Origin: Branchiostoma floridae
Lineage: Eukaryota > Chordata > Leptocardii > Amphioxiformes > Branchiostomatidae
Direction: 5' to 3'
NCBI RefSeq assembly: GCF_000003815.2
Contig: NC_049993.1
Location: 15,498,635-15,562,634 of the forward strand
DNA length: 64,000 bases
Every line of letters begins with the position of its first letter. Positions within the stretch are counted from its first letter, which is position 1. Both the position numbers and the translations under genes were made by a program. The notes under the pieces were generated by a model that saw only the letters and a list, made by a program, of their open reading frames with translations, did no database searches and was not told where the DNA came from. This document shows, one piece after another, positions 1-64,000 of the stretch.

Positions 1-738
1 GTAGTTCATGACATATTTGTGTCAGCAAAACATAGATGTTATTGTTGCTAACACATTGTTTATTAGTTCTCACTTTGCAAGTGCCATGTTGTTTGTTTGT
101 GCACTATGGGAAGGGGTTTCTCCATTGTGATGTCAAGGTTACCACACGTGGAAAGCACCATGAAATCGGAAACGACATCACAAAGAGTAACCGTTACTAG
201 ACAAGTGTTATATTTTTTAATGAAAACTGCGAAGGATTCAAAACACGTTATATGGACTGTTAATGTGCTGCTGTTAGAGAGAACATTGTTTCTTACTAGA
301 ATTTAGACTATTCTGGTGTAGCTAATTACTAATCAAGCAATGCAGTCCGTTGAACTGTAAATTTGTTAAAAACATAACGTCTGTTGCGTTGCACTGTGAT
401 AAAAGTACATTTCATCATTGTTATACAGGCATATTGCTCTGAACTTTCTGACACTTCATTTTCTTCGCAAGTTTCTTAAGTATACTCTTGTGACTTTCTG
501 TTTGAGAAGAAGTTTCACGAGTGAAAAAAAAATGTACTAAGTACTTTTACGAGGTCTTATTTCATTGCCCTTTTATATTAGGTTTCAATAGGGGAAGAAA
601 CTTTGAGGTTAGCCCAACTCACTGACAGTCTTCTCAAGGGAGCCACCATCTCAAAATTCACTCATATCTTAGTGTTATAAGACATATGCTGTCAAATGCG
701 GACTCAACAACGTCATTTTGACGTTGTTGAATCCTAAC
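1..738. other. no gene recognised (left edge)
   Basis: This AT-rich stretch lies downstream of the minus-strand dioxygenase exon. I searched it for a second exon of that gene (a Cys-Tyr-Asn motif would be expected just after the first exon) and did not find one. The short open frames show no recognisable protein pattern. Confidence 0.5.
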
Positions 739-1103
739 CTGCAATGGTCTCTGAGCCAGACGTAGTTTGGCGGTAGTTTGACCCCTTTGTACTTCAGGAT
801 CAAATGGTCTTCAAACTCCAAAGTCTTTGCCTCGAAGATGGTAGCCTCCTTCGCCCTTTCCTCTCTCACACTTGTGAATGTGCGACATAGGCTGGTATTA
901 CTGTACAAAAGTGTACTTGTTGAAGGAGCTAGACGTCTTGTGAGCTTTTCTTTATGCAGACTTGCACTTTGTGACGCAAGAAAGCCGAAAGAAGTATTGC
1001 GAGCTGAGGTCAGACTCTGAGAAATTCTGGTAGAAGACCTTACCAAGCCTCTAAGATACATGGTGAAGATGATAATGCATGAAGACTTAGATGTTGCTCT
1101 CAT
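739..1103 (-). CDS. TMLHE: trimethyllysine dioxygenase-like protein, first coding exon (partial)
   Basis: The exon encodes an Arg/Ser-rich N-terminus like a mitochondrial presequence, then FEDHLILKYKGVKLPPNYVW and LRDHCR. This matches the N-terminal beta domain of the gamma-butyrobetaine/trimethyllysine dioxygenase family, where the signature Y-V-W-L-R-D-H-C-R precedes a Cys-Tyr-Asn zinc-site region. The TMLHE enzyme is a mitochondrial Fe(II)/2-oxoglutarate oxygenase that hydroxylates trimethyllysine in the first step of carnitine synthesis. The ATG at 1101-1103 is the first Met; a second in-frame Met (codon 15, near 1061) begins a more classical presequence. The open frame continues past the Arg codon, but the family similarity stops exactly at a good splice donor (CAG|GTTAGG, intron from 738 downward). 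The catalytic HxD...H domain is not visible, so the gene either continues off the left edge or is a fragment. BBOX1 is the alternative family member; the DHCR form favours TMLHE. Confidence 0.65.
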
Positions 1104-1736
1104 GCAGCTTACCTTCCTGTAAGTAAGGCACTGGAATTCCAGTATTGGACTGCCGTCAGCACTCGATTTCAGTGCTGAACTCGCGGTGGGGCCTCAGTTC
1201 GCGACTGGGCCTCAGAGAGTTATACCCCCTCACATGTAGCGAAAATCGATCGGACGACAAGTCTGCGAGCTCTAAATTGACCCTGACTGGAAGGGGGGTT
1301 TTACTGTAGCAATGGTCTTTGTCAGAAGGTATATTATGTGGCCTTGTACGTGTGGTTTTGTTGTGTGATTTGATTTCATGAACGTTGCAACATCTCAGCG
1401 GATTCTTGTGTTGATTTTTGGCATGTCTTCAAGACACATCGGAGTCGAAATAAGATTAAAAAAGGCAAAACATACCTCGGAACCGTGCCGCGAACCTCTG
1501 CGTAAGTTGTCAAGCAAAGTGTCAAGAAATAGGTGGCCCTATAGGGCGATTCTAAGCCTTGATATACCGGTTTTATCAACTCTGAGCAAAAGGCTAGGCA
1601 TAGTCACGTGTTCTGGCGCCATTTATAAATCTTTCTAAAGTCCGACTAATCTCATGTTGCGCCACTTTACAATTCACGCAGGGGCCTGTTATAAGACACC
1701 GCCCTGGGCTTTAGGACAGACATTATATTTTGGCCT
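1104..1736. other. upstream region of the dioxygenase exon, no gene recognised
   Basis: This is probably promoter and 5' UTR or intron DNA for the minus-strand dioxygenase exon. It includes an E-box (CACGTG near 1604). The open frames here encode nothing I recognise. Confidence 0.35.
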
Positions 1737-1903
1737 AATCTCCAAGCAGATCTTGCGGTGGTTTAAGACAGTAACATAAACTGGGGGAGAAATTTAGCCG
1801 GCAGAGTAGTCTACCGCGGTGGAATAAAACTCCTCTACCGGCTAAACTCCTTCAGCAGCTTATATTACTGCCTTAAAACCATTGTAAGATCTGCTTGGAG
1901 ATT
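1737..1903. mobile_element. MITE with ~40-bp terminal inverted repeats (family A)
   Basis: The left end AATCTCCAAGCAGATCTT is repeated inverted at the right end (AAGATCTGCTTGGAGATT), with imperfect pairing continuing for about 40 bp. The 167-bp element has no coding potential. A second copy with the same termini lies at 61849-62028. The termini of the 31769-31961 element (CTCTAAGCAGAGG / CCTCTGCTTGGAG) look related. It is a non-autonomous DNA transposon; the superfamily was not identified. Confidence 0.8.
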
Positions 1904-2250
1904 AAATTTGGCATACCCATAGGAGCCCAACATGAGAAGTACTGAAAGAGGACATTTTAACCCTATTCAGACAGTGCATTTTTGTTTTTTGAGACCCGCT
2001 TTTGTGATTCCTACAACTCCTAAACGGCTTATTGCATTGCCACCAGAGAATGGTGCAGACGTTGATGTAAAGAAAAACAAGAAATTCAGATTCAGCTTTA
2101 TTCCTGGATGACTTGGCATGTGTATACACATGAAATGCGTCATCAGTCACAGAATCAACTTTAAAACATTAATGCATTTACAACATTTAAAATTAGACAG
2201 TAATCGGATTAAAAAAAAATAGACATGACAGAATCAACATTCTTTACCGA
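1904..2250. other. no gene recognised
   Basis: This is a short intergenic stretch between a MITE and a LINE fragment. I see nothing coding in it. Confidence 0.4.
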
Positions 2251-2645
2251 TCAACTAGCACTTTCGTACAGCAATCTTACAGAGCGGGGTGCAAATGACA
2301 GTTCATGTCTATTCGTTTTACTTCTAGATGCCCTGTATCGGGCTTCCCGACGAAGACTGTACGAACTGTCCTGAGGTGAAGTAAAGAACTCCCTCAGCGG
2401 AGAGCTACTGTCCCGCAGTATGTCTTGTAGAGTCTTCAGCGTCGCTGCGTCCCGTCTGTCTGATAGTGAGGGCAGAGAGTCAGATGGGATACCAATGATT
2501 CTAAGACAGCGCCTCTGCATGGCTTCTATCTTGTCTGACAGGTGTTTCGGCAGTCCTCCCCACACCGGACTGGCATACTCCAGTAATGGGCGTAGGAATG
2601 TTAGGTAAATCTGGAGCAAGACATCAGTAGGGAGACCAGCCTTCT
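2251..2645 (-). mobile_element. non-LTR retrotransposon (LINE) fragment, C-terminal end of reverse transcriptase ORF
   Basis: The minus-strand reading includes GLPTDVLLQIYLTFLRPLLE followed by YASPVWGGLPKHLSDKIEAM. This is the characteristic C-terminal end of LINE ORF2 proteins, just after the reverse transcriptase. The frame stays open to a stop near 2251, but the 5' portion (palm domain, endonuclease) is absent, so this is a 5'-truncated dead copy. Confidence 0.85.
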
Positions 2646-4897
2646 TGATTGTGATCGTGAGGATGCCATGTTACGTCATTATGATGCCATGTTATGTGAT
2701 TTGCTGGAATCATTAAAAAATATATTCATAGAAAACATGGAGATATGCAGCAAAAATGTAACAGCAAATGTAGATAACTAAAGAAAAATGTTTGCTGCGA
2801 CGTCTGTTGTCAAGAGCATCATCAGTACGTCAATTTACACCAAAAAGTGACGTCATACATATGCAACTAGTTGGGGTCTGCCATTTTTTTGTTCGCGAAT
2901 ATGATTTTCAAAATTACATTCTTTCAGAAAATAATGACGAAAGACAACAAATAGACTAAAACGTTTATTTATATGTTTATGAAGTTGCATTTTAAAGATG
3001 AAATGACTGTATGTAGTACTTTAATTTTACAAATTATTTATGGAAGTATATAAAGTGTATTCCTTCCTGAACTAAATTTTATATAATCGACAATGACAAT
3101 ATTGCATCCGTTCACAATTCAACACTATTTACATAAAAGTTGTAAATTTTTGTCTTCGAATATGAAAAGAGTCGAAAGGTATACGTACATTGTACATTCT
3201 TGAGAATTGGACAAATGAGGATAAGATATTGTGCTTCTTCGATACTGTTAGACATTTTCTTTGTCCGAAATGGGACAACGTTTATTATTGTTTCCTGTAA
3301 CAATAAAACAAGTTGATAACTTAAAGGCGTGAAAACCAAGTTGCCACAAATCGTAATTGTTACAACTGCCGTACAATAGTGTTTTATCTATTCATAATAT
3401 AATAGAGAGTATGTGATTATTTTAACACATTCAGTGAAATATCTCTTCTCATTTTGTTTAACTAACAAACAAAACATCAAACATACTAAAGAGATGAAGA
3501 CAAGATGACGGTGATGATGAAGATAAGACAAGATGACGGCGAACTCTTATTATATACAACTTTTAAAAAGTTTAAAAGATAATCGATGTGTAAGTCTAAA
3601 CTCCAAAAGTCAATAAAAAGATACACATGTAACTAATAACGTTTAGTTGCCACTTTGTTGTTTTGTTTTCGAGAACAGTTACATCAGGTTGATAAGTCAC
3701 TAAACAACAGCAGTTTTTGTAAACAAACAAGTGATTTATAATGTATTGACGTTTCGTGGCCTTAAAAATGTATGCGTAATATCTACTAAATGTTTTTGAC
3801 CGAATTGTAAACACAGAGTTTCTAAAAGTAATGTAAATACTACTTGCACGGTATTTGTAAGCAGCGACAACTTTGTTGCAGTGCAATATACACCAGTTAA
3901 AATTACCATGAATTCCTTGTGTACAAAGAATCTTTTTTTTCTTTAGTTTCTAGTGTTGACCGAGATTTCACAATATACAAGAGAAGAGTAAATACATCTA
4001 GAACCTAGATATTTTCATTCTGTCGAGCCTTCACTTGTTCACTGTCGAGCCTTCAATATAGTTGTCGAGTACCTCTTGAAGTTGATATGCTGTGGACGAA
4101 TTTGTTCTGAAAAAAAGATGTGTAATATTATTAGATTTATACATTCTACCATAAGAATCATTGTCGTCGGCATTGCATTCAGTGATTGCAATTATCAAAG
4201 AACTTATCACTTTTTCTTGCTCTCAATTCAGATCGACATTCTAATGTGATTAGAAATCATTACTAAATAATCAGCAAATAGACATTCTTGTAAGCATTTT
4301 TCAGTTGTAGACAATGGCAAGGCATTGAAGATATGGTCTAAAATAGAGTATATTTTCATTTCTCACTGCATACAGAAAAGACGTCAAACACATCAAATAG
4401 CTTAAGTAGAGTTAGATGTAGATTAGACTTTATTTTTCTATAGATCTGATTTTCCTTCTCTGCTAAGCGTACAATTATGTAGACCACTACTTTTCTTTAT
4501 CTGCAATTAGCCTTCGGGCATGAATTTGCAATAAAGATTATTACTAGCATTTTCAGAGTTAACAAAATTTATTTGCCATTTTCCATGTGCATATGTATTG
4601 CATTACTGTAATGTTTGAAATTCGAACGTTTGAATGAACCAATTCATCATCATCATAAATATGTCACTTACTCGTCATAGAGCGGGTTCACGACACAACG
4701 GAAGTAACTGCCCCTAGAAAATTTCAGAAAGAGCATATCACTATATTTTCGAAGAAAACTTTTGTCTACAATTTACGACAACGTTCAAATCCGAACTCTC
4801 AATTTGGACTGCACAGTAAGTCAATAAATGCGAAATAAAATAAGTCAGTTTTTTTTCCGAAAATAGTTTCATCAGGTTGGTAGAATATAGGATAAAG
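2646..4897. other. AT-rich intergenic DNA
   Basis: I see no convincing exons on either strand. The longest open frames (minus 3112-3339 and 3596-3886) have compositions expected by chance in AT-rich DNA and no family pattern. There is a short direct repeat TCGAGCCTTCA at about 4023-4055. Confidence 0.5.
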
Positions 4898-5080
4898 GAG
4901 AATTCTTATTACACAACCAGTAGGTATTTACATTGCTTTCGTTTCGATGCACCACCTACATCGGCTACATATAGCGGTTAGAAGCAGAACTCCAGTTAGA
5001 ATCTCTGACGAGGGTGTCTGAGAGACATCGAAATGTAACAAATGTACTAAGTATCTACTGGTTGTGTAATAAGAATTCTC
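4898..5080. mobile_element. MITE with ~27-bp near-perfect (about 50-bp imperfect) terminal inverted repeats
   Basis: The left end GAGAATTCTTATTACACAAC is mirrored at 5080 as GTTGTGTAATAAGAATTCTC. Weaker pairing continues inward to a shared TTTCGATG motif. The element is 183 bp and non-coding. The target duplication is unclear. Confidence 0.8.
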
Positions 5081-5414
5081 ATTAGTCCAATACTAGTCAG
5101 TGTAAGTCAGTGAAAACTGACAGGCCAGGCGCTCCATCGTACACGCGTGTTGAAAACGTTGTTAACTAACAAGTATGTAAAATTATCAAACCTTTTGTTG
5201 AACCTGCCATACGGATCGAATTCTTGCTCGAGCTCCGACTTCTCCGACTGGCAATCGTAGTCCTTGGTGTAGCTAGAACAGGAAGATCTGATTTTAATAC
5301 TTTTCAACATACGGGGAGAGATATAAGTATTTTTTCAATTGTTAGTGTAATGTTCGACATATATGTGCTCGTTGCTTGTTTGATTTACATTATGAGCGAT
5401 TTTTTGGATTTTTT

Positions 5415-5429
5415 TTTATTTGATTTATT
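5415..5429 (-). promoter_or_regulatory. candidate poly(A) signals for the EGF/mucin gene
   Basis: Two AATAAA hexamers on the minus strand (plus-strand TTTATT at 5415-5420 and 5424-5429) lie about 525 bp past the stop codon. The position is plausible but nothing else confirms use. Confidence 0.3.
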
Positions 5430-5452
5430 CGGCTGTACTATGTATAATCATG

Positions 5453-5515
5453 AGAAATACAGCCAGGGCTACCCAACTAGCCTGAGGCTATTATCAAGGG
5501 CTAGCCCTGGTAACA
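5453..5515. repeat. dispersed hairpin repeat
   Basis: CCAGGGCTA and its inverted copy TAGCCCTGG form a short hairpin. The stretch GAAATACAGCCAGGGCTAC and the following ~15 bases recur at 38093-38127, so this is an interspersed repeat. Confidence 0.6.
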
Positions 5516-5952
5516 TTACAATATACGTTATACAATAGTATACAGTATACAACAGTATTAACGATACATGTAACTTTGACTACAGAGGTGATCCGTGTTT
5601 ACAGCTTGACTAGCAGTCGTACGATCTAGAATGTCAGTCTATGATACAAATGATATTACTCGGTTATCTATATAAGGCTAGTTAGTCAGCGATTAACACG
5701 TTTGAACGCTATAATGTATACGTACTACAGTGCAGATCGTTCAGTAGGAACAGTAGTTGTTGGAGTAAATGAAAATTGACGATCGTGCGGATCTCATTCA
5801 TACAATCAAATCCACATGGCCTTAAGGTCAGAGGGCTAGTAGTGTCTATAGACGAAAACTAGTTAACACAAACCAACACCAATTCTCTATCTTATTACCA
5901 AAATGGGTTCTAAAGTTCTATACCACAAGGAAAATTATGATAATAAATTATA

Positions 5953-6115
5953 TTAGACTAACTTTTTTCTACGCAGGACGACGCAAACGGTCAACAAGAA
6001 AGCGAGGAACACGACAGCAGCGGCGCCCCCCGCGATGACGTAAACAGCCCAAGATGGCCACTGTGAGGAATCCTTAACTCCCGTACACGTACTGGTCCCG
6101 TCATCTTTCATACAC
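5953..6115 (-). other. last exon: juxtamembrane segment, transmembrane helix, short tail
   Basis: The exon enters in phase 2 and reads [19 protein letters not shown], then a hydrophobic helix ([20 protein letters not shown]) and a basic stop-transfer end, LRRKKLV-stop. The cytoplasmic tail is only about seven residues, too short for a signalling motif. Two Cys lie just outside the membrane. The acceptor is TTTGCAG|G. Confidence 0.85.
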
Positions 6116-9100
6116 CTGCAAATGAATACCATTAAATACACCATCATTGTTAGCACGAAACTAATTGATTTATTCTAGACGAACGTTTCAGTGAACGTAT
6201 GCCACCTTTCTTAGGGCAATACTGACTTGTTCTGTCACGTAGTACAAGTAGCACAGAACATTTGTTGGAAGCAGCACCCATCTATAGGGGACATTTATGG
6301 TGATCTTCCGCGGGTTTCTCACAGACTCAGACAGAGACGGGCACAGTTTGCTGGACACTGCCTTCGGGCTAGTGAGGAGGTAATCTCCTCGCTCCTCTTG
6401 TGGAGACCCCGCGGAAAAACTTATTCCCGGAAGCTGACCTTCCCGAGGCTGCTCTCCAGGGATACCGGGCTAGCGGAGGAGGACCTGGGAGCGGTCATGT
6501 CAGACAGGAAGGCGTGGGCTGAAGAAGTGCATGGACTTACCTCGCCCCCTCCGGGGGTCGACTAGTGATGATGAGTGAGTACAAGTAGGTGTCGCTGCTA
6601 ACAGATGTGGTCTAGACGTAAAGTATTGGAAAACATATTCTACGCCACAGAAATTACAACGAGGTAGGCGACAAACTTTGACTGAAGCGTTCCTCTTCAA
6701 TGAAACACATAGCTGTGTACAAATAAATTTGTTATTCTGTGACTCGTGAATCTGACAAAAGTATTTAAGATCAACGCTTTGGAGTACAGACGACTCTAAT
6801 TAATTACATAACAATTGGAGCCTTAGCACAGTTTACCCTATAGGCACAACGTTAGCGGTATCAGGGGATTTAAAAAAGGTTCCTGGCCAAATAGCCTGTT
6901 GTTGTGTCCCACGAACCTCTAATATGTGATATTTACCAAATTGAATACATGATCATATTATGGGTCAAACATACTGCCGTAATGCCGGCACCTGACCCTC
7001 TGAATAACTGTCACTTTTACCAATTACAAAATGTGGCAAACATCGGTGGCATTAGAGGATAATTCAAATTCAGGACCTTCGGGTTCTGGATCCAACATCC
7101 TGCCCCTACGCTACACGACCCTTTCAATGAACCGTTGGGTAACGTCGGTGAATTTGAACCCAGAACCTCAGGGTTTGGGGACAAATATATCCTTATGCCA
7201 AACAACCCTTATATTTACCAATTGGAAAAGTCGGGTAATTAAAATGCACGTACAATGAGTCCACTTGGATCCCCAGTGAGTTGTTCTTGCTCGTGATGTT
7301 GCTGAGGGCTAAAAGGAAAACATCTCGGACCTGTAAATCGGTAACGTCCACCGTGTCCTGACGCAAGTTCACCTCGTAGTCTGCGATGACACTCCCCTTC
7401 CGGAATCTGGTGATCACCACACTGACGATGTCTTCTGCTAGATAGCTTTCTTGTAGGTACAACCATATCTAATAATATCAAATAACAAAACAAAAAGCTC
7501 AATTACAAATGTCTTGGCATTCAGGTAACAGTCTAGAAGAAAAATGGCATCAAGAAATTTCTGTCTTTTTTCTTGTTGGACTGTAAAATGACTGATGTTC
7601 TTTTGTATCTGTAGGTAGGTAGTTGTATATGATTTGCGTGTGGGAAATAAGGCAAGCTCATTGATGTTAAAAATCAAGACGCCACCAATAGTGGAAATGT
7701 GGGTCCATTTTAACAGACTAGACAATTCAATTGGGTTAGTAGGTCAAGGAGCGACATTTCGTAAGAGAATTGACCTGACAAATGTTCAAGCAGAAATTCG
7801 GCTCGTTTTTGTCAGATTTATTTGGTTATCGTTTCTTCATGTCCGTCAGCCAAATAGAACAACAAGAACACATAACAAGGCTTCAAAAATAGCGTAGCCT
7901 AACCTATGCTTGGAGAGTAAGAATAAATACATTCATATGGTGACTGACCGTTTCTGTCAATTGAGAGGCCAGAGATGTAAACTCTTCAGATGTAGGATTG
8001 TTGAGTTCCTCGGTGAACTCTATGTTCACCATGGTGACTTCGAAGAAAAAGGTTGGTGGACCTATAAAACAAACAAGGCGAGAATCAACTAATACCATCG
8101 TCAAGCAAGACTCTATTGAGTAACAAAAAGCCCTCAATTCATTGCCAAGCATTAGAAATTAGAAATACGGCATAATAACGCATGCAGAAATGATAATAAT
8201 AGTGTCATCCACTTGCTTTTTTTAGGTTTCCAGAGAATTTTTCGGGACCAATAAGTTACTTTTTTTTTAGCAACATAACGTTAAGTGTCATTTTAAATTG
8301 GCTATAAGGTACCTTTGTCAATGACCCGCTTTCTATCTGTGAAGTGTTGACCTATCACATGCATGCATCAATTTCAATTTCAGGTTTGATACAGATAGAA
8401 TATGAATCAAAATGAATATAGGAGGATAGATTCTTACGTTCGGCTGTAACAAAACTTGACTGCGTCTGTTGTACAGTGGATTTGAATGTCGCGGACGGCT
8501 TCGTGAATGCTCCCGGCGTTGTCTGCGGTTTTACATCTTCCGTGAACATTTCGGTTGATTTTGTTGTTTGTAAGTAAGAAGTGGAAGAGTCTGCTGTTGT
8601 GTACTGTACACCCTCTGTAGTCACATGTACGTCCTCAGTGGTAGTTAGAGGCGCAGTGGTTGATGAGAGAGTAGAGGCAAAGATAGAAGAGTAGGTTTCC
8701 GTGACTGCAGTGGTAGTGTAAGCTGTTGTTTCAACTTCTGTTGAGGGTATGGAAGTGGTCAGAGGTGCAGTAGTTGTTAGATAAGTAGAGGTAAGGAGTG
8801 AGGTGTGGATTTCTTCATCCGTCGTGGTATGGTAGACCGTTGTTGTTTCCAAGCTTTCTGTTGTTGTTGGTTCAGATGTTGTTGGGTTGGGAGCGGTTGT
8901 CTGCTTCGGGTTGGTAGTTGGTTTGGCTGTCGTCATGGTAGTGTGTTCCATGGTCGTGGCTATCATCGTGGTAGAATGAATCTCTGTAGTAGACACTAAA
9001 ATGAAATCATAGTTGATATGTTCAATATATTAGTAATAACTTATAGATGATCAATGTCTTTGATACATTTGTAAATATCTTTCACTGTCCATCATAGATA

Positions 9101-12100
9101 TATGTATATGTTTAAAAGTATAACAAGGTTGATCTTACCTACCGTCTCTTTAGGTACCGATCAAAAATTGACCTGTTTAGGCCTTTGAACGCCAGATAAA
9201 TCCGTCTGGGTTAAATAATTTCGCTGTATGTATGTATGTTTGTATGTATGTCTACTGGGTAGGTAGGTATAGCCTGAGTACATTTCACCGTAGTGACCGC
9301 TGGCTCAAAACTTTCGTTTGCTAACCACGGGTAGCAAACGAAAGTATTAAGCCAGTGGTTGTTACGGGGGATGGTACTTAGGCTAAAGTAGGTAATTAAC
9401 TATATACTATGTATCCATGTATGTATGTATGTACGAGTAAAGACATACCTTTGAAGAAATGTGTGTATTTCTGTGTGCTACTGTGTCACTAAGACACTCT
9501 TTTACTTTTCTTGGTCTTCTGTCAGAAGCACTGTGCTACGTTTCTAGTGGTCCTTCTAGCGGCGAGCAAAGTATGCTCTTAACTATGGTCTGTAGCGAAG
9601 TGTGATTCTTGTTTTTTCCTTTAGTTACTTGCCGGCAATTAAAAGTTAAAAAAACGCAAATGCATTTGCAGATGGCAAACAAGCCATTTAAAGGAGAACT
9701 TTGCGCTCGCGCTGGCTCTAGCAAACTTGTTCGCAGGGAGCACAATAAAGAAAGTGAAGCGAAAGTTTGCCAAGCAAGGACAGTGAGGATAGAATAAAGT
9801 TAAAAGCATTCAAAAAAGATGCCATATGATTGTTCTACAACATTCTTACAGATATTTTTAACAACCATTGAATAGGTATCAATTCACATAGGGATAATTT
9901 ACCTTCGGTCTTCATGTATGCATGAAGAAGCTATTTTACCAGATCTTCAAACGATCACTTACGATCTTCACAGTTATCACCTTCCCAGCCGTTCTCACAA
10001 CTACAAGTGTAGCTCGCTACACCGTCTGTACAGGTGCCGTGTGTACAGGGGGAGGCCGCGCAGTCGTCTATGTCTGTAAAATAGAAACAAAGGATTTTAA
10101 AGACCTACATGTATAAAGGCATATTAGTGTTAAACATAACTGAATCACTATCAAGACGATGTATATTTAAAGATATTTCTGTATAATCTATACTAAAGAG
10201 GAACTATTTACCCTGGTCACAGTTTTGGCCTTCCCAGCCGTTCTCACAACTACAAGTGTAGCTCGCTACACCGTCTGTACAGGTGCCGTGTGAACAGGGG
10301 GAGGACGCGCAGTCGTTTATGTCTGGATAAATATACATGACAGATCACAGGTCAGGTATTAGTTTCTGAAAATAAGTCCATTTAGATAAGTCCATTCTTA
10401 ATTGAAATTATATCCGTCTCGTAAAAATCATGGGTGATTTATCTTTGGCCTCTATTTATACGTACGCAAGACAAAAATATGTCATAATATAATCAAACGA
10501 TCACTTACTTTGATCACAGTTGTCCCCTTCCCAGCCGTTCTCACAACTACAAGTGTAGCTCGCTACACCGTCTGTACAGATACCGTGTGTACAGGGGTCA
10601 GGACTGCAGTCGTTTATGTCTGAAGAAATATATAAATATTATAATAAATATAATGATACTTTGAAACACCAGGTTACCGTCCTATCTTTCCATGGGACAT
10701 GTATACGGAACATATAAGTTAAACTGGGTCTCAACATAAAAAATTACTTACTTTGATCACAGTTGTCCCCTTCCCAGCCGTTCTCACAACTACAAGTGTA
10801 GCTCGCTACACCGTCTGTACAGGTGCCGTGTGTACAGGGGGAGGCCGAGCAATCGTCTATATCTGATTTAAAGGAATAGTAAAATGTTTATTTTCAAGAT
10901 CATTACACGAAATCTTCTTATCTTTAGACATACATAAGGGATACAAAAACTAAAGAAGATATGGTCTTAGTATGTGTATAAATGGCCACTTACTTTGATC
11001 ACAGTTGTCACCTTCCCAACCGTTCTCACAAGAACACGTGTAGCTCGCTACACCATCAGTGCACGTACCGTGTAGACAGGGGGACCCTACACAGTTATCA
11101 ATGTCTGAAAGAAAAACGATGTTTTATGTAGACAGATATCAATACAACCCTTTTTAAAGCTAGAGCTTCATGTTTCAGACTTTTAGACGAATCGCTAGCT
11201 TAATGTTATATTTGAAAAATATAAGTCTTCTTGTTAGTCATTTACGCTTGAATTAATACGCATTCAAAGTACCATCATATCGCAACGTACGTGTTTAAGA
11301 TTGGGGTTTTCCAGAGGGTGCCATCCATTTGATCATACCAGCACGTTATCATTAAATGGAAAGCATGGACTTGCCGTGTTCAACATTGGCCCACAAAGTA
11401 TGCAATTACTCTCTCTATGCATTTACTAGTGTTACTACTAAATCAACCATATTCTTTCTTTCGTAGATACTTACTATTACTACAGTTGACTCCGCCCCAA
11501 CCGTGCTCACAGGTACAGGTATAACCGGATATTACGTCATTACAGGTGCCGTGTGCACAGGGGTCAGGACTGCAGTCGTCTATATCTGATGGTGAAGAAA
11601 GTACACACTTATAGGAATACTGAAATATGTTACTGACTGCTGTTAAAAGGAAAACATGACATGCTATTAGCAAGCATTAAAAAATCACCTAGAACTTACT
11701 CAAAGAAAGAGGCACAAAGTACTTTATTTATTGCTACTTGAACGTTTGAATTATTTACATGTGCCGCATGCACAGAATAGCGTTTATAGTTTATCTAAAG
11801 ATATGACCGTTTACATGTTTAAACAAGAAGACTTAAGCTATCATTTACCTTGGTCACAGTTGTAACCTTCCCATCCGTTCTCACAACTACAAGTGTAGCT
11901 CGCTACACCGTCTGTACAGGTACCGTGTGTACAAGGGTTGGGACTGCAGTCGTCAATATCTGATGATAAAAAAGTGCAGGAGTTTCTTTGAGTTCGTTGT
12001 AAAGGGATAATATCTCAAACATTTCAGATTTATTGATACACAAAAATTTTGTAGATTGAATGGAGACAACTTGAACATGTTTAAGATAAAGTACGTACTT

Positions 12101-15100
12101 TGATCACAGTTGTCCCCTTCCCATCCGATCTCACAACTACAAGTGTAGCTCGCTACACCGTCTGTACAGGTGCCATGGAGACAGGGGTTGGGACTGCAGT
12201 CGTCTATATCTGATGGTTCAAAAATGGACAAGGAAATGCGTTACTATGATCAACCGATTAAACCGACAGAAAATATCTCGTGCCCTATAAAGGCTAAACA
12301 TGTGTTGAGAAGTAGCAAGTACTCACTTTGATCACAGTTAAAACCTTCCCAGCCGTTCTCACAACTACAAGTGTAGCTCGCTACACCGTCTGTACAGGTG
12401 CCGTGGAGACAGGGGGAGGCCGCACAGTCGTCTATGTCTGTATACGTAAGATTGAAGATTCATTTTGTTTTAGATCATGTCATGCTACAATTGATCACAT
12501 ATTGTCTTTGCATAAGAATATTGTTTAAATGCCATACATAGCTTTATACAGTTCTATTTCTAAAAAAAAAAACATATTTTGACGAGTTGTCTCCTTTAGC
12601 TATTTTCAATGTTCACTTTTTTTGCTTCGATTGAATTAATTTTTTTAATGTCATTTTTCAAAGTTTAACGATCACCTACTTTGATCGCAGTTTTGACCTT
12701 CCCATCCGTTCTCACAACTACAAGTGTAGCTCGCTATACCGTCTGTACAGGTGCCGTGTGTACAGGGGGAGGCCGCACAGTCGTCTATGTCTGAAGAAAT
12801 GTATAATTGGTCATATCATGATACTATTAATTACAATTATCACGAATGATTTACATCTTTAATTTGACATGTTTTCTCCTTCGTAGACGCAAACTTGGGT
12901 AGAATAAGGCTTTATTATTGTCTTGATACGATCACTTACTTTGATCACAGTTATCACCCTCCCAGCCGTTCTCACAACTACAAGTGTAGCTCGCTACACC
13001 GTCTGTACAGGTGCCGTGTGTACAGGGGGAGGCCGCACAATCGTCTATGTCTGAAAATGAATGTTAGACATCTATTGAATATTATTGTACAGGTGCATTT
13101 TCTATTTCATGCTGCCTTATTCGGCTAGCTTTAGCATATGATGTTTTAACATTTTTTGACAATGAACACTCACTTTGGTCACAGTTAACACCCTCCCAGC
13201 CGTTCTCACAACTACAAGTGTAGCTCGCTACGCCGTCTGTACAGATGCCGTGTGAACAGGGTGAAACTGCACAGTCGTCTATGTCTGTAAAATGAAAGAT
13301 ACAATATGTTATATCATGCTACAACTAATCGTTGTATAACTATTTATTACATTGCTTTGTTGGAAAATTCAGTAGAACTTGCACAAATCCTTCTAACTTA
13401 AGTGAAAACAGCCTACAAAAAACATGGTTATACCTCAATGCTAAAACAAAGTATATGCACTTAAATCTAACGACTCCTAGTCTACTTTTAACATCTGACG
13501 GTACCTCAATAGAGCAGGTTACTGACTTCGAATACTTAGGTGGCTTCACTGATAGTTGTCATTATATGAATGTTAGGATAGCCTCGGCATGGAGTGCCCT
13601 TCAATCATTACACAGATATCAGGTTAAATGGAGAGAACCTAAACATCGTTAAGTTGAAGCACCCACTTATATCACAGTTCTCGCCCTCCCAGCCGTTCTC
13701 ACAACTACAAGTGTAGCTTCCTACACCGTCTGTACAGGTGCCGTGGAGACAGGGGTCCGGACTGCAGTCGTTTGTATCTGATGGTGGGAAAATGGACAAT
13801 AGAATGCGTTACTATGACAAACTGTTTAATCCAAGAGAATATCTTGTGCCCTAGACATGTGTTGAAAGTAGCAAGTACTTACTTTGGTCACAGTTTTCAC
13901 CCTCCCAACCGTTGTCACAACTACAAGTGTAGCTCGCTACACCGTCTGTACAGGAGCCATGGAGGCAGGGGCTGGGACTGCAGTCGTCTATGTCTGATAT
14001 TAGAAAATGTATACAAGAATTATCAATTTTTTGGATGAAATTAGAATATATCATATGGCCTAAATATGTGTTGAAAAAAAAGCAATAAATACTTACTTTG
14101 ATCACAATTGACCCCATCCCAGCCGTTCTCACAACTACACGTGTAGCTCGCTACACCGTCTGTACAGGTGCCGTGGAGACAGGGGGTGGCCGCACAGTCG
14201 TCTATATCTGTAACATGGAATGCATTCTTTCAAAGACGACGAACAAACACTCGTACATCCTGCTTTACATAGAAAGCATTGCCACCTTGTCACGGCGACA
14301 AAATCATCTTAGAAAGTCTGCTTCATATCATACTTTGTTGAATAAAATAACGTTTTACCCTGATCACAGTTGACACCTTCCCAACCGTTCTCACAACTAC
14401 AAGTGTAGCTCGCTACACCGTCTGTACAGGTGCCATGTGTACAGGGAGAGGCCGCACAGTCGTCTATATCTGAAAATGAATGTTAGATATCTATTGAATA
14501 TTACTGTACAAGTGCATTTTCTATTTCATGCTGCCTAATTCGGCTAGCTTTGATAAATAAAGTTTGAACATTTCTTGATAATGAACACTCACTTTGATTA
14601 CAGTTGACACCCTCCCAGCCGTTCTCACAACTGCAAGTGTAGCTTCCTACACCGTCTGTACAGGTGCCGTGTGCACAGGGGTCAGGACTGCAGTCGTCTA
14701 TGTCTATAAAATTTATATAAGATATCATCAATTTACTTTTAAAGATAAGTGACCCTTGTGAAATCTTTATATGGTCGAGTTGTCTCCTTTACATAAATTC
14801 TATGTGTAAGTTCTTATTAATCAAACCAAACGATCACTTACTTTTATCACAGTTTTCGCCCTCCCAGCCGTTCTCACAACTACAAGTGTAGCTTCCTACA
14901 CCGTCTGTACAGGTGCCGTGGAGACAGGGGTTGCCAACACAATTATCGATGTCTGAAAGAGAATAGAATGCGGTCGTTACTATAAGAGACGAGCAATTAC
15001 CGTAATAAAATTGTTTACTGAATTTATCGTGTCATATACAGACGTTGCTACTATTAATCCATGCGCTAAACTTGTTCAGTTCGCACATACATACATATTC

Positions 15101-18100
15101 ATACTCACAATGTACTGGCTATGTAAAACAATTGTTTTTACTTAGAAAGCTTAAAATGGAGTTTATCTGTTGGCAATGTTTTGTTGTATATGATTTTGAT
15201 ACTCACTACTACTACAGTTGACTCCGCCCCAACCGTGCTCACAGGTACAGGTATAACCGGCTACTACGTCATAACAGGTGCCGTGTGCACAGGGGTCAGG
15301 ACTGCAGTCGTCTATATCTGCATGAAAACATCATATATATATATTCATATTTGTGACTCACCAAGATACAATGTCAAATTTATACACAGTAAAAAGTTAG
15401 CTGCGAAACAGACGTATATAGTTAACGCTACAAGTCCACGCCGACATTCGTATATTTTTATTACTTATATGGAAAATTGAATTAACGTTATTGTCTGTCT
15501 ATGTTTATGTGTTGGTGCGTTTCTGTTTCCGTCTTCTTGTGGTCAACACAACTGACAAACTTTTACAAAAATCAGTACAGCATTCGTTGACATAATGTTC
15601 ATAAAGAAAGAGTACACGCTTTTTAATCCCTTACTATAAAGATATTTATCATTATTATTCCTGATACATAGAAATAGCGTAAAATACTATATAGAATGGA
15701 TATATAAAGACACTTACTTTGATCACAGTTGTCCCCTCCCCATCCGTTCTCACAACTACAAGTGTAGCTCGCTACACCGTCTGTACAGGTACCGTGTGTA
15801 CAGGGAGAGGTCGCACAGTCGTCTATGTCTGTAAAGTTTAAACAATGATTTAAAAGACGGATAAAGGAATAATAGTGCTAAAACAACTGAACCAATGCCA
15901 CCTTTATGTACATTTAGAAACCTTTCTGTATACTGTATACTATAGAGCAACTACTTACCCTGATCACAGTTGCCCCCTTCCCAGCCGTTCTCACAACTAC
16001 AAGTGTAACTCGCTACACCGTCCGTACAGGTGCCGTGGCGACAGGGGGAGGCCGCACAGTCGTCTATGTCTGTAAAAAAAGTTCGATGGATATCATTGGT
16101 AAAACAGTACTTCCGAAACAAGATACAGCTACGCTATTTGTAAACTGTGTTTTCCTTTTTTGTTATAAAGTAGAATAACGCTCAGGCATGTAGGTTTTGA
16201 AACGATCCCTCACCTTGATCACAGTTGTTACCTTCCCAGCCGTTCTCACAACTACAAGTGTAGCTAGCTACACCGTCTGTACAGGTGCCGTGGAGACAGG
16301 GGTTGGGACTGCAGTCATCTATATCTGGTTTGGAGGAATGTATAAAGAAGACGATAACTATCAACTATAAACTAACCGAACTTGACGAATGAACGATGAC
16401 GTTTCTGAGACATTGTTTACTTGTATAACAGCCTCAACCAAGTTTGAGCTAACTATATAACAATCTGGTAAATATGCCATGATTTTTTTTACCTTGATCA
16501 CAGTTTTGACCTTCCCAGCCGTCCTCACAACTACAATTGTAGCTGGCTACACCGCCTTTATATACCCCACTTTAAGCAAATAAAATAGACTAATTAATAC
16601 AAAAAATATTTTTACCTTGATCACAATTTTGACCTTCCCAGCCGTTCTCACAACTACAAGTGTAGCTCGCTACACCGTCTGTACAGGTGCCATGGAGACA
16701 GGGAGAGGCCCCACAGTCGTCTATGTCTGGAAGAAAAATCCAATGGATATCATCGCTCAAACATCACCTCTGAAACACAGCCCCAATTATCTCTTTCAAC
16801 TATAGATTCTTTCTGATACAGCTAACTTATGTGTTAACTATGTTTATCTTTTGATATGTTTAAGAAGAATACATTTCAGGCATGTCTTGAAACGATCACT
16901 CACCTTGATCACAGCTTTGACCTTCCCAGCCGCTCTCACAACTACAAGTGTAGCTCGCTACACCGTCTGTACAGGTGCCGTGGAGACAGGGGTTGGGACT
17001 GCAGTCGTCTGTATCTGATTTCGGAAATAGATAAAAAAATAAAAGCTTGTGTTAAGAAAGCAACGACACATTACGTTTTTTTAGCAAACTACTACCATAA
17101 ATAGGTTGCGATATTTTTCGTTCGGCATATTTCACCTCACATATACAACTCAGTATTTGGGGGTCAGATTAAAATTAAAACTATATTTTTGGGAAAAAAC
17201 TTACTTTGATCACAGCTTTGACCTTCCCAGCCGTTCTCACAACTACAAGTGTAGCTCGCTACACCGTCTGTACAGGTACCGTGTGTACAGGGAGAGGCCG
17301 CACAGTCGTCTATATCTGCAAAATGAACGAACTGATTTCAAAGACTGATGAATGAATGCATATTACATGGTTTCCAAAATGTTTGGCTTAATCCTGCTGT
17401 TAATGCCAACCGTTTTGGAAATATATTTAAGAACCGTCTGCAAGACACGTTTCTCTCTGGTTGGAGACAAGAATTAAGAAGTTCTAACAAACTCAGTACT
17501 TATTGTAAAATCAAAAAAGAATACTGTTTCGAAAAATATCTTTAATCTGTTCAAAACAAATTGTTTAGAAATGACCCAACAAAACTAAGGATTAGTGCAC
17601 ACACCTTACAAATTGAAAATTGGCCGACACTACAACATACCAGCCAATGAGAGACTTTGTCCCACATGCCATAATGACATAGAAAATGAATTTCATTTTG
17701 TAATGGATTGTCCGACTTATGAAGAAGACCGTCAAAAGTTATTTCAAAATATTGTATGTAAGTCCAAAATTGTACTGCCACATGCTAGGTCAGAGGTATA
17801 CCATTTGTTATTATCATGTCCTGTTCAGATATCTGCCTACGTAGGCCAATTTATTCACAACTCATTGCAAAAACGAGATAATGCTTTGTGATACTCACTA
17901 GATTGTTTATACAGTTATATTATATTACATTAGTTGTCAGTTATTTGTATTTGTATGTAGTTGTTCACATTGCCATACATTGTAACCGTTACAATTGTTG
18001 CGCAATAAAGTTCTTCTTCTTCTATTATTATTATTACAAATGGAACGCTATTAACGGTGGTCATTGATATTACGTAAAGCTTCAAAGTCGTAAGTATTCT

Positions 18101-21100
18101 GAAACGATAACCCACCTTGATCACAATTGACACCTTCCCAGCCGTTCTCACAACTACAAGTGTAGCTCGCTACACCGTCTGTACAGGTGCCGTGGAGACA
18201 GGGAGAGGCCGCACAATCGTCTATATCTGGAAGAAAAATTCAATGGATATCATCGCTCAAACATCACCTCTGAAACACAGCCCCAATTATCTCTTTCAAC
18301 TATAGATTCTTTCTGATACAGCTAACCTATGTGTTAACTATGTTTATCTTTTGATATGTTTAAGAAGAATACATTTCAGGCATGTCTTGAAACGATCACT
18401 CACCTTGATCACAGCTTTGACCTTCCCAGCCGCTCTCACAACTACAAGTGTAGCTCGCTACACCGTCTGTACAGGTGCCGTGGAGACAGGGGTTGGGACT
18501 GCAGTCGTCTATGTCTGGTTTAAGGGATGAATAAAAAAAGAAAATAAAGTAAACTTGCAACAAGAAGATATTACAATTAACGGTGCATGACCCTGATATT
18601 AACCAAAACTCACCATTGAACGTGTTTTGGCATTATCTACCTGTAACACAGGCTCAACCTAGTGTCAGTTCAAGATATAACTATCTGGTATGTGTCATAT
18701 ATGATAAAATATAAATAATTCATAAATCAACCAAATTATTTTTACCTTGGTCACAGTTTTCACCCTCCCAGCCGTTCTCACAACTACAATTGTAGCTCGC
18801 TACACCGTCTGTACAGGTGCCGTGAAGACAGGGGTTGGGACTGCAGTCGTATGTATCTGATTTCGGAAATAGATTAAAAAAATAAAAGCTTGTGTTAAGA
18901 AAGCAACGACACATTGCGTTTTTTTAGCAAACTACTACCATAAATAGGTTGCGATATTTTTCGTTCGGCATATTTCACCTCGCATATACAACTCAGTATT
19001 TGGTGGTCAGATTAAAATTGAAACTGTATATTTTTTGGAAAAAACTTACTTTGATCACAGTTTTGACCTTCCCAGCCGTTCTCACAACTACAAGTGTAGC
19101 TCGCTACACCGTCTGTACAGGTGCCGTGTGTACAGGGAGAGGCCGCACAGTCGTCTATATCTGCAAAATGAACGAACTGATTTCAAAGACTGATGAATGA
19201 ATGCATATTATTATTATTACAAATGGAACGCTATTAACGGTGGTCATTGATATTACGTAAAGCTTCAAAGTCGTAAGTGTATTCTGAAACGATAACCCAC
19301 CTTGATCACAATTGACACCTTCCCAGCCGTTCTCACAACTACAAGTGTAGCTCGCTGCTCCGTCTGTACAGGTGCCGTGTAGACAGGGGGAGGTTGCACA
19401 GTCGTCTATATCTGATGGAGGGAAATTTGGAAAAGGTAATGCGTTACTATGGTCCACTGTTTAAACCAGGAGAAATATGTATTATGACATAAACATGTGT
19501 TGAAAGTAGCAAGTACTCACTCTGATCACAGTTTTGACCTTCCCAGCCATTCTCACAACTACAAGTGTAGCTCGCTACACCGTCTGTACAGGTGCCGTGG
19601 AGACAGAGGGAGGCCGCACAATCGTCTATGTCTGTGAAATGAACGTCGATGTCAAATATGCACGTGGCAATGTTACCCAGGGAAATAAAAATAGTCCAAA
19701 TTCAATTTCATCCTCCATGTTCACAGAAAAAAAAACGGATACTTGCCCTGATCACAGTTGTCCCCTTCCCAGCCGTTCTCACAACTACAAGTGTAGCTCG
19801 CTACACCGTCTGTACAGGTGCCGTGTGTACAGGGAGAGGTCGCACAGTCGTCTATGTCTGGAAAGTAACAGTCACTATATACAAAGCCGACGATCCATAT
19901 TTCTATTGTATAAAACTATTACTCATATGCCTTCCTATATACCTATGCCTCTCACAAACGTTTCCATACTAGAATGCTTTTGGAGAATAAAATTGGCATA
20001 AATATATAGTCATTATTTACCTTGGTCACAGTTTTGACCATCCCAGCCGCTCTCACAACTACAAGTGTAGCTCGCTACACCGTCTGTACAGGTGCCGTGT
20101 GTACAGGGGTCAGGACTGCAGGCGTCTATATCTGGTGAAATAGACAGAACAGGATATTCCTTGAGTATTTAAAGGGGGTCATGTTATTCTTTAAAGGTTC
20201 AGGACCTCAGTCGTCTGTATCTGATTATGATATTAATAAGATGCCGTTCATTATATGGAGAACTAAGCACGGTAATATACGGATAATGTACTGACGTAAT
20301 ATATAAGCTATGACAGCTTTCTACTGACTTGAAGTACAGTTGACTCCCTCCCAGCCTTGATCACAGGTACAGGTATAGCCTGCGTCTCCGTTAACGCAAT
20401 TGCCGTGTGTACAGGGGTCAGGACTGCAGAAATCTACTGGTGCTGGTGAAAAAGTAGATATAATTACGAGAGTTTGCGAGAGGTATTTATTTGTGGCTGC
20501 AAATAATTAAGGGTTAATGACCCGCCCCGAGGTGTATATGGTGTCATAACGCCTGGCCCTTTGCTATAACCACTGAATAAAACCACCGAGTGAGCGAAGC
20601 GAATGAGGTGGTTTTATGAGGTGGTCATTCATTCTGACCAATCAGAAGGAGGATACACAGCGGCCTGGGCGGAATCTATGTGTTACGGCGTCATAACCAA
20701 TGTGGAACGGGGCCTTCTGATTGGTCCGCGGCGCCTGGCTATATGATAAAATCCATTTATAAACATTAAAAATTCATGGGAAGTTTTAATCTGATCTAGG
20801 TATTTTACTGTGTTTGTTAAAGCTCAAAAATACATACTACAAGTATATTGCGTCTCTATTGCTATATGTCTGTATTAAAACAATCAAGGCGCGAATAGGT
20901 ACAATATATTAATTAACAGAAATGAAATACTCAAAACAAAGTACTTTTTCTTTACTATCGTGACTACAAAGACATAGGTGCCATTCGAGCAACAAAGAAC
21001 TTACCATCACAGCCAAGTATCTCTGCCCGCAGACGGATGTAAGCGGTGCCCTGAAATGTTTGTGGATTTATCCTCACGTACTGTGTGAGAACTGGAGTTG

Positions 21101-24100
21101 GTAGGGTTTGTTGCACTACTGTTGGGCCGTCGGTGTTACCTGTAAAGATCTGGACCAACATGGCATCGTTTGTAAATGTTCCTATGTCTATGAGAACTAA
21201 ATAAATGTATTTTTCGACTCCCAGGTGACACCTAAATTGGTTTACATGTTTGCATTGCATCAGCTAAATCGCTTATTAGGGTAAAACACCATTTTTGTAT
21301 GATCATAGACCGGGAAGAGCTCCTTTCAAATTGGTAAATGTAGCTGTTTTAGTGGGTTTGTTTTACGTGCACGGGGCATTGATTTTATGTCCTATAATAG
21401 GATGTCCTTTAACATAATCTATTTTCACAAGTGAAGTGAGAAAATGATCCACTATATATGGGCATAACATAGGAGCATCTGAAGGGACTCTAACCCATGT
21501 CTTCGAGTCAAACACCCTATCGTTACGCTACGTGACGCCAATACGCTCCTTTCACCTGACCTATAATTTCACCATAAATGTTCTATATGACTGACCAAGT
21601 ATAAAACTTACGGTGTCATCTTGTCCATCTCCGTAAGTGACCCACGTAGTCCCATCGTCAGAGTACAACAGTTTGTAAGTCTTGGTGTGCCCTCCCCACA
21701 GACCTTGTGTTTGGATGCCGGTGACGAACTTTTGACTACCTAGGTCGATCTGTAGCCACTGGTTTGTATCGGCTGTGTCGGTCTGCCACGCCTTGCCGTT
21801 ATTCAGACGACCCCTCCAAGCCTCGTATCCAACTTTCTCAGTAGAGGCTGTTATGTGGTCGTCAGGGATTATTCTAGACTCCATTCCAAGAGGCGTAGAA
21901 CAGTCATCAGGAACCACTAGCAAGAGCAAATAGAAAATATAGGAGTTTAGAGACCTCATGCCCCCATGAATTATAATGGCAATCATACAATTTGCAATGT
22001 TATGTACACTTAACTCATGTCACAAATATATTGATACTATCATTTATCTGTCAAATATGGTACTTTTGAATCAACCATGCAAATGAATCCTATATTCGAT
22101 GAAATTACTATTATATATAATTAATATTCCACATGGCATAAGTTACATGTTATGTATACAACTTTCTACATGTATATAGCACGTATTATAGAAAATATTG
22201 TAATCATAGAATAATTTCCTTGATTATATGAATTAAAGTATAGTTTGTAAAGCCTGTAAGTGAGCTACTTACATGCCCCACGTCATGACAATCATTCTTC
22301 GCTTTTTTAGTTACTTGGAATATCTTTCGAGGAAATAAAGTTCCTGAGCAAGCTGTCTGGGGGCCCAAACCTTCACCGCGTCTTTTACACATAACATGGT
22401 CTTCAATAAGTTATAATTCAAAACCATAGCATGCCCATGAAAATATGCAATAAACGGACGTTCTGCTCATAAGGTCATACACCAGGGCCTACACTTAAAC
22501 GCCACCTCGTCCTCCCAAAACCCACCATCACACCAAAATTTGCAATTCATTCACCTTAGTTTATACTCACCACAAACATACTGAAATGCAAACAACTAAA
22601 CAAACAGATGAAAACTATTCCTCTGTTTTTGACGCTGGTAATAACACATTTGATACTATTTTTAAAGCAATTATGCAACTTATCCAATGCAATCCATGTA
22701 CATATGAGTAACAGTATGAGATTGCGCCCAACAGAGGTACATCAGTTGTTCCTGAAAATATCCCTGTCCAAAACTTGGCCATTTCTTACGTCCTATCTCG
22801 TATGTCCAGCAAAAGGAATTTTTAAGCGATAAAGTTGTGACCCGAAGAAAAACAAACCAGTACTTACAACAATTGGTGTTGCATGCAGCAGATTATTCCT
22901 AAACTATCACCAATACTTCAGCCTGTATATGTATAAATCAATGTCGTAAAGTATTCGACAATGCTAGACAAAACACGACAACAGCAATAACGTTATATCC
23001 CAGCCTGCAAAGTAGTTACCTCCTTGGGTACACGCAACATAGCAAAGTACACCAAATTTAGATAACAGAACGTCCTGCTAATTACATATATACCTGTCCC
23101 ATAACCTAGACTTGTCAGCAATAAAAACCTTATCACCATTCGCCCATGTTAGATAACTGCCCCTTCTTATTGCCTTCGTCTTTAATGATTGTATCCGCAC
23201 AATGCAAATGAAGTGTTGACACTGTTTGGTCAAAGTATTTACTGATCAAATACGTCAGAGTCTGATATGAGTGGAGGTTATGTAGCCTCTACCAGGCTCC
23301 GCTGCTGATCGGTGGTCTAATAATAGAAATTGGACAAATACAGTCTATAGTACGCTAGAGGTGGGTGAGGACCGGTGAGGAAAATAATTCTTTTGGCCGG
23401 CTGACTTCCATAGCGGACTCTATTTGTATAATTTCTACATTGATCTGCGGAGCCTGGTAGAGGCTTGTGGTTAGCTAATTTGACATCGTGTGCTCTGTTA
23501 CCTCTTTGAAAAATGAATGTATTTTTTATGATCTGTCTGTTCGCATGTGCATGTTTATCTATGTGTTTGGTGTGTTTTGTAATATTTGTGTTCAGCATAA
23601 CTAAAGAACCTCTGGATGAATTTCAATTGAAAAAAAGGAAGGTTAATATTTTGGGCCGCCCTGACGTGAGATCTTGCCGCTGCATCAGAACTTATTGTTT
23701 TTGTATCTTTTATCCAGGACATGATATGGTGTTGTTAGTTACCTGTACAATACTTCTCAGAATACCTTACAGAATAATATGACTCTCAGTACTTACCAAA
23801 ATCAGTTGAAGATGTAGTTGGCACAGTTGGACCTAATCGTAAACAGAGAAAATCATAAATATTAGCTATGACTCATAAATGTTGCTGACTAAAAACTGTC
23901 AAGATAATTTTTTAGAAATTTTCTTGAAAAATGCTAAGCGCCTTTATCTCGTTTCGACCTAAACTATTCAAACATAGGCAGTACGTCTCGGAATTGTTGT
24001 TGGTGAGCAAGGGACCAAGCCATCAGATAATGGCAACCGGCTACACGTCATTGACAAACTTTTAGCTATGTTGATTTCCTTTTTTCTGCAACATAATTGA

Positions 24101-26157
24101 TGCGGTTTTGATATGCTACAGCACCTGGCAACTGTTACCATACATGTATTGCAGGTGAAATAAAAACAAATCGTTAAAAGATCCGAACAATTAAATTCGG
24201 GCACAAGTACGTGAGTTTATTACTTTGGGTTAATTTGTATGTATAACTGTCCCACGACTGTAACTCACCTTGTCCTATAGTAGTTCCATACGTGGCACTG
24301 AATCCGTTGCTGAAAAAGTTGTTTCCGAGCGATGTAAAGACAACAGTCATTGATGGTCCTGTAGACACTATCTGTCCATCAGGCGTATTTCCCACACAAT
24401 ACGTGTCCAGTAGAGTCGTTGCATCAGAACTGCCGTCAAAAACCTCAAGTGTGTCCCCAGTGCCACAGTTATAACCAGCTAGGTTGAAGTCAGTTATGTC
24501 CAAGGTAACAGCCTGACCAGCAAGTGCAGTAATAGTCCAGGTACATTGTGTATCTTTAGGATACGTGGATGGGTAGTTTGGTGACGTAATCACTCCTGTA
24601 GGTGTAAATCCAGCGTCTATGGCGGAGTCACAAGCAGTGGCTGAAAAACATTGAAGAAGTATTTTTAACAAACGGCTTAAAAACAGCACAAGATTTTGTT
24701 GTTTGTATCAGAAGGGCAAGTGCTATTGTGACGAATGTGTTGATATATACATTTTTTTTCAGGCCTTCCAAATATACTTAATTTTTATCCACGGGGCAAC
24801 CTATATGTTCTTTCTATCAATTTAGGGTTTCAAACTGTGAAGTATTTTCAAATGTTGTCGCTTGAACCCACCGTCCGTCAACTTGACACCCCCAGTTTTT
24901 TTTTCAGACAACGGATATCAGTTAACCAGCGGATAAAGATGAAGTAAGGTTACATTCAAAAGCAGAACATAATATGGTTAAGAAAAGTGATTATTAGATG
25001 GATTTGATATTTGATCCATTTCTAGAATTTATATTTGTCATGTCTGAATAATTTCGCAAATAATACATACCCTGAGGTGAAAAAAGGCTATGAAATATAT
25101 CTATGTTAGCAAACCAAGTGAAAAATAACCTCACTTATAAATTTCTGTTTGCTCTCTTGGCCCGTGAAAAATGTTTTGATGGTGAAATTATTGACATTTT
25201 TTTACAGCCAACAACCATTAACAACAATAAACGTCTTACTATTGCATTAAGCTAAATGATAAATTGTTCTAACGCTGATATCACGTGGTAGCAGCGGAAT
25301 GTTTTGTAAGTTTATGACTAAAGTAGTGTTATCACCGTCTGCCCCCTCCCTAAAAGTAAAAAGACCTCCTCCCTAAAAATCACACAACATATTATTGATT
25401 GCATAAATGACCCCTGCTCTAAGCACAAATCAGAGACAACTTAGTCTACCTTACATCGAACAGGGGGTAATGAAATCGTAGTCTCTACCAGACTCCCACT
25501 TGGCCGAATAACAATTTAGCCAAGTTAGAAATAAAAGTCTAGTATGAGTTAATTGGACTAGGGATGGACTTACCGGAAGCGGATAGACTTCAAAAGACTG
25601 AAAACCCATAGTAACTTATCTGTCATTATTCGGCCAAACGCTTCTTATTTCTAGAATTCTATCAAGCTGACACGTCTGCCGAGATACTAATGAATTCCAC
25701 CAATTAGACAATGCAGCAGGCATTTGGAGCCTCCCAACTTCTTTGTTTGTATTGTATAACAGGTAAACCACCTTCTGTCATAACACACCAGGTTTGTACT
25801 AAAATAAAGAACAAGCCTTGGCTGCATATCCCAACATGTTTATTACACCCACTTACACTGGATAGGGATGTTTTATTTCCAAAGTCCTTGAAGTGTGGCT
25901 CCCTCAAACAAGGGAACCTCAATTTAACGTCCTATCTGAGGGACGTCCCAAACGCAGTTAGGTACTGATTTGTACCTGCGTTAAGTGAATGGAGGTTACA
26001 AAAAGTGTTCTTCAACAGGTAAAACGTCAACAGGTCATGCCAGGTTCTCTTGTGTCTGAGTCAAACACTATACCATTACACAACACTGATGCCATAACCT
26101 ACCTTGTTTTGAGAGCACCACGAAGAGCCAAAAGAAGAGAACTGTCTTCGCAGTCAT
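5953..26157 (-). CDS. CUB / F5/8C / 34x EGF / mucin-like / SEA transmembrane protein (43 exons)
   Basis: This is a single-pass type I surface protein of 1,910 residues built from 43 exons that join in one frame with no stop (5,733 bp). Exons in coding order: 26157-26103, 24640-24269, 23832-23797, 21916-21612, 21149-21005, 34 EGF exons between 20436 and 9963, 8995-8438, 8061-7949, 7468-7254, 6115-5953. Approximate residues: signal peptide 1-18, CUB 19-142, Pro/Thr linker 143-154, F5/8C 155-304, EGFs 305-1561, mucin segment 1562-1747, SEA 1748-1856, helix and tail to 1910. Most joints are phase 1, the usual state of shuffled extracellular modules. These domain families bind carbohydrates, phospholipids or proteins, so a role in adhesion, pathogen recognition or epithelial glycocalyx is an inference. 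I do not know a named gene with this order. The intron between the last two exons holds an opposite-strand LINE piece. Confidence 0.9.
6227..6567 (+). mobile_element. LINE fragment, C-terminal ORF2 end, antisense in an intron
   Basis: The plus-strand reading contains [20 protein letters not shown] followed by HCLRA, then [20 protein letters not shown] and a stop. This arginine-rich tail is common to the C-termini of many non-LTR retrotransposon ORF2 proteins. It sits inside the last intron of the EGF/mucin gene on the opposite strand and lacks the reverse transcriptase, so it is dead. Confidence 0.8.
7254..8061 (-). other. SEA domain, two exons (8061-7949 and 7468-7254)
   Basis: The exons join in phase 0 after QLTET and give a ~109-residue SEA domain: [19 protein letters not shown], then [19 protein letters not shown]. 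The FR-x-GSV-x-x-DY-x-V core is diagnostic of SEA domains in membrane mucins. G-S-V-I-A stands where cleavable SEA domains have G-S-V-V-V; the Gly-Ser that undergoes self-cleavage is kept, so autoproteolysis into two non-covalently held chains is possible but unproven. The second exon must end at the GTACGT donor (7253 downward) to keep frame with the last exon. Confidence 0.85.
8438..8995 (-). other. Thr/Ser-rich mucin-like exon
   Basis: This is a 558-bp symmetric (phase 1-1) exon of 186 codons dominated by Thr, Ser and Pro (for example [20 protein letters not shown]). An internal repeat centred on TTAPLTT occurs twice about 45 residues apart. It should be densely O-glycosylated and act as an extended stalk between the EGF rod and the SEA domain. 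There are no cysteines. The acceptor is TTTTAG|TG and the donor C|GTAAGA. Confidence 0.9.
9271..9384. mobile_element. foldback element with ~50-bp arms
   Basis: AGCC(T)GAGTAC... at 9271 pairs with ...GTACTTAGGCT at 9384. The inner arms ACTTTCGTTTGCT / AGCAAACGAAAGT surround a ~10-base loop. It lies in the intron between the last EGF exon and the mucin exon and is flanked by GTAT microsatellite DNA. Confidence 0.8.
13380..13640 (+). mobile_element. LINE reverse-transcriptase fragment, antisense in an EGF intron
   Basis: The plus-strand reading includes [11 protein letters not shown], then [20 protein letters not shown] and [16 protein letters not shown]. This is the stretch after the catalytic core of LINE reverse transcriptases (Asn-x-Lys-Thr-Lys...V-x-D-F-x-YLG). 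It is a short internal fragment without start or catalytic motif. Confidence 0.8.
16493..16556 (-). pseudogene. relic EGF exon (3' half only)
   Basis: The sequence keeps the last 60-odd bases of an EGF exon, from GGTGTAGCCAGCTACAATTG through the final Cys and CAAG|GTAAAA donor. It breaks off near 16556, so the first three cysteines and the acceptor are gone. Included in mRNA it would give a half-EGF; skipping keeps the frame. Confidence 0.8.
16616..19206. repeat. recent multi-exon block duplication inside the EGF gene
   Basis: The block 16616-17014 (two EGF exons and their intron) recurs at 18116-18514 at an exact 1,500-bp offset, with about two changes in the ~177-bp intron. The following intron (17015-17204) recurs at 18857-19049. 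The next intron recurs at 19161-19300, there without the LINE insertion seen at 17366-18022. The second copy contains one extra EGF exon (18746-18856), whose preceding intron resembles the one at 16325-16492. Confidence 0.9.
17366..18022 (+). mobile_element. 5'-truncated LINE 3' end inserted in an EGF intron, TATTA target duplication
   Basis: The insert encodes degraded ORF2 C-terminal sequence in two frames: [20 protein letters not shown], then [20 protein letters not shown]. The latter is the Cys-rich RFC-x-x-C...E-x-HF...CP motif of LINE tails. It ends AATAAAG plus a TTC-repeat tail. TATTA at 17361-17365 is repeated at 18023-18027, and the empty site is preserved in the paralogous intron near 19204, which fixes both ends. 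The interrupting stop and frame changes show it is dead. Confidence 0.9.
20198..20224 (-). pseudogene. relic of an EGF exon start
   Basis: The minus-strand reading gives CAGATACAGACGACTGAGGT and a few further bases, clearly the first ~25 bases of an EGF exon (DTDD then a stop in place of Cys). No further EGF sequence follows. It lies between the 108-bp EGF exon and the first 111-bp exon. Confidence 0.65.
20577..20616. repeat. 40-bp palindrome
   Basis: ATAAAACCACC ... GGTGGTTTTAT is a near-perfect palindrome. It lies inside a GC-richer ~240-bp patch (about 20515-20755) that also carries inverted copies of GACCAATCAGAAGG at about 20636 and 20715, so the patch is probably a decayed foldback transposon. 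Confidence 0.55.
21005..21916 (-). other. F5/8 type C (discoidin) domain, two exons (21916-21612 and 21149-21005)
   Basis: The exons join in phase 0 (GQDDT | IFTGNTDG). The domain starts at [20 protein letters not shown] and ends at AEILGC, so both boundary cysteines of the discoidin fold are present. Between them are [30 protein letters not shown] and [13 protein letters not shown], all family-typical. F5/8C domains bind glycans, phospholipids or collagen through loops at one end. The acceptor for the second exon (GGTCCAG|ATC) was chosen because it is the only nearby AG that keeps the family alignment. Confidence 0.9.
23284..23465. mobile_element. MITE with long terminal inverted repeats, intronic
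   Basis: AGCCTCTACCAGGCTCCGC at the left end is exactly inverted at the right end (GCGGAGCCTGGTAGAGGCT). Pairing continues weakly inward (TAGAAATT / AATTTCTA). The 182-bp element is in the intron before the linker exon. Confidence 0.85.
23797..23832 (-). other. 12-residue Pro/Thr linker exon
   Basis: This 36-bp phase 1-1 exon reads [12 protein letters not shown] between CUB and F5/8C. It has a clear acceptor (GATTAG|GT) and donor (G|GTAAGT). It is too short to be found by open-frame search and its inclusion is optional for frame, so it could be alternatively spliced. Confidence 0.7.
24269..24640 (-). other. CUB domain exon
   Basis: The 372-bp phase 1-1 exon holds a full CUB domain: [20 protein letters not shown] then [26 protein letters not shown] and DTYCVG. 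Four cysteines sit in the canonical C1-C2, C3-C4 arrangement, and the acidic residues of the GDTLEVFDG stretch fit a calcium-binding CUB. CUB domains mediate protein-protein contacts in extracellular and developmental proteins. Confidence 0.93.
24856..24960. repeat. dispersed repeat shared with 38590-38695
   Basis: CCACCGTC-GTCAACTTGA and, ~45 bp later, a CA/GATAAAG-TGAA-TAG motif occur in the same order and spacing in both places. Neither copy codes for protein. The class is unknown. Confidence 0.5.
25499..25660. mobile_element. degenerate MITE with inverted repeat
   Basis: TTGGCCGAATAAC at 25499 is inverted as ATTATTCGGCCAA at 25625-25637, and TAGAAATAA motifs flank both. It is short, non-coding and lies in the first intron of the EGF/mucin gene. 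Confidence 0.55.
26103..26157 (-). other. signal-peptide exon of the EGF/mucin gene
   Basis: ATG at 26157 begins [18 protein letters not shown], then phase 1 donor CAAG|GTAGGT. The hydrophobic core after a Lys is a clear signal peptide, and joining to the CUB exon gives ...SKQATACDS, a reasonable cleavage region. The 55-bp exon phase matches the CUB exon. Confidence 0.85.
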
Positions 26158-28631
26158 GTTGTCAACTAGTGTGGCTAAAAATCTCCACCGTACGTATATA
26201 ATCACCACCAGGTGACAACACGGGATGTGTGCACAGGGCCGTGGTCTGATCTATTACTGCAAACAACCCGGCACACGCTATCTTGTTGAACTAACATGGA
26301 CTTTTGCCGGGTTTTGACCAGGTCAGCGTTTGAGCAAACCTTAGAACAGGACAAGACTTGCCCAAATGACTATCCAGCCAAATGTCACAAGCATTTTGCT
26401 AACTTAAAACATGACATAATGTAAAATCAAGATCTAAACCTTTGATTAAGTCATTAGAAGACTGAAGTATTACTTTCTGTCCTTGACCTTTCTGTAACTG
26501 TTACTTGAAGCATTGTGTAATGTTTGTTTACATTCTGGTGCTGCCCCTATACATAATACTTACGTAGTATAGGCTGACATGTTGTCACTGTGCACCCTTT
26601 GTGTTCATATAGAATGAATGGTATCAAGGAGGTTAAAGGGGGGGGGGGACCTCCTTGATGGCATTTTTCTTACTATCAATTCTTGTATCATCATAACTGA
26701 CATCTTGTTAGGCATCTACAACTTTTGATGAGTGTTGTACTTTCCTTGTTAACTTTCATTGGTAGAAAAACGTACTGTTTCCTCTATCTTTCTGCAGCTG
26801 AATTTCTGCTGATTAATTTAAACTTCGGTAAGGACGATTGACATAATTTTTTAAACTTCTAAAAGCAGTAGCATTTACAACTTACGCATTTTGATGCTGA
26901 TGTTATCATCGCTATATGTATATATGCTATTGCGTTTGGAGGTGATCTTCTATGACTTACTTTCCGCCATGTTTCGTGCGCAAAAGGGTCAAGGACTTCA
27001 ATGACAAATCAACTTAAAACATTGATCATATCACAATCATAATAGCAGGTGCCAACACCTTCCTCATCTACCAGTGGAGATTTGAGTTTCTAATGAATAG
27101 ATAAAGGTTAAAAAAACAATCAGTTCACCGCTTTATAAGTGATTTTGTACATCATGCAAAGTCTGAACATTTAAGACACAAGAAACATGTCCAGCCTGCG
27201 TAATATGTGAAAATGTTGTTCACGTAAGCTGCGCATTGCAATAAAGGCGTTATACTGCGATAACTGTTCCACCTTGTGAAATGAATATGTTGCTGTTAAT
27301 TGGAATACATTTGTCAGATATGGTAGGAAATAAACATTTTCAATCAAAAGGCCTGTCAAATGCCTAATTTCCTACCCCACACTCAGCGATCTTTATTTGC
27401 ATGTTCCTGCCCACATGGGCTAAATGCAGTGATTCAATAGTGTTGCATAGGATACTAAAGACTAGATACTATTCACAGGCAGTTTAAGGCCTGTGACACC
27501 TGTAAATTCTCAGTCGAGCAGTTATATGGTCATAACTTTTGATGTAACCATCTGTTTTCAACAATTTTTGGCCAGTTAACGTAATTCACCCATATTCAAA
27601 ATATGATGACAAGAAAATTGTGGATCCTCAATATTTTGGGTTTAAAAAACCATTTTTTGGTAAAAAATAGGGATGCTATTAAAATGGGTCTGTGCCCACT
27701 ATGAAATGATTGTCTAACTGAGTCATATTTTCTGGAGTAATAGATTATATCTCTGTGATATCTAATATGCCTGGGGATCTTGCCGCTATACCTAGGTAAG
27801 GCTCAATTTTTGGGCAAAAACAGATTTTTTTGACAATTTTTTGGTATTTTTCGTACAAATATCAATACAGCCACGGAAATCAAAGATATTGCAAGAAGAC
27901 CCGCTTGATTTCTGAAGGTCTAAGGCTTAATGAACCTAAATCTGCCCAAAACTCGTAATAAAACTGGTGCCCTGATGTGGGCAGGGGCCGACGAAACACT
28001 ACTTACCCTACAAGAACTGCACCAAAGTATGTTTCACTGTACGTAACGTTAACCGATAGTAAAATATGAATGTTTTATGTCTGTATCTGTTAAATCGCTG
28101 TTGTATCAATGCGAAATTTCGCAAGCAGTTAGCCTTATAAGGCATCAGTCAACTGCCATACAATCATTTTGGGCTAGAAATACCGATTTATAGCATTATT
28201 TTGCTGTTTCCTTGAAGTATGAGCGCCTCGCTGTTTTCCCGCCACTCCACACCCCGGGAGGTCGGAACGCATGTTCGGACTGTACCACTTGCAGCTCTCG
28301 CGGGGGTGTCCTTTTGTTAACCGCTTCTAGTTATGCCGATATTTGATAAATATTAGATCAATATCTTTAGCATTTAACATTAATAAGTCTCAAGAAAAGT
28401 AGTTAGTGTGGCCCGTGCATCGTAAGTTCCTGTTTGCGCAATGTAACATTAGGTACTGACATTGGACCGTTCTAAAAACACTCCGGCCCGGCGGGGTTAC
28501 CTGAGGTCACGCAGTGGTTCGAATTTCATGTTCGACCAAAATTGTCACAGGCCTTAAAGTGCCCGAGTTACAGGAAGTGCTACAATCAAACAATTGGATA
28601 AAAAATATCTAGAGCTATGCTATTACTAAAA
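26158..28631. other. intergenic DNA upstream of the EGF/mucin gene
   Basis: This contains the presumed promoter of the minus-strand gene near 26.2 kb but no TATA-like element I would defend. It also holds an 11-base G run at 26638-26648 within an inverted repeat (ATCAAGGAGGT / ACCTCCTTGAT, 26623-26659). No coding exon is seen. Confidence 0.45.
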
Positions 28632-29010
28632 CTATTGTTTACATGCCTCTTCCCTCTTTGTAAAATAAGTATATACGAACTCACAGAGTTTTTGTTGTAC
28701 AATGTTGTCTCTGGCTGTCACTATATATACAAATAGTTCGTCTTTGCTTAACTGTTTACATCGGGGGTCTACAATGAGAACACTGTTAAAATTGCGTATA
28801 TCACTGTATATGGGACACTCTAATAGAAAATGGACTTCATTTTCTAAAAGATTGGAGTTACAGAGTGTACAGAATCTGTCATTCGGAGGAGTCTGGTTGT
28901 ATCTTCCCACTTTAATTTGTAGGGGATAATCACTGATTCTTAATTTAGCCATGGCGCGGCGATGGTTGAAATTATGTATATTTAGGTACTGCTCTCTTTC
29001 ATATGTATGT
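28632..29010 (-). mobile_element. LINE fragment, ORF2 C-terminal end
   Basis: The minus-strand reading is REQYLNIHNFNHRRAMAKLR and then GRYNQTPPNDRFCTLCNSNL and ENEVHFLLECPIYS. It is the same protein tail as the insert at 17366-18022, but diverged and in the opposite orientation. It is 5' truncated. Confidence 0.85.
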
Positions 29011-31057
29011 TTGATTTTTTATATGTTCTTGTTTCCTTGATTTTCGTTTTTACCATTAGAGTTCAGGACTGAGTAGAATGTTTGAAGGTAAGTCTTCTGT
29101 AAGTCACTGTAAGTCTTCACAAAGGTCATTGTGTTCACTATCTCTTGTCCTTGAACAAAGGTTGGGTTACTCGTACCTCTGAACCACATAAGGTTATTGC
29201 CTAGCCATTTATTACATGAAATGACATTCAGTGATAAAGATTTGACTCACAAAGGCATTTGCCTGTCGTTTATGGCCAATTAACAGCTTGTCATACGTTA
29301 ACATCGACAAATAGTCGTGGAGTCAATTTAAACTGTTCTTCCAAAAAATGTGGACCCATGTTACACGAAAGCGTCAATGGTCAATCATAATTTGATACTT
29401 CCCAGAGGGTCAGCTCTTCATGCAATGGTGGTCAGGACATGTGGCCGGAGCGCCCTTGTTTCCAATGACACAGCTTCTTTTCTTTGTTATTTATGATTTC
29501 ATTGACCATACATCTGGTTAAAGTATAGAGCAGGAGGGCGCAGCATAAACTGGTTTTCCTCTCCTCCTGCACCTGTTTTATGTTTTATTCTTTTCTGTAT
29601 CTATTATCATATTGTTGTGCAAATAAATAAACAAGAAAACAAACAAAAGATTGACAATATAATCATTGTTGAACTGGCGACAATTATGTCTTATTGTATT
29701 ACTGGAGGTGAACATATTAGACAAACCAAGTCTGTCAAAGAATAGGCTGTATGTTTGAAAGACTGTATGTCCTGTGGATTGGCAGCCTTTTTTTTTTGCT
29801 GTTTTTTTTTTCTTTTTTTTCACGTCCGCGCGCAAATATTTAGGGGTCTCCAGAGGGTGTCAACCATTTAACTAAGTCGTTGAGGCCTCATATGCGCTTA
29901 CGAAATCAAACCTTGGTGAAGGGTTATCACAATCTGTCAAGAAACATTGCAGTATAGATTGCTATCTTTTATAACAGGGTTAGCAAACACATTTGGGTTG
30001 GTTAGGGTATTTGGATTATGACATATCCCCTCCACGATAAAGAACAAACTAAAACGGGTCGTTCGACAATTTACATATGGAAAAATGTAAATAGTCAATA
30101 TGATGTTCCAATTTAGTTAACCCTATCCAGACGAGGGAGTCGGCTTTTGAGGCCTGTGCCAACTTTTGGCTACAAAATCAATTTCAGGAGTGATAGGAAA
30201 ACTCGTCTTGTTCTGTGTTCTTTGATATGTGCTGAACAGTTGGCCTTCTTGATGTGCTCATCGCTGTTCAGAAAATATGCACGATAAAGGAAGTGTCTAT
30301 GCGCATAGGGAATGCATGGCTATGGCCTGCTTTGGTTTAGTGAGTGCCGTATTGTTTTACAAAACGTTAACATACATCGATTATTCACGACAAGAAAAAT
30401 TTCAAAAATCTCGTATAAATATGTATTTATTGGTACGCTATCTACTGGAAAATAACACTTCCTTCTGGAGTGGAATGCCCCTTTAGTACTTCTGCTGTAT
30501 GTTCAGTGGAACTTTGTACCTTTGACGTTTCCGTCTTCTGTTACTACCCGTGACCATGACCAAGACTAAAGCTAAGAGTACAACCCGCCGTACGTGCAAA
30601 ATAAATACGTGCTGTCTACGTGCCAAAACGTGGGTAATCTTTTGGGATCCGCAAGTGGTAAGTACCGCCTCCGTACGAACTCGTAGGAAATCCGATTTTG
30701 GAGCACGCAGACACGCCGTAGAACTTAACGTGCAGGCAAAACTTTGTGTGCCGTCGGGCTGTGGATGTGGACACCTGGGGGCCAAAATCTACCTTGACCT
30801 TCTTGCCCCCCCCCCCCCCCGCACACACAAATTATGCTGAACACAGACAACAGGAAACAAGGACACTAAAAAACAGAGCTAAAATTATACCTATATTTTT
30901 CATTGAGGTAAAAAGGGGAACTGATGTTAGCCTATAGGATTTCTAGTTTGCGGAAGTCACGAGCACTGAAAAATATAAACAAGGGAACCATGGCTTATAT
31001 TGACAAAACATACGGAAGTATTTTTACAAGTTCTGCATTTATCGACAACAGCCTTCC
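29011..31057. other. intergenic DNA between the EGF/mucin and TLR genes
   Basis: I see no convincing exon. There is a 15-base C run at 30806-30820 and T/A-rich low-complexity DNA at 29785-29822. Overlapping open frames on both strands at 30483-30940 have no family pattern. Confidence 0.45.
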
Positions 31058-31065
31058 TATATAAA
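31058..31065 (+). promoter_or_regulatory. candidate TATA box of the TLR gene
   Basis: TATATAAA lies 109 bp before the chosen ATG (31174). A start site ~30 bp downstream would give an ~85-nt leader containing one out-of-frame ATG (31161), which could dampen translation. Confidence 0.4.
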
Positions 31066-31173
31066 TTCCCTGACAGACTTTCGCCCCAATAGTTTGCCTT
31101 TGTGTCTGTGGTAGGTCCCTGGTCTTGCATTCTAAATCCCGGTGAGTGCTTTAAAGGTGCATGCTTATACGCT

Positions 31174-34100
31174 ATGGCTGTCCTTCCGGTGAAAGTTTCA
31201 ACTCTGTGTATTGCTACAGTGCTCCTTTTTATTGAATTTGACGAAAGCTTACAGGAAAATAGGGCAAACCCTAGTCTGAATCAAGTCGGAGTCCCTGCGT
31301 CGGAAGTCAAGAAGTCTTCCTTCGACTTGGACTTCCTGAGAAACTGCATTCGGAAGAAGGAGACTTATGTGTCGTGTACTGGGAGACGTCTTCGCAGTGT
31401 CCCGCGAGGTATACCCGTCGGCACCACGCGTCTAAACCTCACAGGAAACCTGTTTGAAGTCTTAGGTACGTACGACATTTATAAGTCTGTGTAGAAGGTT
31501 TACCTTTAAACAGAGGTATATATCTTTTTTGACTGGGTCAATGTGATTGCAGATACAGCTCGATATTCCTTTTAGACATTTACTTTTTTTCTTGCATATC
31601 GGCAGTTAGAATTATTGAGGCCCCAATATTGCATGTCGGTTGAGGGCACGGTAGTAGTATACTTCAGATGTAAAATATGAGAACGACACACCACATTGAA
31701 GGAAGTGTGGTACATCATTTCATATTCATGTAAATGTTGTGTTTTGTGTGTGTCGAGCGCTAATAAGCTACTCTCTAAGCAGAGGTAAGGCTATAGCTTA
31801 TTTTGTATGTCATATTACTTTAATACGCAGCTGGCGCATGTGTTACAAGCTGAGGTCAGCTATTATTCGCGCTGGGTCGCGGGATAGCAGTGGCCGAAAT
31901 TTTTACCCGCTTATTCCCCCCAGGCCGCTACTATCCCCACGGCCCAACCTCTGCTTGGAGAATACAAGTATCTACTATTCAAGTTGAGGTCATTCTCCCG
32001 CTTGGTATGCTACCTTGGTTTCTGCCTTGACCGAGGCAAGGTTTAAATAGATTGCTATTCTTGGTTTAGTGTTTACCATAAACATAAATACCCACACCGC
32101 AAAAAAATTGTATATACTCGTATATACAGCAGAAACGTATATATTCAACATGTCTCGATTTGATCTTGCTTTAAACTTTATATAAATTTTAATTTAAAAC
32201 TGGATTGAATCAAGACATTTTAATTCCAGAAGGGTATTTTGGGGTTACAGTCAGATTTTTTTTTCTTTTAGGCCTAGTATAAAAGGTGTGTTTCCTACAA
32301 TTAAGGTCCTAAAATAGGTTCGGTAGGTAGTAGTTCTCTTATTCTATGGCTAGGGTCATTAGATTTTTGCTAGGGCCGGTCGTACAACCGGTAATACACC
32401 ATATTTCGCCCACTCAGGTCTTAAATATTTGGGGACTAGGAAGGTAATTCCCAAGCACATATACAGACATTACGACGTACTATAAGGAGGAAACAGCTAA
32501 CTCAGGAAGTTGGATTTTAGTTCCTTTTGTTCAAATTCCCTAGTACAACTACAGACAAAAAATGACACAGCTAAGGGGTAGCGGATAATATGTTAATGTA
32601 ACTCAGAAGTTGTAAAAGTGTTTCCTGTGTATTCGGCCTAGGTAACGACAGAGACTAATAGCGTTACAAAAGGGGAAGTGTGCACAACTGTTCCTGTTTT
32701 AGACAGAGCATTGTTGGATTTGCGTGACTGGTAGTTTAAGAATGTAAACAAAATACCTGTCCTTCACTATGCTAACTCAGGAAATGTAGCCGGTCTTGGC
32801 GCACGGCCAACCCAATATACAGAACAAGTCAATTAGAGATGGCAGTTTTCACTCCTTACCTATGTCGATTTGTGGCACTAACTGTTCAACACAAGGATGC
32901 ATTTAGTGCACAGAAGATGCTTAACAGCACAGTAGACTTGCATTGTGCATGTTGGTAATCGCACAAGTCACGTTCACAGTCACGCAAAATAGGCACACAC
33001 TCAAACATGCGGACAGGAATGTTTAGGTATAACTATCTGTGTACCTATCTGCGTACATACATACATAAATACTTTACATTTGGGACCGCATATCAGAAGC
33101 GACACCCACCTGCAGTTCGAAATACTGTCAGTCAGTATAGCTCTGAGTGTGGTGTCAGACAGTCATTGAAACTTCAGTTAAACAAAACACCTGTTACATA
33201 TGAAAACTTGGTCATCCAGTGACATACCGGTAACACTTGCTAAATCTTGTTAATTGATTTTTTCATAGGTCCTAAAACGTTTCCACGCCTTGACAAGCTG
33301 AAACTCTTGGATCTGAGCAGGAATCGCATAAGGGTAATCAATTTAGGAAGCTTTAAGAACACCTTCAACCTGACTACTCTCTATCTCAACCACAACGACA
33401 TCTCTTCCATCCCCAACGGTGCATTAGACGATCTCGTGTCGCTAGAAGTTCTCGGACTGGCTTTTACTCGCTTGTCAAATCTTAGTAACGTAGGGTTCCT
33501 CACTCCCAGTCTCAAATCACTCAACTTCACCTCATTCGCAGGGAATGGAGTTAAGCATTGCAATCTCGGAGACGAGTTCAGAAATTTAAAAAGTTTGACT
33601 TACTTAGATCTTGCTTACAACAAAATCACCGACCTTGAACAAGACTGTTTTGCATCGCTAAACGAATCAAATGTCCAAACACTAGACCTGTCTTTTAACA
33701 ATATCCAAGTTATAAGCCATCCGATTTTCTGGCCGTTCCGTAACCTGTCTTACTTGTTTCTTGGAGGAAACAAATTTGACGTTAAACAACTGAACACGAC
33801 ATTTGAGAATCTGAAAAACATTGACACCGAGTCTTTGTGCCTTTCTTTCCGAAACAACTCATTTCTAATAGGGATGAAAACTCCACCGAACACCACATTT
33901 GCTCGTTTGGCAAAACTGCCAATCAAACAACTAGACCTGTCGTACATAGGGCTGCAACGGTTACCAGAAACAGGCCTCTTTTCCTTCTTTCCTCTACTAG
34001 AAAGTCTACTCTTGGTCGGTAATAACATAACCGAGTTGCCACCGAAGGCATTCGGTGGCTTAGGTAATCTAAAGACACTGGATTTGAGCAAGAACGATTA

Positions 34101-37100
34101 TCTACCAAACGTAAAGAATGGGTCATTTGTATCACTCAAGAACCTGACATCTCTCTCGCTCACTCTCAGAAAGGGGCGCCAAGACATACACGGTAGTGTA
34201 TTCCTAAACCTTCCAAAACTTCGCTCTTTAACCATTGCGGGGCCTAAACCAAAGTTCGCCGTAGGGAAATTCACTAAATACAGTCTACGAGGTTTGTCTT
34301 ATCTGGAAAACTTACTGATAGAATGGCATGATCTTCCGGATGTTCCTTCTCCTGCCCTTGACCTGGTCAAAGGAACTCTACAACAACTAAGCTTTATCCA
34401 TGGACACATCTCTGAACTGAAATCAAGAGCATTTTCTGGATTCAATCATCTCGAAATCCTTGACTTTAGACATAACAAGTTGGCAACTCTTTCAGAGTAT
34501 GTATTTGATGGTCTTGAAAACCTGACCTATCTAAAACTGTCTCACAATTATATCGAGAAAATTGACAACACAACATTCCTCGGTCTTAGTAGGTTGGAGA
34601 CATTATACTTAGAAAACAATCATCTCTGTTTCAAAGCTGATGATTTCTTTCCTCCACCTTTCACTGGGTTATCAACCTTGATTTCTTTGCATCTGGAAAA
34701 TCCAGACAGGTGTTTTCCAGATGGGATTGAGTCGTTCCCTCCAGATTTCTTTGCAGGGCTTGTCTCGCTAAAGAGACTCCATCTGAGTAAAAACAAACTG
34801 TGGAAGATGTTTGCTCACGAGAAAACTAGCCGCCCATTCGCCAACCTTACGACTCTAGAAGTACTTGACTTATCTTATAACAACTTTGACACAATGACGT
34901 CCCTACCGTTTGAAAACCTCACAAATCTGACAAGTCTCTACCTATCTTTCAATCGGATTTCAACCATTCCTGACAGCCTTTTCAAATGTATACCGAACCT
35001 ACGAAAGCTGAGGCTAAATTCTAACCGTAAATTGGGAAAGTTGCCTGAAAAGGGGCTCGGTTTCTTGCGCAATCTTGAGCGGTTAAACTTGGAAGACAAT
35101 CCCTTGCAATGTACATGTGAAGAAGAGTGGTTTTACGACTGGGTAGTGAGCAATCAGACTAAAACGTTGTTTTACAACTTGTCAAACTACGGCTGTGTGG
35201 CTCCAGAACGTCTTGTGCATAAGACTATTTTAGACTTTGACGCTGAAGCACAAGGCTGCCACGACAAAACAGGCATCCACTTGGCGATCTCCGCGGCTCT
35301 CCTTCTTGTAATCTTTCTCGTGGGGGTTCTTGTTGGATATCGTTACCGTTGGTACATCAAATATGGCTGCTTCGTCATCAAGGCTCGTTTCCATGGCTAC
35401 CAGGCACTGAGAGATGAGAACTTGCAGAAGAAATTCGACGCTTTTGTGTCCTACAACCATAACGACCGAGCGTGGGTGATGAACGAACTGGTACCGCACA
35501 TCGAAGAAGAAGGGGACGCGTTCCGACTCTGCCTGGACTATCGCGACTTTGTTCCCGGCGCGCCGATCACAGACAACATCGTGAACTCCATCTACGACAG
35601 TCGTAAGACCATCTGCTTGGTGACGGAGGAGTTCCTGAAGAGCGAGTGGTGTGAGATGGAAGTGCAGATGGCGACCTACCGACTGTTCGACGAGCAGGTA
35701 GCAGTGGTTGAAATTGCTGTAGTAGTAGCTAATTCTAGTAGTGTAATAGTAAAAGTAATAGTAGTCTAGTAGAGATAGTAGCAGTAATAGTAGGAGGAGT
35801 AGTGGCAGTACATTTGTAGTAGAAAAAGCAGAAGTAGATGTACATTTGTAGACTGAAGTTTTAGTAAAAACAGCAGTAGTAGTACGAGGGTGAGTCAGAA
35901 AGTAATGCAAGTGGTTTCATAACAGACTCGTTTTTTTATCAATTGAGTTGAAATTTGGCACAAAAGTAGCGATATATGTCCTCTTGAGATTAAATGTTTT
36001 AAATTTGGTCTTTATTATTTTATGAGCAACTGAGTTGATTTCAAGATGAACACACCCTTAGAAACTTGTCAGACTAGCGATTCCTCTAAATCTGACCCAC
36101 TAAAAATCACTGTAGGAAGTTGAAATTGCCCATGTATGATACCAAATGTCTCTATAGATTGCGTGCCAATTTTCATCTCTAAACTCGTAATGGTTCTTTA
36201 TTTACAGCTGCTAGGATGCAGTAAGTTGTGTTATAGAGCTGTTGGATTTATACACGAATTCGTGAGTTGTTGGTTAAAAGACTACTTTTCCATTAACCAA
36301 AAGAAACGAAACTTTACACAGTTATTAACTGTTTAAAGGCCAAAAAAGTGTGCTAAGTTTCATTTCTCTTTGTTAATGGAAAAGAAGGCTACAGAAAGTT
36401 TTAATCATAACACCGCAGATCTCATGACCCTGAAGACCGCGTATACCTCACTCTACACCAGCAACGAAAAAAGAAAAACTGCTCAGATTTCAGAGTTGAA
36501 ATTAAGCGTGTGGCTTATAGAGAAATGCAGCCTATTACATGTGCAGGCTTAGTCTCCTACAACAGCAAACATTGGTTTAGGGATATTCTTAATTGTACGT
36601 TAATTGGACCTCTCTTTTCTTCTGACGGGATACCAAGGGTGTGGTCACATTGAAAGCAGCTCAGTCACTCATAAAATAATGAGCAAAACATTTTGATATT
36701 TCAATCTCAAGAGAAGATATGTCTTAACCTTTGTGCCAAATTTCAACTCATTCGATCAAAGAACGACTCTGTTATGAAACCACTTGCATTACTTTCTGAC
36801 TCACCCTCGTAGTAGTGGCATTAGTAGTAATAGTAGCAGTAGTAGTAGAAGAAGTAGCAGTAATAGTGGCAGCAGCAGTAGTAGTAGAAGAAGAAGAAGT
36901 AGCTGCAGTAACGTTGCTGAGTAGTAATACAAACAGCAGTAGACTGATTTAAATATCCCACAACAAGGGATATTTGCTTTTTAGCAGCCCAAGCAAGAAT
37001 TGTACAGTTATAAGAGTACATGACCTGAAAATACATAGTATAAGTAATAAATGTAACTGAAAATCTGTCTAACCATGATTCATACTTTATCATGTTCTCC

Positions 37101-37300
37101 AGGTAGACGTGCTGATCCTTGTGTTCCTGGAGGACATCCCTGACCGCGCCCTGCACCGCTACCAGCGCATGCGCCGCCTCATGTGCAAGAGGACCTACCT
37201 GGAGTGGCCCAAGGACCCTCAGGAGAAAGCGCTGTTCTGGGAACGTCTGAAGGATGCGCTGAAGACCGGAGACAGGCCACCAATAGAGAACATCATATGA
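31174..37300 (+). CDS. Toll-like receptor (3 exons, 972 aa)
   Basis: Exons 31174-31465, 33269-35697 and 37103-37300 join in frame (2,919 bp). Residues 1-25 form a signal peptide (MAVLPVKVSTLCIATVLLFI). A short LRRNT with two Cys follows, then about 20 leucine-rich repeats (LKLLDLSRNRIRVINLGSF is typical). Next come one LRRCT (CTCEEEWFYDW...YGC...GC), a membrane helix near 767-790 (LAISAALLLVIFLVGVLVGY) and a TIR domain from ~818. TIR box 1 is KKFDAFVSYNHND, the BB loop is RDFVPGAPI with the conserved Pro-Gly, and FW is present in the last exon (KALFWERL). A single terminal Cys cluster makes it the vertebrate-like type. By family it senses microbial or self ligands and signals through MyD88-type adaptors; the ligand cannot be read from sequence. 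The intron between exons 2 and 3 cuts the TIR domain (DEQ | VDVLILVFLED). A specific TLR number is not assignable. Confidence 0.95.
31769..31961. mobile_element. MITE in TLR intron 1
   Basis: CTCTCTAAGCAGAGGT at the left pairs with ACCTCTGCTTGGAGA at the right. Internally, GCGGGATAGCAGTGGCC pairs imperfectly with GGCCGCTACTATCCC. It is 193 bp and non-coding; a half-copy terminus (CTCTCCAAGCAGAGGTT) is at 42371-42387. Confidence 0.7.
35700..35884. repeat. AGT/GTA trinucleotide microsatellite
   Basis: Imperfect GTA/AGT repeats begin right after the exon 2 donor of the TLR gene and resume on the far side of the mariner-like insert (36812-36930). The transposon therefore split one microsatellite. 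Confidence 0.8.
35885..36809. mobile_element. non-autonomous Tc1/mariner-like element in TLR intron 2
   Basis: Termini CGAGGGTGAGTCAGAAAGTA and TACTTTCTGACTCACCCTCG are perfect inverted repeats flanked by TA on both sides, the mariner signature. Pairing extends over about 150 bp with decay (GAGCAACTGAGTTG versus CAGCTCAGTCACTC inverted). The 925-bp element has no transposase-like open frame, so it would need a partner enzyme. Confidence 0.88.
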
Positions 37301-37723
37301 ACATGTTGTTCTCTATTGGTGAGCTTCGGTTCAAATTGAGAGGCCATTAACAGCGTTTAAGAACGGACTGATGAAGTACTGTCAGTAGGACGTACATTGC
37401 TACCTTTTACCTAAGTCAATGTGTGTATGTTGTTTAGTTTTCTATGGGTCCAGGAACACTTAAAAAAAGCCTTCCTCCTGAGTGTAATTTCTAGCATGGT
37501 AAAAAAAAGATAAAATAGAAATGAAAGGAAAAATTAAATGAATTGTGTAAGAGTGACCAATCGCAACAGCATTAATTGGAACATTTTAACACAACAATGC
37601 CAATGAAAATCCCATCCACTTTATTAGTTTATTCACTTGTAAACATGTTATGGTCATTGATTCTACTGTAAATTCTGATTTTCAATGTTATACTAAACAG
37701 AAATTACTTTTGAAATTTAGATA

Positions 37724-37981
37724 AGACAATAATAAAGTGATGTTAATAATGAAGGAAATATGTTTGCGTAGTTAGTTCTACATATGGTGTTCCTCTGCTT
37801 TTGATCAGTAGTGTTGTGAATAATGGGAGTTTGTAAGACATATGAAAACTAAAGACAATAATAAAGTGATGTTAATAATGAAGGAAATATGTTTGCGTAG
37901 TTAGTTCTACATATGGTGTTCCTCTGCTTTTGATCAGTAGTGTTGTGAATAAAGGGAGTTTGTAAGACATATGAAAACTAG
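37724..37981 (+). repeat. 129-bp tandem duplication carrying the candidate TLR poly(A) signal
   Basis: Two almost identical 129-bp copies lie end to end. Each contains AATAAA (37731-37736 and 37860-37865), about 430 and 560 bp past the TLR stop, so either could end the transcript. The near identity shows a very recent event. Confidence 0.85.
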
Positions 37982-38165
37982 GATTTTGTTACTGAAGGCT
38001 GTCTCATCTTATCCCATATATCTCTTAGTCTAAACAAAAAAATTAAATATGATCTTATCGATTATCCCTGTTCCATAAAGTGGCTGTATAGAGAGAAATA
38101 CAGCCAGGGCTACTCAACTAGCCGGAGGTAAATCTATTTGCAATTGTGACCAAGCCCTTAGACAT

Positions 38166-45267
<7,102 letters not shown>

Positions 45268-46405
45268 CGTTAATATCGGGCTCTGAGTCTCAGTTTATAG
45301 AAGGTGCCAAGGTCCATTCTCATGATTATGATTACATGCAAAGGTCAGTGATGACCTTTGAACCGAAGAGTTTAAAAAGCAACTTGCATCGCACCCTGGG
45401 TCATATACTAAATTCTTTAGTTGTGGAGGTGGAGGGCTTTCTACCGCCGCATGCGCGCAAAAGCTTTACAGACCCCAACTGTGTCCGTCACTAGTGAGAC
45501 GGGCCGTGGTGTAAAGTAACACTGCGCAAATGAGATGCGTGAGACCGGTTGCCCTTTGTTCGCCGCCTACGCTACACGCCTACGCCTCAAGTGACGTTTA
45601 TTGAATTTTTGAATTTTGGACTAACAGAATGAGATGTATAAATATTGACACGAACCCTGTTCAGATGTAAATAAGCTGTCCTATTAAAGAATGATTTATT
45701 GTACATTATTTTGCAGGAAAAAAAACTTCAGATCAAGTAGAAAAGTCGGGGCCGATAAACACAGTAACACAGTGGCACAATAATATAATAAAAACGTAGT
45801 ATTACCTATCCTTTCATATCTATCTGCTCTGTTAGAATATTTTAATAAAAATATTTGAAATATTTGTTAACATTATATTACTTTGTGCAAATTGATAAAA
45901 TATTAAAGAATATTCAGAAAGTAAAACTATTGTAACTGATATGAAAAACACAGCTTGTTGATTTATCAATAGCCATTTGTATTCTTTGTAATAAGATGTA
46001 TGTATAAATGTATTAGACCTTATTAAAGGACTTTACTATCATTTTGTATTAGTAAAGAAAAATCTAAGATAAGCAAAAGGCTAAAGAGCTTAAAGCGTGT
46101 ACTGAAAGGTAAACTTGTGTACCGATAAAAGCCAACAAGACACAATTATATCCTAATATACTTGAAAGATGGTAATTCTATTCCTAAAACAGTATTTATC
46201 AACATCATAGATTTAGGAAATTGATTATACTGTGTTGACTGTAACAAAAATATATTTGGCACATTTATATTTCTGCTCGTATTGTCGGAAATAAATTTGA
46301 CATTTCAAAGCTCTCAAAGATATTTTTCTTCTCTCTCTTTAACGTGATAGCATTTTGTCTCCAACCTTTCACTGAATATTGAACACTCCAATAGGAGTGA
46401 TATAA
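45268..46405. other. intergenic DNA between esterase and tRNA
   Basis: Likely 5' flank of the minus-strand esterase plus AT-rich DNA. No exon is recognised. Confidence 0.4.
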
Positions 46406-46476
46406 GCATCGGTGGTTCAGTGGTAGAATTCTCGCCTGCCACGCGGGAGGCCCGGGTTCGATTCCCGGCCGATGCA
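46406..46476 (+). tRNA. tRNA-Gly (anticodon GCC)
   Basis: This 71-nt sequence folds as a cloverleaf. The acceptor stem is GCATCGG/CCGATGC with discriminator A, the D-arm GGTTCAGTGGTAGAA also forms the A box, and the anticodon stem is CTCGC/GCGGG with loop CTGCCAC (anticodon GCC at 46438-46440). The T-arm/B box GGTTCGATTCC is intact. A run of six T (46477-46482) gives the RNA polymerase III terminator. No intron and no CCA, as expected for a eukaryotic gene. The body matches the highly conserved metazoan tRNA-Gly(GCC). It decodes GGC and GGU. Confidence 0.98.
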
Positions 46477-46585
46477 TTTTTTATTTATTTTTATTATTGG
46501 GTTATTGGGTTATTGGGTGGGCCGACTACTCACTCTTTGCAGCCAGGGGCTGAATTGCGAGGAGCTTACAATAGGCGGGGCTATA

Positions 46586-46684
46586 TTGCAAGGGTCTGGA
46601 GCGAGCTGCCATTCGGCGCCACTCAGGTGACCTCAATACGACTGTCGCAAGTGTCTGGAGCGAGCTGTCATTCGGCGCCACTCA
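46586..46684. repeat. two-copy direct repeat
   Basis: GTCTGGAGCGAGCTG(C/T)CATT and the next 15 bases occur twice, 59 bp apart. They sit in a longer repeat whose CAGCCAGG(G/A)GCTGAATT block recurs near 58448. Confidence 0.55.
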
Positions 46685-47044
46685 TTTTTACTTTGTCTCC
46701 ACAGATACATGGACAATGTATTTGGATCTCAGCGCTAGACAATGCTATGTCCACACCGGTGTTACTAACAATGCTCACACATGAACGAAAATCTTGGTGT
46801 GTGGCGTCAAGAGGAGTATTATAGAGAGTTGCTATGTAGTTAAATATTTGAGAAATCCGTAGACATTCGTTGGATCACTTTGCCGCATGTAAAAAATGAA
46901 GGAGAAAGAACAATATTCACCTATCGACCATATTTCATATCATAATCGGAAAAAAGTATTTCATTTCTAGGGCTTAACCAAATTATGTTATGTATTCACA
47001 GCCTCCGTTGCAGTTTTCGAACGGGCCCGGGGCTGGGTTTTCTT

Positions 47045-47349
47045 TTTCAACGTTGGCTAGGTTCTCTTGTGCCTTCTAGAATACGCTACTTGAGTGGTCT
47101 GGAGTTTGCCGAGGAATGGAGTTTGCCTTGGATGGGAATTTCGCCGCGTCTTGAATACCCTGGGAGCCAGACAGGACCGGGTAGCTAGCGAGTAAGCTAG
47201 CAAGTTCTGTTCGGGGAGCCAAACTGTCCTACCTAACCGGCCCGGATGGCCCCCGGGGCACGTCTTGAACTGCTGTAGACTTCCAAGGCAAACTCCCTTT
47301 CTTGGCAAACGCCTTTTCCCGACACAAGAGAACCTAGCCAACGTTGAAA
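47045..47349. mobile_element. foldback/MITE element with 28-bp inverted ends
   Basis: CAACGTTGGCTAGGTTCTCT at 47048 is exactly inverted at 47346, with pairing over ~28 bp, and weaker inner pairing (GAGTTTGCC / GGCAAACTC). GC-rich interior, no protein pattern. Confidence 0.75.
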
Positions 47350-47550
47350 GGATTTAACTTTATTATTTCGGCTATCTTTGGCTGTACAAAGACGAGCATA
47401 ATTGTGAGAAAGCGTGCGTGTAATTGCATGGATAATCTAGAAGCTCTTAACGGTTTTAGTCTATGAATAGCTATATACGTGCTACGTGTCATGTCAGCAC
47501 CCTACAATCCTACAAAACCCTGAAACGTGACTGTATTAGGTCTATCTATA

Positions 47551-47962
47551 GGGCCATGTTGATTTGATCATATGGATGGCATCCTAAATAGAGACCCAAA
47601 AACTAATGCGAGCGAGCGAATAAAAACAAATTTGGCAAAAAAAACTGTTGTCTTCATTTATAGAACATAGGTGGTCAGGAAGGTTGAACAAATGACTTGA
47701 CACACAAAGTATGGTATACCCGAAACAGATTCTTCTTTTTGTTCTTTCACATTTTCTTCTATGTCCTTGAAATCAGCCTTGGCATTCTAGGACATTAGTA
47801 TAAGTTTTCCGTTTCTTTTTATCTACGGCATGTATTTGCTCATTTTACCGCTGCTTTGCATTATACGATTTACAGTTATTGTAATACAGTATGATTGATT
47901 TTTTCATAGAAACGGCCAATAATTGATATACGCACGGATGCCAATCAAATCAACATGGCCTA
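47551..47962. mobile_element. MITE family B, copy 1
   Basis: Left end GGCCATGTTGATTTGATCAT; right end ATCAAATCAACATGGCCTA is its inverted form, and GGATGG/C(A)TCC motifs follow inside. The interior (GGTATACC, TTGTTCTTT, GACATTAGTA) aligns with copy 3. It has no open frame. Confidence 0.75.
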
Positions 47963-48071
47963 AGAAAATCTGCGTGGTGTTTGGCCCAGAAGACGTAGTT
48001 CCTTGGTTCAAATCCTGTCAAGCTACCGCTCCTATGCGTCGATGTAGGTTAGACATCCAGGTAAATAAGAT

Positions 48072-48345
48072 ACGCCAAAAAAAGTTACTCAAGCAACTGG
48101 ATATGGTTTTCAGCTTGACTTTGGCTTAGCTTTGTTTTCTTTGGAATCCAAATTGTCTTCAGTCTGAATTGTCTTACAACCTTTCCTATTGGACATCTGA
48201 AATTGTCTTCATTCATAGTTAGAGTATAAAAGACCTGTTTCTTGCAGATCACTTCAGTGTCACTGACGAAGGAAAGTGGATTCTTTCCGAAACGTCTGAC
48301 CGTTTCAAAACCATATCCAGTTGCTTGAGTAACTTTTTTTGGCGT
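48072..48345. mobile_element. foldback repeat with 38-bp inverted ends and hammerhead-like core
   Basis: ACGCCAAAAAAAGTTACTCA and the next 18 bases are inverted at 48345. Inside, at 48263-48294, is CTGACGA, a GGAAAG/CTTTCC hairpin and GAAA, the layout of a hammerhead ribozyme core. A decayed relative lies near 55970-56060 (TTGCTTGAGTAACT...). Such motifs are known from Penelope-like retroelements, so assignment to that group is possible. Confidence 0.55.
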
Positions 48346-48870
48346 ACCGCTCCTATGCTCTTGGGAATGCACAACTTTCCTCACTTCACCCAGGTGTAAA
48401 AGTGGGTACCTGATTTCGGTTGGGGAGGGGAATTCAAAAGACAGTAGAAGGAGAGGGGTGTGCTCCATCTTCCAATACCGTGCCCAAAACCCATTAAGCA
48501 TAAAAGTTATGGGGCTTTTGGCCACAACTTTTATTTATTTATTTCAATTTCTGTCATTTTTACCCAGGGTAGCCCACTCAGTGATTTGCACTGCTTTGCA
48601 GTGGGGCCCTGCACCAAAGTTACTTGTTGCGTCTTGAAGTTTTTCAGAAAAAAAATTGAACCAACAGGTCGAAAAAAAATTCAAGGGACTAGGGTGAAGA
48701 AATGTGGCTTAAAGAAAAAAAAACTGCCTAAGGAGTTTAATGACACGTTTTATCAATCTTGGTTTTATGTAATGATTCCCTTCTTTTTGATTTGCTACTA
48801 ATGTTCTTAATAAAATGCATTGTTTTTAAACTGAAATAATGTGTATGTAGCTCTGAATGGTAGTACAGTA

Positions 48871-49084
48871 CTGTAAATGCATTTAAGTTCGCGGGGATTT
48901 AATTTCGCGGTAGCGGGGAAAAGGACTTTTCGCGGTGGTTTTAATTTCGCGGTGGCAGCATGCACTGTAGTATCTTTAAGTTAATGCCCTGGAATAATGT
49001 TCGCGCTGGTTTTAAATTCGCGGTAAAATGGCCAACGGGAAAACCGCGAAAATAAATCGACCGCGAACATTTCAGCATTTACAG
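48871..49084. mobile_element. MITE family C (TA-flanked), copy 1
   Basis: CTGTAAATGC and GCATTTACAG form the termini, flanked by TA. The interior is rich in TTCGCGG/CCGCGAA. A second copy with the same 30-bp start is at 57451-57641. It is non-coding, probably Tc1/mariner-type by its TA sites. Confidence 0.8.
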
Positions 49085-50645
49085 TATTTACAGGTATGTT
49101 TTATTTTTTCTCGGGACTTTTTTTGAAAATGAAAAAAAAATGGAGAGGCGAACCCGATAAGCAATAAATAAAATTGATGAGGCCTTGCCTAACACTTGTG
49201 TCAAAATCTGAAAAAAAATTAAGCAAAATGTAAAACAATTTCTAACTACCTAATCAATATTTTTGGACGTAATCGCAAACTCAACATTATTTTTCCTAGG
49301 CCCCAAACACGTACACTAACAGGTATAGTGATCCTATAATTTCTGTCTGCCATCACCAACGTATACAGGTATGCGAACAATAGGCCGTGACGTCACGATG
49401 ACGTCACGGTTGTCGGGTCGGGTTCACCTTGCATGGGCACGCCCATTTTGCAACATTCCACCAAGAAACGTACAAATTTCAAAACGTACTTCCACGTTTA
49501 AAAGTAGAAATGTGTTAACTACACTTGATGCCACAATATGGTAGCTTTTGTTAAATCTATTTATTCGAGCAAAAGTTTGGCACTATTAGCAAATACGAGA
49601 GGGTTTTACCACTATACCACCCTCTGAGCAGAAGTGGTAGGTTCCACCAGGTGACAACAATACAGACACCTTACCGGAGCGGTGTTTGAAGTGAGCGGTT
49701 CAACCGGTTGAGGGCCGGTCTTTTCGACCCTTACCACGTATACCTGCCACACGACAGCGACCATGTAGCTCAAATTATGCCCAAGAAAAGGTAACAAACT
49801 CTTCTTTTCCAAATTGACATTTCTGTTAAGGCATATCTCACATGTACAGGTAAAAAACGAACCCAAAACCTTAAGGCAACCGATGCGACTAAGACAAGCA
49901 CGGTAGGGGGCCTGTTGTTCTAGTGATCGCCGATAGAGGTCATGGCGAATTGTAGATAGAAATTTCTGCACATAAAACTATTAAGCCTTTAATTTCTAGA
50001 TTCCTCTAGACATACCGTATATATTGTTTAATGCAGACACTTGTGTTTTAGGTATAGACGTTTATTTGCTGTAACACGGTAAGGTTACATTTTGCTGTAT
50101 AGAATTTCAACCTTGCAGATCTAGAGGTGGGTGGGCGGATTTTCTATCCAGTTGGTTGAGACAATTTTGGTAATTATGCCTCTTACATAATTCTTGAAAG
50201 TTATTTGATCTAAAACCTATTGCAAAACAGACAGTAGGGTCTATAAGATTGCTTTCCTTATGTTTGATTCCAAAAGAATGAACTCCAAGAATCATCATTT
50301 TTAGATAAAATGATAGAACTGAAAATGTGGCCTTGCCAGGCACATGTTAAATTGGTCGTTATAATTGACATTTCAGTTTAGTAGATCATACTTAACTATG
50401 TGCTATATTTGTATCTTTCATTGGAAACTGTTTTCTGTTAAATTTGATATTCTTTGATAAGAAACTTAAAAATTTCTTATATAAGTTATACATACATACT
50501 TGCCATGTACCAAATAAACAGCCAAAAAAAAGAGAAATTGGAAGTTTTGGTCCACTAATTTGTTCGGTGGCCTTTCACCATGGTTTCATCATACTAAGCC
50601 TGCGGTTGTATAGTTGGTAGACAAATAAATCAGGTAATTGTTTCT
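49085..50645. other. intergenic DNA
   Basis: Holds a pair of perfect CRE palindromes (49388-49406). The minus open frame at 49612-49971 (119 codons) shows no family pattern. No gene recognised. Confidence 0.4.
49388..49406. promoter_or_regulatory. two CRE palindromes one helical turn apart
   Basis: TGACGTCA occurs at 49388-49395 and again at 49399-49406, start-to-start distance 11 bp. Each is a perfect CREB/ATF site and the spacing would place dimers on the same DNA face. No promoter is identified next to them, so function is inference. Confidence 0.4.
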
Positions 50646-50984
50646 TAGGCCATGTTGACTTGATTATATGGATGACATCCAAAGAAAAAGAAGCTATTAA
50701 CAACAATTGTTCAAACCAGCAGCAAAATGAACCATAGATTGCAAAAAATATCGGAAAATCCATACTGATGTCATAAAATATCATGGTCAATTCCAAGGTC
50801 AAAAGCAAAAGAATGAAAATTAATCTATTGTTTGGCGTACCATATTGTGTCTTATGTATTTGTTTCACCTACTGACTATTCCATAATAAAGGCAATTTTC
50901 TCTCCAAAATTTTTTTTATTTACACACTCGCATCAGTTTTGGGTTTCCCAGATATTGCTCACATGATCAAATCAACATTGCCTA
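50646..50984. mobile_element. MITE family B, copy 2
   Basis: TAGGCCATGTTGACTTGATT at the left and ATGATCAAATCAACATTGCCTA inverted at the right. The interior is non-coding and appears to run in the opposite sense to copy 1. Confidence 0.7.
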
Positions 50985-51060
50985 AATAAGCTAGGTTACA
51001 TTGTTCTTTGGGGCATTGTAAGTTGTCATTTTGCTTGTAAACTTTTGACATTGTTCCATA

Positions 51061-51763
51061 TGGCCATTTTGATTTGATTATATTTTGACATCCTATCTGT
51101 GCACCCCAAAAATAATACAAGAGTGCAGAAAAATAAGTTGGGCCAAAAAAAAATTGCCCTCAGTATGAGCTAAATATTTAAGTCAAGATCAATTAGTTAA
51201 ACAAATGACTGAACAGACAGAGTATGGTATACCAAGTAGTAGATTCTTCCCTTTGTTCTTTAAAAGCTTCTTCTATGACCTTGGAATTGACCTGGACAGT
51301 CTATTGACATTTAGTAGTTAATTAAAGTTAAACCCTTCCCGCGCCAAGATGGCGCATAGGGCGGTGCCCATCTCTGTTTCATTAGCCCTGGGCCACACTC
51401 AACGCAATCACTACAGCAGGGGGCTAGTCCACTGGTAGTGGTGTGTGTTCAACTTCCATACTCTTTCCCGAATGCTGAGTGCTAAGCAGCATGTACCATT
51501 TTTAAAGTCTTTGGTATGACTCGGCCGGGATCGAACTCAAGACCTTCCAAATGCAAGGCGAACACTCTACCCACTAGGCCATTGCACCGGCTACCAGGAC
51601 ATTAGTAGACTTTTCCAATATGTTTTTTTTTTTACATTCTACAGCATATATCTGCTAACTTTCTAGAAATTTGTACTCTGTCTGTTGAAAACTTTTTTTG
51701 TAAACTGCAAAAAAATTGATGCTTGTGCGTGTATGTCATCCATACAATGAAATCAACTTGGTG
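51061..51763. mobile_element. MITE family B, copy 3 (with nested SINE)
   Basis: TGGCCATTTTGATTTGATTA and the right end CATCCATACAATGAAATCAA mark the element. Its middle is interrupted by a SINE at 51318-51597 flanked by a GACAT(T)TAGTAG duplication. The pre-insertion order matches copy 1 (GGTATACC...GACATTAGTA). Confidence 0.75.
51318..51597 (-). mobile_element. tRNA-derived SINE
   Basis: On the minus strand the head (from 51590) reads GCAATGGCCTAGTGGGTAGA and then GAGTTCGATCCCGGCC, i.e. RNA polymerase III A and B boxes in a degenerate tRNA. The body that follows (GGGCTAATG...GGGC) recurs without the head at 58830-58972 and in part at 55485-55560. The flanking direct repeat is GACATTTAGTAG / GACATTAGTAG. 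Confidence 0.85.
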
Positions 51764-51990
51764 AAACGTTAAATACAATAGCCAAGCACAACTACAATGT
51801 AAACATACTCTGGTTCTGAAGTCCATAGTCCATCTGATGTCCATAGATGGCTTTTCATCACAGTTTCATCAGACCTAGCCTGTGGTCAAATGGTATGAGT
51901 TGGCTTAATAAGGCCATTGACCTGGGTTACATTGTTCATGGAGGCATTTTAAGTGGTCGGTTTGGTTGTAAACCAAGACATTGTTGCATA

Positions 51991-52376
51991 TGGCCATGTT
52001 GATTTCATTATAGATGACACCCTCTGATCTTGGGACTTCAAATTTGATGCGAGAGTGCGGAAAAAAGGAAAGTTGGGAAAAAAATTGCCTTCATTATGAG
52101 TGACTATCAAAGTGGCCAGGAAGGTTGAACAAATGAATGAACACACAGAATTTCAACTGTTAACACACAGAATTTCAACTATTAGAGGTAAGCTAATGAT
52201 GGAAAAATAGGTATTTTATAATTAGTAATCCATTTTCCGATAGCTTTTTTTGTGCAATTTGTTCATCTTGCAACTGCTTTGTACACTATAACAAGTGATA
52301 GTTGCAAACTTTTTTCGAAATGGACAAAAATGTATGAGTGTCATCCATATAATGAATAATAATGTCAGTGTGGCCT
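51991..52376. mobile_element. MITE family B, copy 4
   Basis: TGGCCATGTTGATTTCATTA at the left; TCATCCATATAATGAATAAT and GTGTGGCCTA at the right. About 70 bp of flanking DNA before copies 3 and 4 is also alike (ACATTGTTC...GGCATT), suggesting a tandem duplication of a ~930-bp unit. Confidence 0.7.
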
Positions 52377-52867
52377 AAAGAAAAAAGAACAAAAATGCTG
52401 TCTGTTAAAAATTCTACTTGCATTTTCAAAAGTGGGTATGTACATAACATGTAAACAAAAAAAGTTGGTACAGTACTTTATTAGTCACATACAATTTATT
52501 TCATCATAATCATCCCCAGCAAGAAAATTATACATGTACGTATAGGTTTTATGGTCAGTTATTTTGTTAAGTACTCGCAATTGGCTCATTGAAATGTCAA
52601 AGTAATTGAATTACAAGAAACATATAAAGTCAACTGATGGAATTTTGAATAAGATATTTTGCAAATACAGTACATAGACTAAGTGTAGTATTGAAGTAAA
52701 TGTAACTGTGATTATAATTCTTTCAATTCCACTTTTGTTGTAAATTCAGTGTTAAGTAATTGAATATTTGATAAAATGTATAAGGAAATATACGTATAAA
52801 ATATGATAAGATATAAAATGAATACACCATTTTTTCCCATCATGCTAAAGGAGGTGAAGGTGACAAA

Positions 52868-55800
52868 ATGGCGGACGACGCAGAGCGTAAGATATCGCTT
52901 GGCGACCTGGAGAAAAAGACTTCCATAGACCGAGGTTCTGTACCGACTACAACAGACGAGGACACCGATACAGACGACAAGGAAATCGAGCGACACTTGG
53001 GAAAAACCACATCACCATCTAAAGTACAACGTAACAAAAAAGGACTGAAACTTGAGGTATCGATTAAGTTTTATTTTTTTGTCATTTTGTCAAAGTGTAA
53101 TAAGAAAAAAATTCTATAAACAACATTAAACCATTAAATGATATTGTGCAATAATTTAAACATTCAGGAGAATTGTGCACCCTTCTGATATTAAATATTT
53201 CAACATAAAAAAATCTCCCGCTCTTAATTTTCCCTACAAGGTAATTAAATAAATTAAGCTGTGGCTACATCTTTTGATGCATTGTCTTTAGATTTTTCAT
53301 TTTTCGATGTGACCTGTTGGTGATTAATACTTCCACCAATAGAAGTCTAGATATCTTATCACCATGAAAAACTATCCTATTGGAGCTCAGAATACATTCT
53401 CTGTTACTATGGAAACCAGCCATCACAGTCCCAAACAATTATGGTAACAGGCAGTTAATAGTCTGACAATAATTTGTTTCACATGAGCATATAATTACTA
53501 TAATAATAATGGTTTCCAATGGTTTATAATTATGTGTAACACTCTTGTAGCTTTGAGTTCTTGGGGCCCAGCCAGTCAAAGTGCCACCAACTGACGAATC
53601 TAACTGGTCCAGACTTTCTAGCCTTATGCAGTTTGTGTATCTAATTTGTGAACTCAGGTGGCCTGGGTTTGGTAAACGTTCGAATGCTGGCAGCCAGAAG
53701 ATCGTGCCACTCGCCTTGTGCCTTGTGCTTCATGCAGAAGTGCTGCCTTAGAAGTGTCATTTAGTTAGGCTAATCATTGGTCATGTTCTGACTTACCCAA
53801 ACATTTCACCACGGCCCTACAGGGTCTGACCCAAGGGTTATCGACGGTACAATACGATGTGGAGATGGTAGATAGTAGGTCCGTCAGCCCCTGTTCTACC
53901 AACAATAGTTCCTTCCGCTCTGAGGTAAGCTTGCTTCGCAATTTACTGTCACTGTGCTGTTTCTGTCTGTCTGTCTACTAAACCGGGTCATCTAATGGAG
54001 TAACAAGCCAGGTTTGTACTTAACAGTACAACAAAGCTGCATATTCAAACAGATTTTTCTATAAATTACTCACACCAGGAGGGACCCTATCTGTTTTCGA
54101 TAATTAGGGGGTTCTTTCACATACTCGAGACTCGAACACAGGACCTTGCATTTAACGTCCTATCCATAGAACAACCCCAATCGCACTTGAACTATTAATA
54201 TTACATGTAGCTAGGTACTCATTTTTGCATTGGTGAGGTGAAATCGATGCTAAGTGTGTTTTCCAAGGGCACATCATGCAAGGATACTCAAACCCAGGGC
54301 CTCTAACTCGCTACTAATTTGCCACTAATTAATAAAGCCATTGATGGTGATAATACTGTACTAGTGCTACTAACTGTGACAGTAATCATGCTATACTGTG
54401 TCAGTATTTGATCAGTTACTCTACAGAACTTTAACAGAAAGCACCTCAAGCTACTGACAGAACACAAGTCACACTCAACAATTTAACACTGTGTTTGTTT
54501 GTCTTTTCTGAAGATGTTGCATTGTTAAAGCTTGTGCGGTTGGCTTGAGGTTGTCTTTTCCCATGTACTTTGTGTTTGTTTGTTTGATTAGATCTCTATC
54601 GGTGATTGTTAACATTGTATTAGTCTTCTTGGAGTCCTCTTAGTCATACTTACATTTTTGTACAAATATTGGCCCATATACTCAACTATTAAATGTACAT
54701 GTTATGTACAGTATATGGTACAGAGACCAGGAAAATTTGCCATATTACTATAATGTCCCACTTGTATATCCGCATACCATATTTTGGTACTATTTTGTTT
54801 GTACATTATTCCAAATGTGAGACCTGATCACTCATACATGGCTGTGTGTTATCGATAAGTTTTTGTTGCCTTGTAGTACAGTAGTGGTCGCCATAGATTT
54901 TACGGGCAATAAATTTCATATTAAGCAGGGAACTCAAAAGAAATATCATGCAATTACTGAAATTGATGTAAAGTGTTGCAAAACAATAGGACAGGGCATG
55001 AAACACTAAGAATTGAGGGGAATCCTAACATCTGCTTGGATGTTACTAAGAAAACCCTTGTTTTGCCTCCAGGATGCCCCAGGTGGACGTCTGCAGGTGC
55101 CTGACCAGAGATCCTACACAGGGAGTCACTCCAGCCGATCGGGCAGTCACAGTGCCAGCGAGCGGTCAGCCAGCCCGCAGATATCCTACGTTCGAGACAT
55201 CGGCTTAACCGCCCCTGCGGACGACAAGGAAGACGCCAGCGAAGACGTCACTCAGGAGTTCACCTACGAGAAGTTTGCGAATGCTAACTACCGAGAGGGC
55301 ACCAGGGTACACAGGCAGGTTGAACCGCTGCAAGAGCCACTCATGCCTTACAAGACCAGAGAAGACAAACAGGTACTACATATCTTTCAAAAATTGGTAT
55401 TTACTGTACAAACCAACTTGTTGCAGTAAACCACCTCCAGTCATAATTGGTTGAAGTTGAAGGTATTCTTGCATCAGATGGTGCATACGGTGGCGGCCAT
55501 TTCCATTTCAATAGCCCTTGGGCCACACAAATTTGTGCAATGACTATACAGCAAAGAGTGCTAAGTTACCACTAAATTTGCTAATGAGTCCCTTTACTTT
55601 TGTGAGGGTCTGCATGCTCTATTCTGTATAAGGTGTAGACAGTCTTTTTTTGAGTTTCCGTAATTCATAGCAAGGAACTACATTCATGTAATTCATAGTG
55701 AGGTGACCAAATTTTGCGTTGATACCTTCCTTGATTTCATCGTAATACATATTAGGAGTTTCTTCTGAATTCAGCTCAAAACATTGTTTGAACCCCCATG

Positions 55801-58800
55801 CAAACCGTATTCATTGTATGGTTGCTGAAACCTGAGCTTTGGCTGTTTATATTTCCAAGTATGTTTCACACCGCAGGGCTCGAAAAACCTTTTTCTGCAT
55901 ACCTTCACTCGTGCAGGTATCATTGAAAATTACAAGATGTTTCAGACAGCTTTCATCAAACAGGTTTCCTCAGCATCACTCACAAAAGCTAGTGGATGCT
56001 ATCTAAAATGTCCGACCATTTCCAAAATCAATATTCGGTTGCTTGAGTAACTGCCTTTTGGCATATGAATGCATGCTTAAGCTTGCTGCTGTTGATCTTT
56101 CTGCAGGCTGCAGTTGAAAACTTCATGACGATACTTCGGTTCATGGGGGAGATACAAGAGGAAAGTGATGACATCTCAAGAGAGGACAATGTGAGTAAAT
56201 GCCTCTTTTATAGTCATTCATTGTGGACTAGTTAAGCTTAAATCCTTTTTTAGATTTTAGAATGTTCTAATGATAAGAGAAGTGGACAGTATTCAAAATC
56301 TGAAGGGCAGCAAGATGTGGAAGTAGCAGCAATCATGAGTAACGTAGAATATACCAGACAGAGTAGTCCGGCACCAGCCTCTCCTACCGTGGACAGTCCC
56401 GTTAACTCTGCCCTGAGGAACTAAACACTAAACAAACCAAAATAACAACAAACAAACCATTTCAGGTGTCCCCCAGTGACAGTGTGTCCAGACAGAGTAG
56501 TCCGGCACCTGGCTCTCCTACAGTGGACAGCCCTGTCAACCCTGCCCTTAGAAGGGCCCCACAGATCGACCTGGGGCTGCTCGGACTCACTCCCGCTGAG
56601 ATTAATCAGATCTGTCTCATCGTAGGGAACGGAATCATTAGTTCAAATCTCAGGTTAGTCTTTCTCTTAATGTAGTTGTTGATACGGAACACTATGCAAT
56701 CACCCACGTTCACTTGTCCCTGGTGCTGAACACTAGCCATGCATAGACACACCTGTCCTTGGTACTGAACACTATCCACACATAAAACACCTGTACTTGG
56801 TGAACACAATGTACGCACAAACATGTCCTGTCCTTGGCACTGGATACTATCCACACACACACAAACATGGCCTGTCCTTGGTACTGAACACTGTCCACAC
56901 ACAAATACACACATCTCTGGTACTGAACACAATCTAAACAAAAACACACTTGTCCTTGGTACTTAACACTATCCAGACACAATCACACCTGTCCTTGGTA
57001 CTTAACACTATCCAGACACAATCACACCTGTCCTTGGTACTTAACACTATCCAGACACAATCACACCTGTCATTGGTACTGAATACTTCCCACCTATAAA
57101 CATACTTGTCCTTGGTACTGAAAACTTTCCACACATAAAATCACACCTGTCCTTGTTACTAAACACTATCCATCCACATAAACACATGCCCTTTGCACTG
57201 AACACTTCCCACCCATATATATTCTTGTCCTTGCTACTAAACACTATCATCCAGAAACACACCTGTCCTTGGTACTGAACATTGCCCACACAAACACACC
57301 TGTCCTTGGTAATGAACACCATCCATGCACAAGCACACTTATCCTTGGTACTGAACACATTCCACTCATAACAGGCCTATTTTGGGGTGTTATTGTACAC
57401 ATTACTACAAATTATATAGCATCTGTCTTCTCTGTAATGACCAGTAGTACTGTAAATGCATTTAAGTTCGCGGGGATTTAATTTCGTGGTAGCTTGAAAA
57501 AGGACTTTTTGCGGTGGATTTAAGTTTGCAGTAACACCATACACTGCAGTCTAATAGAAAAATGTTCGCGGTGGTTTAAAGTTCGCAGTAAAGTGGTCAC
57601 TGCAAAAACCGCGAACATTAATCCACCGCGAACATTTCTGCTGATTGAAACTGATACCACATTTATCAATTTCTCGATGTTTTTTTTTTGTACTAACTTG
57701 TACAGGACAGAGATCTACTGCCAGCTGTGTAAACAGTTATCTAAGAACCCCTCCAGCAGGAGCCGTGAGCGGGGCTGGCTCCTCATGTCCGCATGTGTCA
57801 GCTGCTTCCTGCCGTCACATCAACCCTACGTAAGAACTCCCATCTTATCTACTTATTAACCCTTGTCATGCTTACCTGTATTTTTATAGGTTTGGGGTAT
57901 TTCTCATGTAAAAGTTGCATACCACTGCAAAGCCCATCAAATAGGGGAGTAAATCTGCAGCAGTAGTACAGAACAGGTCACGTTTTAGCTATCTGACAAA
58001 GCCATCAGCTCTGGTAGGTTAAATTGGCCCAAAAAACCCCAACAGGACAAGGGTTTAGAAGTAATATGGGGAGGTCTTCATAGCCACTTGGTGAGGACAG
58101 ATCTGGAGACAATGGAAGGCAGTTTCTTTCTTTTCAATTGTGTGGAAGGGGGGAATCGCTGAATGACTTTCCACCACGTTGAGCACTGAAGGTATGCCAC
58201 CCCAAGGAAAAAGTACTTATAAAATTTGATCCTCTGAAATGCTGTTTCCTGCATTTTGAGCCTCAAAATTTGCTGTCAGTTTAAGCATAGTTAAATGACA
58301 ACAGGTCAATGCTTGTACCTATGACTCATAGTAAATTTGGACTAAAAACTATGATGCACAGAAAAGTCTCAGGTTTGATTGCACTGTATGAATGAATGGT
58401 TTGAATGAATGAATGAATGGTTTGGTACTTCTGATACTGATACTTGGCAGCCAGGAGCTGAATTACGAATATGGGACAAAACAAGCAAAGCATCTTATAT
58501 GAAAGTGAAATGGCTTTGCAAAGATTTTTGCCTTCTCACTATAAATTATGTAGAAAAATAGCTTTAATTGCTATAAATTACACAAAATTAAGAAGACCTT
58601 CCTGGTGGTAGACCTGATGGAAAATAGCATGCACACCATCCTAAAAGACTCTTTTTATCCTGTGCAGTTCCTGAAGTGCCTAGTAAACTTTATCCTGACT
58701 GCGGGAGGGAACAGAGCATCCTTCTGTGAGCGGAGACTGAGACGGACTCTGGAGAACGGCACCAGGTCTCTGCCACCTTCATGGTTTGAGTTGCAGGTAT

Positions 58801-61800
58801 GTTCAATAATCTTGTTAAAGTAATAATTAGTTTTAAGTCCTTCCCAACCAATATGACATATAGGGCAGTGGCTATCACTGATTCCCTATAGCCCTTAAGC
58901 AATACAACTGTAGAAACACAAAAGTTGTAATATCATACAGTAGAGGGGTTAGTTTTAAGACCACTGGTAGCAATTCACATGCATTCTACTTCCACGTGTT
59001 TATTTGCTGCTAGCTAAGGGAGAAAAGGATATATAGACATGTACAGAACTACAGTGTGTATTTGTGTGTGTCACTATATTATAGTGGTATAATATTATGT
59101 AATGTATACTAATAATTGTATACATAGTATATGTGTGAGTAGAACACTTCGAACTCAAGGTCTAAAAAAATAAGATAAATTGTGTGATTGTGTCACTGAA
59201 GAATGCTTATCAATGAATGAATGAAGACCTTTATTGTACATAATTATTATATACTCATAGTGGGTTAAGTACAGGTCGCAACAGAATGATAGTTGACAGA
59301 TACATGAAATATTACAATGTCGACCAACACAAGAAACATATTCTACTAACTAAAGTGAGTTCGACTTCTTAATTCTCCCTTCTTTGTGGTACTGAAAATG
59401 AACAGGTAGGTTTTAAAATAAAAGGTTTGTCTAAATTCATAAGGAATATTTTTTATAGTATTGCTCAGATGTATGAAGTGGGAAAATGTAGGTTCTATCA
59501 ATCTATAAAGTTCAGCTCTCTCTTTAGATGATAAATTATTATGTTTCTGCAGGCGATTTGCACCATGAAGCCCCTACAGGTGCCAGTAACCCTGATGGAC
59601 GGGAACACAGTCAGGGTGCTGATGGACTCTGCCTCCACCATACAGGAGATCACTCATCAGGTCGCCAAGAAGGTCGGCATCAGGGACAAGTTCGGCTTCT
59701 GTCTCTACATGACGGTATCACATCAGGTATGAAACAGTGTACTGGTATCTATGTCAAACTTGGTCCGTGATAACGTTCGATACAAGTGTTCCAGACCAGG
59801 TGATAGAAAAGCCGTATCACACTGGCTTCGAAGTTTTATCCAGAGGCTAGGATCAAATAATTCAAACGTACTTTGCACATGGTCAAAAATTCGAATAGCT
59901 GCATGATACAGACATTTAAAAAAGCGTTACAGCAATACCTAGATCAGAATACAGTATTCAAATTTTTTACAGCAATTTATCATTACTTATACAGAAGCAT
60001 ATGCATTAATAGTAGAACTCCATGTGATATCCCATTATCGCTTGTCTGGAACATACGTATCTAACACTATTGCAACCCAGGGATGAAATAATTGACTATC
60101 TCATCAGTTATAAAACAGAACATGACTGTATCTCATCAGGTTTGGAACATTGTCATACCTGGGCTGGGATCTAGTTTGTTTCTATAATAAAGCAACCTTC
60201 GCATGCCAAACATGTATCAAACAAGGTTAACATTGGCATTTTTATGCTGTCTTAGTATTCCTTTAATATAGTATCTCATCAAGAAATGTGACAGCTTCTA
60301 TCATGATACCCTGATTATACCAGTATGTTGTGAATGCTGTAGGACCTGGTATACAGTTTTTGTACAATGTTGTTTGTGGTGTATTTAATTGCAGGTGTAT
60401 TCCCTGGGAGATGGTCATGAGTTAATAATGGACGACATCGCGGAGATCGAGCTGGGACTGAAGAACGTGAACAAACGAGAGGTTTCCTGGGAACTCTACC
60501 TCAGGAAAGAGTTGTTTGCACCATGGCAGGTAAGGACATTGATACATACCTTTTATGTGAAAGTTTATTAACATGTAAATATTTGAGTATTAACAACACC
60601 ACATGCATCTGTTGTTTAGTTTTCCTTTAAGAAACTTGGTCTGTATCTGTAACATAGCCAATATAACAGACGTTCCGTGTAACACACCAGCTTCACAGGC
60701 ATGCGGTGCGGCAGCAGCTGGTTATATTACACTGAACGACCCGTCACACCTAACCTTTGCACATCTAGATGTTTTGTAAGCTATCTAATGAGTAGACGCC
60801 TACTGTACTTTATTGGTCATTTGTGCATCATGAAAAGTTTGGACATTTTTGTTTTGTTTGACCACGTGACATTCACTTTCAAATTGATATTTGAGATGGT
60901 TGATCTAGACAAGCTTTTGCTCTACTCAAATGTAAGCAGTTGCCATCAGAGTGTGTATTACTAAGTTATGATATAATAACAGCTCTATAATAATGATCCT
61001 CCTTCCCTGCCCTTCTCCCACAGGACCCAAGTGATGACAAGTTTGCAGCAGACCTAGTCTTCCAGCAGGTGGTTGGTGGGATTCGCTTCGAGGAGTACAA
61101 GTGTGAAACGGTACGTCTCTGGCCCTGTCAAAGTGTGTAAAGTTGACCTAGCCATAGGTTATGGAATGCAGGTATATATACAAAGTAGCTAAGTTTGCGC
61201 TGTTGATTGCAATATCATATATGATACTTAATAACTCAGGGCAGACCCTACTCAATGGCAATTTGCATTCCCTACATGTATGTACAGTGTATACTAAAGA
61301 GATAGTAGAAAAGTCTACTTTCTGTATTACAAATCCTACATAGTGGACCTTGAAAAATGCCCAGTAACCACAGAAAGACAATCAAGTAGTCCATCTGGAG
61401 AAACTCCGAGCCCAGTAGCTGGTGATTACCATAGTTCCTGTGTTTGATGCCTGCTGTGCAGATAGAGGTCTGAAGCACATTACATGGGTCATCAAGCTTG
61501 TGTAAACATTGTCTGTGGGGGAGGGTGGGGGTGTTGCTGCCTGCTGTAGCACATTACATGGTGATTAGGCTTGTACAAACATTGGCACTGGGGTAGGGAG
61601 GGGGGCTACCTGGTAATGTGTTATGGGCTTCAGTGATTGAAAGGCTTTCATACATGGAACCCTGGAGGTTTAAGTTCCTGTATCTAGTGTCAGTTTATAT
61701 ATAGCTGTCCTTCTTGCCTTTGCCGAGAGGGTTGTATTTGTGGCAGTTTTTTTACACTTTCTAAGTTCCTTCAGCTTGAATATTTTAGGATTAATGAGTT

Positions 61801-63862
61801 GACTCAGTCGATATGAAAACCATGCGTGTCCGGCGCTATATCTCGAGTAATCTCCAAGCAGATCCTACGGTAACATAAGACACATGTAGTATCAAAAGCT
61901 GGCAGAGGAGTGAAGCCGGCTTAGGAGTGTGTTTCACTACCTACAAGGCAAATGGACACCTCTTAGCTGACTACACTCCTTGGCCAGTTTGGTACTATCT
62001 TATGCCATTGTAGGATCTGTTTGGAGGTCTCCAGAACGTTTCAAGCAATTGCAATGATGTAAGGTATGTGATTTAAGTGTTGTTTAAAGTTTGGCCTCCT
62101 GGTGGCCAACCTTGATACTGCAGCGCAGTACCTTCAGTTTAAGTATGTTCGTCCCTGGACATGCTAATATATGTATGGTCTTGTTAACACTTGTTTTACA
62201 CTTTCAATTGTCAACTGTAGGATGAAGACTATGCAGACTTTGTGTCCAAGTCTTACTACATAGACAGAGGCAAGCCTGCATCCATGGACAGTATCAAAAA
62301 CACGCTGCATTTTTATCTTCCTGAAGACAAGTTCAAGTCTAGTAAGGAGGACTATTGGGCACAGCTTATCTTTGATACTTTCCAAAAGGTACGTGTACTT
62401 ACCAACTTATAGAAACTGATTTTGACAGGTGGTCTATATGAAGTATGTTGCTCTTACTCACACATCATCAACAAACACTTGTTTATTTGTTTCCACACAA
62501 TCATAAGCAGTCAGGATATACCTCAAATGGGTTGATAGATTTTGGGATGAACAAAAATATATGGATATATGGAAATATAAAGTAATGTAATAAAAAAGGA
62601 ATAAGAGCTTGTTTGCACTGTTATGTTTACGACAAAAGGTAAAATGAACACATACTTCAGGAATTATATATTATAATAGATTTAACTTTTAACTTGAAGT
62701 TTATTGTCTAGAAATAGAACTGCACTAATAAAGCAGTACCTTTAAGTCTGTTAGATTTAATTGGGTTAGTACATTTTCCTGTGCTTGCTTTGGTCAACTG
62801 CTAATTGTAATGTTTTTCAAATCAGTAATACATTGGAATAATTTCAGTTTCTAGCAGAAGACCCAGAGATGACAGTAGACAAGGCGAAGGCTGAGGTTGT
62901 GCGCCAGGCGATGGTGGAATGGCCATTCCTCTTCTCCAGGTTCTTTGTTGCAGGTAGTAAAATAAGCTTAACCATCTCTATGTTACCTAACTCAGTAACC
63001 AATAGAGAATTGGTAGCCAAATGGCTACATTGTACGTTAGTGTGCTAAGGGTTAATAATGAAAAGTGGGAAATGTGAGTTTAAATACAAGTGCTGTCAAC
63101 ATGGTGTAATGGTCAGGTGACCCAAGAGGTCCTTTGTTCAAAGCTCCTGCATGTGACAATTGTCCCATTGGCATTTTGCCCTAATGGAAAAAGCTCTTTA
63201 CACCTGACTTTGACTTCCATCGCTTAATTCTCTGAATAAGATGAACATCTTCATGTACATGCACATAACCTAAAGTTGAGACCGTCCCTCAGATATATAA
63301 TAGGATGTGAAATGCAGGTCTTGTGTTTGAGGAGAGCCACTGCACAAGTATGTTGCAGAACCCACCATGTTTATTGAAAAGAGTAGCCTAAGGTGGCATT
63401 TCTGATGTGAATGGACAAAGTAATTGTCCAGATATTCGGCTTGTGCTCTTCAGTACAATGATTTTGGGCCCCCTAGCTCCAAATGATATGGTACTGCAGA
63501 GCAATTTGTGTTTTTGATATCTAGAGGTTGTTCTATTTTGGAGTGGTACATGCAGAAGCCAGCTTTGTTTCTGAAAGAAAATAACTTGACAAGGAATTGA
63601 CGTAACTTTTTGTCACAATGGTGTGTAACAATGCATGCCTTCTGGCAATTTACCAGGTATCCGATACAAACCCCTCGTCTTGTTTTCCAGAGAAGTTCTG
63701 TGGTCCGGGGCCGGACGGAGAGGACGTCAAGCTGCACAACTTGATCGTGGCTGTGAACTGGCGCGGGCTGTTCCTGCTGAAGGAGGCGCGGGCCGAGAAC
63801 GGGAAACAACAGCTGCTACTGGAACTGGAGTTCCGCCATATCAACAAAGCTGTCTGTGAAAG
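52868..63862 (+). CDS. MyTH4-FERM protein, myosin-VII-tail-like, motor not seen (13 exons, continues past the window)
   Basis: Exons: 52868-53056, 53823-53924, 55073-55372, 56107-56190, 56466-56653, 57706-57829, 58668-58796, 59553-59726, 60395-60529, 61024-61110, 62221-62388, 62848-62953, 63691-63862 (ending in phase 2). The ATG has an ideal context (ACAAAATGGCG) and opens an acidic, Ser-rich N-terminus. MyTH4 runs from about residue 165 ([62 protein letters not shown]). FERM follows: F1 from ~373 ([20 protein letters not shown]), F2 ([20 protein letters not shown]), F3 start ([15 protein letters not shown]). This pair binds microtubules and cargo or membrane receptors in myosins VII, X and XV. 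No motor, IQ or coiled coil is encoded before it. It could be a motorless paralogue, or an upstream motor could exist outside my recognition. Confidence 0.9.
55485..55560 (-). mobile_element. decayed SINE body fragment
   Basis: GCCATTTCCATTTCAATAGC then CCTTGGGCCACACA...GCAATGACTATACAGCA matches the body of the SINE at 51318-51597. The tRNA head is missing. Confidence 0.55.
56254..56424 (+). other. candidate alternative terminal exon of the MyTH4-FERM gene
   Basis: After a good acceptor (CCTTTTTTAG) the phase 0 frame stays open for 56 codons and ends in TAA. The last 23 codons ([20 protein letters not shown]...) duplicate the start of the next exon (56466) with about seven silent and three replacement changes. 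If spliced to exon 4 it would give a 281-residue product lacking most of MyTH4 and all of FERM. Internal GTAGCA could instead make it a cassette exon. It could also be a relic. Confidence 0.5.
56709..57370. repeat. minisatellite, ~38-42-bp unit
   Basis: About 16 diverged copies of a unit containing CACCTGTCCTTGGTACTGAA then CACTATCCACACACAAA fill this part of intron 5 of the MyTH4-FERM gene. The long antisense open frames here are repeat artefacts. Confidence 0.9.
57451..57641. mobile_element. MITE family C, copy 2
   Basis: CTGTAAATGCATTTAAGTTC and the following GCGGGGATTTAATTTCG are nearly identical to the start of the 48871 copy. The right terminus is worn (CCGCGAACATTTCTG). Confidence 0.75.
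58830..58972 (-). mobile_element. SINE body, headless copy
   Basis: The plus strand reads CCTTCCCAACCAATATGACA, TATAGGGCAGTGGCTATC and ends ACCACTGGTAG, co-linear with 51348-51440 of the complete SINE. The tRNA-like promoter is absent. Confidence 0.65.
59215..59520 (-). mobile_element. LINE-like 3' region, intronic
   Basis: The minus-strand end reads ATGTACAATAAAGGTCTTCA then TTCATTCATT, a typical LINE 3' end. GACCTGTACTTAACCCA and AACCTACATTTTCCCAC lie further in; relatives of these occur at 39774-39990. No protein frame remains. Confidence 0.55.
61849..62028. mobile_element. MITE family A, copy 2
   Basis: AATCTCCAAGCAGATCCTAC at the left and GTAGGATCTGTTTGGAGG (inverted) at the right match the termini of the 1737 element. 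The arms pair for ~35 bp and the interior (GGCAGAGGAGTGAAGCCGGC) is also related. Confidence 0.75.
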
Positions 63863-64000
63863 GTTGGTTACCTTTGTCTTAAATACCGTAGTATTACTTT
63901 ATTTGTAGGGTTGGTTGGTTTGTGGATGAACAGCTTATAATCATCTCAAGATTAGGCCTTTGTGCAATATATCAATTGGATTGCTTTGACATTTAGTATG

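Follow-up and report, generated by a model that had tools for sequence, protein, structure and literature searches.

The minus strand of the window—the whole 64,000-nucleotide stretch of Branchiostoma floridae contig NC_049993.1 that was analysed—carries what we take, with a probability of about two in three, to be one gene for a type I single-pass membrane protein. Its product would combine a head of CUB and F5/8C domains, a rod of 34 near-identical EGF domains, a PTS (mucin-like) stalk, a SEA domain, a transmembrane (TM) helix and a cytoplasmic tail, would be sheddable, and would have arisen by domain shuffling. As rebuilt, the gene runs from 26157 to 5953, and its 43 exons (5,733 nt) join into 1,910 codons and one stop (Table 1). 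The sequence-only reading had proposed 43 exons in one 1,910-codon open frame, and our rebuild arrived at identical figures; the order it gave, from CUB through F5/8C, EGF, mucin stalk and SEA to TM, is backed by the rebuilt exons and by Pfam (CUB 3.8e-21, F5_F8_type_C 9.7e-26, EGF 3.1e-10, SEA 9.4e-15).

Automatic simple exon chaining over-predicted (62 exons) and was dropped; the exon set was therefore curated by hand using Pfam matches, phases and splice scores, and the signal peptide was called by eye. Low scores at several acceptors outside the array (-1.4 and 1.0 for the F5/8C exons, 0.7 for the linker) count against the preferred reading, although the splice matrix was trained on the EGF array itself. 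When the linker, exon 3 (23832-23797), is left out, the frame stays open with 1,898 codons. Extra exons between SEA and TM are unnecessary given the phase-2 donor at 7253, which is conserved in a locus on contig C5. An Rfam search returned a tRNA as its sole match.

Table 1. Features of the gene and its candidate extension, in order of transcription
Feature	Positions	Strand	Evidence
Exon 1: start codon and signal peptide	26103..26157	-	sole ATG of the open stretch before the donor; donor 7.2
Exon 2: CUB domain	24269..24640	-	Pfam CUB 7.9e-22 on the exon's open stretch; phase 1-1
Possible linker exon, 12 codons, weak	23797..23832	-	donor 10.0, acceptor 0.7
F5/8C domain, first part	21612..21916	-	Pfam F5_F8_type_C 1.3e-15 on the open stretch; acceptor -1.4
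F5/8C domain, second part	21005..21149	-	spliced domain 9.7e-26; acceptor 1.0
34 EGF exons, one domain each, phase 1-1	9963..20436	-	
PTS (mucin-like) stalk exon, 186 aa	8438..8995	-	45% S+T, 51% S+T+P, without Cys
SEA domain, first part	7949..8061	-	after splicing, Pfam SEA 9.4e-15; a C5 locus has its intron at the same site and in the same phase
SEA domain, second part, putative self-cleavage motif	7254..7468	-	aligned to ADGRF1 FRNGSIVAGYEV; FRxGSV motif in relatives
Juxtamembrane Cys pair and transmembrane helix	5963..6115	-	hydropathy 2.70 over 21 residues; phase-2 donor AAAAA/GTTAGT, score 3.6
Last codons and stop of the earlier model, probably unspliced intron	5953..5962	-	homologous TM-exon donors in C5 loci
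Candidate cytoplasmic-tail exon (N)YTKDYDCQSEKSELEQEFDPYGRFNK, phase 2-2	5192..5272	-	in frame with the TM exon; like C5:12842809-12842741

The head, which would bind a surface, glycan, lipid or protein ligand, spans 377 residues, in which the Pfam scan reports no MAM or LCCL domain. For its F5/8C domain, a PDB search gives neuropilin-1 at 2.7e-39. At the positions that we take to form the CUB calcium site, the ligands appear incomplete—a point that counts against the preferred reading. Since no CUB with an E value better than 0.22 was found among 19 fetched stretches of the same genome, the CUB exon is linked to the rest of the gene by phase and position alone. Phase 1 borders are usual for extracellular modules, and the inter-module exon borders of this gene are of phase 1, so that phase by itself is no proof of joining. 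Two or more adjacent genes—CUB-F5/8C upstream and EGF-stalk-SEA-TM downstream—might hence be connected in our model solely by compatible phases, and the fetched C5 stretches, which bear EGF and SEA-TM exons but no CUB or F5/8C, are consistent with such a split. We regard it as quite unlikely: the order F5/8C-PTS-SEA-TM occurs on contig C15 and an F5/8C domain adjoins EGF on contig C4, the open stretch leading into EGF1 holds no ATG ahead of the domain, and just 568 nt separate the EGF1 exon from the F5/8C exons. One gene, read as a single transcript from head to base, would be the expected arrangement.

For the rod, the earlier count of 34 EGF domains stands: the cysteine-spacing pattern finds 34 exons on the minus strand, none on the plus strand and none in 20 of 20 mononucleotide shuffles, and a looser pattern adds one minus-strand match (56804-56929), which lies within a tandem repeat. 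EGF1 measures 108 nt and EGF2-34 measure 111 nt, all are of phase 1-1, EGF3 (19857-19747) uses a GC donor, and the C2-C3 loop has four residues in all 34 domains. Calcium-binding EGF domains are defined by D/N-x-D/N-E/Q-C together with a hydroxylation motif in each domain. The label "calcium-type" given to the array may apply in part at most: the hydroxylation-type motif is present in 34/34 domains and a relaxed calcium pattern in 31/34 (a count that let matches overlap gave 48 and was set aside), but the usual E/Q ligand in 0/34, and none of three EGF-bearing sequences put through Pfam, one of which had been trimmed at the cysteines, reaches the EGF_CA cut-off. Unlike Notch-type receptors, the array carries no O-fucose site by the pattern that we take to define them. 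Over 528 pairs, with EGF1 omitted because its length differs, mean pN is 0.109 versus a pS of 0.359; the EGF protein sequence is therefore conserved. The block EGF6-9 has been duplicated to EGF10-12 at ~96% identity, and EGF11 is a hybrid of EGF7 and EGF8. Unequal recombination would alter the length of such an array, and since the array contains a recently duplicated block and an exon that is itself a product of recombination, rod length may differ among individuals.

The mucin stalk of the sequence-only reading corresponds to the PTS exon at 8438-8995 (186 aa, 45% S+T), for which the tandem-repeat scan at default threshold gives no row. A presumably stiff EGF rod and the O-glycosylated stalk would keep the head far off the membrane. 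Below the stalk, the SEA site reads FRK-G/SVIA and is by sequence of the self-cleaving type, in line with the potential self-cleavage claimed before; cleavage itself is a prediction. The second part of the domain aligns with ADGRF1, in a weak overall match (E 0.11), such that the motif falls on GSIVA, which is reported to lead to autoproteolytic cleavage (PMC6954182). Within 18 fetched stretches of the same genome, FRxGSV[IV][AV] is kept in 6/6 matches to the second SEA exon, which suggests selection on the site. In the preferred reading, SEA would cut itself between G and S while folding, and the halves would stay paired until pulled apart, such that strong binding or shear might release the ectodomain. 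It is rather unlikely that the same gene encodes a structural, uncleaved SEA domain and that its product stays in the glycocalyx permanently: a motif alone is no proof of cleavage, and the form here is GSVIA instead of the usual GSVVV, but the retention of the motif at all six matches speaks against this.

At the C-terminus, the earlier claim that a cytoplasmic tail is almost absent is probably wrong. A canonical phase-2 donor closes each of the three C5 TM exons inspected, and at the matching site, in the same phase, the window has a weaker one; the stop at 5953 is therefore probably intronic—as in a retained intron. A fourth TM exon, on C15, continues to a stop without a donor break. In one C5 locus a tail exon follows that resembles the candidate exon of the window: FDPYxR is common to both, and they agree in exon-end spacing and in phase. 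The 5-7 kb read in the other two C5 loci hold no FDPY-like exon. Several points weigh against the candidate tail exon: the preceding donor (3.6) and the acceptor (4.2) are weak, the following donor (-3.3) is very weak, and polyadenylation-type signals lie ahead of it at 5429, 5420 and 5298. Codon usage provides modest support, as 3.4% of background stretches score as high; in a shuffle control, 34 of 1000 shuffled tails reach the real tail score, and 27 GC-rich codons are also opened by 13 of 248 background acceptors. The tail would be encoded by at least one exon beyond the stop of the earlier model, and might anchor the protein or signal.

SEA-type transmembrane mucins comprise the MUC1 and MUC3/12/13/17 group, some with EGF domains, and long tandem-repeat PTS regions make up most of their ectodomains. 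The window protein resembles them as a predicted type I TM protein with PTS and a juxtamembrane SEA domain, whose putative G/SV-type site answers to the GSVVV type by sequence. It differs by a PTS region of just 186 of 1,910 residues with no tandem repeat reported, by 34 EGF domains and by the CUB and F5/8C head. Neuropilins and DCBLD proteins likewise carry CUB and F5/8C on a TM protein, there with MAM or LCCL, and to our knowledge without an EGF rod or SEA; the head described here has one CUB and one F5/8C domain. Drosophila Uninflatable, also a large TM protein, combines CUB and FA58C with eighteen EGF-like repeats and with CLECT, CCP and HYR (PMC3340373); it shares the first three with the window protein, whereas CLECT, CCP and HYR are not reported in the window head and SEA is not among the domains named in the available part of its description. 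In Octovafibrin of octopus egg-case threads, 29 EGF units in tandem form a load-bearing rod, and the ends are of C-type lectin (PMC10336842). The long tandem EGF rod is common to both, the lectin ends are those of Octovafibrin, and a SEA-TM base does not feature in what is available of its account. The same source describes the fibropellins of the sea urchin apical lamina with an N-terminal C1s-like domain, up to 21 EGF-like domains and an avidin-like end (PMC10336842). The combination of CUB and EGF array recalls them, and a secreted or matrix EGF-rod protein, with the SEA-TM part belonging to something else, could be envisaged. This is highly improbable, as SEA-TM exons come right after EGF exons in two C5 loci and no avidin-type domain turns up when the stalk and the SEA-TM-tail piece are scanned; unlike fibropellin, the window protein has F5/8C, PTS, SEA and a TM helix, and its C-terminal scans give SEA only.

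The published literature, as far as its incomplete coverage here extends, holds no protein of identical layout. To that extent the combination is indeed unfamiliar; its parts, however, recur together at loci of the same genome (C15, C5, C4). On C15, the contig of the window itself, F5/8C, a PTS open stretch, SEA pieces and a TM piece follow in order at 1.286-1.291 Mb, so that this type of head and this type of base meet at one locus. The F5/8C exon there is 79% identical to that of the window (Pfam 4e-16), and the SEA pieces match weakly, with E values of 0.33 and 0.67 across the genome and of 1e-5 and 5e-5 within the locus; in Pfam, one gets 24.2 bits against a cut-off of 26.4 and the other has no match. 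The SEA-SEA intron, the SEA-TM intron and the TM-exon donor agree with a C5 locus in place and phase; junctions were compared one by one, by eye, with this single locus, and TM donors with three C5 loci. Since the genome holds loci with F5/8C-PTS-SEA-TM, with EGF and SEA-TM, and with F5/8C and EGF, the window combination can be understood as a reshuffle inside an existing kit, and the gene appears to be one variant within a local, shuffled set of SEA-TM receptors.

The first suggestion, of a lineage-specific protein for recognition or the glycocalyx whose ectodomain can be shed, still appears to be the best reading; the gene would have originated by shuffling of domains in a lineage that has several SEA-TM receptors. 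More tentatively, and with more doubt than conviction, the genome might hold an undescribed receptor family, in which exchangeable heads (CUB, F5/8C and fluctuating EGF arrays) sit on one conserved self-cleaving SEA-TM-tail base: a modular force-released system built by shuffling, with the window gene as a long, fully assembled member. If its SEA site cuts, the protein would be a natural test of mechanical shedding with the head far from the membrane. Exon shuffling is here seen in parts, with F5/8C and base, EGF and base, and F5/8C and EGF at separate loci, and all of them joined in the window.

All features of the gene are on the minus strand. From 20436 down to 9963, a cysteine-spacing pattern picks out 34 EGF exons; it gives none on the plus strand and matches nothing in 20 of 20 shuffled controls; a looser pattern adds one minus-strand match (56804-56929), which lies within a degenerate tandem repeat of 39-bp units (56711-57365). 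When the flanking exons are joined to the array according to phase and splice score, the result has 43 exons and 1,910 codons (5,733 nt) and only one stop—the same figures as the sequence-only reading—of which the third exon, with 12 codons, is optional. The gene is real and was well described, with one probable mistake at its C-terminus.

Within the first 377 residues Pfam recognizes CUB, F5/8C, and EGF; it recognizes SEA in a C-terminal piece of 215 residues that includes the candidate tail discussed below. The nearest PDB match of the CUB domain is cubilin; the usual CUB calcium site is probably incomplete here, because alanine replaces cubilin's glutamate in the alignment. For the F5/8C domain, the nearest matches are pseutarin C, neuropilin-1, and factors V and VIII, with lactadherin lower down. 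All 34 EGF domains share the spacing 4-4-8-1-8, and a four-domain piece best matches Delta-like 1 and Notch-1 in the PDB; by the usual sequence patterns, these domains have one O-glucose site and no O-fucose or O-GlcNAc sites. The PTS stalk comprises 186 residues, 45% of them serine or threonine.

The putative self-cleavage motif of the SEA domain aligns with FRNGSIVAGYEV of ADGRF1 (E 0.11); two PDB entries match better, both of them transmembrane proteases. FRxGSV[IV][AV] occurs in all six matches to the second SEA exon among 18 fetched stretches. According to one study, a GSVVV or GSIVA motif causes ADGRF1 and ADGRF5 to undergo autoproteolytic cleavage (PMC6954182), and another describes much proteolysis in the absence of ligand for SEA domains that have no structured neighbor, MUC1's among them (PMC6586460). 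By analogy, such ligand-free proteolysis may apply here, because the neighbor of this SEA domain is the PTS stalk.

The stop at 5953, which had been taken to leave almost no cytoplasmic tail, is probably not the true C-terminus. In all three SEA-TM relatives inspected on contig C5, the TM exon bears a canonical phase-2 donor (AGGAA/GTAAGT once, AAAAG/GTAAGT twice) followed by an in-frame stop; the TM exon of the window gene has a donor in the same phase (AAAAA/GTTAGT, score 3.6) just ahead of its stop. At the 12.843-Mb locus, the next exon encodes KQWSWRLKKEYDQFDPYSRRSS and is followed in phase by another coding-like stretch with an acceptor score of 9.5. The candidate tail exon of the window gene encodes YTKDYDCQSEKSELEQEFDPYGRFNK, and FDPY stands at the same distance from the exon end in both. 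Their similarity is modest by itself (34 of 1000 shuffles are as good; tblastn E 0.34); the case rests on shared place, phase, and spacing. The donor after the candidate exon is very weak (−3.3), and no tail exon of this kind was found in the DNA read at the other two C5 loci.

Features of the window and of related loci in the same genome
Feature	Position	Strand	Remarks
Candidate tail exon	5272-5192	-	81 nt, phase 2-2
Two open stretches, carboxylesterase family	40103-45294	-	family match; likely exons of a single gene
tRNA-Gly(gcc) gene	46406-46476	+	
MyTH4 domain stretch	57524-57856	+	domain match; likely belongs to a myosin gene
SEA-TM relatives	C5 near 12.505, 12.843, 12.873 Mb		own-genome search
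Next exon after TM, 12.843-Mb locus	C5:12842809-12842741		69 nt, phase 2-2, donor 9.7, acceptor 3.5
F5/8C, PTS open stretch, two SEA pieces, TM piece	C15:1.286-1.291 Mb	+	order read from DNA pieces

Searches of the animal's own assembly (513,431,437 bp, 431 contigs), in which the window occupies C15:15498635-15562634, gave matches scattered across C1 to C19. Upstream of the 12.843-Mb relative lie 11 EGF exons—seven close and four about 8 kb further up—and upstream of the 12.873-Mb relative two close ones, with six more about 19-21 kb further up that may or may not belong; none were found within the 30 kb fetched near 12.505 Mb. SEA relatives also occur on C10, C7, and elsewhere. Among the 150 EGF candidates scored out of 3,182, EGFs of this type occur on C4, C5, C7, C12, and further contigs; the one at C4:2.82 Mb is preceded by F5/8C. 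No CUB better than E 0.22 appeared in the 19 fetched stretches. One part-order lies on C15 itself, where an F5/8C exon 79% identical to that of the window (Pfam 4e-16) precedes an open stretch of PTS type, 406 codons long, and two SEA pieces containing FRSGSVIVDYVI. These SEA pieces match weakly (genome-wide E 0.33 and 0.67, 1e-5 and 5.3e-5 within fetched stretches; in Pfam, one scores 24.2 bits, short of the cut-off at 26.4, and the other has no match), and the TM piece differs from the C5 exons in that its reading stays open to a later stop.

Across 528 EGF pairs—EGF1 being left out owing to its length—the mean synonymous difference is 0.359 versus 0.109 nonsynonymous; selection thus preserves the protein sequence as the copies drift. 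EGF6-9 and EGF10-12 are linked by a recent block duplication (467 bp at 96.1% and 431 bp at 95.6%). EGF11 follows EGF7 in bases 1-4 and EGF8 from the fifth base on, and the intron before it matches that before EGF7 at 95.9%, a pattern as would be expected from a within-exon recombination that deleted one unit. Intron 9 carries about 655 additional bases (18020-17366), 34 bp of which are 82% like part of a minus-strand fragment at 28635-29018 that resembles the zinc-binding end of reverse transcriptase, under the Pfam cut-off. Another EGF array (G000:C4:14418440-14424713) is perhaps a very recent expansion: some of its exons are separated by about 200 bp, and many of them share the same match score.

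The window also holds an LRR-TIR gene of Toll-like receptor type (33244-35766, plus strand; a single open stretch of 841 codons), whose closeness is no evidence for a common function. As read from the sequence, the signal peptide, the TM helix, and the arrangement of the modules imply a type I receptor. An extended EGF domain measures about 3 nm; hence, a rod of 34, if extended, would span on the order of 100 nm and would hold the head clear of a glycocalyx. Putative self-cleavage of the SEA domain could allow release by force, as inferred from its motif and from known SEA proteins. Each part of the gene resembles known proteins, and its parts and several of their orders already exist in the same genome.
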